Part shown: positions 1 through 64,000 of the stretch, one piece after another
Layout: each line of letters begins with the position of its first letter
Position numbering within the stretch: position 1 is the stretch's first letter
Made by a program: the position numbers and the translations under genes
Origin: Marchantia polymorpha subsp. ruderalis
Lineage: Eukaryota > Streptophyta > Marchantiopsida > Marchantiales > Marchantiaceae
DNA length: 64,000 nucleotides
NCBI GenBank assembly: GCA_037833965.1
Contig: AP031355.1
Location: 9,573,501-9,637,500 of the forward strand
Direction: 5' to 3'
The notes under the pieces: model-generated
What the model was told of the DNA's origin: nothing
What the model saw: only the letters and a program-made list of their open reading frames with translations
Database searches by the model: none

Positions 1-591
1 CAGCAGGTGCCTTGAGGGTAACCCCTGTAGTATTTCTGGGAATGACAAGTGCCTGAGAATTTAAACTCTTCAATAGACTGTTGTTGTGTTACTGGAATGT
101 TTCACAGTGAGTCCTTCAGTGCGGACCTGTGTTCTCTGCGCGTTTTGTGAGTTGAGAGTGTTGTTCACCGCGTATGAGTGACTTCGATCCGAAGTAGGTA
201 GTCCAAACCGGGTTTCCTACACTAGCAGCAAGCTAGTGGAAGCGTTGTAAAAGCCGGAGTTGGAAGTCACTGCCCGCAGCTTTGCCGAGTGTACTCTTGA
301 GAGACTTTCCCCCTGAAATCTTGAAGTAGAGGTCCTAACGGATCTCTGGGTTGTGTTTCTGTAGTTTCAGGTGTGTGTGTGTGTGTGTGTGTGTTACGCT
401 GCACTGTGCGACCTCCGAGTGCGCTCCGAGTGGACACTTGCAGTATTTATGGGAGTGACAGTCGCCTGAGAATTCAAACTCATCAATAGTCTGTTAAACG
501 TGACACTTTGTACCCTGTGTGTTCCTCTGTCCCTGTGGGTTCGACCTTTCTACCACTATATTGCAGTTTTAGCCTTTAGTGGGTTATTACA
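1..591 (+). mobile_element. 3' part of a nested LTR of the 5.4-kb LTR family
   Basis: This matches the last ~590 bp of the other family LTRs (compare 11236-11826 and 36430-37019), including a (GT)12 run at 371-394, and stops exactly at the family terminus GGGTTATTACA. The next base starts the interior of an oppositely oriented LTR. The simplest reading is an LTR inserted into that LTR, with AGTGT (592-596) as the right-hand copy of a 5-bp target duplication. The left end lies outside the window, so this is inferred. Confidence 0.85.
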
Positions 592-1530
592 AGTGTCGAC
601 CTCGTTCTCCCGCACATACTTCCCGGGATGGTCGATGGACAATGGCGGAAAATGTTCAAGCTCCGCCGCTGTTAAACAATTCCGCTGTCGATAAAAGTTG
701 ATGAGGAAAGGAGAAAGATGGTTTAGAGTTCCCCCCTTCTCCTCAAACGCGTGCTGTCGCATCACCCTGTGCAGGATGCTCGCCCAGTGAATTGGAGTTC
801 CCTCGATGACGCACTCCACAAAAGAGACCTGCCACAATGTGATGTAGCAGGCGCGGTGCGGCTGCAGTAATTGCATCAGCGCCGCGGACAAAGTCCGGCG
901 AAATCGATCCTTGTAATCACGGGTCCTGTACCCATTCTTGGTAGACCTTCCGGTCTTGAACAGCTCCACAAATTGCGCCTCTTCTTGCTTGGTCACCTTG
1001 ATGCTCTCACTGTCGAAAAGGAGATGCCCTGGCATGCCAGCACATCTTCCCAACGCCTGCGCCCAATCTTGGACTGTCCACCGATCAACATGCGGACGCA
1101 ATCCGCGCGAGGGTGGTCCCTGTGGCTCTAGCCACTCGCGCACCATATTCGCACAGATGTAATTCCATCCCCATAGCAAGAAATCGAGCTTTCTTGCTAT
1201 TAAGCGCTCCTCGAAAGCGCGCAGCCCGTTCTGCGGCAGGCGAAGTGGCACCATCCGCAATCTGCTCGGTCTCGTCATTGCGTTCCTGGGGTTCGCTCGC
1301 CCGCTCATTCTACTTCCGCACTGCCCGCGCTTCTTTCTCTCTCGGCAAACTCTAATCGCCCTCAATTCCAAATCACGCGCACTCACTTCTCCCTCAATCA
1401 ACAAGAAATCTCCTGTGCGACGACGTCGAGAATGTTCCGCAGCCAGCAGATGGATGCGCGGAGCGCGCACAAGAGATTGGAATCGCGAATTCAAGAATGG
1501 GACGTTCTCCGCCGCCCGATCGAAGGTCAT
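592..1530 (-). pseudogene. N-terminal part of the LTR-borne ORF, interrupted
   Basis: The ATG at 1530 opens a frame nearly identical to residues 1-313 of the intact 1,046-aa protein at 52666-55806. It contains the basic N-terminus and the W/H-rich conserved block (residues ~95-300). The frame leaves the homologous sequence at 592, where the nested LTR end begins; codons after that are not native. The lesion is an insertion rather than a point mutation, so the rest of the gene may exist beyond the window edge. Function unknown; see the intact copy. Confidence 0.85.
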
Positions 1531-2758
1531 GGTTGGCTCTTGGTCGTGAAGAACGTCTCACTTGATGGCCGCGACGGCTGTACGCTGGAACGGTCTTCGC
1601 TCTCACGCGCGGCTTCACGCTCCGCCGTCGTCGATTAAACTCTCACGCTCGAATTGGCGGATTTGAACTCCGCGAGCGTGTTACCCTGCGGACATGGGGG
1701 CGTAGCGCCGAAGGCGAGTTTTCCGCCTTGCGCGGTACACTTGTTCGTACCGCCCCTCGGCCAATCTCCCTCTGCCTTGATGCGTGTGTCCGCATGTCGG
1801 ACAAAAATTCAACTCCTGCCTGTGCGCAGGCAGGAGCCTCGGCGGATTCTCCGCCGGCGCGGAACTTGAACATCCTCCTGTGCACAGGCGTTCGCCTGTG
1901 CGCAGGCGAATTCCGTCCGCGGCGCTGCGCTGGCGCGGAAGGCGTTGACCGTGGTCAGCCGTCTCCGTCCAGTCTGTCCGTTCCTTGTCTCTCCGTCGGC
2001 GCTTCCGCCGCCGCAACTCCGTCCGTCCAAGAGCGCATCCACCCGTGCCGTCCGCATGGTCCGTACCGATTGGATTACTCTGGCGGCTCTTCCGACGTAC
2101 GCGGCGCTGCGCTGGCGCGGAAGGCGCCGTACACTTTCTTCCTCACAAGGCGCATTTCTAGGGCCCAAGGCGGATTTTCCGCCGACGCCGAAGCGCCTGT
2201 GCACAGGCGGACTTCGCGCCTTCCCTAACCCTACTTCGCCTGTGCACAGGCGAACGCCTTCGTCCGCGCATAGGACAAAACTTGATTCCCCCTTCCGCGT
2301 AGGCGGAATTCGCGCCAGTGGCGAACTCCTTCCGCCGTAGGCGACCGCCTCCGTTTCTTCCATTAGCGATAACTCCCTAAGTCCTCATCCGTTCCAAGCG
2401 TTCTTGGGCTCGTTAGAATCAGCGCGTCGAGCTCTTTTCAACGGGACCCTAACTTGGTCAAGGCGCCCGAGGGTTGACCTAATTACGGGGGTTTCCCTAC
2501 AGCCGCGGACGCAACCTCCGAAGGCGGGTTTTGCGCCTTGCGCCGTAGAGATCCTAACTGCAGAGCTCGCAGGGAGGGTGGTGCCTGTCCTTACTGCGGC
2601 ACCTCAAATCCCAGATTCTACAAGATCCCTCGAGAATTCCCGCGATCTTCCGGATTCACTCTGTTTTGATGTACCGAAGGCTATTTACAATGCTGCCAGG
2701 GTACAGTTTTCCAAAAATGTTTTAATTTCCTCAAAATTGCCAAAAGTGGCGTACCACA
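592..2758 (-). mobile_element. 5' half of an inverted LTR upstream of pol
   Basis: Read on the minus strand, this begins at 2758 with TGTGGTACGCC, the family LTR 5' terminus with one change. It then contains the GC-rich upstream region and the first 313 codons of the LTR ORF. It is an inverted repeat of 6460 to about 8655. It abuts the protease-pol segment directly at 2759. The part beyond the ORF N-terminus is cut off by the nested LTR ending at 591 and should continue outside the window. Confidence 0.85.
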
Positions 2759-2767
2759 CGGCCAGAC

Positions 2768-3589
2768 TTGACATCCTCCCTTGGGGCGAAGTTGGCAGCC
2801 ACCGTGGAACCTCGCAGAGCGTCGCCGACCCCGGCGACCCAACGCGCCCACTATGACTTGGTCGAAGATCTCGGGAGTCGAAAAGTGAACATCACGTTCA
2901 AGCAGCTCTTGGAGGACAATAAGACGTATCGGAGAATGTTGATGCTTTCGCTACGGCATCCGCGGAAGCCGCGCGCATCCACGTCCTCTCAAGTATATCA
3001 AGTGGAGAGCGAAGACCAAGGGCCACCAGAGATCGATGTGGAAATAGCAGGGTGTTGTGTACGCAGGGTGCCAATCGACTCTGGATCAGGAGTCAACATA
3101 ATGACGGAGGATACAGCGAGAGCCTTGGGGTTTAGTCAATACGAACCCTCGAAGCGTGTGTTGAGATTAGCGGATCAGACGCGGAGAATGCCTGCAGGTA
3201 TGCTGCGCAATGTCAAGACAATCATCGGGGGTGCGGACTTTCGGTTGACGTATATCATCCTTCAACCGATGATGAAGCAGGGCTATGACGTTCTGCTCGG
3301 GCGACCATGGCTATATGGCGCACAAGTCAGATGTGATTGGCGAAGGCATCGCCTTAAGTTTCCCCATCCTTCGGAACCGACCAAAACCATTACGGTGCCC
3401 TGGAATAGGGTCAGACACGAAGGAGAGACCCCATCGACAAGTGCAGGTTACACATCGGGCGAGGACAGTGAGTCGACCGCGCGATCGGATTCCAGTGGTA
3501 CCGAATCCGATTATTTCGTGGGATTCGTTGCCTGCTGTTCGGTGGGAGAAGAAGAAGAGCCGGAAGCTATTCAGCCGGAAGACGAATAG
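2768..3589 (+). CDS. Retroviral-type aspartic protease region of pol
   Basis: This open frame of about 274 codons has no obvious ATG and was probably entered from an upstream gag that is absent here. The catalytic motif is V-P-I-D-S-G-S-G at residues 102-108 (D104). The flap/ILG-like part is at about 177-188 (GYDVLLGRPW). The protein would act as a dimer, processing the polyprotein inside the particle. An acidic, serine-rich tail (about 215-273) precedes a single in-frame TAG at 3587-3589, after which the same frame continues into RT. The frame itself is undamaged. The true N-terminus is not determined. Confidence 0.85.
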   Translation: MTSSLGAKLAATVEPRRASPTPATQRAHYDLVEDLGSRKVNITFKQLLEDNKTYRRMLMLSLRHPRKPRASTSSQVYQVESEDQGPPEIDVEIAGCCVRRVPIDSGSGVNIMTEDTARALGFSQYEPSKRVLRLADQTRRMPAGMLRNVKTIIGGADFRLTYIILQPMMKQGYDVLLGRPWLYGAQVRCDWRRHRLKFPHPSEPTKTITVPWNRVRHEGETPSTSAGYTSGEDSESTARSDSSGTESDYFVGFVACCSVGEEEEPEAIQPEDE

Positions 3590-3595
3590 CAATTA
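3587..3595 (+). promoter_or_regulatory. Leaky-stop context UAG CAA UUA between protease and RT
   Basis: The protease frame ends in TAG followed directly by CAATTA, and RT continues in the same frame with no other stop. UAG-CAR-YYA is the established type I readthrough context of tobamoviruses, and a similar signal was reported for the soybean retroelement SIRE1. The pol copy on the minus strand (59914-59922) has the identical nonamer. Readthrough here is an inference from the motif. Confidence 0.65.
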
Positions 3596-4507
3596 ACTGT
3601 GGGACTGGGAAGGAGTGAGACGAGTCACACCGAGGGCATTGTCGACCCTAGTGACTGTCACGAAGTACAACTCAGTCCCGGCAAGCGCTTGAAGGTATCA
3701 AGCGCAGTGAGAGGAGATGAGCTAAGGAAAGTACAGGCATTCCTTAGCCATTATGTCGACGTCTTCGCCTGGAAGATCGAAGACATGAAGGGGATACCTG
3801 CACGGTATGGGGAACACCGTATCGATTTACTGGACGACTCAGTACCCATACGACAGCGCCAGTATCGCCTCAACCCAAAATACTCCTTGCTAGTTAAAGA
3901 GGAGATAGATAAGTACTTGAGCGCTGGTATTATTTACCCTGTGCTCAGCAGTGAGTGGGTGTCGCCGATTGTTATCGTACCCAAGAAGTTGACGGGTAAG
4001 ATACGAGTGTGTCAGGATTTCCGGAAGTTGAATGCAGCAACACGCAAGGATCATCACCCGTTTCCATTCACGGATGCCATTCTAGACCATGTCGCAGGAC
4101 ATGAATGTTATAGCTTCCTGGATGGGTTCTCAGGTTACAATCAGGTGTCTATCCGTGAACAGGACAAGGATAAAACTACGTTCACAACCGACTGGGGAAC
4201 TTACGCATACCACAAGATGCCCTTCGGTCTGTGCAACGCGCCTGCCACCTTTCAACGGATGATGACCAATATCTTTCAGGAACAACTGAGGAAGTTCCTG
4301 GAAATATTCATAGATGACTTCTGTGTCTTTGGGAAGCGGTCTGAACACCTAAGTCACTTGAAGCAGACCTTCGATAAATGTAGAGAGAGCAGTTTATCAC
4401 TGCATCCCGAGAAGTGCTTTTTCTTTATGACTAGTGGGATCTTGTTGGGTCTCGGCAGACGGCATTGCGGTGGACATCGAGAAGGTCAAGGTTATACTCG
4501 AGCTTGA
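3590..4507 (+). pseudogene. Reverse transcriptase, frameshifted near its end
   Basis: The frame follows the leaky TAG. Counting from 3599, RT motifs are R-V-C-Q-D-F-R-K-L-N at ~136-145, the first catalytic Asp in F-L-D-G-F-S-G-Y (~173-180), F-G-L-C-N-A-P-A-T-F-Q (~209-219), and F-I-D-D (~237-240), so both Asp of the YxDD-type box are present. At about 4440-4450 the expected G-H-x-V-S segment is replaced by a shift into the frame that starts at 4434. Probably a few bases are missing between short GGT repeats. The same lesion is in the other pol copy. Everything upstream of the shift is intact. Confidence 0.85.
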
Positions 4508-6422
4508 GCCACCCACGAATCTAAGAGAGCTGCGAGCATTCCTGGGTCATGTGGGCTACTACCGAAGATTCATACACCTGTATGCAATACTGGCGGCGGA
4601 CCTGACCAAGTTGTTGAAGAAGGACGAGCCTTATGCTTGGGGTGCGAACCAGCAGTCAGCATTTGAGACTCTTAAAGCGAAACTCACGACTGCTCCCGTA
4701 CTAAGGAGTCCAGACTGGAATCGATCATTCCATGTTTACGTTGACACCTCGGCATTCGCCATCGGTGTAGTACTGAGTCAAAAGGATGACAACAAAAAGG
4801 ACTACCCGATCTACTTCGCGAGCCGACAGCTGTCTCTAGCAGAGCGGAAGTACACCACGACGGAGAGAGAAGCGTTGGGGATGGTGTACTCCTGTAAAAA
4901 GTTCCGTCACTACCTAATCTGCTACGAGTTTGTGTTCCATGTGGACCACTACGCATTGCAACACCTAGTCAAGAAAGCCGACCTATCCGGTCGGATCGCC
5001 AGGTGGGTGTTGTTACTACAAGAGTTCACCTACACAGTCCAGACCAGGAAAGGGGTGCACCACGAAAATGCGGATTACTTGTCCCGATTATGGACCCAGC
5101 CGACAGAGGAGAAATTGGTGGACGATTTTCCAGATGAAGAGTTATTTCAGTTGTCTGCAGGACATGAGTCCCGCTATGCCGACCTGTATCGATATCTGCT
5201 AACCCTCCAGTGTCCCGAAGGCATGGATTTGGAACAGCGAACTGTCTTTATTCATAAGGCAGGCCCGTACCAACTCCAGCAGGGGGTTTTGTTCAAGAAG
5301 ATGGCAGATGAGCGCTTATGCAGATGCCTGGAGGAATCAGAGGTACCAAGAATAGTTAGTGCGATGCATACTGAGGAGGCGGGTGGACACTATGCCACCA
5401 GGAACACGGTCACAAAAATCCTAAATGCGGGGTATTGGTGGCCGACCATGTTTAAGGATGTTCTCGATTACATCCGCAAGTGCGACAGTTGCCAGAGGAC
5501 GGGGAGACCGACGCCTACAACACGCTGGCCCCTGACTCCCATCATGCCTCTAGCACCTTTCGAAAAGTGGGGTATTGACTTTGTAGGGCCGATACAACCA
5601 GTGACTAGAAGTACACGAAGGCGCTACATTCTGGTAGCAACGGACTACGCCACCAAAATGGTAGAGGCCAGGGCCACCAGAAGGGATGATGCTGCCACAG
5701 TGGCAGCATTCTTGTTTGAGTCGATCATCACACGCTACGGATGTCCCTTAGAGCTAGTCAGCGACCGGGGCACGCATTTTCTGAATCAGATCATCGAAGA
5801 TCTGACACGGTATTTCCACATCAAGCACCGGAAGACTACTCCATACAATCCCAAGGCAAATGGACTGACGGAGAAGTCCAATGGTCTGCTGTGTAAAATA
5901 CTACTCAAGGTCACGGTGAATCACGCTCACGACTGGGATACGAAGCTAGCAGCCGCTCTATGGGCGTACCGCACAGCTGAGAAGATCACGACCAAACAGA
6001 CACCATACTTTCTGGTGTATGGGCGACACCCGATCCTCCCGATCGAATTTGAAGTACCCACCCAACAAACGTTGGATTTGCAGAGGATGGGCGCAGAGGA
6101 GAGTCAGCTCTACAGGTTACAGGAGGTCACGCTGCTGGATGAGAGGAGACGAGACGCCGAAGATCGCACCAGGAAAATCCAGCTCCGCCGAAAGGAGAGA
6201 TACGATAAAAAGATCAAACCGGTACTACTGCAGGCGGGTGATTTGGCATTGCTCTACGACAGCAGGCATGCCAGATTCCCAAGCAAACTGCACCTAAGGT
6301 GGATGGGACCTTACAGGGTTGTCGAAGTCTTCCCGAATGGATCCATCCAACTTGCGGACCTGGCCGGCGATTTGTTAGGCACCCGAGTGAACGGGTGGCG
6401 GTTGAAGAAATACCACATGTGA
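4434..6422 (+). CDS. RT tail, RNase H and integrase
   Basis: This is the 662-codon continuation of pol in the shifted frame. It begins with the end of RT (L-G-H-V-G-Y-Y-R-R-F-I, ~37-47). RNase H follows: Y-V-D-T-S near residue 103, T-T-E-R-E-A-L-G (~141-148), V-D-H-Y near 169. The integrase HHCC zinc site begins at H312 with paired Cys about 40 residues later. The DDE triad is D382 (G-I-D-F-V-G), D443 (S-D-R-G-T) and E480 (L-T-E-K-S-N). The frame closes with an N-G-W-R-L-K-K-Y C-terminus and TGA at 6420-6422. No internal stop is seen. It would copy and integrate the element but is cut off from RT by the frameshift. Confidence 0.9.
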   Translation: MGSCWVSADGIAVDIEKVKVILELEPPTNLRELRAFLGHVGYYRRFIHLYAILAADLTKLLKKDEPYAWGANQQSAFETLKAKLTTAPVLRSPDWNRSFHVYVDTSAFAIGVVLSQKDDNKKDYPIYFASRQLSLAERKYTTTEREALGMVYSCKKFRHYLICYEFVFHVDHYALQHLVKKADLSGRIARWVLLLQEFTYTVQTRKGVHHENADYLSRLWTQPTEEKLVDDFPDEELFQLSAGHESRYADLYRYLLTLQCPEGMDLEQRTVFIHKAGPYQLQQGVLFKKMADERLCRCLEESEVPRIVSAMHTEEAGGHYATRNTVTKILNAGYWWPTMFKDVLDYIRKCDSCQRTGRPTPTTRWPLTPIMPLAPFEKWGIDFVGPIQPVTRSTRRRYILVATDYATKMVEARATRRDDAATVAAFLFESIITRYGCPLELVSDRGTHFLNQIIEDLTRYFHIKHRKTTPYNPKANGLTEKSNGLLCKILLKVTVNHAHDWDTKLAAALWAYRTAEKITTKQTPYFLVYGRHPILPIEFEVPTQQTLDLQRMGAEESQLYRLQEVTLLDERRRDAEDRTRKIQLRRKERYDKKIKPVLLQAGDLALLYDSRHARFPSKLHLRWMGPYRVVEVFPNGSIQLADLAGDLLGTRVNGWRLKKYHM

Positions 6423-6446
6423 GTGTTCGCGTGGGCGCTCACAATT

Positions 6447-6457
6447 GAGGAGGGGGG
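6447..6457 (+). other. Polypurine tract
   Basis: GAGGAGGGGGG lies two bases before the LTR start TGTGGTACC at 6460. This is the expected position and composition for the plus-strand primer of an LTR retrotransposon, and it fixes the 5' end of the 3' LTR. Confidence 0.85.
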
Positions 6458-7715
6458 CATGTGGTACCCCACTTTTGGCAATTTTGAGAAAATTAAAACA
6501 TTTTTGGAAAACTGTACCCTGGCAGCATTGTAAATAGCCTTCGGTACATCAAAACAGAGTGAATCCGGAAGATCGCGGGGATTCTCGAGGGATCTTGTAG
6601 GATCGGGGATTTGGGGTGCAGCAGTTAGGACAGGCACCACCCTCCCTGCGAGCTCTGCAGTTAGGATCTCTACGGCGCAAGGCGCAAAACCCGCCTTCGG
6701 AGGTTGCGTCCGCGGCTGTAGGGAAACCCTCCATAATTAGGTCAACCCTCGGGCGCCTTGATCAAGTTAGGATCCCGTTGGAAAGAGCTCGACGCACTGA
6801 TTCCAACGAGCCCAAGAACGCTTGGAACGGATGAGGACTTAGGAAGTTATCGCTATTGGAAGAAACGGAGGCGGTCGCCTACGGCGGAAAGAGTTCGCCA
6901 CCGGCGCGAATCCCGCCTACGCGGAAGGGGGAATCAAGTTTTGTCCTATGCGCGGACGAAGGCGTTCGCCTGTGCACAGGCGAAGTAGGGTTAGGGGAGG
7001 CGCGAAGTCCGCCTACGCACAGGCGCTCGCCTGTGCACAGGCGCTTCGGCGTCGGCGGAAAATCCGCCTTGGGCCCTAGAAATGCGCCTTGTGAGGTAGA
7101 AAGTGTACGGCGCCTTCCGCGCCAGCGCGACGCCGCGTACGTCGGAAGAGCCGCCAGAGTAATCAAATCGGTACGGACCATGCGGACGGGAAGGGTGGAT
7201 GCGCTCTTGGACGGACGGAGTTGCGGCGGCGGAAGCGCCGACGAAGAGACAAGGAACGGACAGACTGGACGGAGACGGCTGACCACGGTCAACGCCTTCC
7301 GCGCCAGCGCGACGTAGCGCACGGAATTTGCCTGCGCACAGGCGAACGCCTGTGCACAAGAGGATGAAGTTCCGTGCCGGCGGAGAATCCGCCGAGGCTC
7401 TTGCCTGCGCACAAGCAGGAGTTGAACTTTTGTCCGACATGCGGACACACGCGTCAAGGCAGAGGGGGATTGGCCGAGGGGCGGTACGAACAAGTGTACC
7501 GCGCAAGGCGGAAAACTCGCCTTCGGCGCTACGCCCCCATGTCCGCGGGGTAATACGCTCGCGGAGTTCAAATCCGCCAATTCGAGCGTGAGAGTTTAAT
7601 CGACGACGACGGAGCGTGAAGCCGCGCGTGAAGCCGCGCGTGAGAGCGAAGACCGTTCCAGCGTACAGCCGGCGCGGCCATCAAGTGAGACGTTCTTCAC
7701 GAGCAAGAGCCAACC

Positions 7716-10700
7716 ATGACCTTCGACCGGGCGGCGGAGAACGTCCCATTCTTGAATTCGCGATTCCAATCTCTTGTGCGCGCTGCGCGCATCCATCTGC
7801 TGGCTGCGGAACATTCTCGACGTCGTCGCGCAGGAGATTTCTTGTTGATTGAGGGAGAAGTGAGTGCGCGTGATTTGGAATTGAGGGCGATTAGAGTTTG
7901 CCGAGAGAGAAAGAAACCCGGGCGGTGCGGAAGTAGAATGAGCGGGCGAGCGAACCCCAGGAACGCAATGACGAGACCGAGCAGATTGCGGATGGTGCCA
8001 CTTCGCCTACCGCAGAACGGGCAGCGCGCTTTTGAGGAGCGCTTAATAGCAAGAAAGCTCGATTTCTTGCTATGGGGATGGAATTACATCTGTGCGAATA
8101 TGGTGCGCGAGTGGCTAGAGCCACAGGGACCACCCTCGCGCGGATTGCGTCCGCATGTTGACCGGTGGACAGTCCAAGATTGGGCGCAGGCGTTGGGAAG
8201 ATGTGCTGGCATGCCAGGGCATCTCCTTTTCGACAGTGAGAGCATCAAGGTGACCAAGCAAGAAGAGGCGCAATTTGTGGAGCTGTTCAAGACTGGGAGG
8301 TCTACCAAGAATGGGTACAGGACCCGTGATTACAAGGATCGATTTCGCCGGACTTTGTCCGCGGCGCTGATGCAATTACTGCAGCCGCACCGCGCCTGCT
8401 ACATCACATTGTGGCAGGTCTCTTTTGTGGAGTGCGTCATCGAGGGAACTCCAATTCACTGGGCGAGCATCCTGCACAGGGTGATGCGACAGCACGCGTT
8501 TGAGGAGAAGGGGGGAACTCTAAACCATCTTTCTCCTTTCCTCATCAATTTTTATCGACAGCGGAATTGTTTGACAGCGGCGGAGCTTGAACATTTTCCG
8601 CCATTGTCCATCGACCATCCCGGGAAGTATGTGCGGGAGAACGAGGTCGATACTGATGCAGAGGAGTCACCGACTTCTACCCCATCAAGACGGAGGGACG
8701 AAGGGAGACACACTCCTGCAGCACGAGTGCCGCGGAAGCGGCGATGGAGGGAAGAGTCTGAAGAGGAGCAGCATCAAGAACCCTCTGCTCCCATTCGACC
8801 GCGGCCGCTGTGCGAGCCATACAGCCGGCCGAAGCAGAAGGCACGCAGACTGGTGTTACCAGCCGACAGTGCGGACACGGCGACAATTGCGACGGAGATA
8901 GGAAGTGCGTCGCCAGAGAGGCAGGAGGAAGCGCGGACGACCGCAGGAGCAACGGGCCACGCTGCAACCTCGACGGGAGAAAGGCCGCCTACGGGCCAAG
9001 GGCCTCCGGAGTTACCACGTGCGATGCGGACAGATGTTCCGTTTGCGCACAGACGAGCCTCCGCGGACCGGCGAACACAAGTGGACGTGGATCTACGCTT
9101 ACGCGTGGGAAGGAGCAGTCCGCCCGTGCACAGGTCGCCTGTGCACAGGACGCCTCCACACGTGCCGCCTGTGCACAGGCAAGAATCACCCCCGTTCCAA
9201 CGTAGGAAGGGGAAGGAGCCGGCGGAAGAACCGCCTACGAGACACCGGCCCTCGGGGCCAGACCCTCCGGCGCACCACGCGCCGCAATTTGCGCCTTCGG
9301 CGCCAGGGCCTTCGAGCCGAGGAGATACGAGCAGAGAGCGTGCGGAGGCCGCACCATCGGCGGGAAGTCCGCCGATAGATGCGCCTTCGGCGGTAGGGCC
9401 TATAGGCCAAGGAACATCGGGCGTGCGGCCCCCGGCCATGTCGCCTTCGGCGATAGATGTCCGCGGCGCTACGCCTGCGGCGGACAAGGCGCCGGCAAAT
9501 GCGCCTGCGCACGGGCCGGGCACAGCCCCCACGGACCGATCAAGGGAGCAGCAACAGACGGAGGAGCGGAGTGACTGTCCGCGGGATGAAATCTCGACGC
9601 GCGATGCGCAATCAAACCCCGCGCAGTCACCCTCCGCTCGATCGCCTTCGGCGGCGGACGACGGCGGCAGAGAGGATGCGGTAGACAATCAACAAGCGAG
9701 CGACGGGGATGCCGCACGGGTACATTCGCCTTCCGCCTTAGACATTTTGGCGACGAGCAGCGAGGCTGCAGCCGTGCCTTCGCAGGCAGCACACGTCGAT
9801 GACGTGCAGCCCCACTCGGGGCAGTCGCCGACGCAATCAATGGCGACTTAAATTCTCCACTCGGATGATGACGACGGAGGCTCCACGGAAGAAATGTCAG
9901 GAGCAGAAGACACCGAGGAGGAGGAGGAGGAAATTGTTGGAGCGCCGGCGGCGGCGCTCTCTGAGCAGGTGATTCCGTTGCTGCGGTACTTGGATCAATA
10001 AATACGCCGACCCACTCCAGCCGGGATCTTACATCGAGTTAGTGCGCAGGCGGACTCGCACTAAAGTCCACACCAGCAAGCTATTAGCTAGAGTGGACCA
10101 GGAGTTGAAGGAATTGAAGGAGAAGCATGCGTGCTTGTGGGGTCAGTACAAGCTTAATCAGAAATTCTACAAGCACTCCGAGAAGATGAAGGATGAGAAA
10201 CTGGACGAGCTCACCAAGGAGCAGGTGAAGGTCAAGGAAGCACTCATTTCTGAGCAGGCCCAGAATCGGATTTTGTCAGAGGAGCTCGTGCGACAGACGC
10301 GGTTGTTGGAACAATGTCAGCTCGCACGGCAGGCGGATGAAGAGTTAATCCGCAGGTTACAGTCAGAGTGTGGCGAATTGAGAGCGCAACGTGCTGAAGC
10401 CGAATCGCAATTAGTGATAATTGAAGAGGATCGCAGGAAGGAGGCGGATCGCACGAAGGTGGAGACGGCGAGGCGAGTCGCCCACTGTCTCAAGGGCTAC
10501 GCCCACTGAGAAGTGAAGGCGCAGGAGAAACTCACACTGCGTGAGTTTGAATTGCGCGCAGCCGGGTTGTTGTCAGGCGACAGTAGGAGTCGGCGGAAGG
10601 TAGCAAAGAAGCTCGATGCCTTTCTGTCGAAGGCACAGGATACCATGTCCGCCCTCGAAGTGGAGGTGTCCGCGGCGTTGCAGCGGTTGGGACTGCGCAG

Positions 10701-10812
10701 TCGAGCGGAAGATTGGCAGGGTAGGGAGTTAGTGCGCGGCAGTCGGCCGCGCAGGAGACGTAGTACAGGTTCCGCGGAGTGTAGTGTAGCGTGGTTCCGT
10801 GCAGGCGTGTAG
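7716..10812 (+). pseudogene. LTR-borne ORF, copy with two stops and a small deletion
   Basis: ATG at 7716 in the context ACCATGA. The frame is collinear with the intact 1,046-codon ORF at 52666-55806. It is open through the conserved N-terminal block and the Pro/Ser/Arg-rich middle, until TAA at 9849-9851 replaces a Glu codon. Downstream, about 8 bases are missing near 9995 (frameshift), and TGA at 10507-10509 replaces a Trp codon. The C-terminal coiled-coil part is otherwise readable to TAG at 10810-10812. A truncated 711-aa product remains possible. These lesions are absent from the intact copy, so they arose after the copies separated. Confidence 0.88.
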
Positions 10813-10848
10813 CGTAGTGCAGTGTAGTGCTAGGTAGGACTTAGAAGG

Positions 10849-10877
10849 TATAAAATAGTTCCAGGCGTTTTGCCTGG
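10849..10877 (+). promoter_or_regulatory. LTR TATA box and adjacent hairpin
   Basis: TATAAAATA at 10849-10857 is followed after three bases by the inverted repeat CCAGGC-gtttt-GCCTGG (10861-10877). The duplicate is at 12792-12820. Other LTR copies keep the hairpin with a matched C-G to A-T swap (23533-23549, 36050-36066). A core promoter here implies that everything upstream, including the ORF, is U3. Confidence 0.7.
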
Positions 10878-11828
10878 GGTTCTTTCCCATCAGAAGTGCA
10901 GATCAGGAACCCATTTCCTTTGCGTGTTTGTGTCCTTGAGTTCTGTCACCACGCACGAGGAGTTACAACTTAGCGTTCCGCATTTTGTAGCTGAAGGCCT
11001 TCGGCCGAATGTTCAGAGCTAGTACATTGGTTAGAGACTTGAGTAGTTCGGATCTGCACCTGCGGGTGACTGCCGATGCTAAGAGCCAGTGACTAGTTAG
11101 ATACTTGAACAGTTTCGCCCCTACACCTTCGAGTGTTCCTTTCTGATTGTACTCCTTTGGGATTTTTCCCCTGAATGCCAAAGTGAAGTTTTGCTACTTC
11201 GTGTAAGCCTTGGTTGTAAATTCAGGTTACGCTGCAGCAGGTGCCTTGAGGGTAACCCCTGTAGTATTTCTGGGAATGACAAGTGCCTGAGAATTCAAAC
11301 TCTTCAATAGACTGTTATTGTGTTACTGGAATGTTTCTCCGTGAGTCCTTCAGTGCGGACCTGTGTTCTCTGCGCGTTTTGTGAGTTGAGAGTGTTGTTC
11401 ACCGCGTAGGAGTGACTTCGCTCCGAAGTAGGCAGTCCAAACCGGGTTTCCTACACTAGCAGCAAGCTAGTGGAAGTGTTGTAAAAGCCGGAGTTGGAAG
11501 CCACTGCCCGCAGCTTCGCTGAGTGTGCTCGCGAGAGACTTTTCCCCCCTGAAATCTTGAAGTAGAGGTCCTAACGGATCTCTGGGTTTTGTTTCTGTAG
11601 TTTCAGGTGTGTGTGTGTGTGTGTGTGTTACGCTGCACTGTGCGACCTCCGAGTGCGCTCCGAGTGGACACTTGCAGTATTTCTGGGAGTGACAGTTGCC
11701 TGAGAATTCAAACTCCTCAATAGTCTGTTAAAACGTGACACTTTGTACCCTGTGTGTTCCTCTGTCCCTGTGGGTTCGACCTTTCTACCACTATATTGCA
11801 GTTTTAGCCTTTAGTGGGGTATTACAAA

Positions 11829-12755
11829 ATGTCAGGAGCAGAAGACACCGAGGAGGAGGAGGAGGAAATTGTTGGAGCGCCGGCGGCGGCGCTCTCTGAG
11901 CAGGTGATTCCGTTGCTGAGGTACTTGGATCGCAAGGTCGATAAATACGCCGACCCACTTCAGCCGGGATCTTACATCGAGTTAGTGCGCAGGCGGACTC
12001 GCACTAAAGTCCACACCAGCAAGCTGTTAGCTAGAGTGGACCAGGAGTTGAGGGAATTGAAGGAGAAGCATTTATGCTTGTGGGGTCAGTATAAACTTAA
12101 TCAGAAATTCTACAAGCACTCCGAGAAGATGAAGGATGAGAAACTGGACGAGCTCACCAAGGAGCAGGTGAAGGTCAAGGAAGCACTCATTTCTGAGCAG
12201 GCCCAGAATCGGATTTTGTCAGAGGAGCTCGTGCGACAGACGCGGTTGTTGGAACAATGTCAGCTCGCACGGCAGGCGGATGAAGAGTTAATCCGCAGGT
12301 TACAGTAAGAGTGTGGCGAATTGAGAGCGCAACGTGCTGAAGCCGAATCGCAATTAGTGATAATTGAAGAGGATCGCAGGAAGGAGGCGGATCGCACGAA
12401 GGTGGAGACGGCGAGGCGTGTCGCCCACTGTCTCAAGGGCTATGCCCACTGGGAAGTGAAGGCGCAGGAGAAACTCACACTGCGTGAGTTTGAATTGCGC
12501 GCAGCCGGGTTGTTGTCAGGCGACAGTAGGAGTCGGCGGAAGGTAGCAAAGAAGCTCGATGCCTTTCTGTCGAAGGCACAGGATACCATGTCCGCCCTCG
12601 AAGTGGAGGTGTCCGCGGCGTTGCAGCGGTTGGGACTGCGCAGTCGAGCGGAAGATTGGCAGGGTAGGGAGTTAGTGCGCGGCAGTCGGCCGCGCAGGAG
12701 ACGTAGTACAGGTTCCGCGGAGTGTAGTGTAGCGTGGTTCCGTGCAGGCGTGTAG
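11829..12755 (+). pseudogene. C-terminal fragment of the LTR-borne ORF
   Basis: This carries the acidic and coiled-coil C-terminal third of the protein, directly after the internal LTR end at 11826. It lacks the 8-base deletion of the upstream copy but has TAA at 12306-12308 in place of a Ser codon. It then reads to TAG at 12753-12755. The two duplicated pieces therefore carry different lesions, and have evolved separately or come from different parent LTRs. Confidence 0.88.
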
Positions 12756-13770
12756 CGTAGTGCAGTGTAGTGCTAGGTAGGACTTAGAAGGTATAAAATA
12801 GTTCCAGGCGTTTTGCCTGGGGTTCTTTCCCATCAGAAGTGCAGATCAGGAACCCATTTCCTTTGCGTGTTTGTGTCCTTGAGTTCTGTCACCACGCACG
12901 AGGAGTTACAACTTAGCGTTCCGCATTTTGTAGCTGAAGGCCTTCGGCCGAATGTTCAGAGCTAGTACATTGGTTAGAGACTTGAGTAGTTCGGATCTGC
13001 ACCTGCGGGTGACTGCCGATGCTAAGAGCCAGTGACTAGTTAGATACTTGAACAGTTTCGCCCCTACACCTTCGAGTGTTTCTTTCCGATTGTACTCCTT
13101 GGGATTTTTCCCCTGAATGCCAAAGTGAAGTTTTGCTACTTCGTGTAAGCCTTGGTTGTAAATTCAGGTTACGCTGCAGCAGGTGCCTTGAGGGTAACCC
13201 CTGTGGTATTTCTGGGAATGACAAGTGCCTGAGAATTCAAACTCTTCAATAGACTGTTGTTGTGTTACTGGAATGTTTCTCCGTGAGTCCTTCAGTGCGG
13301 ACCTGTGTTCTCTGCGCGTTTTGTGAGTTGAGAGTGTTGTTCACCGCGTCTGAGTGACTTCGATCCGAAGTAGGCAGTCCAAACCGGGTTTCCTACACTA
13401 GCAGCAAGCTAGTGGAAGTGTTGTAAAAGCCGGAGTTGGAAGTCACTACCCGCAGCTTCGCAGAGTGTACTCTTGAGAGACTTCCCCCCTGAAATCTTGA
13501 AGTAGAGGTCCTAACGGATCTCTGGGTTGTGTTTCTGTAGTTTCAGGTGTGTGTGTGTGTGTTACGCTGCACTGTGCGACCTCCGAGTGCGCTCCGAGTG
13601 GACACTTGCAGTATTTCTGGGAGTGACAGTCGCCTGAGAATTCAAACTCCTCAATAGTCTGTTAAAACGTGACACTTTGTACCCTGTGTGTTCCTCTGTC
13701 CCTGTGGGTTCGACCTTTCTACCACTATATTGCAGTTTTAGCCTTTAGTGGGTTATTACACTGGAACACA

Positions 13771-14509
13771 CTTTCTTGATTAGAGTACTTTTAGGTATGC
13801 GCTCCTACTGACGGGCATGATATTAAAGCAATGAGGTAATGAAGATAATAGGTTACATTCCAGTATGCTGAATAATCTTGTGGATATGTCTTTCAATTTC
13901 TGTGTGATATATTTTTCATGGTATTTTGGGCTAAAAATATGGATTTGTTTGGATAGTCACCGTTTTAAATGATTTAACACTACTTCTTTCCCAATTGGTC
14001 CTGGTTTAGGATGAAGCTTACAGACTACACCGGCTCATCTTATTTGGAGGAGGCTTCAACGGAGCTGCATAGCTGCGATTCCTACAATCGCTATCAAAAG
14101 CCAAGTGGTGGAACTCCATTTGCCCGTCTTGCCCTACTACAGATATGTGAGTTCAGCTGCAGGAATTAGATGATATACGGGTGTGAGATCAAGTTTCATG
14201 ATTCAAATGAGTAAGCTGATGTCCCTTATGTATCATCCTAAGCCAGGTTCAATTGGGGAAGAAGTAGTGTTAAATAATCTAACAAGGTCATTATCAATAC
14301 ATTATCATATCTTTAGCCACTTCTACGACCCAAAATCCTGTTAAAGATTTATCACGCAGAAATTGAAGGACATATCAACAAATCTACACTAGAATGTGGA
14401 GCGTTGTTCACAAAATTGAAGTGTTATCTGTTATCTATAATCACTCAATTGCTTTAACATCATGCCCGTAAGTAGGAGCACATACATGAAAGTGCTCTAA
14501 CCAATAAAG
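13771..14509. mobile_element. Foldback (long terminal inverted repeat) element
   Basis: The left arm, about 13771-14020, matches the reverse complement of about 14215-14509. The arms begin CTTTCTTGATTAGAG and CTTTATTGGTTAGAG, and both contain GCTCCTACT-ACGGGCATGAT. The arms are diverged but alignable over ~250 bp. No transposase is seen, so it is a non-autonomous foldback/MITE-like element. The central ~195 bp differs in composition and holds a small open frame. Confidence 0.75.
14011..14169 (+). CDS. 52-codon ORF in the loop of the foldback
   Basis: ATG at 14011 to TAG at 14167-14169, spanning the loop and slightly more GC-rich than its surroundings. The peptide is ordinary in composition (Tyr, Ser, Glu, Arg, no repeats) and I do not recognise it. 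It could be a captured piece of a host exon, as in Pack-type elements, or chance. No promoter or splice evidence is decisive. Confidence 0.3.
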   Translation: MKLTDYTGSSYLEEASTELHSCDSYNRYQKPSGGTPFARLALLQICEFSCRN

Positions 14510-15387
14510 TGAGCTGAGCATCATGGACGGAAGCGTGTTGGAGATGTGAAGAACATGTAACATGTGTGTCCAGATGTACATGACTTACTTTATGACAGAA
14601 AAGCATGAGAAGCTACAGCAAGAGTTACTGAACAATTAACAGATGGAAATTTTCACAATCGATTGCCAAGACACCTTCATTCCCAATTTTCGGCTTTGGC
14701 AGATGGATGGACATCATGTGTTACGCTTCAGCTTTGATTTTGAATGTCTGTCGTTAAGGTTTTCTGCAGGTCTGAGCTCCTCACCCTAGCAGTGAGAGAA
14801 TGCTTCCTGTAATGTATATAATGCCAAGATCGTGCATTCTCTTCAGAGTTGAAACTATTGTTGCGAATCTCGTGGGCAAAGAGAGGATAGGGATTAATCA
14901 TCATCTTCTCAAACATTGAAAGTTACTGAGTGGAGCTTTCCATTTTTGAATTAGATCCAATTTAGCTCAAATGTTATTGAGTGCAGAAAATATAAACATC
15001 TTCTCAATATGTTGATATAATGAATAAATTGCATGATAAATTGATTGGTACATGTCACAAATAATATCTAAGTGCTGTGTGCAAACTTCAGGCCAAGCAA
15101 AAAGCAGCCATCCAGCAAGCTTGCAGAACCTGTCCAGTTGGTACGAATGACGAGCACATGCAATTGTGAACGTAAAGATGTAGACACTGTCATTTTATAC
15201 ATACCTAGATAGGTTTATACAAAGTTTTATACATACCATACAAGTTTTGAAACCATCTGTGGACAAATAGAGATCAATTTTCATTATGAATGTGTATAAT
15301 TCAAAGTCAACTATTGGCTTTGCAAAGTTCAGGTCATAACCTGTAAATCTGCCCAGGCTTTCCTAGAGGACGTTTTAGAACTGCTGT
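14510..15387. other. AT-rich stretch, no gene seen
   Basis: AT-rich sequence with short unconvincing frames only. No domain, RNA gene or repeat structure was recognised apart from its lying between the foldback and the tandem duplication. Confidence 0.5.
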
Positions 15388-17240
15388 AGAGAAGTTTGGA
15401 AACGTGACTCTCATGTTTTCATGGGGCTCGTTATCTCACATTGGTTAGGATCCGTGTTTTCAGGTCCTCATGCAAAGCTGATTTTAGTAAAAGATAGAAC
15501 TTAGGTTTCTTTTTTCCAATTGTCTTCTGAATTTTTAAACTTCACCAGATTATGATTACTGTATATACATAGTTTTGCTGCTACATTTGCACTTCTTCAT
15601 CAAGCACGGTTGAAGATTATGGGTTGACTATATCAGGTCGCTAGCATGAATGAAGGCTTCAAGCTGAAGATGCTTGCATGATATTCCAGCTTTGCTGTGT
15701 TAGAATGAGTTAGATCCTAACGTCTCTAACCATACTCTTAGAGTGCTAATATTACAGAAAACTAAACAAAGTGCAAGTTGGATTATAGTGGGAAGTAGTG
15801 GATCCGGTCAAACCACAACGAACCAACTATCCATTAGATGATAATTGTAGTGACTCATGATAAGGTATTGCTAAATGACAAACTCTTATATGTAACTACA
15901 CTACAATATATGTACAACCATACTTATTGAATAAAGCAGAGGGTCTAATTACAAATCAGCGTTTACTACATATTATCACAAGTGTAAATTTTTTCCATTC
16001 ATATTGTAGTTAAGATTGCGAATGTCTTAACTTGGTGACCTCAATTTTAAACTTTTTTTTTGCTTACTCCCAATTGGAATCATGGATTATTCAAGGGAAT
16101 CAAAGAACATTGACCCAACACATAAGTTGGATTGAGAAATCCATGCTTGTTCTCATTCAAATTTACCTCCAATGGCTTTGTGAAATCTCTTTCAATTTTA
16201 GAATTCAGAAATGTGTTCCAACCATGAAATGTAAACTATAATTTAGTGCGGACATGATAAACTACACACTTTGTATGATGTTGACAAAGAATGCAAACAT
16301 CACAGGAAGCATGCAGAGAAGTTTGGAAACCTGACTCTCATGTTTTCATGGGGCTCGTTATCTCACATTGGTTAGGATCCGTGTTTTCAGATCCTCGTGC
16401 AAAGCTGATTTTAGTAAAAGATAGAACTTAGGTTTCTTTTTTTCCAATTGTCTTATGAAATTTTAATCTTCACCAGATTATGATTATATACATAGTTTTG
16501 CTGCTGCATTTGCACTTCTTCCTTGAGCACGGTTGAAAATTATGGGTTGACTATATCAGGTCGCTAGCATGAATGAAGGCTTCAAGCTGAAGATGCTTGC
16601 ATAATATTCCAGCTTTGCTTTGTTAGAATGAGTTCGATCCTACTTTCTCTAACCATACTCTTAGAATGCTATTATTACAAAAAAACTAAACATATTGCAA
16701 GTTGTATTATAGTCAAAAGGAGTGGACCCAGTCAAACTACAACGAACCAACTATTCAGTAGATGATAATTGTAGTGACTCACAATAAGGTATTGCTAAAT
16801 GACAAACACGTATATGTAACTACACTACAATATATGTACAACCATACTTATTGACTAAAGCAGAGGGTCAAATTACAAATCAGTGTTTACTATATATTAT
16901 CACAAGTGTAAATTTTTTCCATTCATATTGTAGTTAAGATTGCAAATGTCTTAACTTGATGAACTCAATTTTAAACTTTTTTTTTGCTTACTCCCAATTT
17001 GAATCATGGATTATTCAAGGAAAGCAAAGAACATTGACCCAACACATAAGTTGGATTGAGAGCTTCATGCTTGTCTCATTCAAATTTACCTCCAATGGCT
17101 TTGTGGAAACTCTTTAGGATTTTAGAATTCATAAATATGATCCAACCATGAAATGTAGACAATAATTTAGTGCGGACATGATAAACTATACACTTTGTAT
17201 GATGTTGGCAAAGAATGCAAACATCACTAGAGGCATGCAG
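15388..17240 (+). repeat. 927-bp tandem duplication in AT-rich DNA
   Basis: About 15388-16314 and 16315-17240 are direct copies offset by 927 bp. Landmarks are GAAGTTTGGAAAC, GGGGCTCGTTATCTCAC and GCGGACATGATAAACTA at matching places. They differ by scattered substitutions and small indels, so the duplication is not recent. No coding function is recognised; a 117-codon frame at 17178-17531 is not preserved in the first copy. Confidence 0.9.
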
Positions 17241-18933
17241 AATTGGGATAAGATGCTATATGCTATCTTATTGGAGTATCAGACGATATGGAATACATAT
17301 CTTGGAATTTCATCTTTTTGGATGATGTATGAAGTTGAGTCAAAAGTTTCTATACAATTTACCTTGATCAACTTCATGGCAATCAAGCAAAAGTTGAAGA
17401 AGAAAAATGAAATACAAGCCATTCAGTCTCGCCAGCAACAATGTATGAAGTTGGGGAAGCTCGAGCTATGGCCATGGTACAAGTGGAGTCGGTTCAACAG
17501 TTGCATAAAAGTATCACCTCCAACCAATTGAAGTTGACAATTTGAAGATATTCAAAAAAGCTGGTTAAGTTATGCTTTTTTATACAATTGGATATAAGAG
17601 AGCTAGAATAAAGTTTTTATTCTAAGTATTGAGGTATTTTCATAGTTGAGAGAGTGTGGAGAAATTGACTTAAGATATGAAGGAGTTAGACAAATCATGC
17701 CTGGCCTTCGACTATTCGGATCCACGAAAGAGTACATCACTTCAATCGAATTAACTCCAACAAGTTGAAATCATTTCATCTTAGATGAAATTCTTTCACT
17801 CTGAGGTCATATTGAAATCTTGACCCAAAGGTAAATATAACATCCGTTGTTGTATGTGTGAAATAACATTAAATGTAATCAAAAAATTGATCATGTTTAG
17901 CTTAGGTATAATTAAATCTAATTATTTATGACTAAATCTAGCTAGTTTAATTAAATTTATCTATTGTCAGTTTAGCTATAATGTATATACTTGGAAAAAT
18001 GATAATAGTAGTTTTAAAAGATTTGAGTTTACATTTCTATTTTGTTTCTTACAAAATTTTAGATTTAAAGAAAAAAACTTTGATTACATGATTAGTTTTG
18101 ATTAGTTTGACTAAAGAATGAAAATTTCATTTGTTAGACTAACTTCAAAGTTGACTTAGTGGAAAGTGGAGATAGTAATTATGATTTGTTATTACCATAT
18201 TTTTTCAAATACTAAAGAACAGAGATAGACAGTAGCCTTTGAAGCAAGTTTGAAAAGTTCATTGTGTGAGTACATATTTCATTAATTTGCGCTTAAATTT
18301 CACTATACTTTTGAGGATTGATGAGTGTTTGCAATTGAGTTATGAGTAAAAAGTTTGTGTAAGAGTATGTTTTGTACAAAAGCACATTAGAGAATCCTTA
18401 CTTTCTAGAATCATGATAAGCTATCCCAAATCATATGAGGTAAATCTAAATAAGATCAATCCATAAATCACATTCCTAACTAACCAAAGATGTTTGCAAT
18501 TTATGAATGATTGAATTATAATGATGAATAAAGAGTTTGTGTGAAATTATTTTTTTTGAGATGCGGGCAAGTTGTATATTTATGTTATCTTTTAAAATCA
18601 TGATGAAAGACCAAAAAAGAATCTGAGATAAACTTGAGTGAAAGTCAACCTTGTGATCTTCAGACTTACTGTGATTTAAGTTTAGGGTTTAGATTAGCAT
18701 GGAGATCACAAGGCTGATTCTTAGTCAAATTTATTTTATATGTCTTTTTGGTAATTCATCATGATTCTAAAAGTTCAGGATTCTTCAATGTAATTGTGTT
18801 CAAAACACATACAAATTTTTTGCTGATCATTCAAATTTAATCACTCATCAATGCTCAAAATGATAGTATAACATAGTTTTATATTGATGAAAAAATATTT
18901 TACACAATAAACTCTTCAAATTTGTTTGAAAAT
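17241..18933. repeat. AT-rich repeat with palindromic arms, target of LTR S1
   Basis: No gene is seen. Around 18585-18660 and 18710-18795 the sequence is an inverted repeat (shared TTTTARAATCATGATGAA and AGCCTTGTGATCTC-like blocks). 18030-18275 resembles 29600-30028 in direct orientation, including AAAGTTCATTGTGTGAGTAC. This is therefore a dispersed AT-rich element, not unique DNA. Confidence 0.6.
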
Positions 18934-19757
18934 TGTGGTAACCCACTTTTTGTTTTTGTGCGGAATTAAAACATTTTTGGAAAACAAGTACTGCGGCAAC
19001 AACTGTAAATAGTAATCGGTACATAAAATAGAGTGAAAAGGGAGGATTGCGGGTCACGGAGAATCCAGGAGTTGGGAGGAGCCTTCGGCGCAGATGGTGC
19101 ATGCTGGGGAGAGCGCCTTTGGCAACAGGTCCTTTGCTGAGATGTCTTCAGCTATGCGCCTTCGGCACAAGCAGAAGGAAGTGCCTTCAGCGCAGACGCC
19201 TCTAGAGGATCTGTCGCTAAAGACGTACGAAGCATGCACGACACACACCTTCGTCACAGGGAAAACGACCTCGTCATTTTGTTCGCCTTCGCCCGTACGC
19301 CTTTGGCGGTAAGTTCCTTCGCCCCAACACCTTTGTGAGCCAAAACTCCCCACCCTTCAGCGTTTGTAATCCAAGTGGGGTTTGAGCTCCCATAATCTTA
19401 CTTCTTTGATCTCAAGCCATGTGCTCTAAGTGCATTCAAGACAACAAGATCATAAACACTTGCTCTTTCACAGACAAATTGTCCAAAACTGAAATTAACA
19501 ACTTGCTGTCTGCTATTTTCACAAGAGCAGCAGACAAGCTCTTTGTAACATAAAGATCTAACCCAACTCTGGGTGACTTTCTCAATACTACAGCCGCTGT
19601 GGGCCTATCCTAGAATGAGTGCCACATCTCGGACACGCTGCCCTGGACACAGTCAGGTGACACACCAGCAGCACAAGGTGACACCCTTCCTAACAGCAAC
19701 CTTCACACCCAGGGAACACGATTCTACTCTCAACACTTTGCTCGAGTCTTCCTCTTA

Positions 19758-20290
19758 GTGATCAACTCAGTCTCAGCCCAGCGATCCTCTTGGCCCTCAC
19801 ACACACTCTTCCGCTCATCCCTCCGGCTACACTCACAGCGACTCCACGCTTTCAACACCCTCGCTCTCAGCGATCTCACCCTCGTATCAGATTCCACTCA
19901 CAATTTTGAGTATCAGATTTCAGTCTCACATCCTCAGTTCCCACCTTCAATTTCAGTCCCACTCCCAATTCCTACTCAAATTTCAGTGTCAATTTCTCAG
20001 TTTCCACCTTCAGATCCCACCAGATTTCTCTCTCAGATTCAACTCTCACTTTTCAGTTTCAAATTCAGATCCCGACTGTCACATTTCAGTCTCAGATTTC
20101 ATTTCGATTTCAACCCCCACTCTCAGAACCTCCACTTTGATTTCAGCTCCCACTCACAGAGTCGACTCTCCACCCTCGAGAGTTCTCTCCCTCCTACTTC
20201 GAATTCTCTACACTCTCCTCCTAGTTCTCACTACTTCCCTGCGAAAATCACTCACATCCACACTCTACTCCTCCTAATGATCCCACCAGC
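19758..20290 (+). repeat. G-poor, CT-rich tract with degenerate TTTCAGTYYCA repeats
   Basis: The plus strand is strikingly poor in G, with irregular repetitions of TTTCAG-TCYCA and CCCACTCNCA-like blocks, clearest at 19890-20180. The 207-codon open frame across it is a by-product of the composition (stop codons are rare without G-containing triplets), and its Ser/Pro/Phe-rich peptide is not considered a gene. Confidence 0.7.
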
Positions 20291-20676
20291 GTCTCCACAC
20301 AATGGCACACCTCCAGATCTCAGCTCCCAGGTCGAAATTCCCCTCCAAAGTCCAGGGCTTAGACACCCACAGGCCGCGTGAATGCCGTTCCCACAATGAT
20401 GAATAACGGCCTGCTTCCCATGCGCGACTTCATGCCCCGCCGTCCTATTTCCCACGCCTGACTTCACGCCGCCGCCGCTGCCACAATTGTACGTTCTACA
20501 TTCATGACCACGCCAACTTCCGCCGGAGTACATCCTATTCCGCGCACCGCCGAAGACACTCTTTCGCACCTTTGCCTATCTATAACAATCACTTCCGACA
20601 CACATATTACACCGTTACGAATTGAAAAAGATATGCCGGTTTTACTGTTTTGCCGAAGGCCCTTTCCCCGAAGACC

Positions 20677-20848
20677 TGCTATCTGTTATCGCCGAAGGCC
20701 GGCTATCTGTTATCGCCGAAGGCCTCTCTATCTGTTATAGCCGAAGGCCCGGCTATATGTTATCGCCGAAGGCCGGCTATCTGTTATCGCCAAAGGCCTC
20801 TCTATCTGTTATCGCCAAAGGCCCCTCTATCTGTTATCGCCGAAGGCC
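20677..20848 (+). repeat. Minisatellite, about 7 units of 24-25 bp
   Basis: Tandem units of the form YTATCTGTTATCGCCGAAGGCC with small variants (TATAGCC, CCAAAGG). Each contains the GCCGAAGGC palindrome that is scattered through the LTR family. Confidence 0.9.
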
Positions 20849-21171
20849 TTTCGCCTAACCATATCAGCCGCCTTCGACGCTCATAACTCAGTGATGACTA
20901 ATCCGTTTCAAGAGTTCTTGAGCTCGTTGGAACGAGCGGGTTGAGTTTTTTTCAACGAGACCCTAACAAAGTCAAGGCGTTACGAATTGAGAAAGTTATG
21001 ACGGTTTTACTTCTCCGCCGAAGGCTTTGCCCGGAAGGCCTGCTACCGACGAAGGCGTACGTCGCCGAACTCGTCTAAACCCTTCCCATCAGTAATTTCC
21101 GACACTCATAACTCAGTGATGCCTTATCCTTTTCAAGAGTTTTTGGTTTCGTTGGAACGAGCGTCGCGAGC

Positions 21172-24100
21172 TGTGGTACCCCACTTTTGGTATTTTTGAG
21201 GGAATTAAAACATTTTTGGAAAACTGTCTTGATCAATTTCTATCGACAGAGGAATTGTTTGACCGCGGCGGAGCTCGGTCGCTTTCCGCCATTGTCCGTC
21301 GACCATCCCGAGAAGTATGTGCGGGATAACGAGGTCGACACCGATGCAGAGGATTCACCAGCTTCTACTCCGCCGACACGGAGGGACGAGGGAAGAAGCC
21401 CACCCGCAGCAAGAGTGCCGCGGAAGCGTCGATGGAGAGAGGAATCAGAGGAGGAGCAGCATCGAGAACCCACTGCTCCCATACGACAGCGGCCACTGCA
21501 CGAAGTATGCAACCGGCCGAAGCAGAAGGCGCGCAGGCTTGTGTTACCAGCCAGCAGCGCGGACACGGCGACGATCGCCACGGAGAAGGGAAGTGCGTCG
21601 CCGGAGAGGATCGAGAGAGCACGGACGTCCGCAGGAGCGGCGGACCACGCTACATCTCCGACGGACGAGAGGCCGCCTTTGGGCCAAGGGCCTCCGGAGT
21701 TACCACGTGCGATGCGGACGAGTGTTCCGCCTACGCATAGGCGAGCTTCAGCGGAAAGGCGACCTCAAGCGGACGTGGACCTCCGCCTACGCGTAGGCAG
21801 AGAAAGTTCGCCTACGCACAGGCGGCCGCCTACGCACAGGCAGGATTCACCCCCGATACAACGTAGGAAGGGGAAGGAGCCGGCGGAAGATCCGCCTTCG
21901 GGTCAAGGGCCTTCGGGACCAGACCCTCCGGCGTACAACGCGCCGCGATTTGCGCCTTCGGCGCCAGGGCCTTCGGGTCAACGAGTTTTGAGCAGGGAGC
22001 GTGCGGAGACCGCACCTCCGGCGTATAACCCGCCGGCAGATGCGCCTTCGGCGGTAGGGCCTTCGGGGCCAGGGACATCGGGCGAGCGGCCTCAGGCTCT
22101 GTCGCCTTCGGCGATAGACGCCTTCGGCGCTGCGCCTGCGGCGGACAAGACGCCGGTACCTGCGCCTATGCGTAGGCCAGACGCAGCCCTCGCGCAGGAC
22201 CGATCAAAGGAGCAGGACCTAACGGAGGAGCGGATTGTCTGTACGCGGAACAAAATTCGGGTGCGCGATGCGCAATTACACCCCGCGCAGACACATTCCG
22301 CTCGATCGCCTTCGGCGGCGGACGTCGGCGGCGAAGAGGACACAGTCGACGCACGACAGGCGGATGATGGGGATGTAGCACGGCCACATTCACCCACCGC
22401 CTTGGACATTTTAGCGGGGAGCAGCGAAGCTGCAGGAGTGCCTTCGGCGGCAGCACCCGTAGACAACTCGCAGCCCCACTCGGGTCAGTCGCCAACGCAA
22501 TCAATGGCAACCGATATCCTTCCCTCGGATGATGACGAAGGAGGCTCCACAGAAGCAATGTCGGGATCGGGAGACACCGAGGAGGAGGAGGAGAAAATTG
22601 TTGGAGCGCCGGCGGCGGCGCTCTCTGAGCAGGTAATACCTTTGCTGAGGTACTTGGATCGCAAATTCGATAAATACGCCGATCCACTCTAGCCGGGGTC
22701 CTACATCGAGTTAGTGTGCAGGCGGACTCGCACTAAAGTCCACACCAGCAAGCTACTAGCTAGGGTGGACCGAGAGCTGAAGGAATTGCGGGAGAAGCAT
22801 GAATGCTTGTGGGGACACTATAATCTCGTGCGGAAGACGCACACCCACTACGACACATTGAAGAAGGCGAGACTGGAAGAACTCACAAGGGATGTGGTGA
22901 AGACCACGGAAGAACTGATTTCTGAGAAGACTTAGAATCAGATTCTGTCAGAGGAGCTCGTGCGACAGACGCGGTTGTTAGCGGAGTGTCAGCTCGCACG
23001 ACAGGCGGATGAGGATTTGATCCGCAGACTGCAGTCGGAGTGCGGGGAATTGAGAGCTCAGCGTGCGGAGGCCGAATTGCAGTTGGTAGTAATTGAAGAT
23101 GATCGCAGGCGAGAGGCAGATCGCACGAAGGAGGAGATGGCGAGGCGAGTCGCCCACTGTCTCAAGGGCTACGCCCATTGGGAAGTGGCGGCGCAGGAGA
23201 AACTCACACTGCGTGAGTTGGAGCTTCGTGCAGCCGGGTTGTTGTCAGGTGACAGTAGGAGTCGGCGGAAGGTGGCGAAGAAGTTAGACTCTTTTCTGTC
23301 GAAGGCGCAGGATACCATGTCCACCCTCGAGGCGGAGGTGTCCGCGGCGTTGCAGCATTTGGGACTGCGCAGTCGAGCGGAAGACTGGCAGGGTAGGGAG
23401 TTAGTGCGCGGCAGTCCGTCGCGCAGGAGGCGAAGCACAGGTTCTGCGGAGTGTAGTGTAGCGTGGTTCCGTGTCGGCGTGTAGCGTAGTGCAGTGTAGT
23501 GCTAGTTAGGACTTAGAAGGTATAATGTAGTTCAAGGCGTCTTGCCTTGGGTTCTTTCCCAATTTCGGAAGTGCAGATCAGGAACTCGTTTTCTCTGTTG
23601 TGTTTGTGTGTGTTTGTGTGTTTGTGTCCTTAGTTCTGTCACCACGCAAGAGGAGCTACAACTTGGCGTTCCGCATTTTGTAGCTGAAGGCCTTCGGCCG
23701 AATGTTCAGAGCTAGTACATTGGTTAGAGACTTGAGTAGTTCGGATCTACACCTGCGGGTGATTGCCGATGCTCAGAGCCAGTGACTAGTTAGATACTTG
23801 AATAGTTTCGCCCCTACACCTTCGAGTGTTTGTTCCTGATTGTACTCCTTCGGGATTTTTCCCCTGAATGCCAAAGTGAAGTTTTGCTACTTTGTGCAAG
23901 ACTTGGTTGTAAATTCAGGTTACGCTGCAGCAGGTGCCTTCAGGGTAACCCCTGTAGTATTTCTGGGAATGACAAGTGCCTAAGAATTCAAACTCTTCAA
24001 TAGACTGTTATGGTGTGTTACTGGAATGTTTCTCAGTGAGTACTTCAGTGCGGACCTGTGTTCTCTGCGCGTTTTGTGAGTTGAGAGTGTTGTTCACCGC

Positions 24101-24511
24101 GTATGAGTGACTTCGATCCGAAGTAGGTAGTCCAAACCGGGTTTCCTACGCTAGCAGCAAGCTAGTGGAAGCGTTGTAAAAGCCGGAGTTGGGAGTCACT
24201 ACCCGCAGCTTCGCTGAGTGTACTCTTGAGAGACCTTCCCCCTGAAAACTTGAGTAGAGGTCCTGACGGATCTCTGGGTTGTGTTTCTGTAGTTTCAGGT
24301 GTGTGTGTGTGTGTTACGCTGCACTGTGCGACCTCCGAGTGCGCTCTGAGTGGACACTTGCAGTATTTCTGGGAGTGACAGTCGCCTGAGAATTCAAACT
24401 CCTCAATAGTCTGTTAAATGTGACACTTTGTACCCTGTGTGTTCCTCTGTCCCTATGGGTTCGACCTTTCTACCACTATATTGCAGTTTTAGCCTTTAGT
24501 GGGTTATTACA
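21172..24511 (+). mobile_element. S2: solo LTR nested in S1
   Basis: Begins TGTGGTACCCCACTTTTGG at 21172 and ends GGGTTATTACA at 24511. CGAGC flanks it on both sides (21167-21171 and 24512-24516), a perfect 5-bp target-site duplication. Only about 55 bp of the 5' region remain before the sequence jumps into the ORF near codon 274. An internal deletion has therefore removed most of U3, including the ORF N-terminus. TATAATGTA at 23521 and the hairpin at 23533-23549 are retained. The GT run is 8 units (24299-24314). Confidence 0.94.
21226..23484 (+). pseudogene. LTR-borne ORF in S2, N-terminus deleted
   Basis: Homology begins at the L-I-N-F-Y-R-Q-R-N block (about residue 276 of the intact protein). 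It runs through the Pro/Ser/Arg-rich middle, the acidic run and the coiled coil to TAG at 23482-23484. Stops at 22690-22692 and 22933-22935 break the coiled-coil part, and the first 275 codons are missing. The middle keeps the APSA-type repeats encoded by GCGCCTTCGGCG. No start codon of its own is credible. Confidence 0.88.
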
Positions 24512-25573
24512 CGAGCTCTTTCCAACAAAACTCTAATTGAGTCAAGGCGTCACAAATTGAAAACGTTATGAGGGTTTCACTGTTTCGCCGAAGGCCTTTC
24601 CCTGAAGGGACTTCACCGAAGGCACTTCGCCGAAGACCTTGCTCCAAATGCCTCCTTCCGCACCTTTGCCTACTAGCCATTACACCAATTCCTAATCTTG
24701 CCAAGACTTTCAGAAAACCCCAAGCATAATTTTGCAAGAGCTTAAATCCAAAATTATAACTCTCATAAGGTTAGAAAGACATGTGAGCGCATTTTTTGTG
24801 CTCACAACCTTGGGCACTAGCGCTTTCGTCGCTAGCGCCGCCTTCGTCGATAGGTTTCGCCTTCGGCGTACGGAAGGCCTTCGCCTCTAGGATTCTCCTT
24901 CGGTGGAAAGATGCACCTTCAGCAGAAGAACTCGCCTTCGGCGGAAGAAGAAAGGACAAAGGAGTCGAAGGAAGTCGTACTTTTGCCGCAAGCGCCTTCC
25001 GCGGTAGACACCTTCGGCGGTACGCGAGCGGAGAACAGCATTGGCGGAAATCGGCGGAATCAAGATTGAACGTACATGCGTGGGAGTCCGCGCAACAGCG
25101 GAGCGTGAATTCGAGCGTGTGAATTGGGCCGTTATGCCTCCGCGCCGGCATCGCATTCAAGCAAGCCGCGGCCAGTCCAAGTTTCGAACGTTGGGCGATC
25201 TTGATCGCCGAAGGAAGTAAAGAACTCGCCCGCACTCTCACTCTCGCATTTTCAATTTCGCATTCGTCGGAGCTTGCGACGCGCAACAGAGAGTTTGCAG
25301 TGATCTTGCGGAGAGATTTCTAAGTGAGAGTAGAGTGGGCGGATTTTTGAGAGTGCAGGAGCGCGCAGCAATTGAGTGCGCATAAGTAGAATCTTGCGGG
25401 AGTCTTGTAGAGAATTTGCCGAGAGCTCACGAAACGATTGAGTGAGTACGCGAGAGGTATAGAGAGAAATTGCAGCAAGTTCACCCGAGCTCCCGACGCG
25501 CAGTAGCGAGTGCAGAGGAGTTGCAAGAAGTTCGCGTCAGCATCGAATTGAGCGGGCAAGACCTTGCAAGAAG

Positions 25574-28368
25574 ATGGCCCGGTCCACTCAGCTGCGGATG
25601 GTTCCGCTGAAAGTGCCACAGATTGGTCTGCGCGCATTTCAGAACGAGTTGACGGCGATGAAGCTCGATTTCCTCCTATGAGGATGGAATTGGGTGTGTC
25701 AGGAGATGGTACGCGAGTGGATGCGGGAGAGGAACCAACCTCCGCGCGGATTCCGACCGCATCTAGAGAGATGGCAGGTCAGCGACTGGGAGCAAGTGTT
25801 GGGAAGGTGCGCGGGAGAAGAAGACCACCTTCTTTTCCAATGCGAGAGTGTGCAGGTCACGAAGGAAGAAGAGATTTCCTTCGGGGCTGTAACCATCTTT
25901 AGTTAGTTAGAACTAAAGTAGAGGTTACTCTAAATATTGATGTAGATACTTTAGTGTGCACTAGTCATAGCTGCCACGTCAGCGATCCGCGCACTTGGTA
26001 GGTACAGAATGGATGTGTTAGTTGACAGTGCCACGTCAGCAATCTGTGTGCTTGTAGGTAAGGATTGAGTGTTTTAGTTAGTGTGTTAGTTGGGTGCGCC
26101 ACGTCAGCGATCCGTGTGCTTGTTAGGGTTATCCGCCACGTCATCCATCCACTATGAGTGGGATGGATGGTGGGGATTAGATCATATCACCTTGTACTTG
26201 TTGGTGAGAGCTATATAAGGGAGAGGAGAACCATTGTTGGTATCTCTCATCTTCAGAGTTTACGTTTCTATCTTCAAGTGAGCTTCTCTCTAAACCCTAG
26301 TGTTACAGGGGCCTGTTTCAAGAATAGCAAGTCCAGCAAGAACGGGTACAAGATCCGGGACTACAAGGATCGCCCGTTGCGGAGGAATGTCGCGGTAGCA
26401 CTCCTCCAGATTTTGCAGCCGCACCGGACCACCTACATGATTTCTTGGCAGGTGGGGTTTGTGGAGCTGGCATTGTCTGGAGCTTCGATTCATTGGGCTC
26501 GGTTTCTATGGAAGGCAACGCGACAGCACGCGCAGGAGGAGAAGGGGGGATCGATCAATCAAATCTCCCCTTTCTGGATTAATTTCTATCGGTCGATGGA
26601 GTGCTTGACGGCAACGGAGCGAGTTCAGTTTCCCTTGCTGTCACGTAGCAATCCGGGCAGGTTCGTGAAGGATGTCGAGGTCGACACCGAAACATACGAG
26701 ACGCCCGCATGCACACCACCAGCTTGATCGCGAGCAGAAGAAAAACCGCGAGCAGTACGAGTGCCGCGGAAGCGGAAATGGGATGGAGAGGCGGAGCAGA
26801 TTCAGCGAGAAGTATCTGCTGCTCCCGCCCGAAGTCGGGCGATTCACGAGCCTTCCAGTCGGCCGAAGCAGAAAGCTCGCAAGCTTGTTCTACCGGCAAG
26901 CAGCGCGGACACCGGACGAGCTGCGGAGAGACGGAACTTGCCATCCTCGGGGGAGGATGCGAGTGCACGAGTTAGCGGGAGGACAGCGGACCTCCCTACA
27001 CCGAAGGCACGGACGCCTTTGGAGGAGGCAAGAAGGCCTTCGGGCCAAGGAAGACGGCATGCGGCACCGACCAGTGTGCCAGCGACGGACAGGTGCTTCG
27101 CCTTTGAGCAAGTACCTTTCGACGACTCGAATTCGGGTCAAGAGCCTTTGGCTCAAGCGCCTTCGGCGCAGGAGAAGTGTAGGGAGGAGCCTTCGGCTCA
27201 GATGACTTCGGGTCAAATGCCTTCGGCGCAGACCCAACTTGAAGATTCGGGCAAGGACGAAGGCCGGAAGGAGGAGACACGTGTGCCTTCGGCACAAGCG
27301 CCTTTGGCGATAGCAGATTGGGCAGGAGACGCGGGCCCGCCAGAAGCCAGATCTCCCACCGCGTTGAAGATCTTGGCAGGGAGTGGAGCGGCGGTTGCGG
27401 CAGAAGAAGCTACGCGACCCAGTTCCAGGGTATCGCCGAGGATCTTTGTGGCAACAGAGATCCTCGACTTAGAGGACGAGTCGAGTTCAGAGGGTCGGGA
27501 AGTGGAGTGGGAGCAGGGTACGCCGACGGGAGTGCTGTGTGAGCAGGTGGTACGACTACTGCAGTACCTTGACCGCAAGGCGGCAAAGTATGCTGATCCC
27601 CGCCATAAGGGCTCCTACGTCGAATTGGTGAGGAATCAAACGCGAATCAAAGTAGCGACGAATCCCGAGCTGATTTCCCTGGACCGCAAGTATAGAGAGT
27701 TGGAGGAGAAGAACAATGCCTTGCAGGGACATCTTACACTCTCGCGGAAATTGCAGAAGGCAGTACTATAGCTGCGCGATGACGCAGCAGCCGAGGTCTA
27801 GCGCAAATTTGTGAAGCAGCGCGCAAAGATCGAGGCGGAGCTCCATTTGGAGCGAATTCAGAATAGCACCTTGGCAGAGGAGCTTGGGCGGCAGACACGG
27901 TTGCTGGAGCAGTGTCAGATCACACGCAAGGTAGAAGAGGATTTACTGCGTCGCCTGCAATCGCAGTGCGACGAATTGACAGTGCAGCGTGCGGATGCGG
28001 AGCAGCAGTTAGTGGAGTTTGAAGGCGACAACCGGCGCGCGACAGATCGCACGCGAAAGGAGTTAGTCGCGCGACTGAACCAGTGTCTGAGAGGTTACAC
28101 TCTCTGGGAGGTGGCAGCGCGGTAGAGAGTCACCTTGCGCGAGTTAGAGATTCGTGCGGCGGCCTTGATGTCGTGTGACAGTGGGAGTCGGCGGCGAGTA
28201 GCGAAGCGGTTAGATTCCTTCCTGGCGAGGTCGCGAGACACCATTGCAAACCTCGAGGCAGAGGTGACCGCGGTGTTGCGGCGGCTGGGATTGCGCACTA
28301 GGGTCGAAGACTGGTTGGGTAGGGAGTCAGTGCGCGGTCGGCCTTCGCACAGGAGGCATAGTAGATGA
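25574..28368 (+). pseudogene. Diverged LTR-borne ORF in S1, broken
   Basis: Collinear with the intact 1,046-aa protein from about residue 84, with clearly lower identity; a distinct, older subfamily. The conserved W-N-W-V-C-Q-E-M-V-R-E-W and L-Q-P-H-R-T blocks are recognisable. Lesions: TGA at 25678-25680 in place of a Trp codon, a 420-bp solo LTR at 25888-26307, a frame change near 26725, and TAGs near 27769, 27798 and 28123. Without the small LTR and one TSD copy the frame on both sides is continuous and collinear, so that insertion hit a still-aligned reading frame. The middle keeps an APSAQ-type repeat. Confidence 0.85.
25888..26307 (+). mobile_element. Small solo LTR (420 bp) inserted in the S1 ORF
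   Basis: Begins TGTAACC and ends GTTACA, flanked by GGGGC at 25883-25887 and 26308-26312: TG...CA ends plus a perfect 5-bp TSD. Inside are repeated GCCACGTCAGCRATCCGYG motifs and a TATATAAGG box near 26212. It is unrelated to the 5.4-kb LTR family. A second, inverted copy lies at about 29039-29470. No internal domain is present, so it is a solo LTR or a TRIM-like element. Confidence 0.92.
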
Positions 28369-28586
28369 CGTGTTGTGTAGCGTAGTGTAGAGTGTAGTGT
28401 GCGTCCTCCGAGTGACCTCCGAGTTGAGCACTTGTTGTATTTCTGGGAGTGACAGTCGCTTGAGAATTCAAACTCCTCAATAGCCTGTTAAAACGTGACA
28501 TTTAATACTCTGTGTGTTGCCTCTGTCCCTGTGGGTTCGACCTCTTGCTGCTATACTGCAGTTTTAGCCTTTGCAGGGTTATTACA

Positions 28587-30028
28587 AAAATATTTTTTTT
28601 TAACTCTCTATATATACTTCTCATGAAATTATCATATAACATGATAATTACATGTTAATTTACTTTGAGTAAGATAAATCATGTTAGGTTTGACCAATTT
28701 TCAATGCGCCAACATGCCATTGACATACGTAAGACTTCTAGAAGCTTCTTAATCCTTAGAGAAAGGTGCCGACATGTCATTTTAGACTTTCAAAGTTTTA
28801 AAACCTCCATTTGCCACTAGGTTAGCTTTAGAGTTAATTTAAACAATGAAATTTCCTTTACTTAGTCAAATCAATCAGAACTAATCACGTAGTCAATAAT
28901 CTTTTCTCTTTGAATTTAGATTTTTGTAAGAGAAAAAATAGTATTCCTTACTCAAATTTTCTAGAAATTCTCTTATTAAATTTAAATTTTATAGCTAAAC
29001 TTAATCATAATTACATAAACTAAATTATAACTGGCTAGTGTAACATTATGATTTAGAGAGAAGTTCATTCAAAAGTGAAACATAAATTCTGAAGATGAGA
29101 TACCTTGAATTATCTACTCTCTCTTATATATATAGTTCAAACATATACACAAAGATAAGGTATTCTTTACACCCTCCAATCCACTCCTAGTGGCTTAATT
29201 ACATGGCAGATATATTTAATGAGCACACTGATTGTTGATGTGGAGTTCTCAACTAACACATCAATTAACACACTCAGTACTTAGCTAACAAGCACACGGA
29301 TTGATGACGTGTTCTACCCAATTAGCGCATCAACTACCACACTCAAGTAGCACAAAGTTTGATGACGTGACACTATATATATTCCACTTTCATCTACTCT
29401 ACTCAATCTTGAGTAACCTCTACTTTGGTTTTACAAACAAAAGACAAACAACAAACTAAAGATAGTTATATCTAGACTTTGTTATAATTAGCTAGAATTA
29501 GTTACATCAGAGCTAACCATGATTGACTTTTTGGTTATTTCTTATAATATTTCACACATACAACATTTTATCTTACAACACTATTATTTTGTCTCTTACA
29601 GAATGTAGATTCCAAAAAAAAGAAAAAAAATTATTCCATGATTAGTTTTGATTGATTTTATTCATTAATAAATGAAAAAATGTAACATTTATTTGATTAA
29701 TGTTTCATTTTTTCATTTGTTACAAGAATTCATTTATTAGACTAAGTTTAACATTGACTTAGTGACAAATTGAGATTCTAGAACTTTAGAGGTTTCTAAG
29801 GCCATGTTTCCACCTCAACCTAGGAGCAAAGATTCTTCTAGAAAGTTAAAATAAACCAATGACATGTTGTCACGTTGAGCATTAATCAAACATACCTACT
29901 TTTATCTTTATGAAAGTAAGTTAGATTATATTTACTATTTATGATTATGATGATTTGTCAATTTTTATTAGTAAGGAGATAGAGAAGTGTATCTCAAGCA
30001 AGTACTGAAAGTTCATTGTGTGAGTACT
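28587..30028. repeat. AT-rich palindromic repeat between S1 and S3
   Basis: About 28690-28960 and 29590-29900 are diverged inverted copies (CTTCTAGAA, GACATGTCATT, CTAGGTT blocks). An inverted copy of the small LTR sits in the middle. The right part resembles 18030-18275. It is probably the other side of the AT-rich element that S1 interrupted. No gene seen. Confidence 0.55.
29039..29470 (-). mobile_element. Second copy of the small LTR, inverted
   Basis: Reverse-complement homology to 25888-26307 across its length: TGTAACA start, TTTAGAGAGAAG, TATATATAG, AGCACACGGATTGATGACGTG and AACTAAAGATAGTTATA blocks. The termini are degraded. GCTAG before and TCTAG after are an imperfect candidate TSD. 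Confidence 0.7.
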
Positions 30029-33000
30029 TGTAATAACCCACTAAAGGCTAAAACTGCAATATAGTGGTCGAAAGGTCGAACCCACAGGGACAGAGGAACA
30101 CACAGGGTACAAAGTGTCACGTTTAACAGACTATTGAGGAGTTTGAATTCTCAGACGACTGTCACTCCCAGAAATACTGCAAGTGTCCACTCGGAGCGCA
30201 CTCGGAGGTCGCACAGTGCAGCGTAACACACACACACACCTGAAACTACAGAAACACAACCCAGAGATCCGTTAGGACCTCTACTCAAGATTTCAGGGGG
30301 AAGGTCTCTCTCAAGGGTACACTCAGCGAAGCTGCGGGTAGTGACTTCCAACTCCGGCTTTTACAACACTTCCACTAGCTTGCTGCTAGCGTAGGAAACC
30401 CGGTTTGGACTACCTACTTCGGATCGAAGTCACTCAAACGCGGTGAACAACACTCTCAACTCACAAAACGCGCAGAGAACACAGGTCCGCACTGAAGTAC
30501 TCACTGAGAAACATTCCAGTAACACACCATAACAGTCTATTGAAGAGTTTGAATTCTCAGGCACTTGTCATTCCCAGAAATACTACAGGGGTTTCCCTGA
30601 AGGCACCTTCTGCAGCGTAACCTGAATTTACGACCAAGGCTTACACGAAGTAACAAAACTTCACTTTGGCATTCAGGGGAAAAATCCCAAAGGAGTACAA
30701 TCAGGAACAGACACTCGAAGGTGTAGGGGCGAAACTATTCAAGTATCTAACTAGTCACTGGCTCTGAGCATCGGCAATCACCCGCAGGTGTAGATCCGAA
30801 CTACTCAAGTCTCTAACCAATGTACTAGCTCTGAACATTCGGCCGAAGGCCTTCAGCTACAAAATGCGGAACGCCAAGTGGTAGCTCCTCTTGCGTGGTG
30901 ACAGAACTAAGGCCACAAACACGCAGAGAAAATGAGTTCCTGATCTGCACTTCCGAAATTGGGAAAGAACCCAAGGCAAGACACCTTGAACTATTTTATA
31001 CCTTCTAAGTCCTAACTAACACTACACTGCACTACACTATGCGCCGGCACGGAACCACGCTACACTACACTCCGCGGAACCTGTGCTACGTCTCCTGCGC
31101 GATGGACTGCCGCGCACTAACTCCCTACCCTGCCAGTCTTTCGCTCGACTGCGCAGTCCTAACCGCTGCAACGCCGCGGACACCTCCACCTCGAGGGTGG
31201 ACATGGTATCCCGCGCCTTCGACAGAAAAGCGTCTAACTACTTCGCCACCTTCCGCCGACTCCTGCTGTCGCCTGCCAACAACCCTGCTGCGCGAAGCTC
31301 AAACTCACGCAGTGTGAGTTTCTCCTGCGCCGCCACTTCCCAGTGGGCGTAGCCCTTAAGACAGTGGGCGACACGCCTCGCCATCTCCTCCTTCGTGCGA
31401 TCTGCCTCTCGCCTGCGATCCTCTTCAATTACCACCAACTGCGATTCGGCCTCCGCACGCTGCGCTCTCAATTCACCACACTCTGACTGTAGCCTACGGA
31501 TTAAATCCTCATCCGCCTGTCGTGCGAGCTGACACTCCGCCAACAAACGCGTCTGTCGCACGAGCTCCTCTGACAGAATCTGATTCTGAGTTCTCTCAGA
31601 CATCAAATCCGTCGTGGTCTTCACCACATCCCTGGTGAGCTCTTCCAGTCTCTCCTTCTTCATCCTGTCGAGGGCGTGCGATTTCCTCACAAGGTTGTAC
31701 TGACCCCACAAACAGGCATGCTTCTCCCTCAAATCCTTCAACTCCTGGTCCGTCCTAGCTAGTAGCTTGCTAGTGGGGACTTTAGTGCGAGTCCGCCTGC
31801 GCACTAATTCGATGTAAGATCCCGGCTGAAGTGGATCGGCGTATTTATCAAATTTGCGATCCAAGTACTTCAGCAACGGTATCACCTGCTCAGAGAGCGC
31901 CGCCGCCGGCGCTCCAACAATTTCCTCCTCCTCCTCCTCGGTATCCCCTGCTCCCGACATTGCTTCGGTGGAGCCTCCGTCGTCATCATCCGAGTTAAGG
32001 ATTTCAGTCGCCATTGATTGCGTTGGCGACTGAGCCGAGTGGGGCTGCACGTCGTCGACGGGTGCGGCCTGCGAAGGCACCGCTGCAGCCTCGCTGCTCT
32101 TTGCCAAAATATCCAAGGCGGTGGGCGAATGTGGCCGTGCTACATCCCCGTCGCCCGCTTGTCGGTCTTCGACCGTATCCTCTCTGCTGCCGACGTCCGC
32201 CGCCGAAGGCGATCGAGCGGAGTGTGTCTGCGCGGGGTTTGATTGCGCACCGCGCACCAAAATTTTGTCCCGCGAACAGTCAATCCGCTCCTCCGTCAGG
32301 TCCTGCTCCCTTGATCGGTCCTGCGCGAGGGCTGTGCCTGGCCTTTGCGCAGACGCAAATGCCGGCGCCTTGTCCGTTGAAGGCGCAGCGCCGAAGGCGT
32401 CTATCGCCGAAGGCGACATAGCCGGAGGCCGCTCGCCCGATGTCCCTTGGCCCGTAGGCCTTACCGCCGAAGGCGCATCTATCGGCGGACTATCCGCCGA
32501 TGGTGCGGCCTCCGCACGATCCCTGTTCGCATCTCGTTGGCCTGAAGGCCCTGGCGCCGAAGGCGCAAATCGCGGCGCGTTGGGCGCCGGAGGGTCTGGC
32601 CCCGAAGGCCCGTGACCCGTAGGCGGATCTTCCGCTGGCTCCTTCCCCTTCCTACGTTGGAATGGGGGTGAATCCTGCCTGTGCGCAGGCGGCATGTGCA
32701 CAGGCGGAACACCGGCACGTCCGCTTGTGGTCGCCTTTCTGTCGAGGCTCGCCTGTGCGCAGGCGGAACACCCGTCCGCAACGCACGTGGTAACTCCGGA
32801 GACCCTTGGCCCGTAGGCGGCCTCTCGTCCGTCGAAGGTGCAGCGTGGTACGTTGCTCCTGCAGACGTCCGCGCTCCCTCGTTCTTCTCCGGCGACGCAC
32901 TTCCTTTCTCCGTGGCAATCGTCGCCGTGTCCGCGCTGCTGGCCGGTAACACAAGCGTGCGTGCCTTCTGCTTCGGCCGGCTGCACACTTCGTGCAACGG

Positions 33001-34245
33001 CCGCTGCCGAATGGGAGCAGTGGGTTCTTGATGCTGCTCCTCTTCGGACTCCTCTCTCCATCGGCGCTTCTGCGGCACTCTTGCTGCAGGAGTGTTTCTT
33101 CCTTCGTCCCTCCGCCTTGGCGGAGTAGAAGTTGGCGACTCCTCTGCGTCAGTGTCGACCTCGTTGTCCCGCACATACTTTCCGGGATGGTCGACGGACA
33201 ACGGCGGAAAACAAGCAAGCTCCGCCGCGGTCAAACAATTTCGCTGCCGATAAAAATTGATGAGAAAGGAGAGAGATGATTTAGAGTTCTCCCCTTCTCC
33301 TCAAAAGCGTGCTGTCACATCATTCTGTGCAGGATGCTCGCCCAGTGAATTGGAGCTCCCTCGATGATGCACTCCACAAAAAAGACCTGCCATAATGTGA
33401 TGTAGCAGGCGCGGTGTGGCTGCAATAATTGCAGCAGAGCCGTAGCCACAGTTCGGCGGAAGCGATCCTTGTAATCGCGGGTCTTGTACCCATTCTTAGT
33501 AGACCTCTCCCGCTTGAACAGCTCCACAAATTGCGCCTCGTCCTGCCTAGACACCTTGACGCTCTCACTATCAAAGAGGATGTGCCCTGGGATGCCGGCA
33601 CACCTCCCTAATGCTTGCGCCCAATCTTGGATTGTCCACCGATCGACATGCGGACGCAATCCGCGCGAAGGTGGTCTCTATGGTTCTAGCCACTCGCGCA
33701 CCATATCCGCACAAATGTAGTTCCATCCCCATAGCAAGAAATCGAGCTTTCTTGCTATCAGCCGTTCCTCGTAAGCGCGCAGCCCGTTCTGTGGCAGTCG
33801 GAGCGGCAGCATCCGCAATCGGCTCAGCCTCGACATTGCGTTCTTGGAATTCGCCTGTTCGCTAATTCTCCTTCTGCTCCGCTCGAGCTCCTTGCTTCCT
33901 CGGCAAACTCTAATCTCACTCAATTCCAAATCACGCGCACTCACTTCTCTCTCAATCACCAAGTAAACCTCTGCGCGGCGATGTCGGGAATGCTTAGCAG
34001 CTAGCAGATGGACGCGCGCAGCTCGCACTAGAAAATGGAATCGCGAATTCAAGAATGGGACGCTCTCCGCCTCCCGGTCGAAGGTCATGGTCGGCTCTTG
34101 CCCGTGAGGGTCGAATCAAATGATGGCCGCGCCGGCTCTACGCTAAAACGGTCTCCGCTCTCACGCGCGGCTTCACGCTCCGCCGACGCCGATTTAACTC
34201 ACACGCTCGAATTGGCGAATTTGAACTCCGCGAGCGTACTACGCC
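30029..34245 (-). mobile_element. S3: minus-strand LTR, distal part
   Basis: On the minus strand this ends GGGTTATTACA at 30029. It contains the (GT)7 run (30226-30239), hairpin (30972-30988), TATA (30992-31000) and a broken ORF. At 34245 it is interrupted by S4, and it resumes at 37020. The flank before its end is GTACT (30024-30028). The other end is truncated, so no TSD can be confirmed. Confidence 0.9.
31037..34088 (-). pseudogene. LTR-borne ORF in S3, broken
   Basis: ATG at 34088; close homologue of the intact protein over its whole length. Lesions include TAG at 33678-33680 (Gln position), TGA at 33315-33317 (Arg position), a frameshift in the poly-G/A run near 33290, and TAG at 31238-31240 (Lys position). 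Between these it is open for long distances, notably codons 33061-31238, which cover the Pro/Ser-rich middle and the coiled coil. It belongs to the young subfamily and not to the S1 one. Confidence 0.88.
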
Positions 34246-37019
34246 TGTGGTAACCCACTTTTTGTTTTTTGTCGGAACTTAAATATTTTTGAATAGTAAG
34301 TACCGCGGCAGTAGCTGTAAATAGTAATCGGTACGCGAAACCAGAGGATCGAGGACAGTCAAGGGGTTTTGGGCTTAGGCCACAGTGGGACGCTTGGGAC
34401 GGAACTGGCGGTTCATGCTGCAGGATCCGCTTCGAGCACCTTCGGCGGTAGATCACTCATAACTTTCTCAATTCGTAACGCTTTGAGTTGCTTAGGGTCT
34501 CGTTGGAAAGAACTCGACGCGCTGGTTCTAACGAGCCCAAGAACTTGTGAAACAGATGAGAGGTCACTGAGTTATGAGTGTCGGAAGTTACTGATGGGGG
34601 GGCCTTCGGCGGTAGAGCGACTTTGGCGGTACGCCTTCGGCGGAAGAAGCGCCGGAAGATGCGCCTTGGGCGGTAGACGCCTTCGGTCAACGCCTTCGGG
34701 TCAACGCCTTCGGGGATGCGGGAGAGTGCATTCGGCGGAAGAGTGAATCCCTCATAACTTTCTCAATTCGCAACGCCTTGACTTGGTTAGAGTCTCGTTG
34801 GAAACAACTCGACGCGCTGATTCTAACGAGCCCAAGAACGCCACGAACAGAGGAGAATTCCGGGAGTTATGAAGGTCGCAAGATACTCAGCTTCCCGCCT
34901 GCGCACAGGCGAAGAAAGTTTTGTCCTATGCGCGGACGAAGGAAGTTCGCCTGCGCACAAGCGAAATAGGGTTTTGACGTAGGCGCGAAGTTCGCCTACG
35001 CACAGGCGTTCGCCTGTGCACAGGCGCTTCGGCGTCGGCGAGAAATCTGCCTTCGGCCCTAGAAATGCGCCCTCGGGGTTGGAACTTGTACGGACGCGGA
35101 CGGACGCGGACGCCTCCGAGTAGGCGGCTTGCGACGCGGACGGCCTGTGCACAGGCGGCATGTGCACAGGCAAACGCCTTTGGCGGAAGGGAAAAACCGT
35201 CATAACGTTTTCAATTCTTAACGGTTTGCGTTAGTTAGGGTTTTGTTGGAAAGAGCTCGACACGCTCGTTTCAACGAGCCCAAGAAAGCTTGAAACGGAT
35301 GAGGACTTAGGGAGTTATGACTATCGGAAGATACGTAGACGTTCGCCTTCGGCGGAAGGAGTTCGCCTCCGGCGGGAATTCCGCCTACGCGGAAGGGAGA
35401 TCAACTTTTGTCCGATGCGCGGACGGACGCCTTCGGCGGTTGCAGGCCTTCAGCGAAGTAGTAAAACCGGCATATCGTTTTCAATTCTTAGCGGTTTGAC
35501 TTGATTTGGGTCTCGTTGGAAAGAACTCGACGAGTTGGTTCGAACGAGACCAAGATCTCTTGAAACGGATGAGTCATCAATGAGTTATGAGCGTCGAAAG
35601 CGGCTGTCATGGTTAGGCGTGAGGCCTTCGGCGTTAACAGTTAGAGGGGCCTTCGGCTCAAGGCGGCCCGCGAGTAGGCGGCTTGCGTGTAGGTCGCGTG
35701 GGACCCACAGTCCTCGGATTTTGGAGAAGGAATTTTGGCCTAGGTTCAGAGATCTTGCTGGGCCCATATCTTTGCGATGGAGGGTCGGATGGATTTGAAA
35801 TTTTGTGGGGCCGTTGCTCTCGGCCGGCCACGCATGCCTGCAAATTTTCAGCCTCACATCATGGATGGAAAGGCGTTGGCAGCTCTGTACAGTAGGCTTA
35901 GGATTCAGATTTAGGGTTAGGGTTAGATTTAGGTTGTAAGTTAGAGGGGAAGGCAGCCGCCGACTCCTCAGGTGTGGGATCTGTTGCGGCTCGCACCATG
36001 GCGTAGTGCAGTGTAATGCTAGTTAGGACTTAGAAGGTATAAAGTAGTTCAAGGCGTCTTGCCTTGGGATTTTTCCAGTTTGGGAAGTGCAGATCAGGAA
36101 CTCATTTTCTCTGCGTGTTTATGTCCTTAGTTCTGTCACCATGCAAGAGGAGCTACAACTTGGCGTTCCGCATTTTTTAGCTGAAGGCCTCCGGCCGAAT
36201 GTTCAGAGCTAGTACATTGGTTAGAGACTTGAGTAGTTCGGATCTACACCTGCGGGTGATTGCCGATGCTAAGAGCCAGTGACTAGTTAGATACTTGAAT
36301 AGTTTCGCCCCTACACCTTCGAGTGATTGTTCCTGATTGTACTCCTTCAGGATTTTTCCCCTGAATGCCAAAGTGAAGTTTTGCTACTTCGTGTAAACCT
36401 TGGTTGTAAATTCAGGTTACGCTGCAGCAGGTGCCTTCAGGGTAACCCCTGTAGTATTTCTGGGAATGACAAGTGCCTGAGAATTCAAACTCCTCAATAG
36501 ACTGTTGTTGTGTTATTGGAATGTTTCTCAGTGAGTCCTTCAGTGCGGACCTGTGTTCTCTACGCGTTTTGTGAGTGGAGAGTGTTGTTCACCGCGTATG
36601 AGTGACTTCGATCCGAAGTAGGCAGTCCAAACCGGGTTTCCTACGCTAGCAGCAAGCTAGCGGAAGTGTTGTAAAAGCCGGAGTTGGGAGTCACTACCCG
36701 CAGCTTCGCTGAGTGTACTCCCGAGAGACTTTCCCCCCCTGAAATCTTGAGTAGAGGTCCTAACGGATCTCTGGGTTGTGTTTCTGTAGTTTCAGGTGTG
36801 TGTGTGTGTGTGTGTGTGTGTTACGCTGCACTGTGCGACCTCCGAGTGCGCTCTGAGTGGACACTTGCAGTATTTCTGGGAGTGACAGTTGCCTGAGAAT
36901 TCAAACTCCTCAATAGTCTGTTAAAACGTGACACTTTGTACCCTGTGTGTTCCTCTGTCCCTGTGGGTTCGACCTTTCTACCACTATATTGCAGTTTTAG
37001 CCTTTAGTGGGTTATTACA
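34246..37019 (+). mobile_element. S4: solo LTR nested in S3, ORF-less variant
   Basis: Begins TGTGGTAACCCACTTTTTG at 34246 and ends GGGTTATTACA at 37019. ACGCC flanks it at 34241-34245 and 37020-37024, a perfect TSD. It lacks the ORF entirely. Instead it has four copies of a ~125-bp module and a ~340-bp segment (about 35655-36000) not seen in the other LTRs. The TATA box (36038-36046), hairpin (36050-36066) and (GT)13 (36796-36821) are kept. Confidence 0.94.
34459..35602 (+). repeat. Four dispersed-tandem copies of a ~125-bp LTR module
   Basis: Modules at about 34459-34590, 34753-34876, 35203-35333 and 35472-35602. Each runs CATAAC-TTTCTCAATT, then GTCTCGTTGGAAAGAACTCGACG, AACGAGCCCAAGA, and GAGTTATGA. 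They are separated by 150-350 bp of palindrome-rich spacer. The young LTRs have one such module (for example 6740-6860). Confidence 0.8.
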
Positions 37020-37878
37020 ACGCCGCGGACCTGGGTGCGCAGCGCCGAAGGCGGATTTTCCGCCTTGCGCGGTACACTCGTTCGTACCGCTCCTCAGCCA
37101 ATCCTCCTCTGCCTCGGCGCTTGTCCGCATGTCGGACAAAAGTTCAACTCCCGCCTGTGCGCAGGCGGACTCCTCGGCGGATTCTCCGCCGGTGCGGAAC
37201 TTCACCCGCCTATGCACAGGCGCTCGCCTGCGCGCAGGCGAATTCCGTCCGCGTCGATGCGCTGGCGCGGAAGGTGTTGACCGCGGTCAACAGCCCCCCC
37301 CAGACTGTCCGTTCCTTGTCCCTCCGTCGGCGCGCTCGCCGCCGCAACTCCGCCCGACCACGAGAGCATCCATCCGTCCCGTCCGTACAGTCCGTACGGA
37401 TTTTACTATTCTGGCGGCTCCTTGCTCATCCGCGCCGTTGCGCTGGCGCAGAAGGCGCCGTACAATTTCTACCTCCGAAGGCGCATTTCTAGGGCCGAAG
37501 GCGGATTTCCCGCCGACGCCGGAGCGCCTGTGCGTAGGCAAACTTTGCGCCTACATCAAAACCCTATTTCGCCTGTGCGCAGGCGAATTTCCTTGGTCCG
37601 CGCATAGGACAAAACTTCTTCGCCTGTGCGCAGGCGGAAAGTTGAGTATCTTACAACCTTCATAACTCCCGGAGTCCTCATCCGTTGTTGGCGTTCTTGG
37701 GCTCGTTGGAATCAGCGCGTCGAGTTCTTCCCTACGAGACCCTAACTAAGTCAAGGCGTTTGGGGGTTGACCTAAATATGAAGGATTTCCCTACCGCCAA
37801 GGGCGCAGCGCCGAAGGCGGATTTTGCGCCTTGTGCCGAAGGGATCATACCTTCAGAGCTCGCAGGGAGGGTGGTAAA
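37020..37878 (-). mobile_element. S3 continued (U3 region), 5' end lost
   Basis: Resumes S3 after S4 with the ACGCC duplicate and follows the reverse complement of the U3 region seen at 55960-56880. Homology stops after GAGGGTGGT at about 37878. Some 170 bp of the LTR start are missing, and the LOB-domain ORF begins about 20 bp further on. Confidence 0.85.
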
Positions 37879-37897
37879 ACAGTAAATATGAAGATTA

Positions 37898-38248
37898 TTA
37901 ACGACTAACGAAGATTATTAATGAGGGATTGAGGTAACCACTTGACCTCTGAGTCAATCTCATGCGCTTCTTATACTCCAAATAGTTTACTTGATCCATC
38001 AGTTCCTGAAGTTCTTCTTGGAACTCCATGATTCTTCTCTTCGTCAACGAAATGGCGCCCGAACATCCGTAAACCAGATCCTTCATTCTCGCCTCGGCCT
38101 CTAAAGCCAACGAAGTCACCGCATCTGCTCGGCTCGATTCTGGCAAGTCCTGCAATATCTTGGTGACATTGCTGGCCCCGAAAATTCTATGCACATTCGC
38201 AAACTTCAAAGGCTGATCCGCAGGAAAGTAAGGTGCGAATAAGCCCTT
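37898..38248 (-). pseudogene. LOB (LBD) domain transcription factor fragment
   Basis: The minus-strand frame encodes F-A-P-Y-F-P, then K-F-A-N-V-H-R-I-F-G-A-S-N-V-T-K (the GAS block), D-A-V-T-S-L-A-L-E-A-E-A-R, D-L-V-Y-G-C-S-G-A-I-S, and a heptad Leu-rich tail. This is the distal two-thirds of the plant-specific LOB domain. The N-terminal C-block (CX2CX6CX3C zinc motif) is absent: an in-frame TAA lies at 38249-38251, and no C-block was found upstream to about 39.2 kb. It is either a 3' exon with an acceptor I cannot place (an AG just after the TAA is weak) or a truncated gene. The stop is TAA at 37898-37900. The short C-terminus lacks a long variable region. Confidence 0.8.
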
Positions 38249-38251
38249 TTA

Positions 38252-39185
38252 CTGGGTCCAGTAAGTGACGAACTATGAGCAATGGTGAGAGCAAACTCAT
38301 GAGACTTGCAGATATTTCTTTGTTGTAATGATACCAAAGTTGTTGGATCCCAAGACCTGAAAAGATGCAGACAAGAATCATCAGTGCAAAAGAGACAGAC
38401 AAGATCATCACTCACTGACATAAGAAACAATTGGCTAATGTTCAAATGGAAGAACATTCTCCTCATATCAATTACCTCTTCGCCCGTCAAATGTCATTAG
38501 AACCATTAGTACATAAAAAGGACTCGAAAGTGCTGTCAGAACACGGAAACTTGTTTATCTTCTAGTGGAGAAGAAAACAAGCCTATATTCGTCCTATCCG
38601 TGTGACTTCAAGTATCGTTCCAAGGACTCGTTAGTGTTAGGTCAGAAACTGCTCATAATCATACTCTCATATTCTATTTAATTTTATCTTTCAGATGACA
38701 AAAAAACCCCAACGTAGATCGGTAAGAGATCACTTCACAACTAACCTAGAATATTCTGGCTAGTAGGTCACACAAGTGAGCACTTTCAGATGCATGAGGC
38801 TACAACGACAAACCAATCCGATCAGTGAGAGCTAGATTTTTGCGATCCTTGGACGACAAGTTCCACTTCAGAATCTGCTTTGTCTCACTGTAGACAAAAA
38901 TTCTTCACAAGTTCAGGTGAGTCTAACCTGAGTATCCCTCAAACAGCTCTAACCTTACAGATAGTGTTTCCCTGTGAATATTAAAGAACCGAAAGATGAC
39001 GCTTGAACTTCCACGACACGCCAGCGAATCCACTACTCAATCTCGGAGTCTAGATCGATCAAGGTCTTGCCTTTCAGCTTCCATCACCTTCACATCTGGT
39101 CTGCAATGGAGTCTCACTTCTCTCAGATCGACAACACTCAGACAGGAAGCCAGAGGTACAGCAGCTTAGAAAAACATAGCATTGT
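38252..39185. other. No gene recognised
   Basis: Moderately AT-rich. Only short frames with no recognisable domain; a missing 5' exon of the LOB-domain gene was looked for here and not found. Confidence 0.45.
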
Positions 39186-39323
39186 AAACTGATAATCCCC
39201 TAGCTAGGGGGTTCTTTTGTTTTCTCTCCTGGTTTGGAGTTGGATTGTTTGTATTGTGTTTTTTAGCCTTTTGACCCTTTGGGTCCCACGGGCTTGATCT
39301 ATTTACCATTTACCATTTACCAT
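39186..39323 (+). mobile_element. LINE-like 3' tail with (ATTTACC) repeats
   Basis: A perfect 14-bp palindrome CCCCTAGCTAGGGG (39197-39210) is followed by a T-rich stretch and three tandem ATTTACC units at 39301-39322. Ending in a short tandem repeat is characteristic of some non-LTR retrotransposons. No LINE RT is nearby, so at most a 5'-truncated copy. Confidence 0.4.
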
Positions 39324-40805
39324 AAGGAATCTAGGAAGAAAATATGTAAGAACAAAGACACGGCAGTAACCGCAAGCTCTACTTAAATAAGTAGAGGCCA
39401 CACACAAGCGGAGGCGCCGAAAACTCACTCAGAAACTCACTCAAAAACCCTAACTCCTAAAACTTTTCCAATCCTATCCCTGAGAGAAATCAGTATGTCA
39501 GATACTACTTTTACTCGAGTTAATCCGAAAATCACGTCTGTACCACCTACTTGATCGTCGGCTTCGGCTCCATTTTCTTATCCTTGTCCCTGACTTTGTG
39601 GCTGACTTCTCTCGGTTGACTTTTCGGGACCGAAGAGGTGACAGATACTTAACATTTTTAACTACTAGTATCGATCCGGTTTTGTCTAACTAACTAAGCG
39701 GATCATTTCTAGCATACTTTTAACTCCTTAACTAAAAAAAGAAAACTACTAGAACTTTTAGTTTCGGTTTTAGGCTAATCCAAAAATTTTAGTCTTTGTA
39801 GATTCTCACAAGTGCTGCTCAGATCTGTGAAGGGATTTCCAAGCCTCAGGCAGGAGCAAGCTCTCAACAAGTTTTCCCAAATCACAGCAGAGCAGAGAAC
39901 TCTCCTGGTAATCACAGTTCTGCACACCACAAGACAAGGATTAGAATAAGGAGACAAGAGTCTCAAAAATCACAAGAATCTTTTAAACTTCTGCAGCCTG
40001 AAGTTTAATTACAAGAGATTTAGGAGAAACCATGACTGAACTTACCACTCACCCCATGCACCGCCGACTAAGCGTTCGCTGCTAAAGCATCCGCTCTGAG
40101 AAAAGTGAAGGCAATCGCAATCACTTACGCAGTCTCTTCCTCAATGTGAAAATGAAAGAAAGTAAGAGAGGGCGTAGAATTTGTAGCGTCGGCAGCTCAG
40201 CTACAAATTGCTATGCTAACGGAGCGTGCAAACGGTAACGGGCCAGAACGGGAACGGGCTTGGATCTGTTCGGGAGAAGTCAGAGGCTTTCGAATTTGAT
40301 GTCCATGCGAGCTGTTGCTGTTCCTGCTGCTGCTGTGTCCACGTTGCTGTTGATGAACATCTTGTTGAATTGCTTGTGATTGTTTTACATCCCAGATTGC
40401 AAAAGAAAACAATAAATCTCTTTCATATCCAACAATTTCAACGTACCCTTGATAATACAGAGAAAAATGAAGAGTTTTGTCTGTAGGAACATCTCGGAAA
40501 CTGCAAACCGCCTCCAGAACTCAAGCGGCAGGCTTGAAATCAACACAGTAGTGACGTCAAAAGACAACATAGAGCGAAAATCCTGGTGCAGATGTGGAAT
40601 GACTGACTGCCAAATCATATCCGCCCCTAGACCTGAAGCGCAACGAGCTAGCCAAGTACTCTGCACCCGACTTCGATAAGGCATCGTGGAAGTCCACAAA
40701 GTCCAACGCCATTCATAGAACTACGTAGTATGAAACACAGAAGTTGATCGATCGACCGACCTGCCTCGGCGAATAGAAAGTCCAGGGAGTTATCATCATG
40801 CAAAC
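39324..40805. other. No certain gene; weak open frames
   Basis: Two minus-strand frames, 40197-40412 (Gln/Ser/Arg-rich) and 40385-40699, are open but show no family signature. A direct repeat of ACTCACTCAGAAACTCACTC type is at 39424-39450. Nothing else can be supported. Confidence 0.35.
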
Positions 40806-40876
40806 GGCCCAGTAGCTCAATGCGAGAGACTTCCAAGCCATGGATATGTGCTGCGGCTTCAAGTACTGCCTGGGCT
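40806..40876 (+). ncRNA. tRNA-like unit, isolated leftmost copy
   Basis: GGCCCAG and CTGGGCT form a 7-bp acceptor-like stem. TAGCTCAATGCG resembles a Pol III A box. The T-arm is slightly degraded (GCGGCTTCAAGTACTGC). A T run follows within ~15 bp. Member of the array described at 42327-43989. Confidence 0.6.
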
Positions 40877-41366
40877 CTATCAATTTTTTTAAGTTTGGCA
40901 TCTATATATTCTCGAATCTACAGCAGATTCTTCAACCTTTGCACTCGACTAGTCCCGGAACACTATATCTTCTCGTAATCAGTCGGCAATTTTTCTTCAT
41001 GTGAATGGTCAGTAGCTTTCGGAAACTGGGATAATCCTATACGATCGTATACTACTAAAGAGATTGGGCTCAATAGAAGGAGAAAAGCATCAGAAGCTGA
41101 AAGAGCAATGAACATTGTTACTCCATCAAATTCCCTCCACAGCAGTTAATATCACCTTTTCAACTGCCCCAATGGAACATGAAGAACCCTGTGACGTATC
41201 ACAGTGTTATGAAAGTTTGATAGAGCTTAGGAATGGTTTTGTCAAAGATCCGACCCTAGCATCTTGGAAGTCTCAATACACGGTACTCCGGAACTCATGC
41301 ACCGTAACAGTTGAAGAATCTACACCAAAATCCGTAATGTTCTAGTCAACAAACCCAAACTTGTGC

Positions 41367-42000
41367 GTCCTAGAGCAGGACTTGAACTCGCGTGACATCT
41401 CCATAGATTGGAAGGCTCTCGCATTCAGATACTAGGCCACTCATAAAGAGACATCACGACTCACTACAATAATAAGCATTCTCTGGGACTCATAGTATGT
41501 AATCATTGAAGAATCTGCACCACAGTCCATTATGTAGTCGTTCAAAAACCTAAATTTGTGCTGACAATGCAGGACTTGAACTCGCTGCACAGATTCATAG
41601 CATTGAAGGCTCTCGTATTGATCTACTGGCCATTCCCATAAAGAGACATGATGACTTACTACAAGAAGAAGCATACTCATGCACTGTAACAGTTGATGAA
41701 TATTCAGTATACTGTTATATTTAGATAATAGATTACAGAACAATAGTCCCAGGCGGGACTTCCGCAGCACAGATCCATAGGTCTTAAGGCTCTCTCATTG
41801 AGCTTCTGGACCATTCGCATGGAGAGACATTATGAGACACTACAAGGAAAGGCATAGTCATGAAGTGTAACATTCGATCAATCTACAGTACACTCTGGTA
41901 TGTTTAAATAATAGACCTAAAACTAACCGCAGCCCAGGCAGGACTTGAACCCGCAATAAAGATTTTTAACTTGGAAGGCTCTCGCATTGAGCTACTGGCC
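41367..42000 (-). repeat. Four degraded tRNA-like units on the minus strand
   Basis: Units at about 41367-41438, 41561-41631, 41745-41812 and 41931-42000, spaced ~185-195 bp. Each is the reverse complement of the array unit, with substitutions in the acceptor and anticodon regions. The B-box core (reverse of GGGTTCAAGTCC) is best kept in the last. A fifth, barely recognisable remnant lies near 42112-42170. Confidence 0.75.
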
Positions 42001-42326
42001 ATTCGCATGAAGAGACATGATGACTAATTAAAAGAAGAAACATTCTCATGAAGTGCAAATTTTGTTGAATTTACAGTACACTCGGGTACGTTTAGATGAC
42101 AGCCACCAAACAATCGCATCCAATGCAACACTTGAACAGAATAAGTGACATACCCATTGACTACAAAGAGATATAGTGACCCGGATTAATCGAGTGTAAA
42201 CGTTCATGAATCCACTGTACCAGGCAGTGTCTTTTGGTGCTTGCAAGTGAACTGTAGATTCATCAAATGTTACACTACATGAGTATATTTCTTGTTGTAT
42301 TAGTCATCATGTCTCTTCATGTGAAC

Positions 42327-43989
42327 GGCCCGGTAGCTCAATGCGAGAGCCTTCCAAACTATGGATCTGTGCTGCGGGTTCAAGTCCTGCCTGGGCTGCT
42401 ATTCTTTTGGTGCTTGTTTGTTGGCTATGAGTCAAACATATCCGATTGTACTGCAGTTTCATATCTGTTTCATTACATGTGTGTGCTTTTTCTTGTGATT
42501 AGTCATCATGTCTCTTCATGTGAACGGCCCAGTAGCTCAATGCGAGAGCCTTCCAAACTATGGATCTGTGCTGCGGGTTCAAGTCCTGCCTGGGCTGCTA
42601 TTTTTTTTCTTGTTTTGTTGGCTGTGAGTCAAAAATATCCGACTGTACTGTAGATTTATCAACTGTTACACTACATGAGTGTGCTTTTTCTTGTGATTAG
42701 TCATCATGTCTCTTCATGTGAACGACCCAGTAGCTCAATGCGAGAGCCTTCCAAACTATGGATCTGTGCTGCGGGTTCAAGTCCTGCCTGGGCTGCTATT
42801 CTTTTGGTGCTTGTTTTGTTGGCTATGAGTCAAACGTATCCGATTGTACTACAGTTTCATATCTGTTTCACTACATGTGTGTGCTTTTTCTTGTGATTAG
42901 TCATCATGTCTCTTCATGTGAACGGCCCAGTAGCTCAATGCGAGAGCCTTCCAAACTATGGATCTGTGCTGCGGGTTCAAGTCCTGCCTGGGCTGCTATT
43001 TTTTCGGTGCTTGTTTTGTTGGCTGTGAGTCAAAAATATCCGACTGTACTGTAGATTTATCAACTGTTACACTACATGAGTGTGCTTTTGCTTGTGATTA
43101 GTCATCATGTCTCTTCATGTGAACGGCCCAGTAGCTCATGCGAGAGCCTTCCAAACTATGGATCTGTGCTGCGGGTTCAAGTCCTGCCTGGGCTGCTATT
43201 CTTTTGGTGCTTGTTTTGTTGGCTATGAGTCAAACATATCCGATTGTACTGCAGTTTCATATCTGTTTCACTTCATGTGTGTGCTTTTTCTTGTGATTAG
43301 TCATCATGTCTCTTCATGTGAACGGCCCAGTAGCTCAATGCGAGAGCCTTCCAAACTATGGATCTGTGCTGCGGGTTCAAGTCCTGCCTGGGCTGCTATT
43401 CTTTTGGTGCTTGTTTTGTTGGCTATGAGTCAAACATATCCGATTGTACTGCAGTTTCATATCTGTTTCACTTCATGTGTGTGCTTTTTCTTGTGATTAG
43501 TCATCATGTCTCTTCATGTGAACGGCCCAGTAGCTCAATGCGAGAGCCTTCCAAACTATGGATCTGTGCTGCGGGTTCAAGTCCTGCCTGGCTTGCTATT
43601 TTTTCGGTGCTTGTTTTGTTGGCTGTGAGTCAAAAATATCCGACTGTACTGTAGATTTATCAACTGTTACACTACATGAGTGTACTTCTTCTTGGAATTA
43701 GTCGTCATATCTCTTCATGCGAATGGCAGAGTAGCTCAATGCGAGAGCCTTCGAAGCTATGGATCTGTGCTGCGGGTTCAAGTTCTGCCTGGGCCGAAGG
43801 TTTTTGGTCTATATCTTCATATACTTGACTTAACAGTAGATCCATGAACATATGAACTCGATTAGACTAAGAGCACTTTATCTTGTTGTAGTCAGTTGGC
43901 ATATCTTTCGATTTGAATGGCCCAGTAGCTCAATGAGAGGGCCGTCCAAGCCATAGATCTGTTCTGCGGGTTCAAGTCTTGCCTGGGCT
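42327..43989 (+). repeat. Core tandem array of nine tRNA-like units, ~200-bp period
   Basis: Units: 42327-42397, 42526-42596, 42724-42794, 42924-42994, 43125-43194, 43324-43394, 43524-43594, 43725-43795 and 43919-43989. Each has a 7-bp acceptor stem, an A-box-like TAGCTCAATGCG, a perfect T-arm (GCGGG-TTCAAGT-CCTGC, which contains a consensus B box), and in most an oligo-T run of four or more about 4-10 nt downstream. Spacers come in two types, one with TTCTTTTGGTGC and one with TTTTTTTTCTTG or TTTTTTCGGTGC, largely alternating. The anticodon arm is not canonical, so no amino acid is assigned. Confidence 0.85.
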
Positions 43990-44704
43990 GTATCGACTTT
44001 TTTATTTTTGGCATCTATATATAGCATTCAGAGTAAAGCAGATAATCTATATATAGCATTTTGAGTAAAGCAGATAGGAATGCAGTTTTCAGCAGAATCG
44101 TCACATCTTGGTAATTGAAGTGTCAGTAGTGAGAATAAATGCTGTTCGATTTTTTTTGGTGAAGGGCCGCGCGTACGCGAGGCCCTCTGTAACAAATTGT
44201 GACGTGCACTTTCCCATACAGGAAGTGCTAGGATTTGCCAAGCCTTGGTGCAATGGGTCCGCTCGTCCTAGGCCATCGTCCTTCTTGATCAACGATAAAC
44301 CTCGCCCAGGTAAGTATGATTCTTCGTCGTGAAGCATATAAAATGTATGAGACTTATGAACACTTTCCTTGCTACGTGCATGGGTTTATAGATGGGTGTC
44401 ACAATATAGGAGTTTGAACATTACATACTAAATTTTTTTTTCCAGGATTTTTACCCAGATAAGAAATAGAGAAAGAAGATTTGAGATTCACTTTAGATGG
44501 AGAAACACCATGCGAAAAAGACAGTAAAATTTTGAAGTCGAAATTTCTTAAGACATCTTGGAACGCTCTCCCATTGAGCTACTGGGCTGTTTGCATGGAT
44601 AGACATGATTACTCACTACAACATGAAGCATTCTCATATAGTGAAACAGATGATGAATCTACAGCACACAGGTATGTTTGACTCATAGCCACCAAAAGAA
44701 CAGC
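43990..44704. other. Spacer with a candidate exon and a half tRNA-like unit
   Basis: A direct repeat AATCTATATATAGCATT is at about 44010-44060. A candidate exon lies at 44222-44309. The 5' half of a minus-strand tRNA-like unit is at about 44560-44593. Otherwise nothing recognisable. Confidence 0.4.
44222..44309 (+). other. Candidate internal exon, 88 bp
   Basis: Preceded by TTTCCCATACAG and followed by GTAAGTATG, both good plant splice-site consensus. The sequence between is more GC-rich than its surroundings and open in the frame ending R-P-R-P-S-S-F-L-I-N-D. No family recognised and no partner exon found. Confidence 0.25.
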
Positions 44705-44775
44705 AACCCAGGCAGGACTTGAACCCGCAGAATAGATCCAGAGCTTGGAACGCTCTCCCATTAAGCTACTGGGCC
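44705..44775 (-). ncRNA. tRNA-like unit with the best tRNA fold
   Basis: On the minus strand: acceptor GGCCCAG/CTGGGTT, A box TAGCTTAATGGG, T-arm GCGGG-TTCAAGT-CCTGC, and a TTTT run just downstream. Here AGAGC and GCTCT form a perfect 5-bp anticodon stem closing GTTCCAA, with U33 and anticodon UCC (Gly). That pairing uses the bases that would otherwise form the 3' side of the D stem, and leaves an 11-nt variable region. It is the least mutated unit by this criterion. Whether it is charged or even transcribed is unknown. Confidence 0.5.
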
Positions 44776-45107
44776 ATTCACATGATTGATCATGATGATG
44801 ACTCATTAGAACATGAAACTGACTCATGTAGTGCAACAGTTGATGAATCTACAGTACACTCGGGTACGTTTTAGATGACAGCCACCAAAACAATCGCAGC
44901 CAAGAAAACACTTGAACAGTATAAGTGACATACCCATTGAGTAGAAAGAGATATGGTGACCCGGTTTAGTCGAGTATAAACGTTGATGAATCCACTGTAC
45001 CAGGCAGGGTCTTTTGGTGCCTGCAAGCGAACTGTAGATTCATCAAATGTAACACTACGTGAATATACTTCTTCTTATATTCAGTCATCATGTCTCTTCA
45101 TGTGAAC

Positions 45108-47227
45108 GGCCCAGTAGCTCAATGTGAGAGCCTTCCAAACTATGGATCTGTGCTGCGGGTTCAAGTCCTGCCTAGGCTGCTATTCTTTTGGTGCTTGTTT
45201 TGTTGGCTCTCAGTCAAACATATCCGACTTTACTGTAGTTTCATATCTGTTTCACTACGTGTGTGTGCTTTTTCTCGTATTCAGTCATCATGTATCTTCA
45301 TGCGAATGGCCCAGTAACTCAATGCGAGAGCCTTCGAAACTATAAACATGTGTTGTGGTTTCAAGTCCTGTCTGGTCTGCAAGTCTTTTGTTGTGTCATC
45401 TAAACATATCGAATCTACACTAAATTTATCGACATTTCCCTACCACTTGTCTAGGAGTATGCTTCTTTGTGTAGTCAGTCGGCATGTCTCTCCATGTGAA
45501 TGGCCCAGTAGCTCAATGCGAGAGCCTTCCAAACTATGGATCTGTGCTGCGGGTTCAAGTCCTGCCTAGGCTGCTATTTTTTTGGTGCTTGTTTTGTTGG
45601 CTGTAAGTCAAACATATCCGACTGTACTGTAGTTTCATATCTCTTTCACTATATGTGTGTGCTTCTTGTTTTAATTAGTCAACATGACTCTTCATGTGAA
45701 CGGCCCAGTAGCTCAATGCGAGAGCCTTCCAAACTACGGATCTGTGCTGCGGGTTCAAGTCCTGCCTGGGCTGCTATTCTTTTGGTGCTTGTTTTGTTGG
45801 CTGTGAGTCAAACATATCCAACTGTACTATAGTTCAGTATCTGTTTCACTACTTGAGTGTTCTTTTTCTGATAATTAGTCATCATGTCTCTTCATGCGAA
45901 TGGCCCAGTAGCTCAATGCGAGAGCCTTCCAAGATATGGATCTGTGCTGCGGGTTCAAGTCCTGCCTGGGCTGCAAGTCTTTTGGTGTGTCTTCTAAACA
46001 AAATCCTAACTACAGTAAATTCATCAACATTTGAACACCATTAGTTTAAGAGTATGCTCCACCTTGTCATCAGTTGGCATGTCTCTTCATGTGAATGGTC
46101 CAGTAGCTCAATGCAAGAACCTTCCAAGCTATGGATCTGTGCTGCGGGTTCAAGTCCTGCCTGGGCTGCAAGTTTTTTGGTGTATAATCTTAACATAATG
46201 GACGGTATGGTAGAATCGAGTCCTGCCTTGGCTGATATCCTTTTGGTGTCTGTTTTGATTGCTGTCTTCCAAACATATCCGAGTGTTCAACATATTCATA
46301 TTCTTCTGCACTGCATCAGTATACTTCTTCTTGTAGTTAATTATTAAGTCTCTTCAAGTGAATGGCCCAGTAGCTCAATGCGAGAGCCTTCCTAACTATG
46401 GATCTGTGCTGCGGGTTCAAGTCCTGCCTGGGCTGCTATTTTTTAGGTGCTTGTTTTGTTGGCTGTGAGTAAAACATACCCGACTGTACTGTATATTCAT
46501 CAACTGTTGCATTACATGAGCATGAGGATGCTTCATCTTCTAGTGAGTCATAATATCTCTTTATGTGAACGTCCCAGTAGCCTTCCAAAACATGAATCTG
46601 TGCTGCGGGTTAAAGTCCTGCCTGGGCTGCAAGTCTTCTGGTGTGTCATCTAAACATATCGAATCTACACTAAATTTATCGACATTTCCCTACCACTAGT
46701 CTAGGAGTATGCTTCACTGTGTAGTCAGTCGGCATGTCTCTCCATGTGAATGGCCCAGTAGCTCAATGCGAGAGCCTTCCAAACCATGGATCTGTGCTGC
46801 GGGTTCAAGTCCTGCCTGGGCTGAAGTCTCTTGGTGTGTAATCTAAACGCCCGAATCTACAGTAGAATCATTAAATATTTTCACAATATGAGCTTGCATC
46901 TGGTTATAGTCAGTCATCATGTCTTCCATTATGAATGGCCAAGTTGCTCAATTTGAGAGGCTTCCAACGTATGGATTTATGCTGTGGGATCAAATCCTGC
47001 CTAGGCTGCGAGTCTTTTGCTGTCTTACATGCAAACATTCTCGTGTCTCTTCTGTTCTTTCCTTTTGAGAACATACCAGACTTCGGTGTAAACTCATCAA
47101 TTTTTACACTACATAAGTATGCTTCTAGTTTTAGTCAGTCGTCATGTCTCTCCAGGTGAATGGTCCAATAGCTCGATGCGGGAGCAAGTTAAGGATCTGT
47201 GTTGCAGGTTCAAGTCCTGCCTGGGCT
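45108..47227 (+). repeat. Second plus-strand run of tRNA-like units
   Basis: Units at 45108-45178, 45308-45378, 45502-45572, 45702-45772, 45902-45972, 46097-46167, 46364-46434, 46571-46628 (internally deleted), 46752-46822, 46937-47007 and 47162-47227 (shortened). They are more diverged and more irregularly spaced (165-267 bp) than the 42-44 kb core. Acceptor G-to-A changes (CTAGGCT) weaken several. The ~260 bp before the first unit (44860-45107) duplicate the ~255 bp before the core array (42075-42326). Confidence 0.8.
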
Positions 47228-47402
47228 CCTTTAGTTTCTTACATCCAAACATACCCGATTGTACAGTAGAATCATGATCGTTTGCACTCGATTAGGCGCG
47301 GAGCATGATACCTTCTTGTATTCAGTGTTTATACCTGTTCATGTTAATGACCCATTAGCTCAATGCTAGAAACTTGTCAAATATAAATGTCTGCTTCTGT
47401 CT

Positions 47403-47475
47403 GGTTTTACGGTGTAGTTGGTTATCACGTCAGTCTAACACACTGAAGGTCTACAGTTCGGGCCTCGATAAAACC
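47403..47475 (+). tRNA. tRNA-Val(AAC) copy, possibly a pseudogene
   Basis: 73 nt with a perfect 7-bp acceptor (GGTTTTA/TAAAACC), a D-arm GGTGTAGTTGGTTATCAC as in plant tRNA-Val, and a perfect 5-bp anticodon stem TCAGT/ACTGA around CTAACAC (anticodon AAC). The T stem has two mismatches and the B box is degraded (AGTTCGGGCC). An eight-T Pol III terminator follows at 47482-47489. It lies inside a tRNA-like unit, between that unit's 5' part (47350-47402) and its CCTGCCTGGGCC 3' end (47493 on). Confidence 0.75.
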
Positions 47476-47504
47476 GTGAACGTTTTTTTTATCCTGCCTG
47501 GGCC

Positions 47505-49175
47505 GCACAAGTTTTGTTATTACTATGTGTAGGATAGATTTCAATTGATCTTTGATTATCAAATATCTAATTTAATTTTCTATTATCTAACTTGATTATG
47601 TAATTTAATGGTTCCACGCTGCATAACAATAAATTCAACCTCGACAAAGAAACTTAGAAAACTCATTTTCTCAAATCACACCCGGATTCCATTGATGAAA
47701 TTTTAATATAACCTCAAAACTCCAGATTAATACACAATCAATAAGAAAACTCTATATAAGCACGTGTATACACGTACGTTGAGATTTCCAAGCTAACCAA
47801 GTGGTGATATTCAAATAAGAACATGAACCGAATGCGACATCGGGAGCCTAAAAAACGATTCCAAACGGCAATTAGAAGATATTTAGAGTCATAGGTACCA
47901 ATACTCATCCTTGTTCAATTTCACTTTGTTTTCCCTCCTATTCTCACTGCTTTAAAATAGTCGAATCTGAGATATAGAGGTATATGTGCAGAAAAAAGGT
48001 GAAGATGACTTCTTACACCACTCCAATACTCTCTTTGATAATCACAGGCGTTTTCGGCCATCTTCCTCGTCGAGATCTTCACAGGTCTAACATGCAGTGG
48101 TGTACAGTCAATATGACACATGTATGTAAGACAGGTCAGTTTCAAATTGCTGGGTGTTTGTTCTGATATCTATAGCGATACTGATTCGAAATACTCGTCC
48201 GTGCGAAGATAGCATCAATTTATGCGTGCTACTGAATCTTCATTATATTGATTCAGATGGTGAATGAGAATGTAACTTGTAGGATGGTGTACTGAAATTT
48301 TATATGTGAATGAAAACGTCATCTACTGCTATTTTTGCTATCTCATGATACTCAGATTGAACTTAATTCCTTTTAAAGAGAACTGGACTGTTGGTTCATG
48401 TTTAGTGATGACTACTATGGTGTTATGCCTGTCTGATTAAGAGCGGGTTGCGATAACGACGAATCTTCCACAAATCTTCCAGCTAAAACGCGAATCTATG
48501 CAATGTATAGATTCTTCTATATTCCGATCCTCCCGTCAGATAAAATTTTGGGAAATAACCCTTCTATCAATATTACTGATGAGCTGTGGTAGATAATCAT
48601 AATCAGAGGAATCCTCGGTCAACTTCATCAAGATCATCACAGGTTTAGACCTGGGAAGATGTGGCTGTCTACGGTGAGATTTGCCAAGTATAAGTAAGAC
48701 AGGCCAGTTTGAAACTGCTGGCCTATTTATAATAATTGAGATGGAGCTCGGAGCATGGTATGTTTTGTATGTGACGTCAAAAGTACTCATCACTTTTGTC
48801 ATCTTTTCCTAGTTTTTCCATCTAATGAATGTCAGATACAACTCAATACTTCTACGGAAGAACTTGAGGTGCTGAAGTACATGCTCAGTGATATCTTTTA
48901 TGGTCTTATGACTTTATAAGAGAGACCGGGTTGCGATACCGACGAATCTTCCACATTTGCAGACAACGTGTTGTGTGTTACATGTAGATCTGTTGAGATT
49001 ATCTTTTAGAAGATCATGCTGAACAGATCAAAGTCTATCTGGCTATCGGATGAATCTCAGCTACAAGTGAATGACTGTATCACAAAACTGGAGGGTCTTA
49101 TGTTGATGGTGATGCTTGTTATGGTTTTTATTTTTCACCGTCCGTTAACTGTTTCTTCAATGTTCCTAAAATTAT
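47505..49175. repeat. AT-rich DNA with a diverged ~500-bp direct repeat
   Basis: About 47950-48480 and 48520-48965 share, in the same order, a GATCWTCACAGGT block, a TAAGACAGGYCAGTTTSAAAYTGCTGG block and GGGTTGCGATAMCGACGAATCTTCCACA. Diverged copies; no gene recognised. Confidence 0.6.
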
Positions 49176-49433
49176 TTGCAAACAGGACCAACAGTTGACT
49201 TTAAAAATTTGAAGCTAAATAAATTCATCTGTGTGGTTATCCAATTTTCAGAAAAAAGATTGATCATGAACTCCCACGAAGCAACTGAAAGGGTCTACAC
49301 CGGCTACCTGGTCGCCCGCAACGAATGCATTCTAAGCGCTGACCCTGCAGTCGGAACCTTTGGGAGTTATTTTACTTTATTCAATACAGGTCTCTATGCA
49401 CAAGACTTGGAGTTTCTACAATCAGCTATGTAG
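49176..49433 (+). CDS. Hypothetical 85-codon ORF
   Basis: Open from about 49176 to TAG at 49431-49433. The stretch from the ATG at 49266 is less AT-rich than its surroundings and encodes a normal-looking mixed peptide (Y-T-G-Y-L-V-A-R-N-E). Not recognised. It might be an exon remnant; no splice sites stand out. Confidence 0.2.
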   Translation: MQTGPTVDFKNLKLNKFICVVIQFSEKRLIMNSHEATERVYTGYLVARNECILSADPAVGTFGSYFTLFNTGLYAQDLEFLQSAM

Positions 49434-49908
49434 CAAAAGTTTATCTATCTTCTCGTGATGAAAATCAAAACGTTTTGCTTTTCTCGATTTGATACGGTCA
49501 ATTCTACAGGGAATAGTTTTTTCTGATTGAAGATCGAAGAAAGATTGAAGTTTCAAACACACTCATAGAAACTCAAGAAATTGATTCCAGTAACACAATA
49601 CTGAAATCAATATCTTTTCTACATCTTTCAGCAAGAAGGAGGATTTTAGTGAAAACTACTAACGGTGAAGAAATACAGTTCAGTTGTTGCGTTGTTTCAA
49701 AAGAACCCAGTTGTAATCAACATCTGATCATCCGGCCCGGCTGCCAGGAACAAAAACAATTCAAGCACATACTGAGGTTGTAGTATATGCACCAAGAGTG
49801 CTTTTCACTTGTAGATCCATGAAGAATTACTGATTTCGCTGAAGATGACGTGTGAATGTGAGGCGCAGATCCATCACAGTATAAATACCTCTCTCTACCC
49901 AGATAAAG

Positions 49909-50331
49909 TTAAGATCTCATTAACGGAGGGAAAGGTGTCGGCCAGGATTGCAACAAGAAGACTAAAAGGACAATCAGGCGAGGCCTTTCGGTCGGAAAAT
50001 ACTCTAGAACCCAAAAGATCTGCGACCCAAGCGGTATCCTCGAGAGGGAGCCACCAATTTCATCCCCTATGCTGCAATTGAGTGGAAACCAAAGTAGACG
50101 CCAATGTATTTTGACTCCCTTCTTCGTCAATCTATAAACCTTCAACTTTATAATATCGAATATTTCTGGACCAGATACTATTGCCTCGAGAGAAGAAGAA
50201 GCCTCATCCGACAAATCTCTGTGGACAGGATATAGCTTTGTTTCACCCCTGCGGATTCGTCTAACAAATGCAAATTGGACTAATTTTCTTCGTACACCTC
50301 TAACATGCAGGAACCCATCACGAAACGGCAA
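49909..50331 (-). CDS. Hypothetical 140-codon ORF
   Basis: The longest frame in this AT-rich area, with a basic N-terminal half and a hydrophobic tail. I do not recognise a family. Base composition across it is higher in GC than the flanks, which is mildly in favour of coding origin. No promoter or splice signals were identified, and it may be a gene fragment. Confidence 0.25.
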   Translation of the reverse strand: MPFRDGFLHVRGVRRKLVQFAFVRRIRRGETKLYPVHRDLSDEASSSLEAIVSGPEIFDIIKLKVYRLTKKGVKIHWRLLWFPLNCSIGDEIGGSLSRIPLGSQIFWVLEYFPTERPRLIVLLVFLLQSWPTPFPPLMRS

Positions 50332-51205
50332 TACCCAAAATTAGATGTAACTTCGGAATATAGAGACTTCGGCCATCTAGAAAAAGTGACCTTGTGGATC
50401 TACTTTTCATCTTTTTGACGCTGTGATTGAAATGTGGGTCACAATTACTAGTCCTTAGAAATTATCTATTACAAATTGTATTCATGGACAAGTAAAGAAT
50501 CAACATTGAAAGGTTTAATTTTTATGCTTGTACGTTTTGTTAATTAACATATTGTAAATATTAACAGTGAAAAAATTTAAAACTTCTTTTTAACTCTTTT
50601 TCCTTCAAGAAATTTGCATCAATATAAGGGATTTGAATATCTCAATATTACAATTGATAGTTTCATTCAATTGATTAAAGCACTAACTACAGAAAAGCTT
50701 TAGTGAACTTGACAATCTATTGATATCAGCTGTATGTAGTAACATGTCAGATCAACACTTTTGTGTAGTAAACTATCAACGAGTACCAAACTTTAAAATT
50801 ACAATATATAGCTTTTTTATTTTATTCGCTTTTAGTGCAATGTTGTTCATCTTCAAAATTCTGGATGCGAAATTCAAATATCACCCATACATCATATGCA
50901 TACGTCCTTTGACTAAATCATGTTGCTAACAATATTTGAGCAACATAACATATCGTTATATGCTCATGACATATTGATATGTTACTTAAAAAATTATAAT
51001 ATCTTAATTCTTTATATTAATGACTAAAGATTTATCTCATGCAATAAAGACAATTACATATTACCCACAAAAATATATTTTTTGATAACCAAGTTCAGAA
51101 AGTGTGAAATAATTATTAATGAATTATCATTGTGATTGAATAAGCATGTAAGCTATTATCAGTTGGATAGAATATTAATATATCTTCATAATAGATTGAA
51201 ATTTT
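50332..51205. other. AT-rich stretch, nothing recognised
   Basis: Very AT-rich, with no open frame of interest. It forms the left flank of LTR S5; ATTTT precedes the S5 start. Confidence 0.5.
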
Positions 51206-51654
51206 TGTGGTACCCCACTTTTGGTAATTTTGAGGAAATTAAATCATTTTTGGAAAACTGTACCCTGGCAGCAATGTAAATAGCCTTCGGTGCATCAAAA
51301 CAGAGTGAATTCGGAAGATCGCGGGGATTCTCGAAGGATCTCGTAGAATCTAGGAGTTGGGTGCAGCAGTAAGGACGGGCACCACCCTCCCTTCGAGCTC
51401 TGCAGTTAGGATCCCTACGGCGCAAGGCGTTAAAACCCGCCTTCGGAGCTGCGTCCGCGGCGGTAGGGAATCCTTCATATTTAGATCAACCCCCGGACGC
51501 CTTGACCTAGTTAGGGTCTCGTTGGAAAGAGCTCGACCCACTGATTCCAACGAGCCCAAGAACGCCAACAGCGGATAAGGACTCCGGGAGTTATGAAGGT
51601 TGTAAGATACTCAGCCCTTCGCCTTCGCACAGGCGGAGAAGTTTTGTCCTATGC
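51206..51654 (+). mobile_element. S5: start of another LTR, interrupted
   Basis: TGTGGTACCCCACTTTTGG begins at 51206 in AT-rich DNA and follows the U3 region collinearly to TTTTGTCCTATGC at 51654. There the right-hand element starts. The expected continuation GCGGACGAAGG (compare 6950) is displaced beyond the window, with TATGC as the predicted TSD. Confidence 0.88.
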
Positions 51655-52600
51655 TGTAATAACCCACTAAAGGCTAAAACTGAAATATAGTGGTAGAAAG
51701 GTCGAACCCACAGGGACAGAGGAACACACAGGGTACAAAGTGTCACGTTTTAACAGACTATTGAGGAGTTTGAATTCTCAGGCGACTGTCACTCCCAGAA
51801 ATACTGCAAGTGTCCACTCGGAGCGCACTCGGAGGTCGCACAGTGCAGCGTAACACACACACACACACACACACCTGAAACTACAGAAACACAACCCAGA
51901 GATCCGTTAGGACCTCCACTTCAAGATTTCAGGGGGAAAGTCTCTCACGAGCACACTCGGCAAAGCTGCGGGCAGTGACTTCCAACTCCGGCTTTTACAA
52001 CGCTTCCACTAGCTTGCTGCTAGTGTAGGAAACCCGGTTTGGACTACCTACTTCGGATCTAAGTCACTCAGACGCGGTGAACAACACTCTCAACTCACAA
52101 AACGCGCAGAGAACACAGGTCCACACTGAAGGACTCACTGTGAAACATTCCAGTAACATAACAACAGTCTATTGAAGAGTTTGAATTCTCAGGCACTTGT
52201 CATTCCCAGAAATACTACAGGGGTTACCCTCAAGGCACCTGCTGTAGCGTAACCTGAATTTACAACCAAGGCTTACACGAAGTAGCAAAACTTCACTTTG
52301 GCATTCAGGGGAAAAATCCCAAGGAGTACAATCAGAAAGAAACACTCGAAGGTGTAGGGGCGAAACTGTTCAAGTATCTAACTAGTCACTGGCTCTGAGC
52401 ATCGGCAGTCACCCGCAGGTGCAGATCCGAACTACTCAAGTCTCTAACCAATGTACTAGCTCTGAACATTCGGCCGCAGGCCTTCAGCTACAAAATGCGG
52501 AACGCTAAGTTGTAACTCCTCGTGCGTGGTGACAGAACTCAAGGACACAAACACGCAAAGGAAATGGGTTCCTGATCTGCACTTCTGATGGGAAAGAACC

Positions 52601-52629
52601 CCAGGCAAAACGCCTGGAACTATTTTATA
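52601..52629 (-). promoter_or_regulatory. LTR TATA box and hairpin, reference copy
   Basis: On the minus strand TATAAAATA (52629-52621) precedes CCAGGC-gtttt-GCCTGG (52617-52601). Same arrangement as at 10849-10877. It lies downstream of the ORF stop, so the ORF is not transcribed from this promoter within the same LTR. Confidence 0.7.
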
Positions 52630-52665
52630 CCTTCTAAATCCTACCTAGCACTACACTGCACTACG

Positions 52666-55600
52666 CTACACGCCTGCACGGAACCACACTACACTACACT
52701 CCGCGGAACCTGTACTACGTCTCCTGCGCGGCCGACTGCCGCGCACTAACTCCCTACCCTGCCAATCTTCCGCTCGACTGCGCAGTCCCAACCGCTGCAA
52801 CGCCGCGGACACCTCCCCTTCGAGGGCGGACATGGTATCCTGTGCCTTCGACAGAAAGGCATCGAGCTTCTTTGCTACCTTCCGCCGACTCCTACTGTCG
52901 CCTGACAACAACCCGGCTGCGCGCAATTCAAACTCACGCAGTGTGAGTTTCTCCTGCGCCTTCACTTCCCAGTGGGCGTAGCCCTTGAGACAGTGGGCGA
53001 CTCGCCTCGCCGTCTCCACCTTCGTGCGATCCGCCTCCTTCCTGCGATCCTCTTCAATTATCACTAATTGCGATTCGGCTTCAGCACGTTGCGCTCTCAA
53101 TTCGCCACACTCTGACTGTAACCTGCGGATTAACTCTTCATCCGCCTGCCGTGCGAGCTGACATTGTTCCAACAACCGCGTCTGTCGCACGAGCTCCTCT
53201 GACAAAATCCGATTCTGGGCCTGCTCAGAAATGAGTGCTTCCTTGACCTTCACCTGCTCCTTGGTGAGCTCGCCCAGTTTCTCATCCTTCATCTTCTCGG
53301 AGTGCTTGTAGAATTTCTGATTAAGCTTGTACTGACCCCACAAGCACGCATGCTTCTCCTTCAATTCCTTCAACTCCTGGTCCACTCTAGCTAATAGCTT
53401 GCTAGTGTGGACTTTAGTGCGAGTCCGCCTGCGCACTAACTCGATGTAAGATCCCGGCTGGAGTGGGTCGGCGTATTTATCGACCTTGCGATCCAAGTAC
53501 CGCAGCAACGGAATCACCTGCTCAGAGAGCGCCGCCGCCGGCGCTCCAACAATTTCCTCCTCCTCCTCCTCGGTGTCTTCTGCTCCTGACATTTCTTCCG
53601 TGGAGCCTCCGTCGTCATCATCCGAGTGGAGAATTTCAGTCGCCATTGATTGCGTCGGCGACTGCCCCGAGTGGGGCTGCACGTCATCAACGTGTGCTGC
53701 CTGCGAAGGCACGGCTGCAGCCTCGCTGCTCGTCGCCAAAATGTCTAAGGCGGAAAGCGAATGTACCCGTGCGGCATCCCCGTCGCTCGCTTGTTGATTG
53801 TCTACCGCATCCTCTCTGCCGCCGTCGTCCGCCGCCGAAGGCGATCCAGCGGAGGGTGACTGCGCGGGGTTTGATTGCGCATCGCGCATCGAGATTTCAT
53901 CCCGCGGACAGTCACTCCGCTCCTTCGTCTGTTGCTGCTCCCTTGATCGGTCCGTGGGGGCTGTGCCCGGCCCGTGCGCAGGCGCATTTGCCGGCGCCTT
54001 GTCCGCCGCAGGCGTAGCGCCGCGGACATCTATCGCCGAAGGCGACATGGCCGGGGGCCGCACGCCCGATGTTCCTTGGCCTATAGGCCCTACCGCCGAA
54101 GGCGCATCTATCGGCGGACTTCCCGCCGATGGTGCGGCCTCCGCACGCTCTCTGCTCGTATCTCCTCGGCTCGAAGGCCCTGGCGCCGAATACGCAAATT
54201 GCGGCGCGTGGTGCGCCGGAGGGTCTGGCCCCGAGGGCCGGTGTCTCGTAGGCGGTTCTTCCGCCGGCTCCTTCCCCTTCCTACGTTGGAACGGGGGTGA
54301 TTCTTGCCTGTGCACAGGCGGCACGTGTGGAGGTGTCCTGTGCACAGGCGACCTGTGCACAGGTGAGCGCCTGTGCACAGGCGGACTGCTCCTTCCCACG
54401 CGTAAGCGTAGATCCACGTCCACTTGTGTTCGCCGGTCCGCGGAGGCTCGTCCGTCCGCGGAGGTTCGCCTGTGCGCAAACGGAACATCTGTCCGCATCG
54501 CACGTGGTAACTCCGGAGGCCCTTGGCCCGTAGGCGGCCTCTCTCCCGTCGAGGTTGCAGCGTGGCCCGTTGCTCCTGCGGTCGTCCGCGCTTCCTTATG
54601 CCTCTCTGGCGACGCACTTCCTTTCTCCGTCGCAATCGTCGCCGTGTCTGCACTGTCGGCTGGTAACACTAGTCTGCGTGCCTTCTGCTTCGGCCGGCTG
54701 TATGGCTCGCACAGCGGCCGCGGTCGAATGGGAGCAGAGGGTTCTTGATGCTGCTCCTCTTCAGACTCTTCCCTCCATCGCCGCTTCCGCGGCACTCGTG
54801 CTGCAGGAGTGTGTCTCCCTTCGTCCCTCCGTCTTGATGGGGTAGAAGTCGGTGACTCCTCTGCATCAGTGTCGACCTCGTTCTCCCGCACATACTTCCC
54901 GGGATGGTCGATGGACAATGGCGGAAAATGTTCAAGCTCCGCCGCTGTCAAACAATTCCGCTGTCGATAAAAATTGATGAGGAAAGGAGAAAGATGGTTT
55001 AGAGTTCCCCCCTTCTCCTCAAACGCGTGCTGTCGCATCACCCTGTGCAGGATGCTCGCCCAGTGAATTGGAGTTCCCTCGATGACGCACTCCACAAAAG
55101 AGACCTGCCACAATGTGATGTAGCAGGCGCGGTGCGGCTGCAGTAATTGCATCAGCGCCGCGGACAAAGTCCGGCGAAATCGATCCTTGTAATCACGGGT
55201 CCTGTACCCATTCTTGGTAGACCTCCCGGTCTTGAACAGCTCCACAAATTGCGCCTCTTCTTGCTTGGTCACCTTGATGCTCTCACTGTCGAAAAGGAGA
55301 TGCCCTGGCATGCCAGCACATCTTCCCAACGCCTGCGCCCAATCTTGGACTGTCCACCGGTCAACATGCGGACGCAATCCGCGCGAGGGTGGTCCCTGTG
55401 GCTCTAGCCACTCGCGCACCATATTCGCACAGATGTAATTCCATCCCCATAGCAAGAAATCGAGCTTTCTTGCTATTAAGCGCTCCTCAAAAGCGCGCAG
55501 CCCGTTCTGCGGTAGGCGAAGTGGCACCATCCGCAATCTGCTCGGTCTCGTCATTGCGTTCCTGGGGTTCGCTCGCCCGCTCATTCTACTTCCGCACCGC

Positions 55601-55806
55601 CCGGGTTTCTTTCTCTCTCGGCAAACTCTAATCGCCCTCAATTCCAAATCACGCGCACTCACTTCTCCCTCAATCAACAAGAAATCTCCTGTGCGACGAC
55701 GTCGAGAATGTTCCGCAGCCAGCAGATGGATGCGCGCAGCGCGCACAAGAGATTGGAATCGCGAATTCAAGAATGGGACGTTCTCCGCCGCCCGGTCGAA
55801 GGTCAT
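52666..55806 (-). CDS. Intact 1,046-aa LTR-encoded protein, function unknown
   Basis: ATG at 55806 in ACCATGA context; TAG at 52666-52668. Residues 1-90 are basic. A conserved Trp/His-rich block (~95-300) includes W-G-W-N-Y-I-C-A-N, L-L-Q-P-H-R-A-C-Y-I-T-L-W-Q and G-T-P-I-H-W-A-S-I-L-H. This block is faintly reminiscent of plant transposon-associated domains of the Transposase_32 kind, a weak resemblance. About 314-735 is Pro/Ser/Arg/Ala-rich with APSA-type repeats. An acidic run (~738-757) precedes a long charged coiled coil (~775-1010). No CCHC knuckle, protease or polymerase is seen. The layout (folded N-part, disordered middle, coiled coil) would suit a structural or Gag-like protein, which is inference. 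It is the only undamaged complete copy here. Confidence 0.8.
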   Translation of the reverse strand: MTFDRAAENVPFLNSRFQSLVRAARIHLLAAEHSRRRRTGDFLLIEGEVSARDLELRAIRVCRERKKPGRCGSRMSGRANPRNAMTRPSRLRMVPLRLPQNGLRAFEERLIARKLDFLLWGWNYICANMVREWLEPQGPPSRGLRPHVDRWTVQDWAQALGRCAGMPGHLLFDSESIKVTKQEEAQFVELFKTGRSTKNGYRTRDYKDRFRRTLSAALMQLLQPHRACYITLWQVSFVECVIEGTPIHWASILHRVMRQHAFEEKGGTLNHLSPFLINFYRQRNCLTAAELEHFPPLSIDHPGKYVRENEVDTDAEESPTSTPSRRRDEGRHTPAARVPRKRRWREESEEEQHQEPSAPIRPRPLCEPYSRPKQKARRLVLPADSADTATIATEKGSASPERHKEARTTAGATGHAATSTGERPPTGQGPPELPRAMRTDVPFAHRRTSADGRASADRRTQVDVDLRLRVGRSSPPVHRRSPVHRSPVHRTPPHVPPVHRQESPPFQRRKGKEPAEEPPTRHRPSGPDPPAHHAPQFAYSAPGPSSRGDTSRERAEAAPSAGSPPIDAPSAVGPIGQGTSGVRPPAMSPSAIDVRGATPAADKAPANAPAHGPGTAPTDRSREQQQTKERSDCPRDEISMRDAQSNPAQSPSAGSPSAADDGGREDAVDNQQASDGDAARVHSLSALDILATSSEAAAVPSQAAHVDDVQPHSGQSPTQSMATEILHSDDDDGGSTEEMSGAEDTEEEEEEIVGAPAAALSEQVIPLLRYLDRKVDKYADPLQPGSYIELVRRRTRTKVHTSKLLARVDQELKELKEKHACLWGQYKLNQKFYKHSEKMKDEKLGELTKEQVKVKEALISEQAQNRILSEELVRQTRLLEQCQLARQADEELIRRLQSECGELRAQRAEAESQLVIIEEDRRKEADRTKVETARRVAHCLKGYAHWEVKAQEKLTLREFELRAAGLLSGDSRSRRKVAKKLDAFLSKAQDTMSALEGEVSAALQRLGLRSRAEDWQGRELVRGSRPRRRRSTGSAECSVVWFRAGV

Positions 55807-57052
55807 GGTCGGCCCTTGCTCGTGAAGAACGTCTCACTTGATGGCCGCGCCGGCTGTACGCTGGAACGGTCTTCGCTCTCACGCGCGGCTTCACGCTCCG
55901 CCGTCGTCGATTAAACTCTCACGCTCGAATTGGCGGATTTGAACTCCGCGAGCGTATTACCCTGCGGACATGGGGGCGTAGCGCCGAAGGCGAGTTTTCC
56001 GCCTTGCGCGGTACACTTGTTCGTACCGCCCCTCGGCCAATCCCCCTCTGCCTTGACGCGTGTGTCCGCATGTCGGACAAAAGTTCAACTCCTGCCTGTG
56101 CGCAGGCAGGAGCCTCGGCGGATTCTCCGCCGGCACGGAACTTCATCCTCCTGTGCACAGGCGTTCGCTTGTGCGCAGGCGAATTCCGTGCGCTACGTCG
56201 CGCTGGCGCGGAAGGCGTTGACCGTGGTCAGCCGTCTCCGTCCAGTCTGTCCGTTCCTTGTCTCTTCGTCGGCGCTTCCGCCGCCGCAACTCCGTCCGTC
56301 CAAGAGCGCATCCACCCTTCCCTTCCGCATGGTCCGTACCGATTTGATTACTCTGGCGGCTCTTCCGACGTACGCGGCGCCGCGCTGGCGCGGAAGGCGC
56401 CGTACACTTTCTACCTCACAAGGCGCATTTCTAGGGCCCAAGGCGGATTTTCCGCCAACGCCGAAGCGCCTGTGCACAGGCGAGCGCCTGTGCGTAGGCG
56501 GACTTCGCGCCTCCCCTAACCCTACTTCGCCTGTGCACAGGCGAATGCCTTCGTCCGCGCATAGGACAAAACTTGATTCCCCCTTCCGCGTAGGCGGAAT
56601 TCGCGCCGGTGGCGAACTCTTTCCGCCGTAGGCGACCGCCTCCGTTTCTTCCAATAGCGATAACTCCCTAAGTCCTCATCCGTTCCAAGCGTTCTTGGGC
56701 TCGTTGGAATCAGTGCGTTGAGCTCTTTCCAACGGGATCCTAACTTGGTCAAGGCGCCCGAGGGTTGACCTAATTATGGAGGGTTTCCCTACAGCCGCGG
56801 ACGCAACCTCCGAAGGCGGGTTTTGCGCCTTGCGCCGTAGAGATCCTAACTGCAGAGCTCGCAGGGAGGGTGGTGCCTGTCCTTACTGCTGCACCCCAAA
56901 TCCCAGATTCTACAAGATCCCTCGGGAATCCCCGCGATCTTCCGGATTCACTCTGTTTTGATGTACCGAAGGCTATTTACAATGCTGCCAGGGTACAGTT
57001 TTCCAAAAATGTTTTAATTTTCTCAAAATTGCCAAAAGTGGGGTACCACATG

Positions 57053-57063
57053 CCCCCCTCCTC
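57053..57063 (-). other. Polypurine tract, right element
   Basis: GAGGAGGGGGG on the minus strand, two bases before the LTR start at 57050; identical to 6447-6457. Confidence 0.85.
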
Positions 57064-57087
57064 AATTGTGAGCGCCCACGCGAACAC

Positions 57088-59075
57088 TCACATGTGGTTT
57101 TTCTTCAACCGCCACCCGTTCACTCGGGTGCCTAACAAATCGCTGGCCAGGTCCGCAAGTTGGATGGATCCATTCCGGAAGACTTCGACAACCCTGTAAG
57201 GTCCCATCCACCTTAGGTGCAGTTTGCCTGGGAATCTGGCATGCCTGCTGTCGTAGAGCAATGCCAAATCACCCGCCTGCAGTAGTACCGGTTTGATCTT
57301 TTTATCGTATCTCTCCTTTCGGCGGAGCTGGATTTTCCTGGTGCGATCTTCGGCGTCTCGTCTCCTCTCATCCAGCAGCGTGACCTCCTGTAACCTGTAG
57401 AGCTGACTCTCCTCTGCGCCCATCCTCTGCAAATCCAACGTTCGTTGGGTGGGTACTTCAAATTCGATCGGGAGGATCGGGTGTTGCCCATACACCAGAA
57501 AGTATGGTGTCTGTTTGGTCGTGATCTTCTCAGCTGTGCGGTACGCCCATAGAGCGGCTGCTAGCTTCGTATCCCAGTCGTGAGCGTGATTCACCGTGAC
57601 CTTGAGTAGTATTTTACACAGCAGACCATTGGACTTCTCCGTCAGTCCATTTGCCTTGGGATTGTATGGAGTAGTCTTATGGTGCTTGATGTGGAAATAC
57701 CGTGTCAGATCTTCGATGATCTGATTCAGAAAATGCGTGCCCCGGTCGCTGACTAGCTCTAAGGGACATCCGTAGCGTGTGATGATCGACTCAAACAAGA
57801 ATGCTGCCACTGTGGTAGCATCATCCCTTCTGGTGGCCCTGGCCTCTACCATTTTGGTGGCGTAGTCCGTTGCTACCAGAATGTAGCGCCTTCGTGTACT
57901 TCTAGTCACTGGTTGTATCGGCCCTACAAAGTCAATACCCCACTTTTCGAAAGGTGCTAGAGGCATGATGGGAGTCAGGGCCAGCGTGTTGTAGGCGTCG
58001 GTCTCCCCGTCCTCTGGCAACTGTCGCACTTGCGGATGTAATCGAGAACATCCTTAAACATGGTCGGCCACCAATACCCCGCATTTAGGATCTTTGTGAC
58101 CGTGTTCCTGGTGGCATAGTGTCCACCCGCCTCCTCTGTATGCATCGCACTCACTATTCTTGGTACCTCTGATTCCTCCAGGCATCTGCATAAGCGCTCA
58201 TCTGCCATCTTCTTGAACAAAACCCCCTGCTGGAGTTGGTACGGGCCTGCCTTATGAATAAAGACAGTTCGTTGTTCCAAATCCATGTCTTCGGGACACT
58301 GGAGGGTTAGCAGATATCGATACAGGTCGGCATAGCGGGACTCATGTCCTGCAGACAACTGAAATAACTCTTCATCTGGAAAATCGTCCACCAATTCCTC
58401 CTCTGTCGGCTGGGTCCATAATCGGGACAAGTAATCCGCATTTTCGTGGTGCACCCCTTTCCTGGTCTGGACTGTGTAGGTGAACTCTTGTAGTAACAAC
58501 ACCCACCTGGCGATCCGACCGGATAGGTCGGCTTTCTTGACTAGGTGTTGCAATGCGTAGTGGTCCACATGGAACACAAACTCGTAGCAGATTAGGTAGT
58601 GACGGAACTTCTTACAGGAGTACACCATCCCCAACGCTTCTCTCTCCGTCGTGGTGTACTTCCGCTCTGCTAGAGACAGCTGTCGGCTCGCGAAGTAGAT
58701 CGGGTAGTCCTTTTTGTTGTCATCCTTTTGACTCAGTACTACACCGATGGCGAATGCCGAGGTGTCAACGTAAACATGGAATGGTCGATTCCAGTCTGGA
58801 CTCCTTAGTACGGGAGCAGTCGTGAGTTTCGCTTTAAGAGTCTCAAATGCTGACTGCTGGTTCGCACCCCAAGCATAAGGCTCGTCCTTCTTCAACAACT
58901 TGGTCAGGTCCGCCGCCAGTATTGCATACAGGTGTATGAATCTTCGGTAGTAGCCCACATGACCCAGGAATGCTCGCAGCTCTCTTAGATTCGTGGGTGG
59001 CTCAAGCTCGAGTATAACCTTGACCTTCTCGATGTCCACCGCAATGCCGTCTGCCGAGACCCAACAAGATCCCAC
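57088..59075 (-). pseudogene. RT tail, RNase H and integrase, one frameshift
   Basis: Reverse-strand equivalent of 4434-6422, with the same RNase H and DDE integrase motifs. It is open from 59075 to about 57975. There a run of four C is reduced to three relative to the other copy (TGGCCCTGACT), shifting the frame just after the integrase zinc region. The catalytic core and C-terminus continue in the frame 58029-57088. This lesion is private to this copy. Confidence 0.88.
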
Positions 59076-59919
59076 TAGTCATAAAGAAAAAGCACTTCTC
59101 GGGATGCAGTGATAAACTGCTCTCTCTACATTTATCGAAGGTCTGCTTCAAGTGACTTAGGTGTTCAGACCGCTTCCCAAAGACACAGAAGTCATCTATG
59201 AATATTTCCAGGAACTTCCTCAGTTGTTCCTGAAAGATATTGGTCATCATCCGTTGAAAGGTGGCAGGCGCGTTGCACAGACCGAAGGGCATCTTGTGGT
59301 ATGCGTAAGTTCCCCAGTCGGTTGTGAACGTAGTTTTATCCTTGTCCTGTTCACGGATAGACACCTGATTGTAACCTGAGAACCCATCCAGGAAGCTATA
59401 ACATTCATGTCCTGCGACATGGTCTAGAATGGCATCCGTGAATGGTAACGGGTGATGATCCTTGCGTGTTGCTGCATTCAACTTCCGGAAATCCTGACAC
59501 ACTCGTATCTTACCCGTCAACTTCTTGGGTACGATAACAATCGGCGACACCCACTCACTGCTGAGCACAGGGTAAATAATACCAGCGCTCAAGTACTTAT
59601 CTATCTCCTCTTTAACTAGCAAGGAGTATTTTGGGTTGAGGCGATACTGGCGCTGTCGTATGGGTACTTAGTCGTCCAGTAAATCGATACGGTGCTCCCC
59701 ATACCGTGCAGGTATCCCCTTCATGTCTTCGATCTTCCAGGCGAAGACGTCGACATAATGGCTAAGGAATGCCTGTACTTTCCTTAGCTCATCTCCTCTC
59801 ACTGCGCTTGATACCTTCAAGCGCTTGCCGGGACTGAGTTGTACTTCGTGACAGTCACTAGGGTCGACAATGCCCTCGGTGTGACTCGTCTCACTCCTTC
59901 CCAGTCCCACAGTTAATTG
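59002..59919 (-). pseudogene. Reverse transcriptase with a stop and the shared frameshift
   Basis: Continues after the leaky TAG. TAA at 59668-59670 replaces a Ser codon before the RT core (private to this copy). The RT motifs (Q-D-F-R-K-L-N, F-L-D-G-F, F-I-D-D) are intact from 59622 onward. The frame then ends with the same shift at the G-I-L-L-G site as in the left copy (near 59055-59065). Confidence 0.87.
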
Positions 59920-59922
59920 CTA
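59914..59922 (-). promoter_or_regulatory. Leaky-stop context UAG CAA UUA, right copy
   Basis: Identical nonamer and position to 3587-3595. Its preservation in both copies, while other stops are private, is consistent with a functional stop. Confidence 0.65.
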
Positions 59923-60741
59923 TTCGTCTTCTGGCTGAATAGCTTCCGGCTCTTCTTCTTCTCCCACCGAACAGCAGGCAACGAATCCCACGAAATAATC
60001 GGATTCGGTACCACTGGAATCCGATCGCGCGGTCGACTCACTGTCCTCGCCCGATGTGTAACCTGCACTTGTCGATGGGGTCTCTCCTTCGTGTCTGACC
60101 CTATTCCAGGGCACCGTAATGGTTTTGGTCGGTTCCGAAGGATGGGGAAACTTAAGGCGATGCCTTCGCCAATCACATCTGACTTGTGCGCCATATAGCC
60201 ATGGTCGCCCGAGCAGAACGTCATAGCCCTGCTTCATCATCGGTTGAAGGATGATATACGTCAACCGAAAGTCCGCACCCCCGATGATTGTCTTGACATT
60301 GCGCAGCATACCTGCAGGCATTCTCCGCGTCTGATCCGCTAATCTCAACACACGCTTCGAGGGTTCGTATTGACTGAACCCCAAGGCTCTCGCTGTATCC
60401 TCCGTCATTATGTTGACTCCTGATCCAGAGTCGATTGGCACCCTGCGTACACAACACCCTGCTATTTCCACATCGATCTCTGGTGGCCCTTGGTCTTCGC
60501 TCTCCACTTGATATACTTGAGAGGATGTGGATGCGCGCGGCTTCCGCGGATGCCGTAGCGAAAGCATCAACATTCTCCGATACGTCTTATTGTCCTCCAA
60601 GAGCTGCTTGAACGTGATGTTCAATTTTGGACTCTCGAGATCTTCGACCAAGTCATACTGGGCGCGTTGGGTCGCCGAGGTCGGCGACGCTCTGCGAGGT
60701 TCCACGGTGGCTGCCAACTTCGCCCCAAGGAAGGATGTCAA
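59920..60741 (-). CDS. Aspartic protease region of pol, right copy
   Basis: About 274 codons, same motifs as 2768-3589 (D-S-G at ~104-106), and undamaged. It differs from the left copy by a few residues near the N-terminus (about 33-40). There is no ATG. The 5' side abuts an LTR in the opposite orientation at 60743, so its natural upstream gag is not visible. Confidence 0.85.
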   Translation of the reverse strand: MTSFLGAKLAATVEPRRASPTSATQRAQYDLVEDLESPKLNITFKQLLEDNKTYRRMLMLSLRHPRKPRASTSSQVYQVESEDQGPPEIDVEIAGCCVRRVPIDSGSGVNIMTEDTARALGFSQYEPSKRVLRLADQTRRMPAGMLRNVKTIIGGADFRLTYIILQPMMKQGYDVLLGRPWLYGAQVRCDWRRHRLKFPHPSEPTKTITVPWNRVRHEGETPSTSAGYTSGEDSESTARSDSSGTESDYFVGFVACCSVGEEEEPEAIQPEDE

Positions 60742-60742
60742 G

Positions 60743-63700
60743 TGTGGTACCCCACTTTTGGCAATTTTGAGGAAATTAAAACATTTTTGAAAAACTGTAC
60801 CCTGGCAGCATTGTAAATAGCCTTCGGTACATCAAAACAGAGTGAATCCGGAAGATCGCGGGGATTCTCGAGGGATCTTGTAGAATCTGGGATTTGGGAT
60901 GCCGCAGCAAGGACAGGCACCACCCTCCCTGCGAGCTCCGCAGTTAGGATCTCTACGGCGCAAGGCGCAAAACCCGCCTTCGGAGGCTGCGTCCGCGGCT
61001 GTAGGGAAACCCCCGTAATTAGGTAAACCCTTGGGCGCCTTGACCAAGTTAGGGTCCCGTTGGAAAGAGCTCGACGCGCTGATTCTAACGAGCCCAAGAA
61101 CGCTTGGAACGGACGAGGACTTAGGGAGTTATCGCTACTGGAAGAAACGGAGGCGGTCGCCTACGGCGGAAGGAGTTCGCCACCGGCGCGAATTCCGCCT
61201 ACGCGGAAGGGGGATTCAAGTTTTGTCCTATGCACGGACGAAGGCGTTCGCCTGTGCACAAGCGAAGTAGGGTTAGGGAAGGCGCGAAGTCCGCCTACGC
61301 ACAGCCGTTCGCCTGTGCACAGGCACTTCGGCGTCGGCGGAAAATCCGCCTTGGGCCCTAGAAATGCGCCTTGTGAGGTAGAAAGTGTACGGCGCCTTCC
61401 GCGCCAGCGCAGCGCCGCGTATGTCGGAAGAGCCGCCAGAGTAATCCAATAGGTACGGACCGTGCGGACGGCACGGGTGGATGCGCTCTTGGACGGACGA
61501 AGTTGCGGCGGCGGAAGCGCCGACGAAGAGACAAGGAACGGACAGACTGGACGGAGACGGCTGACCACGGTCAACGCCTTCCGCGCCAGCGCAGCGCCGC
61601 GGACGGAATTCGCCTGCGCACAGGCGAACGCCTGTGCACAGGAGGATGTTCAAGTTCCGCGCCGGCGGAGAATCCGCCGAGGCCCCTGCCTGCGCACAGG
61701 CAGGAGTTGAATTTTTGTCCGACATGCGGACACACGCGTCAAGGCAGCGGGAGATTGGCCGAGGGGCGGTACGAACAAGTGTACCGCGCAAGGCGGAAAA
61801 CTCGCCTTCGGCGCTACGCCCCCATGTCCGCAGGGCGACACGCTCGCGGAGTTCAAATCCGCCAATTCGAGCGTGAGAGTTTAATCGACGACGGCGGAGC
61901 GTGAAGCCGCGCGTGAGAGCGAAGACCGTTCCAGCGTACAGCCGGCGCGGCCATCAAGTGAGACGTTCTTCACGACCAAGAGTCGACCATGACCTTCGAC
62001 CGGGCGGCGGAGAACGTCCCATTCTTGAATTCGCGATTCCAATCTCTTGTGCGCGCTGCGCGCATCCATCTGCTGGCTGCGGACCATTCTCGACGTCGTC
62101 ACACAGGAGATTTCTTGTTGATTGAGGGAGAAGTGAGTGCGCGTGATTTGGAATTGAGAGCGATTAGAGTTTGCCGAGAGAGAAAGAAACGCGGACAGTG
62201 CGGAAGTAGAATGAGCGGGCGAGCGAACCCCAGGAACGCAATGACGAGACCGAGCAGATTGCGGATGGTGCCACTTCGCCTGCCGCAGAACGGGCTGCGC
62301 GCTTTCGAAGAGCGCTTAATAGCAAGAAAGCTCGATTTCTTGCTATGGGGATGGAATTACATCTGTGCGAATATGGTGCGCGAGTGGCTAGAGCCACAGG
62401 GACCACCCTCGCGCGGATTGCGTCCGCATGTCGACCGGTGGACAGTCCAAGATTGGGCGCAGGCGTTGGGAAGATGTGCTGGCATGCCAGGGCATCTCCT
62501 TTTCGACAGTGAGAGCATCAAGGTGACCAAGCAAGAGGAGGCGCAATTTGTGGAGCTGTTCAAGACCGGGAGGTCAACCAAGAATGGGTACAGGACCCGT
62601 GATTACAAGGATCGATTTCGCCGGACTTTGTCCGCGGCGCTGATGCAATTACTGCAGCCGCACCGCGCCTGCTACATCACATTGTGGCAAGTCTCTTTTG
62701 TGGAGTGCGTCATCGAGGGAACTCCAATTCACTGGGCGAGCATCCTGCACAGGGTGATGCGACAGCACGCGTTTGAGGAGAAGGGGGGAACTCTAAACCA
62801 TCTTTCTCCTTTCCTCATCAATTTTTATCGACAGCGGAATTGTTTGACATCGGCGGAGCTTGAACATTTTCCGCCATTGTCCGTCGACCATCCCGGGAAG
62901 TATGTGCGGGAGAACGAGGTCGATACTGATGCAGAGGAGTCACCGACTTCGACCCCATCAAGACGGAGGGACGAAGGGAGACACACTCCTGCAGCGCGAG
63001 TGCCGCGGAAGCGGCGATGGAGGGAAGAGTCTGAAGAGGAGCAGCATCAAGAACCCTCTGCTCCCATTCGACCGCGGCCGCTGTGCGAGCCATACAGCCG
63101 GCCGAAGCAGAAGGCACGCAGACTGGTGTTACCAGCTGACAGTGCAGACACGGCGACGATTGCGACGGAGAGAGGAAGTGCGTCGCCAGAGAGGCGAGAG
63201 GAAGCGCGGACGACCGCAGGAGCAACGGGCCACGCTGCAACCTCGTCGGGAGAGAGGCCGCCTACGGGCCAGGGGCCTCCGGAGTTACCACGTGCGATGC
63301 GGACAGATGTTCCGTTTGCGCACAGGCGAACCTCCGCGGACGGACGAGCCTCCGCGGACCGGCGAACACAAGTGGACGTGGATCTACGCTTACGCGTGGG
63401 AAGGAGCAGTCCGCCTGTGCACAGGCGCTCGCCTGTGCACAGGTCACCTGTGCACAGGCAAGAATCACCCCCGTTCCAACGTAGGAAGGGGAAGGAGCCG
63501 GCGGAAGAACCGCCTACGAGACACCGGCCCTCGGGGCCAGACCCTCCGGCGCACCACGCGCCGCAATTTGCGCCTTCGGCGCCAGGGCCTTCGAGCCGAG
63601 GAGATACGAGCAGAGAGCGTGCGGAGGCCGCACCATCGGCGGGAAGTCCGCCGATAGATGCGCCTTCGGCGGTAGGGCCTATAGGCCAAGGAACATCGGG

Positions 63701-64000
63701 CGTGCGGCCCCCGGCCATGTCGCCTTCGGCGATAGATGTCCGCGGCGCTACGCCTGCGGCGGACAAGGCGCCGGCAAATGCGCCTGCGCACGGGCCGGGC
63801 ACGGCCCCCACGGACCGATCAAGGGAGCAGCAGACGATGGAGCGGAGCGACTGTCCGCGGGATGAAATCTCGATGCGCGATGCGCAATCCAACCCCGCGC
63901 AGCCACCCTCCGCTCAATCGCCTTCGGCAACGGACGACGGCGACAGAGAGAATGCGGTAGGCAATCAACCAGCGAACGACGGGGATGCCGCTCGGGTACA
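60743..64000 (+). mobile_element. Inverted LTR upstream of pol, right locus (runs off window)
   Basis: TGTGGTACCCCACTTTTGG begins at 60743, directly against the protease region read on the other strand. It continues collinearly with the reference LTR through U3 and about 670 codons of the ORF to the window end. It mirrors 592-2758 at the left locus. The junction base composition differs slightly: 8 bp (CGGCCAGA) present at the left locus are absent here. Confidence 0.9.
61989..64000 (+). CDS. LTR-borne ORF, open to the window edge (partial)
   Basis: ATG at 61989 in ACCATGA context. Open for about 670 codons through the conserved block and most of the Pro/Ser/Arg-rich middle, with an in-frame codon deletion near 63830 and no stop seen. 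The acidic and coiled-coil parts would lie outside the window. With 52666-55806 it is one of two copies without a visible lesion, though incomplete here. Confidence 0.8.
   Translation, partial: MTFDRAAENVPFLNSRFQSLVRAARIHLLAADHSRRRHTGDFLLIEGEVSARDLELRAIRVCRERKKRGQCGSRMSGRANPRNAMTRPSRLRMVPLRLPQNGLRAFEERLIARKLDFLLWGWNYICANMVREWLEPQGPPSRGLRPHVDRWTVQDWAQALGRCAGMPGHLLFDSESIKVTKQEEAQFVELFKTGRSTKNGYRTRDYKDRFRRTLSAALMQLLQPHRACYITLWQVSFVECVIEGTPIHWASILHRVMRQHAFEEKGGTLNHLSPFLINFYRQRNCLTSAELEHFPPLSVDHPGKYVRENEVDTDAEESPTSTPSRRRDEGRHTPAARVPRKRRWREESEEEQHQEPSAPIRPRPLCEPYSRPKQKARRLVLPADSADTATIATERGSASPERREEARTTAGATGHAATSSGERPPTGQGPPELPRAMRTDVPFAHRRTSADGRASADRRTQVDVDLRLRVGRSSPPVHRRSPVHRSPVHRQESPPFQRRKGKEPAEEPPTRHRPSGPDPPAHHAPQFAPSAPGPSSRGDTSRERAEAAPSAGSPPIDAPSAVGPIGQGTSGVRPPAMSPSAIDVRGATPAADKAPANAPAHGPGTAPTDRSREQQTMERSDCPRDEISMRDAQSNPAQPPSAQSPSATDDGDRENAVGNQPANDGDAARV

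What the first reader, a model, noticed from the sequence alone, without database searches (positions are those of the whole stretch)
51655..57050. A 5.4-kb plant LTR that encodes its own 1,046-aa protein
The ORF lies wholly between the LTR 5' terminus (next to the purine tract) and the LTR TATA box, so it is in U3 and on the sense strand. In genomic RNA it would sit at the extreme 3' end, after integrase, analogous in position to an LTR-encoded accessory gene. Two copies show no lesion (one intact, one open to the window edge) and five more are recognisable. The protein has a conserved N-terminal block, a disordered middle and a long coiled coil, with no known enzymatic motif. This is the strongest candidate for an undescribed system in the window.
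Basis: partly seen in the sequence, partly recalled or inferred. Interest (0 to 1): 0.9.

Follow-up and report, generated by a model that had tools for sequence, protein, structure and literature searches.

The report
Liverwort retrotransposon whose LTR encodes protein
A common jumping element of the liverwort Marchantia carries, inside each of its long end repeats, a whole gene for a large protein that natural selection has kept, so the gene can stay behind even when the rest of the element is lost; what the protein does is not yet known.

Summary
The window is Marchantia polymorpha. 51655-57050 is an exact 5,396-bp LTR (TG...CA) preceded by a polypurine tract. A 1,046-aa ORF (52666-55806, sense) lies wholly in U3, upstream of the TATA box. 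In the genome the same LTR is followed by a primer-binding site, or stands alone between perfect 5-bp target duplications with the ORF inside (13 of 30 best loci; two ORF-bearing solo LTRs in the window). A canonical 943-aa gag-protease ORF lies in the internal domain, so this is no misplaced gag. 39 of the 44 scored copies have no internal stop. dN/dS is 0-0.19 for residues 101-320 in 11 copies not chosen by ORF score, 0.37-0.62 in the middle (11 of 12; one 1.94), 0-0.49 in the C-terminal part. No convincing Pfam or PDB relative; all named homologues are M. polymorpha. Most likely a trans-acting, probably nuclear, accessory protein with its own U3-derived mRNA, placed like MMTV sag. Location and selection are shown; expression and function are inferred. 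New variant of a known kind.

The parts
51655..57050 (-). 3' LTR (5,396 bp) of element X_B, encoding the ORF
   Evidence: TG...CA ends, PPT upstream; partner 5' LTR L003 with shared TSD GCATA, 27 of 5390 substitutions apart
52666..55806 (-). ORF of 1,046 codons wholly in U3 (real start could be Met75 or Met85)
   Evidence: purifying selection
52623..52629 (-). TATA box candidate of the LTR promoter, about 40 nt after the ORF stop
   Evidence: sequence; in one 20-nt bin in 17 of 30 copies (bins under 15 copies were not printed)
57051..57063 (-). polypurine tract
   Evidence: 1,142 PPT-LTR junctions in the genome at up to 2 mismatches, ORF-less LTR type included
57088..58029 (-). integrase part of pol of X_B (rve)
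57975..59075 (-). RNase H and integrase zinc-binding part of pol of X_B
59002..59622 (-). reverse transcriptase part of pol of X_B
59920..60741 (-). end of gag and protease of X_B, cut at 60743 by the nested element
60743..64000 (+). 5' LTR (part) of nested element Y_B; PBS and gag follow outside the window
   Evidence: L033; TSD TCAAG both sides
61989..63998 (+). second open copy of the ORF, in Y_B, running off the window
6460..11826 (+). 3' LTR of element X_A; ORF copy 7716-10809 with lesions
2759..6459 (+). pol of X_A, gag cut off by Y_A
592..2758 (-). start of the LTR of Y_A, with 313 uninterrupted ORF codons (592-1530)
1..591 (+). end of the 3' LTR of element Z, lying inside Y_A
11827..13760 (+). 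LTR tail interrupted by X_A, with the ORF end (11826-12752)
18934..28586 (+). old diverged solo LTR F (TSD AAAAT) with degenerate ORF 25553-28401; D is nested in it
21172..24511 (+). solo LTR D (TSD CGAGC), internally deleted, ORF from residue 276 on, with lesions
30029..37875 (-). LTR copy C with broken ORF 31043-34088, interrupted by S1
34246..37019 (+). solo LTR S1 without the ORF (2,774 bp, TSD ACGCC)
51206..51654 (+). LTR head into which X_B inserted

Best explanation
This is a Ty3/gypsy-type LTR retrotransposon of Marchantia polymorpha (LTR about 5.4 kb; internal domain about 5.8 kb with PBS, gag-protease ORF, RT-RNaseH-integrase, PPT) whose U3 has taken in a third gene. Shown: the gene lies inside the LTR, so an insertion bears it at both ends, and it is present in solo LTRs, where the body is gone; its protein has evolved under purifying selection. 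Inferred: it is translated from a short mRNA of its own that starts in the last ~160 nt before the ORF (no upstream ATG there; a CCAAT close by) and ends in R, or from a subgenomic 3' RNA; the soluble basic protein (conserved helical N-terminal domain, disordered middle, long helical tail) probably enters the nucleus and acts in trans on the family's RNA or chromatin as a regulatory or anti-silencing factor. Certainty by step: LTR location 0.98; selected protein 0.95; own U3 mRNA 0.5; nuclear trans-acting regulator 0.4.
For: LTR: TG...CA and 5-bp TSD in 3 window solo LTRs, two of them with ORF remains, and in 13 of 30 genome loci; PPT before and/or PBS after 14 others. Separate gag: Retrotrans_gag 1.1e-12 and zinc knuckles. 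Selection: 39 of 44 scored copies without internal stop (the 44 best of 13,023 first-look candidates); pN/pS 0.25 over 30 copies and 0.07 in residues 101-320, with overall pS 0.032 close to noncoding LTR diversity 0.032-0.043; frame controls; 0-0.19 in residues 101-320 of 11 copies not chosen by ORF score. Age: remains of the ORF also lie in the diverged solo LTR F and in a PBS-bearing LTR of 72-87% identity, L044; an annotated protein joins a related integrase to a 59%-identical stretch of the ORF. Soluble and basic: highest 19-aa hydropathy 1.14, pI 9.4. CCAAT in one 20-nt bin before the ORF in 30 of 30 copies; nearest upstream ATG 165 nt away in 30 of 30.
Against: No transcript or peptide evidence. 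No TATA upstream of the ORF reached 15 of 30 copies in a bin. The nuclear role rests on basic clusters only; both basic motifs (my own regular expressions) were present in 24 of 58 homologues that reach that region. The C-terminal helix has no heptad signal in a simple autocorrelation. An ORF-less sister LTR is numerous (388 and 499 sites), so the ORF is not needed in cis; this fits trans action but also dispensability. Only 1 of 6 hand-picked 5' LTRs has an uninterrupted ORF. Two segment ratios exceeded 1, on few changes.
Confidence: 0.6

Rival explanations
1. [quoted passage not shown] the element's PPT/LTR boundary moved upstream so that the LTR swallowed it.
For: Same place after integrase; sense extra ORFs after pol are known in plants (PMC7264820 section 4). 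A resemblance of the motif order to Athila ORF-1 is my recollection only.
Against: No match of these families for 23 homologues at E up to 10 and 91 at E up to 0.01; none at the ORF loci in genome searches with PF04195 and PF20167, which had no good positive control; no transmembrane-like stretch; TRP28 ORFs are antisense.
Confidence: 0.2
2. It is a second structural protein of the particle (assembly or packaging), made from a 3' subgenomic RNA.
For: Long predicted helical tail and disordered proline- and alanine-rich middle would suit assembly.
Against: A Gag with capsid and zinc-knuckle domains exists; ORF-less sister elements are numerous.
Confidence: 0.15
3. A captured host gene or passenger carried along without function.
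For: 5 of 6 hand-picked 5' LTRs have a broken or cut ORF.
Against: dN/dS well below 1 with frame controls. The named hits are all uncharacterised M. polymorpha proteins; whether any is a host gene was not tested.
Confidence: 0.03
4. The true LTR is shorter and the ORF is an internal gag put there by nested insertion.
For: The region is heavily nested and the right LTR is inverted relative to pol.
Against: Solo LTRs with TSD contain the ORF; PPT-LTR-PBS units; gag is separate.
Confidence: 0.01

Closest known systems
MMTV sag/naf ORF in the U3 of the LTR (PMC9412291, passages seen)
   Same: An accessory ORF in U3; MMTV uses a U3 promoter P2 for it
   Different: Vertebrate retrovirus; its U3 protein is much shorter (recalled); relation of the proteins not tested; here a plant Ty3/gypsy element and 1,046 aa
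Retand/Grande/RIRE2 antisense extra ORFs, TRP28 in Retand (PMC11963269: abstract, passages, Discussion)
   Same: Extra ORF of unknown function downstream of pol, suspected regulatory
   Different: Antisense, in the internal region, PF04195; here sense, in the LTR, no PF04195 match; recently active Retand elements reported only in eudicots and Liliopsida (abstract)
Sense env-like extra ORFs of plant elements (PMC7264820: abstract, section 4)
   Same: Sense, after pol
   Different: Between pol and the 3' LTR, some with transmembrane domains; here inside the LTR and without a hydrophobic stretch
Non-chromovirus Ty3/gypsy clades Phygy and Selgy of a moss and a lycophyte (PMC6317226, passages)
   Same: Ty3/gypsy elements of non-seed plants; no chromodomain or additional RNase H found here
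   Different: Those are rather short with the polyprotein filling the internal part, Phygy prefers NCGN sites; here 5.4-kb LTRs with a gene and varied TSDs

Membership tests
Ty3/gypsy LTR retrotransposon | LTRs TG...CA, 5-bp TSD, PBS, PPT | tested here: met
Ty3/gypsy LTR retrotransposon | gag, protease, RT, RNase H, integrase in that order | tested here: met
   gag-protease-RT-RNaseH in L032, protease to integrase in the window
Tat clade | additional RNase H domain | tested here: not met
   only RT_RNaseH and RT_RNaseH_2 found
Chromovirus | integrase chromodomain | tested here: not met
   no chromodomain hit on the integrase ORF at E up to 1
Phygy | NCGN insertion preference | tested here: not met
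   varied TSDs of 13 solo LTRs
Phygy | RT phylogenetic position | not tested
   no reference RT sequences at hand
TRP28 (PF04195) extra ORF | PF04195 domain | tested here: not met
   hmmscan of 23 and 91 homologues; genome search gave 3 weak matches, none at the listed ORF loci, and its control rang only weakly in E. coli
TRP28 (PF04195) extra ORF | antisense between pol and 3' LTR | tested here: not met
   sense, inside U3
Transposase_32 (PF20167) | PF20167 domain | tested here: inconclusive
   no hit among homologues; in the genome search no control rang
env-like ORF | transmembrane segment | tested here: not met
   highest 19-aa hydropathy 1.14 in the ORF, 0.78-1.39 in 7 homologues, (hydropathy only)
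LTR-encoded accessory gene (MMTV sag type) | ORF within U3 | tested here: met
LTR-encoded accessory gene (MMTV sag type) | own U3 promoter and mRNA | not testable with these tools
   no transcript data; sequence hints only
Gag | capsid domain or zinc knuckle | tested here: not met
   none in the ORF; both in the separate gag

The most novel reading that the evidence does not exclude
A plant retrotransposon family turned its LTR into a self-contained gene cassette: each ORF-bearing LTR, including solo LTRs left by recombination, can express a trans-acting nuclear protein that keeps the family and its ORF-less satellite elements active or unsilenced, so that the host's usual way of disarming elements (LTR-LTR deletion) leaves the helper gene in place.
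Probability: 0.3. Interest if true: 0.9.

Novelty: new variant of a known kind. Interest (0 to 1): 0.74.

Why it matters
Extra genes of plant LTR elements are known between pol and the 3' LTR. A plant gene inside the LTR did not turn up in my searches (listings only, open-licence PMC papers, for most of which I saw title and abstract start). The place has consequences: the gene is present at both ends of an insertion, outlives deletion of the body (11 of the 13 solo LTRs among the best-scoring loci have no internal stop in the ORF; a set favouring intact copies), and could act in trans on ORF-less satellites. The family is large (6,401 LTR ends at up to 2 mismatches, ORF-less type included) in a model plant, so expression and function can be tested directly.

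Tried and rejected
Inverted LTR arrangement: it first looked like pol flanked by inverted repeats, shared by two copies (26 shared sites against 1 and 1). Rejected: the right LTR is followed by PBS and gag, and TSDs show nesting for B. For A the far end of Y_A was not seen; nesting there is inferred.

ORF as gag: rejected. Env-like: no hydrophobic stretch. TRP28 and Transposase_32: no match, with weak controls. Single low-scoring Pfam matches of some homologues, such as Extensin_1 1.9e-4 and CENP-K 1.8e-3, SCNM1_acidic 1.3e-3 and SR-25 2.4e-3, I take as compositional or helical matches; they hit 1 or 2 members each. The best PDB profile match had E 0.71. Predicted folds were poor: full ORF mean pLDDT 47 with about 811-930 at 80-95; N-domain 50; its PDB fold search gave nothing below E 5.7, meaningless at that confidence. 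Viral and prokaryote collections gave no relative. Homologue searches scored only about 8,000 candidates each, so absence outside Marchantia is weak evidence.

Biases: the 30 loci were ranked by protein score, which favours conserved copies, and are not independent (same flanks in L001/L002 and L008/L009; array L019-L022); hence the other set. Results against the reading: B against dirA gave 1.28 in the C-terminal part (8 changes); one middle segment gave 1.94 (L034b); in pairs with few changes wrong frames sometimes also gave low ratios. Junction counts include the ORF-less LTR type, because it differs by only one or two bases in those patterns.
Full report
What was checked. The LTR claimed at 51655-57050 starts TGTGGTACCCCAC and ends GTGGGTTATTACA on the minus strand. 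It is preceded by GAGGAGGGGGGCA, a polypurine tract, and by integrase, RNase H, RT and protease reading frames on the same strand. The 1,046-codon ORF at 52666-55806 lies at LTR positions 1245-4385; a TATA motif follows its stop by about 40 nt. So the ORF is in U3, sense. This matches the finding. The window holds 8 copies of the ORF.

Organism. About 8,000 candidates were scored in each search. The window's assembly has 9 contigs and 241.47 Mb, which agrees with the 9-chromosome, 241-Mb Tak-1 v7.1 entry in PMC13078153 (passages). The link to that assembly is my inference.

Is it really an LTR? Three solo LTRs in the window have perfect 5-bp duplications: S1 34246-37019 (ACGCC), D 21172-24511 (CGAGC), F 18934-28586 (AAAAT); D and F contain remains of the ORF. 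Of the 30 genome loci cut out for the best ORF matches, 13 are solo LTRs with a perfect 5-bp duplication, 7 have the PPT upstream, 3 the PBS downstream, 4 have both (a tandem array on C4, period 11.2 kb by the places), 1 has neither, and in 2 an end was not found. The PBS begins TGGCGCCGCTGCCGGGG; that this is a tRNA-Asp type is recalled. Genome counts: 1,142 PPT-LTR junctions (up to 2 mismatches), 1,250 LTR-PBS junctions (up to 3), 6,401 LTR ends (up to 2), 2,295 ORF N-blocks (up to 3), with 0 matches of the reversed control pattern each time. The first three counts include the ORF-less LTR type described below.

The apparent inverted LTRs. In both pol-bearing elements of the window, pol is flanked by LTRs in opposite orientation. 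Outside the window the right-hand LTR is followed by PBS and gag. It belongs to an element nested in the first, with TCAAG on both sides and the host element's sequence resuming beyond. The true 5' LTR of the element in the finding is L003, with TSD GCATA shared with 51655. The two LTRs differ by 27 of 5,390 aligned bases, and their ORFs by 13 bases and 9 residues; both ORFs are without internal stop. The left side of the window is a mirror image; there the far end was not seen.

Not a gag. Locus L032 shows the 5' internal domain: PBS, then a 943-aa ORF with Retrotrans_gag (1.1e-12), two zinc-knuckle matches and protease, then RT-RNaseH. No gag, Transposase_28 or Transposase_32 match was found for the ORF or its homologues. 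In the genome, PF04195 gave 3 matches at E 0.9-9.8, none at a listed ORF locus, and PF20167 none; no control rang and only E. coli, below the cut-off.

Selection. Nei-Gojobori ratios against the intact copy, residues 101-320 / 321-740 / 741-1046: copy C 0.14 / 0.64 / 0.30; copy F (dS above 1.3) 0.23 / 0.33 / 0.27; edge copy 0.08 / 0.43. For the diverged pairs (B-C, B-D, C-D, B-F) the sense frame and the antisense frame that mirrors its third positions are low in residues 101-320 and 741-1046, the other four frames about 0.9-3; in the middle part the contrast is weak (B-C 0.64 against 0.80-1.17), and in pairs with few changes other frames were sometimes low too. Thirty genome copies: pN/pS 0.25 overall, 0.07 in residues 101-320; overall pS 0.032 against noncoding LTR diversity of 0.043 and 0.032. 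Because those copies were ranked by protein score, I also used 12 copies or parts not chosen that way: neighbours of the window, the flank of the C4 array, and six 5' LTRs that I picked by hand among the first 100 listed of 1,250 PBS sites. Residues 101-320 gave 0-0.19 in the 11 that cover them; the middle 0.37-0.62 in 11 of 12 and 1.94 in one; the C-terminal part 0-0.49 in 11. Of the six 5' LTRs one has an uninterrupted ORF. 39 of the 44 scored copies (of 13,023 first-look candidates) have no internal stop. The first 74 residues are less constrained (0.44) and several homologue models start near Met85, so the true start is uncertain.

Age of the arrangement. Remains of the ORF also lie inside a PBS-bearing LTR of 72-87% identity (L044) and inside the old solo LTR F. 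An annotated protein, P0081, joins an integrase related to this one (142 of 205 aligned columns identical, 36 being gaps) to a stretch 59% identical to the ORF, which suggests the same order at another locus. Diverged copies found with P0006 are mostly broken.

Protein. 117 kDa, pI 9.4, no hydrophobic stretch; helices in the N-terminal domain at low confidence, a disordered proline- and alanine-rich middle, and a long helix at about 803-967, best predicted at 811-930. A simple autocorrelation does not show heptads, so 'coiled coil' is not shown. Basic clusters follow the N-domain (RKRRWR at 340); both basic motifs occur in 24 of 58 homologues reaching that point.

How it may be expressed. Upstream of the ORF the LTR has eight ATGs in the window copy, the last 165 nt before the ORF in 30 of 30 copies. 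A CCAAT lies in one 20-nt bin before the ORF in 30 of 30, at 128 nt in the five copies printed. No TATA upstream reached 15 of 30 copies in a bin. An mRNA starting within the last 160 nt would have the ORF as its first reading frame. MMTV expresses its U3 gene from a U3 promoter (PMC9412291, passages). This step is inference.

Satellites without the ORF. S1-type LTRs lack the ORF but share LTR ends, and in L046 also PPT and PBS. The S1-specific 42-mer occurs 388 times, PPT plus S1-type head 499 times. One array unit on C9 (L046) has a 2.4-kb LTR and a 636-bp internal part with PBS, traces of the gag start and PPT; its longest ATG ORF is 194 aa. So the ORF is not needed in cis; this suits a trans-acting protein but does not prove it.

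Literature. Plant extra ORFs between pol and the 3' LTR are reviewed in PMC7264820 (abstract and section 4 read; a search of its text for phrases such as 'within the LTR' found none) and PMC11963269 (abstract, passages, Discussion). Searches for LTR-encoded ORFs in plants showed none in their listings (I did not open those papers otherwise, apart from passages of PMC13078153 and PMC10714607 and of PMC9412291); the phrase search returned only the MMTV paper. Other papers were seen as passages only: PMC9985172, PMC10714607, PMC13078153, PMC6317226. Most subscription journals and all bioRxiv preprints are not covered.

Verdict. Observation confirmed, interpretation supported. The place of the gene and selection on its protein are shown; own mRNA, nuclear action and benefit to the family are inference. 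New variant of a known kind.

Noticed in passing
34246-37019; G000:C9:4499074-4511433; L046: An ORF-less sister LTR family (388 and 499 genome sites by two patterns) with tandem units of about 3.08 kb; the unit read has a 2.4-kb LTR and a 636-bp internal part with PBS, traces of the gag start and PPT: a likely non-autonomous satellite.
   Followed up: partly
L019-L022 (C4 about 20.82-20.86 Mb); C2 about 31.345-31.379 Mb: Tandem LTR-internal arrays with a period of about 11.2 kb; on C4 neighbouring elements share one LTR (PPT before, PBS after).
   Followed up: partly
2758 and 60743: Two elements lie inserted, mirror-wise, at sites 8 bp apart in the gag-protease region of two different copies; coincidence, hotspot or duplication is open.
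   Followed up: partly
41311-47375: Array of about 200-bp repeats in which ARAGORN calls six tRNA-Gly (TCC) genes.
   Followed up: no
P0023: A Marchantia protein with the same N-terminal domain but a different C-terminal part, perhaps tail exchange or a joined gene model.
   Followed up: no
L031 1-6630: A copy in which only 362 bp of the internal domain lie between a cut LTR and the next LTR.
   Followed up: no
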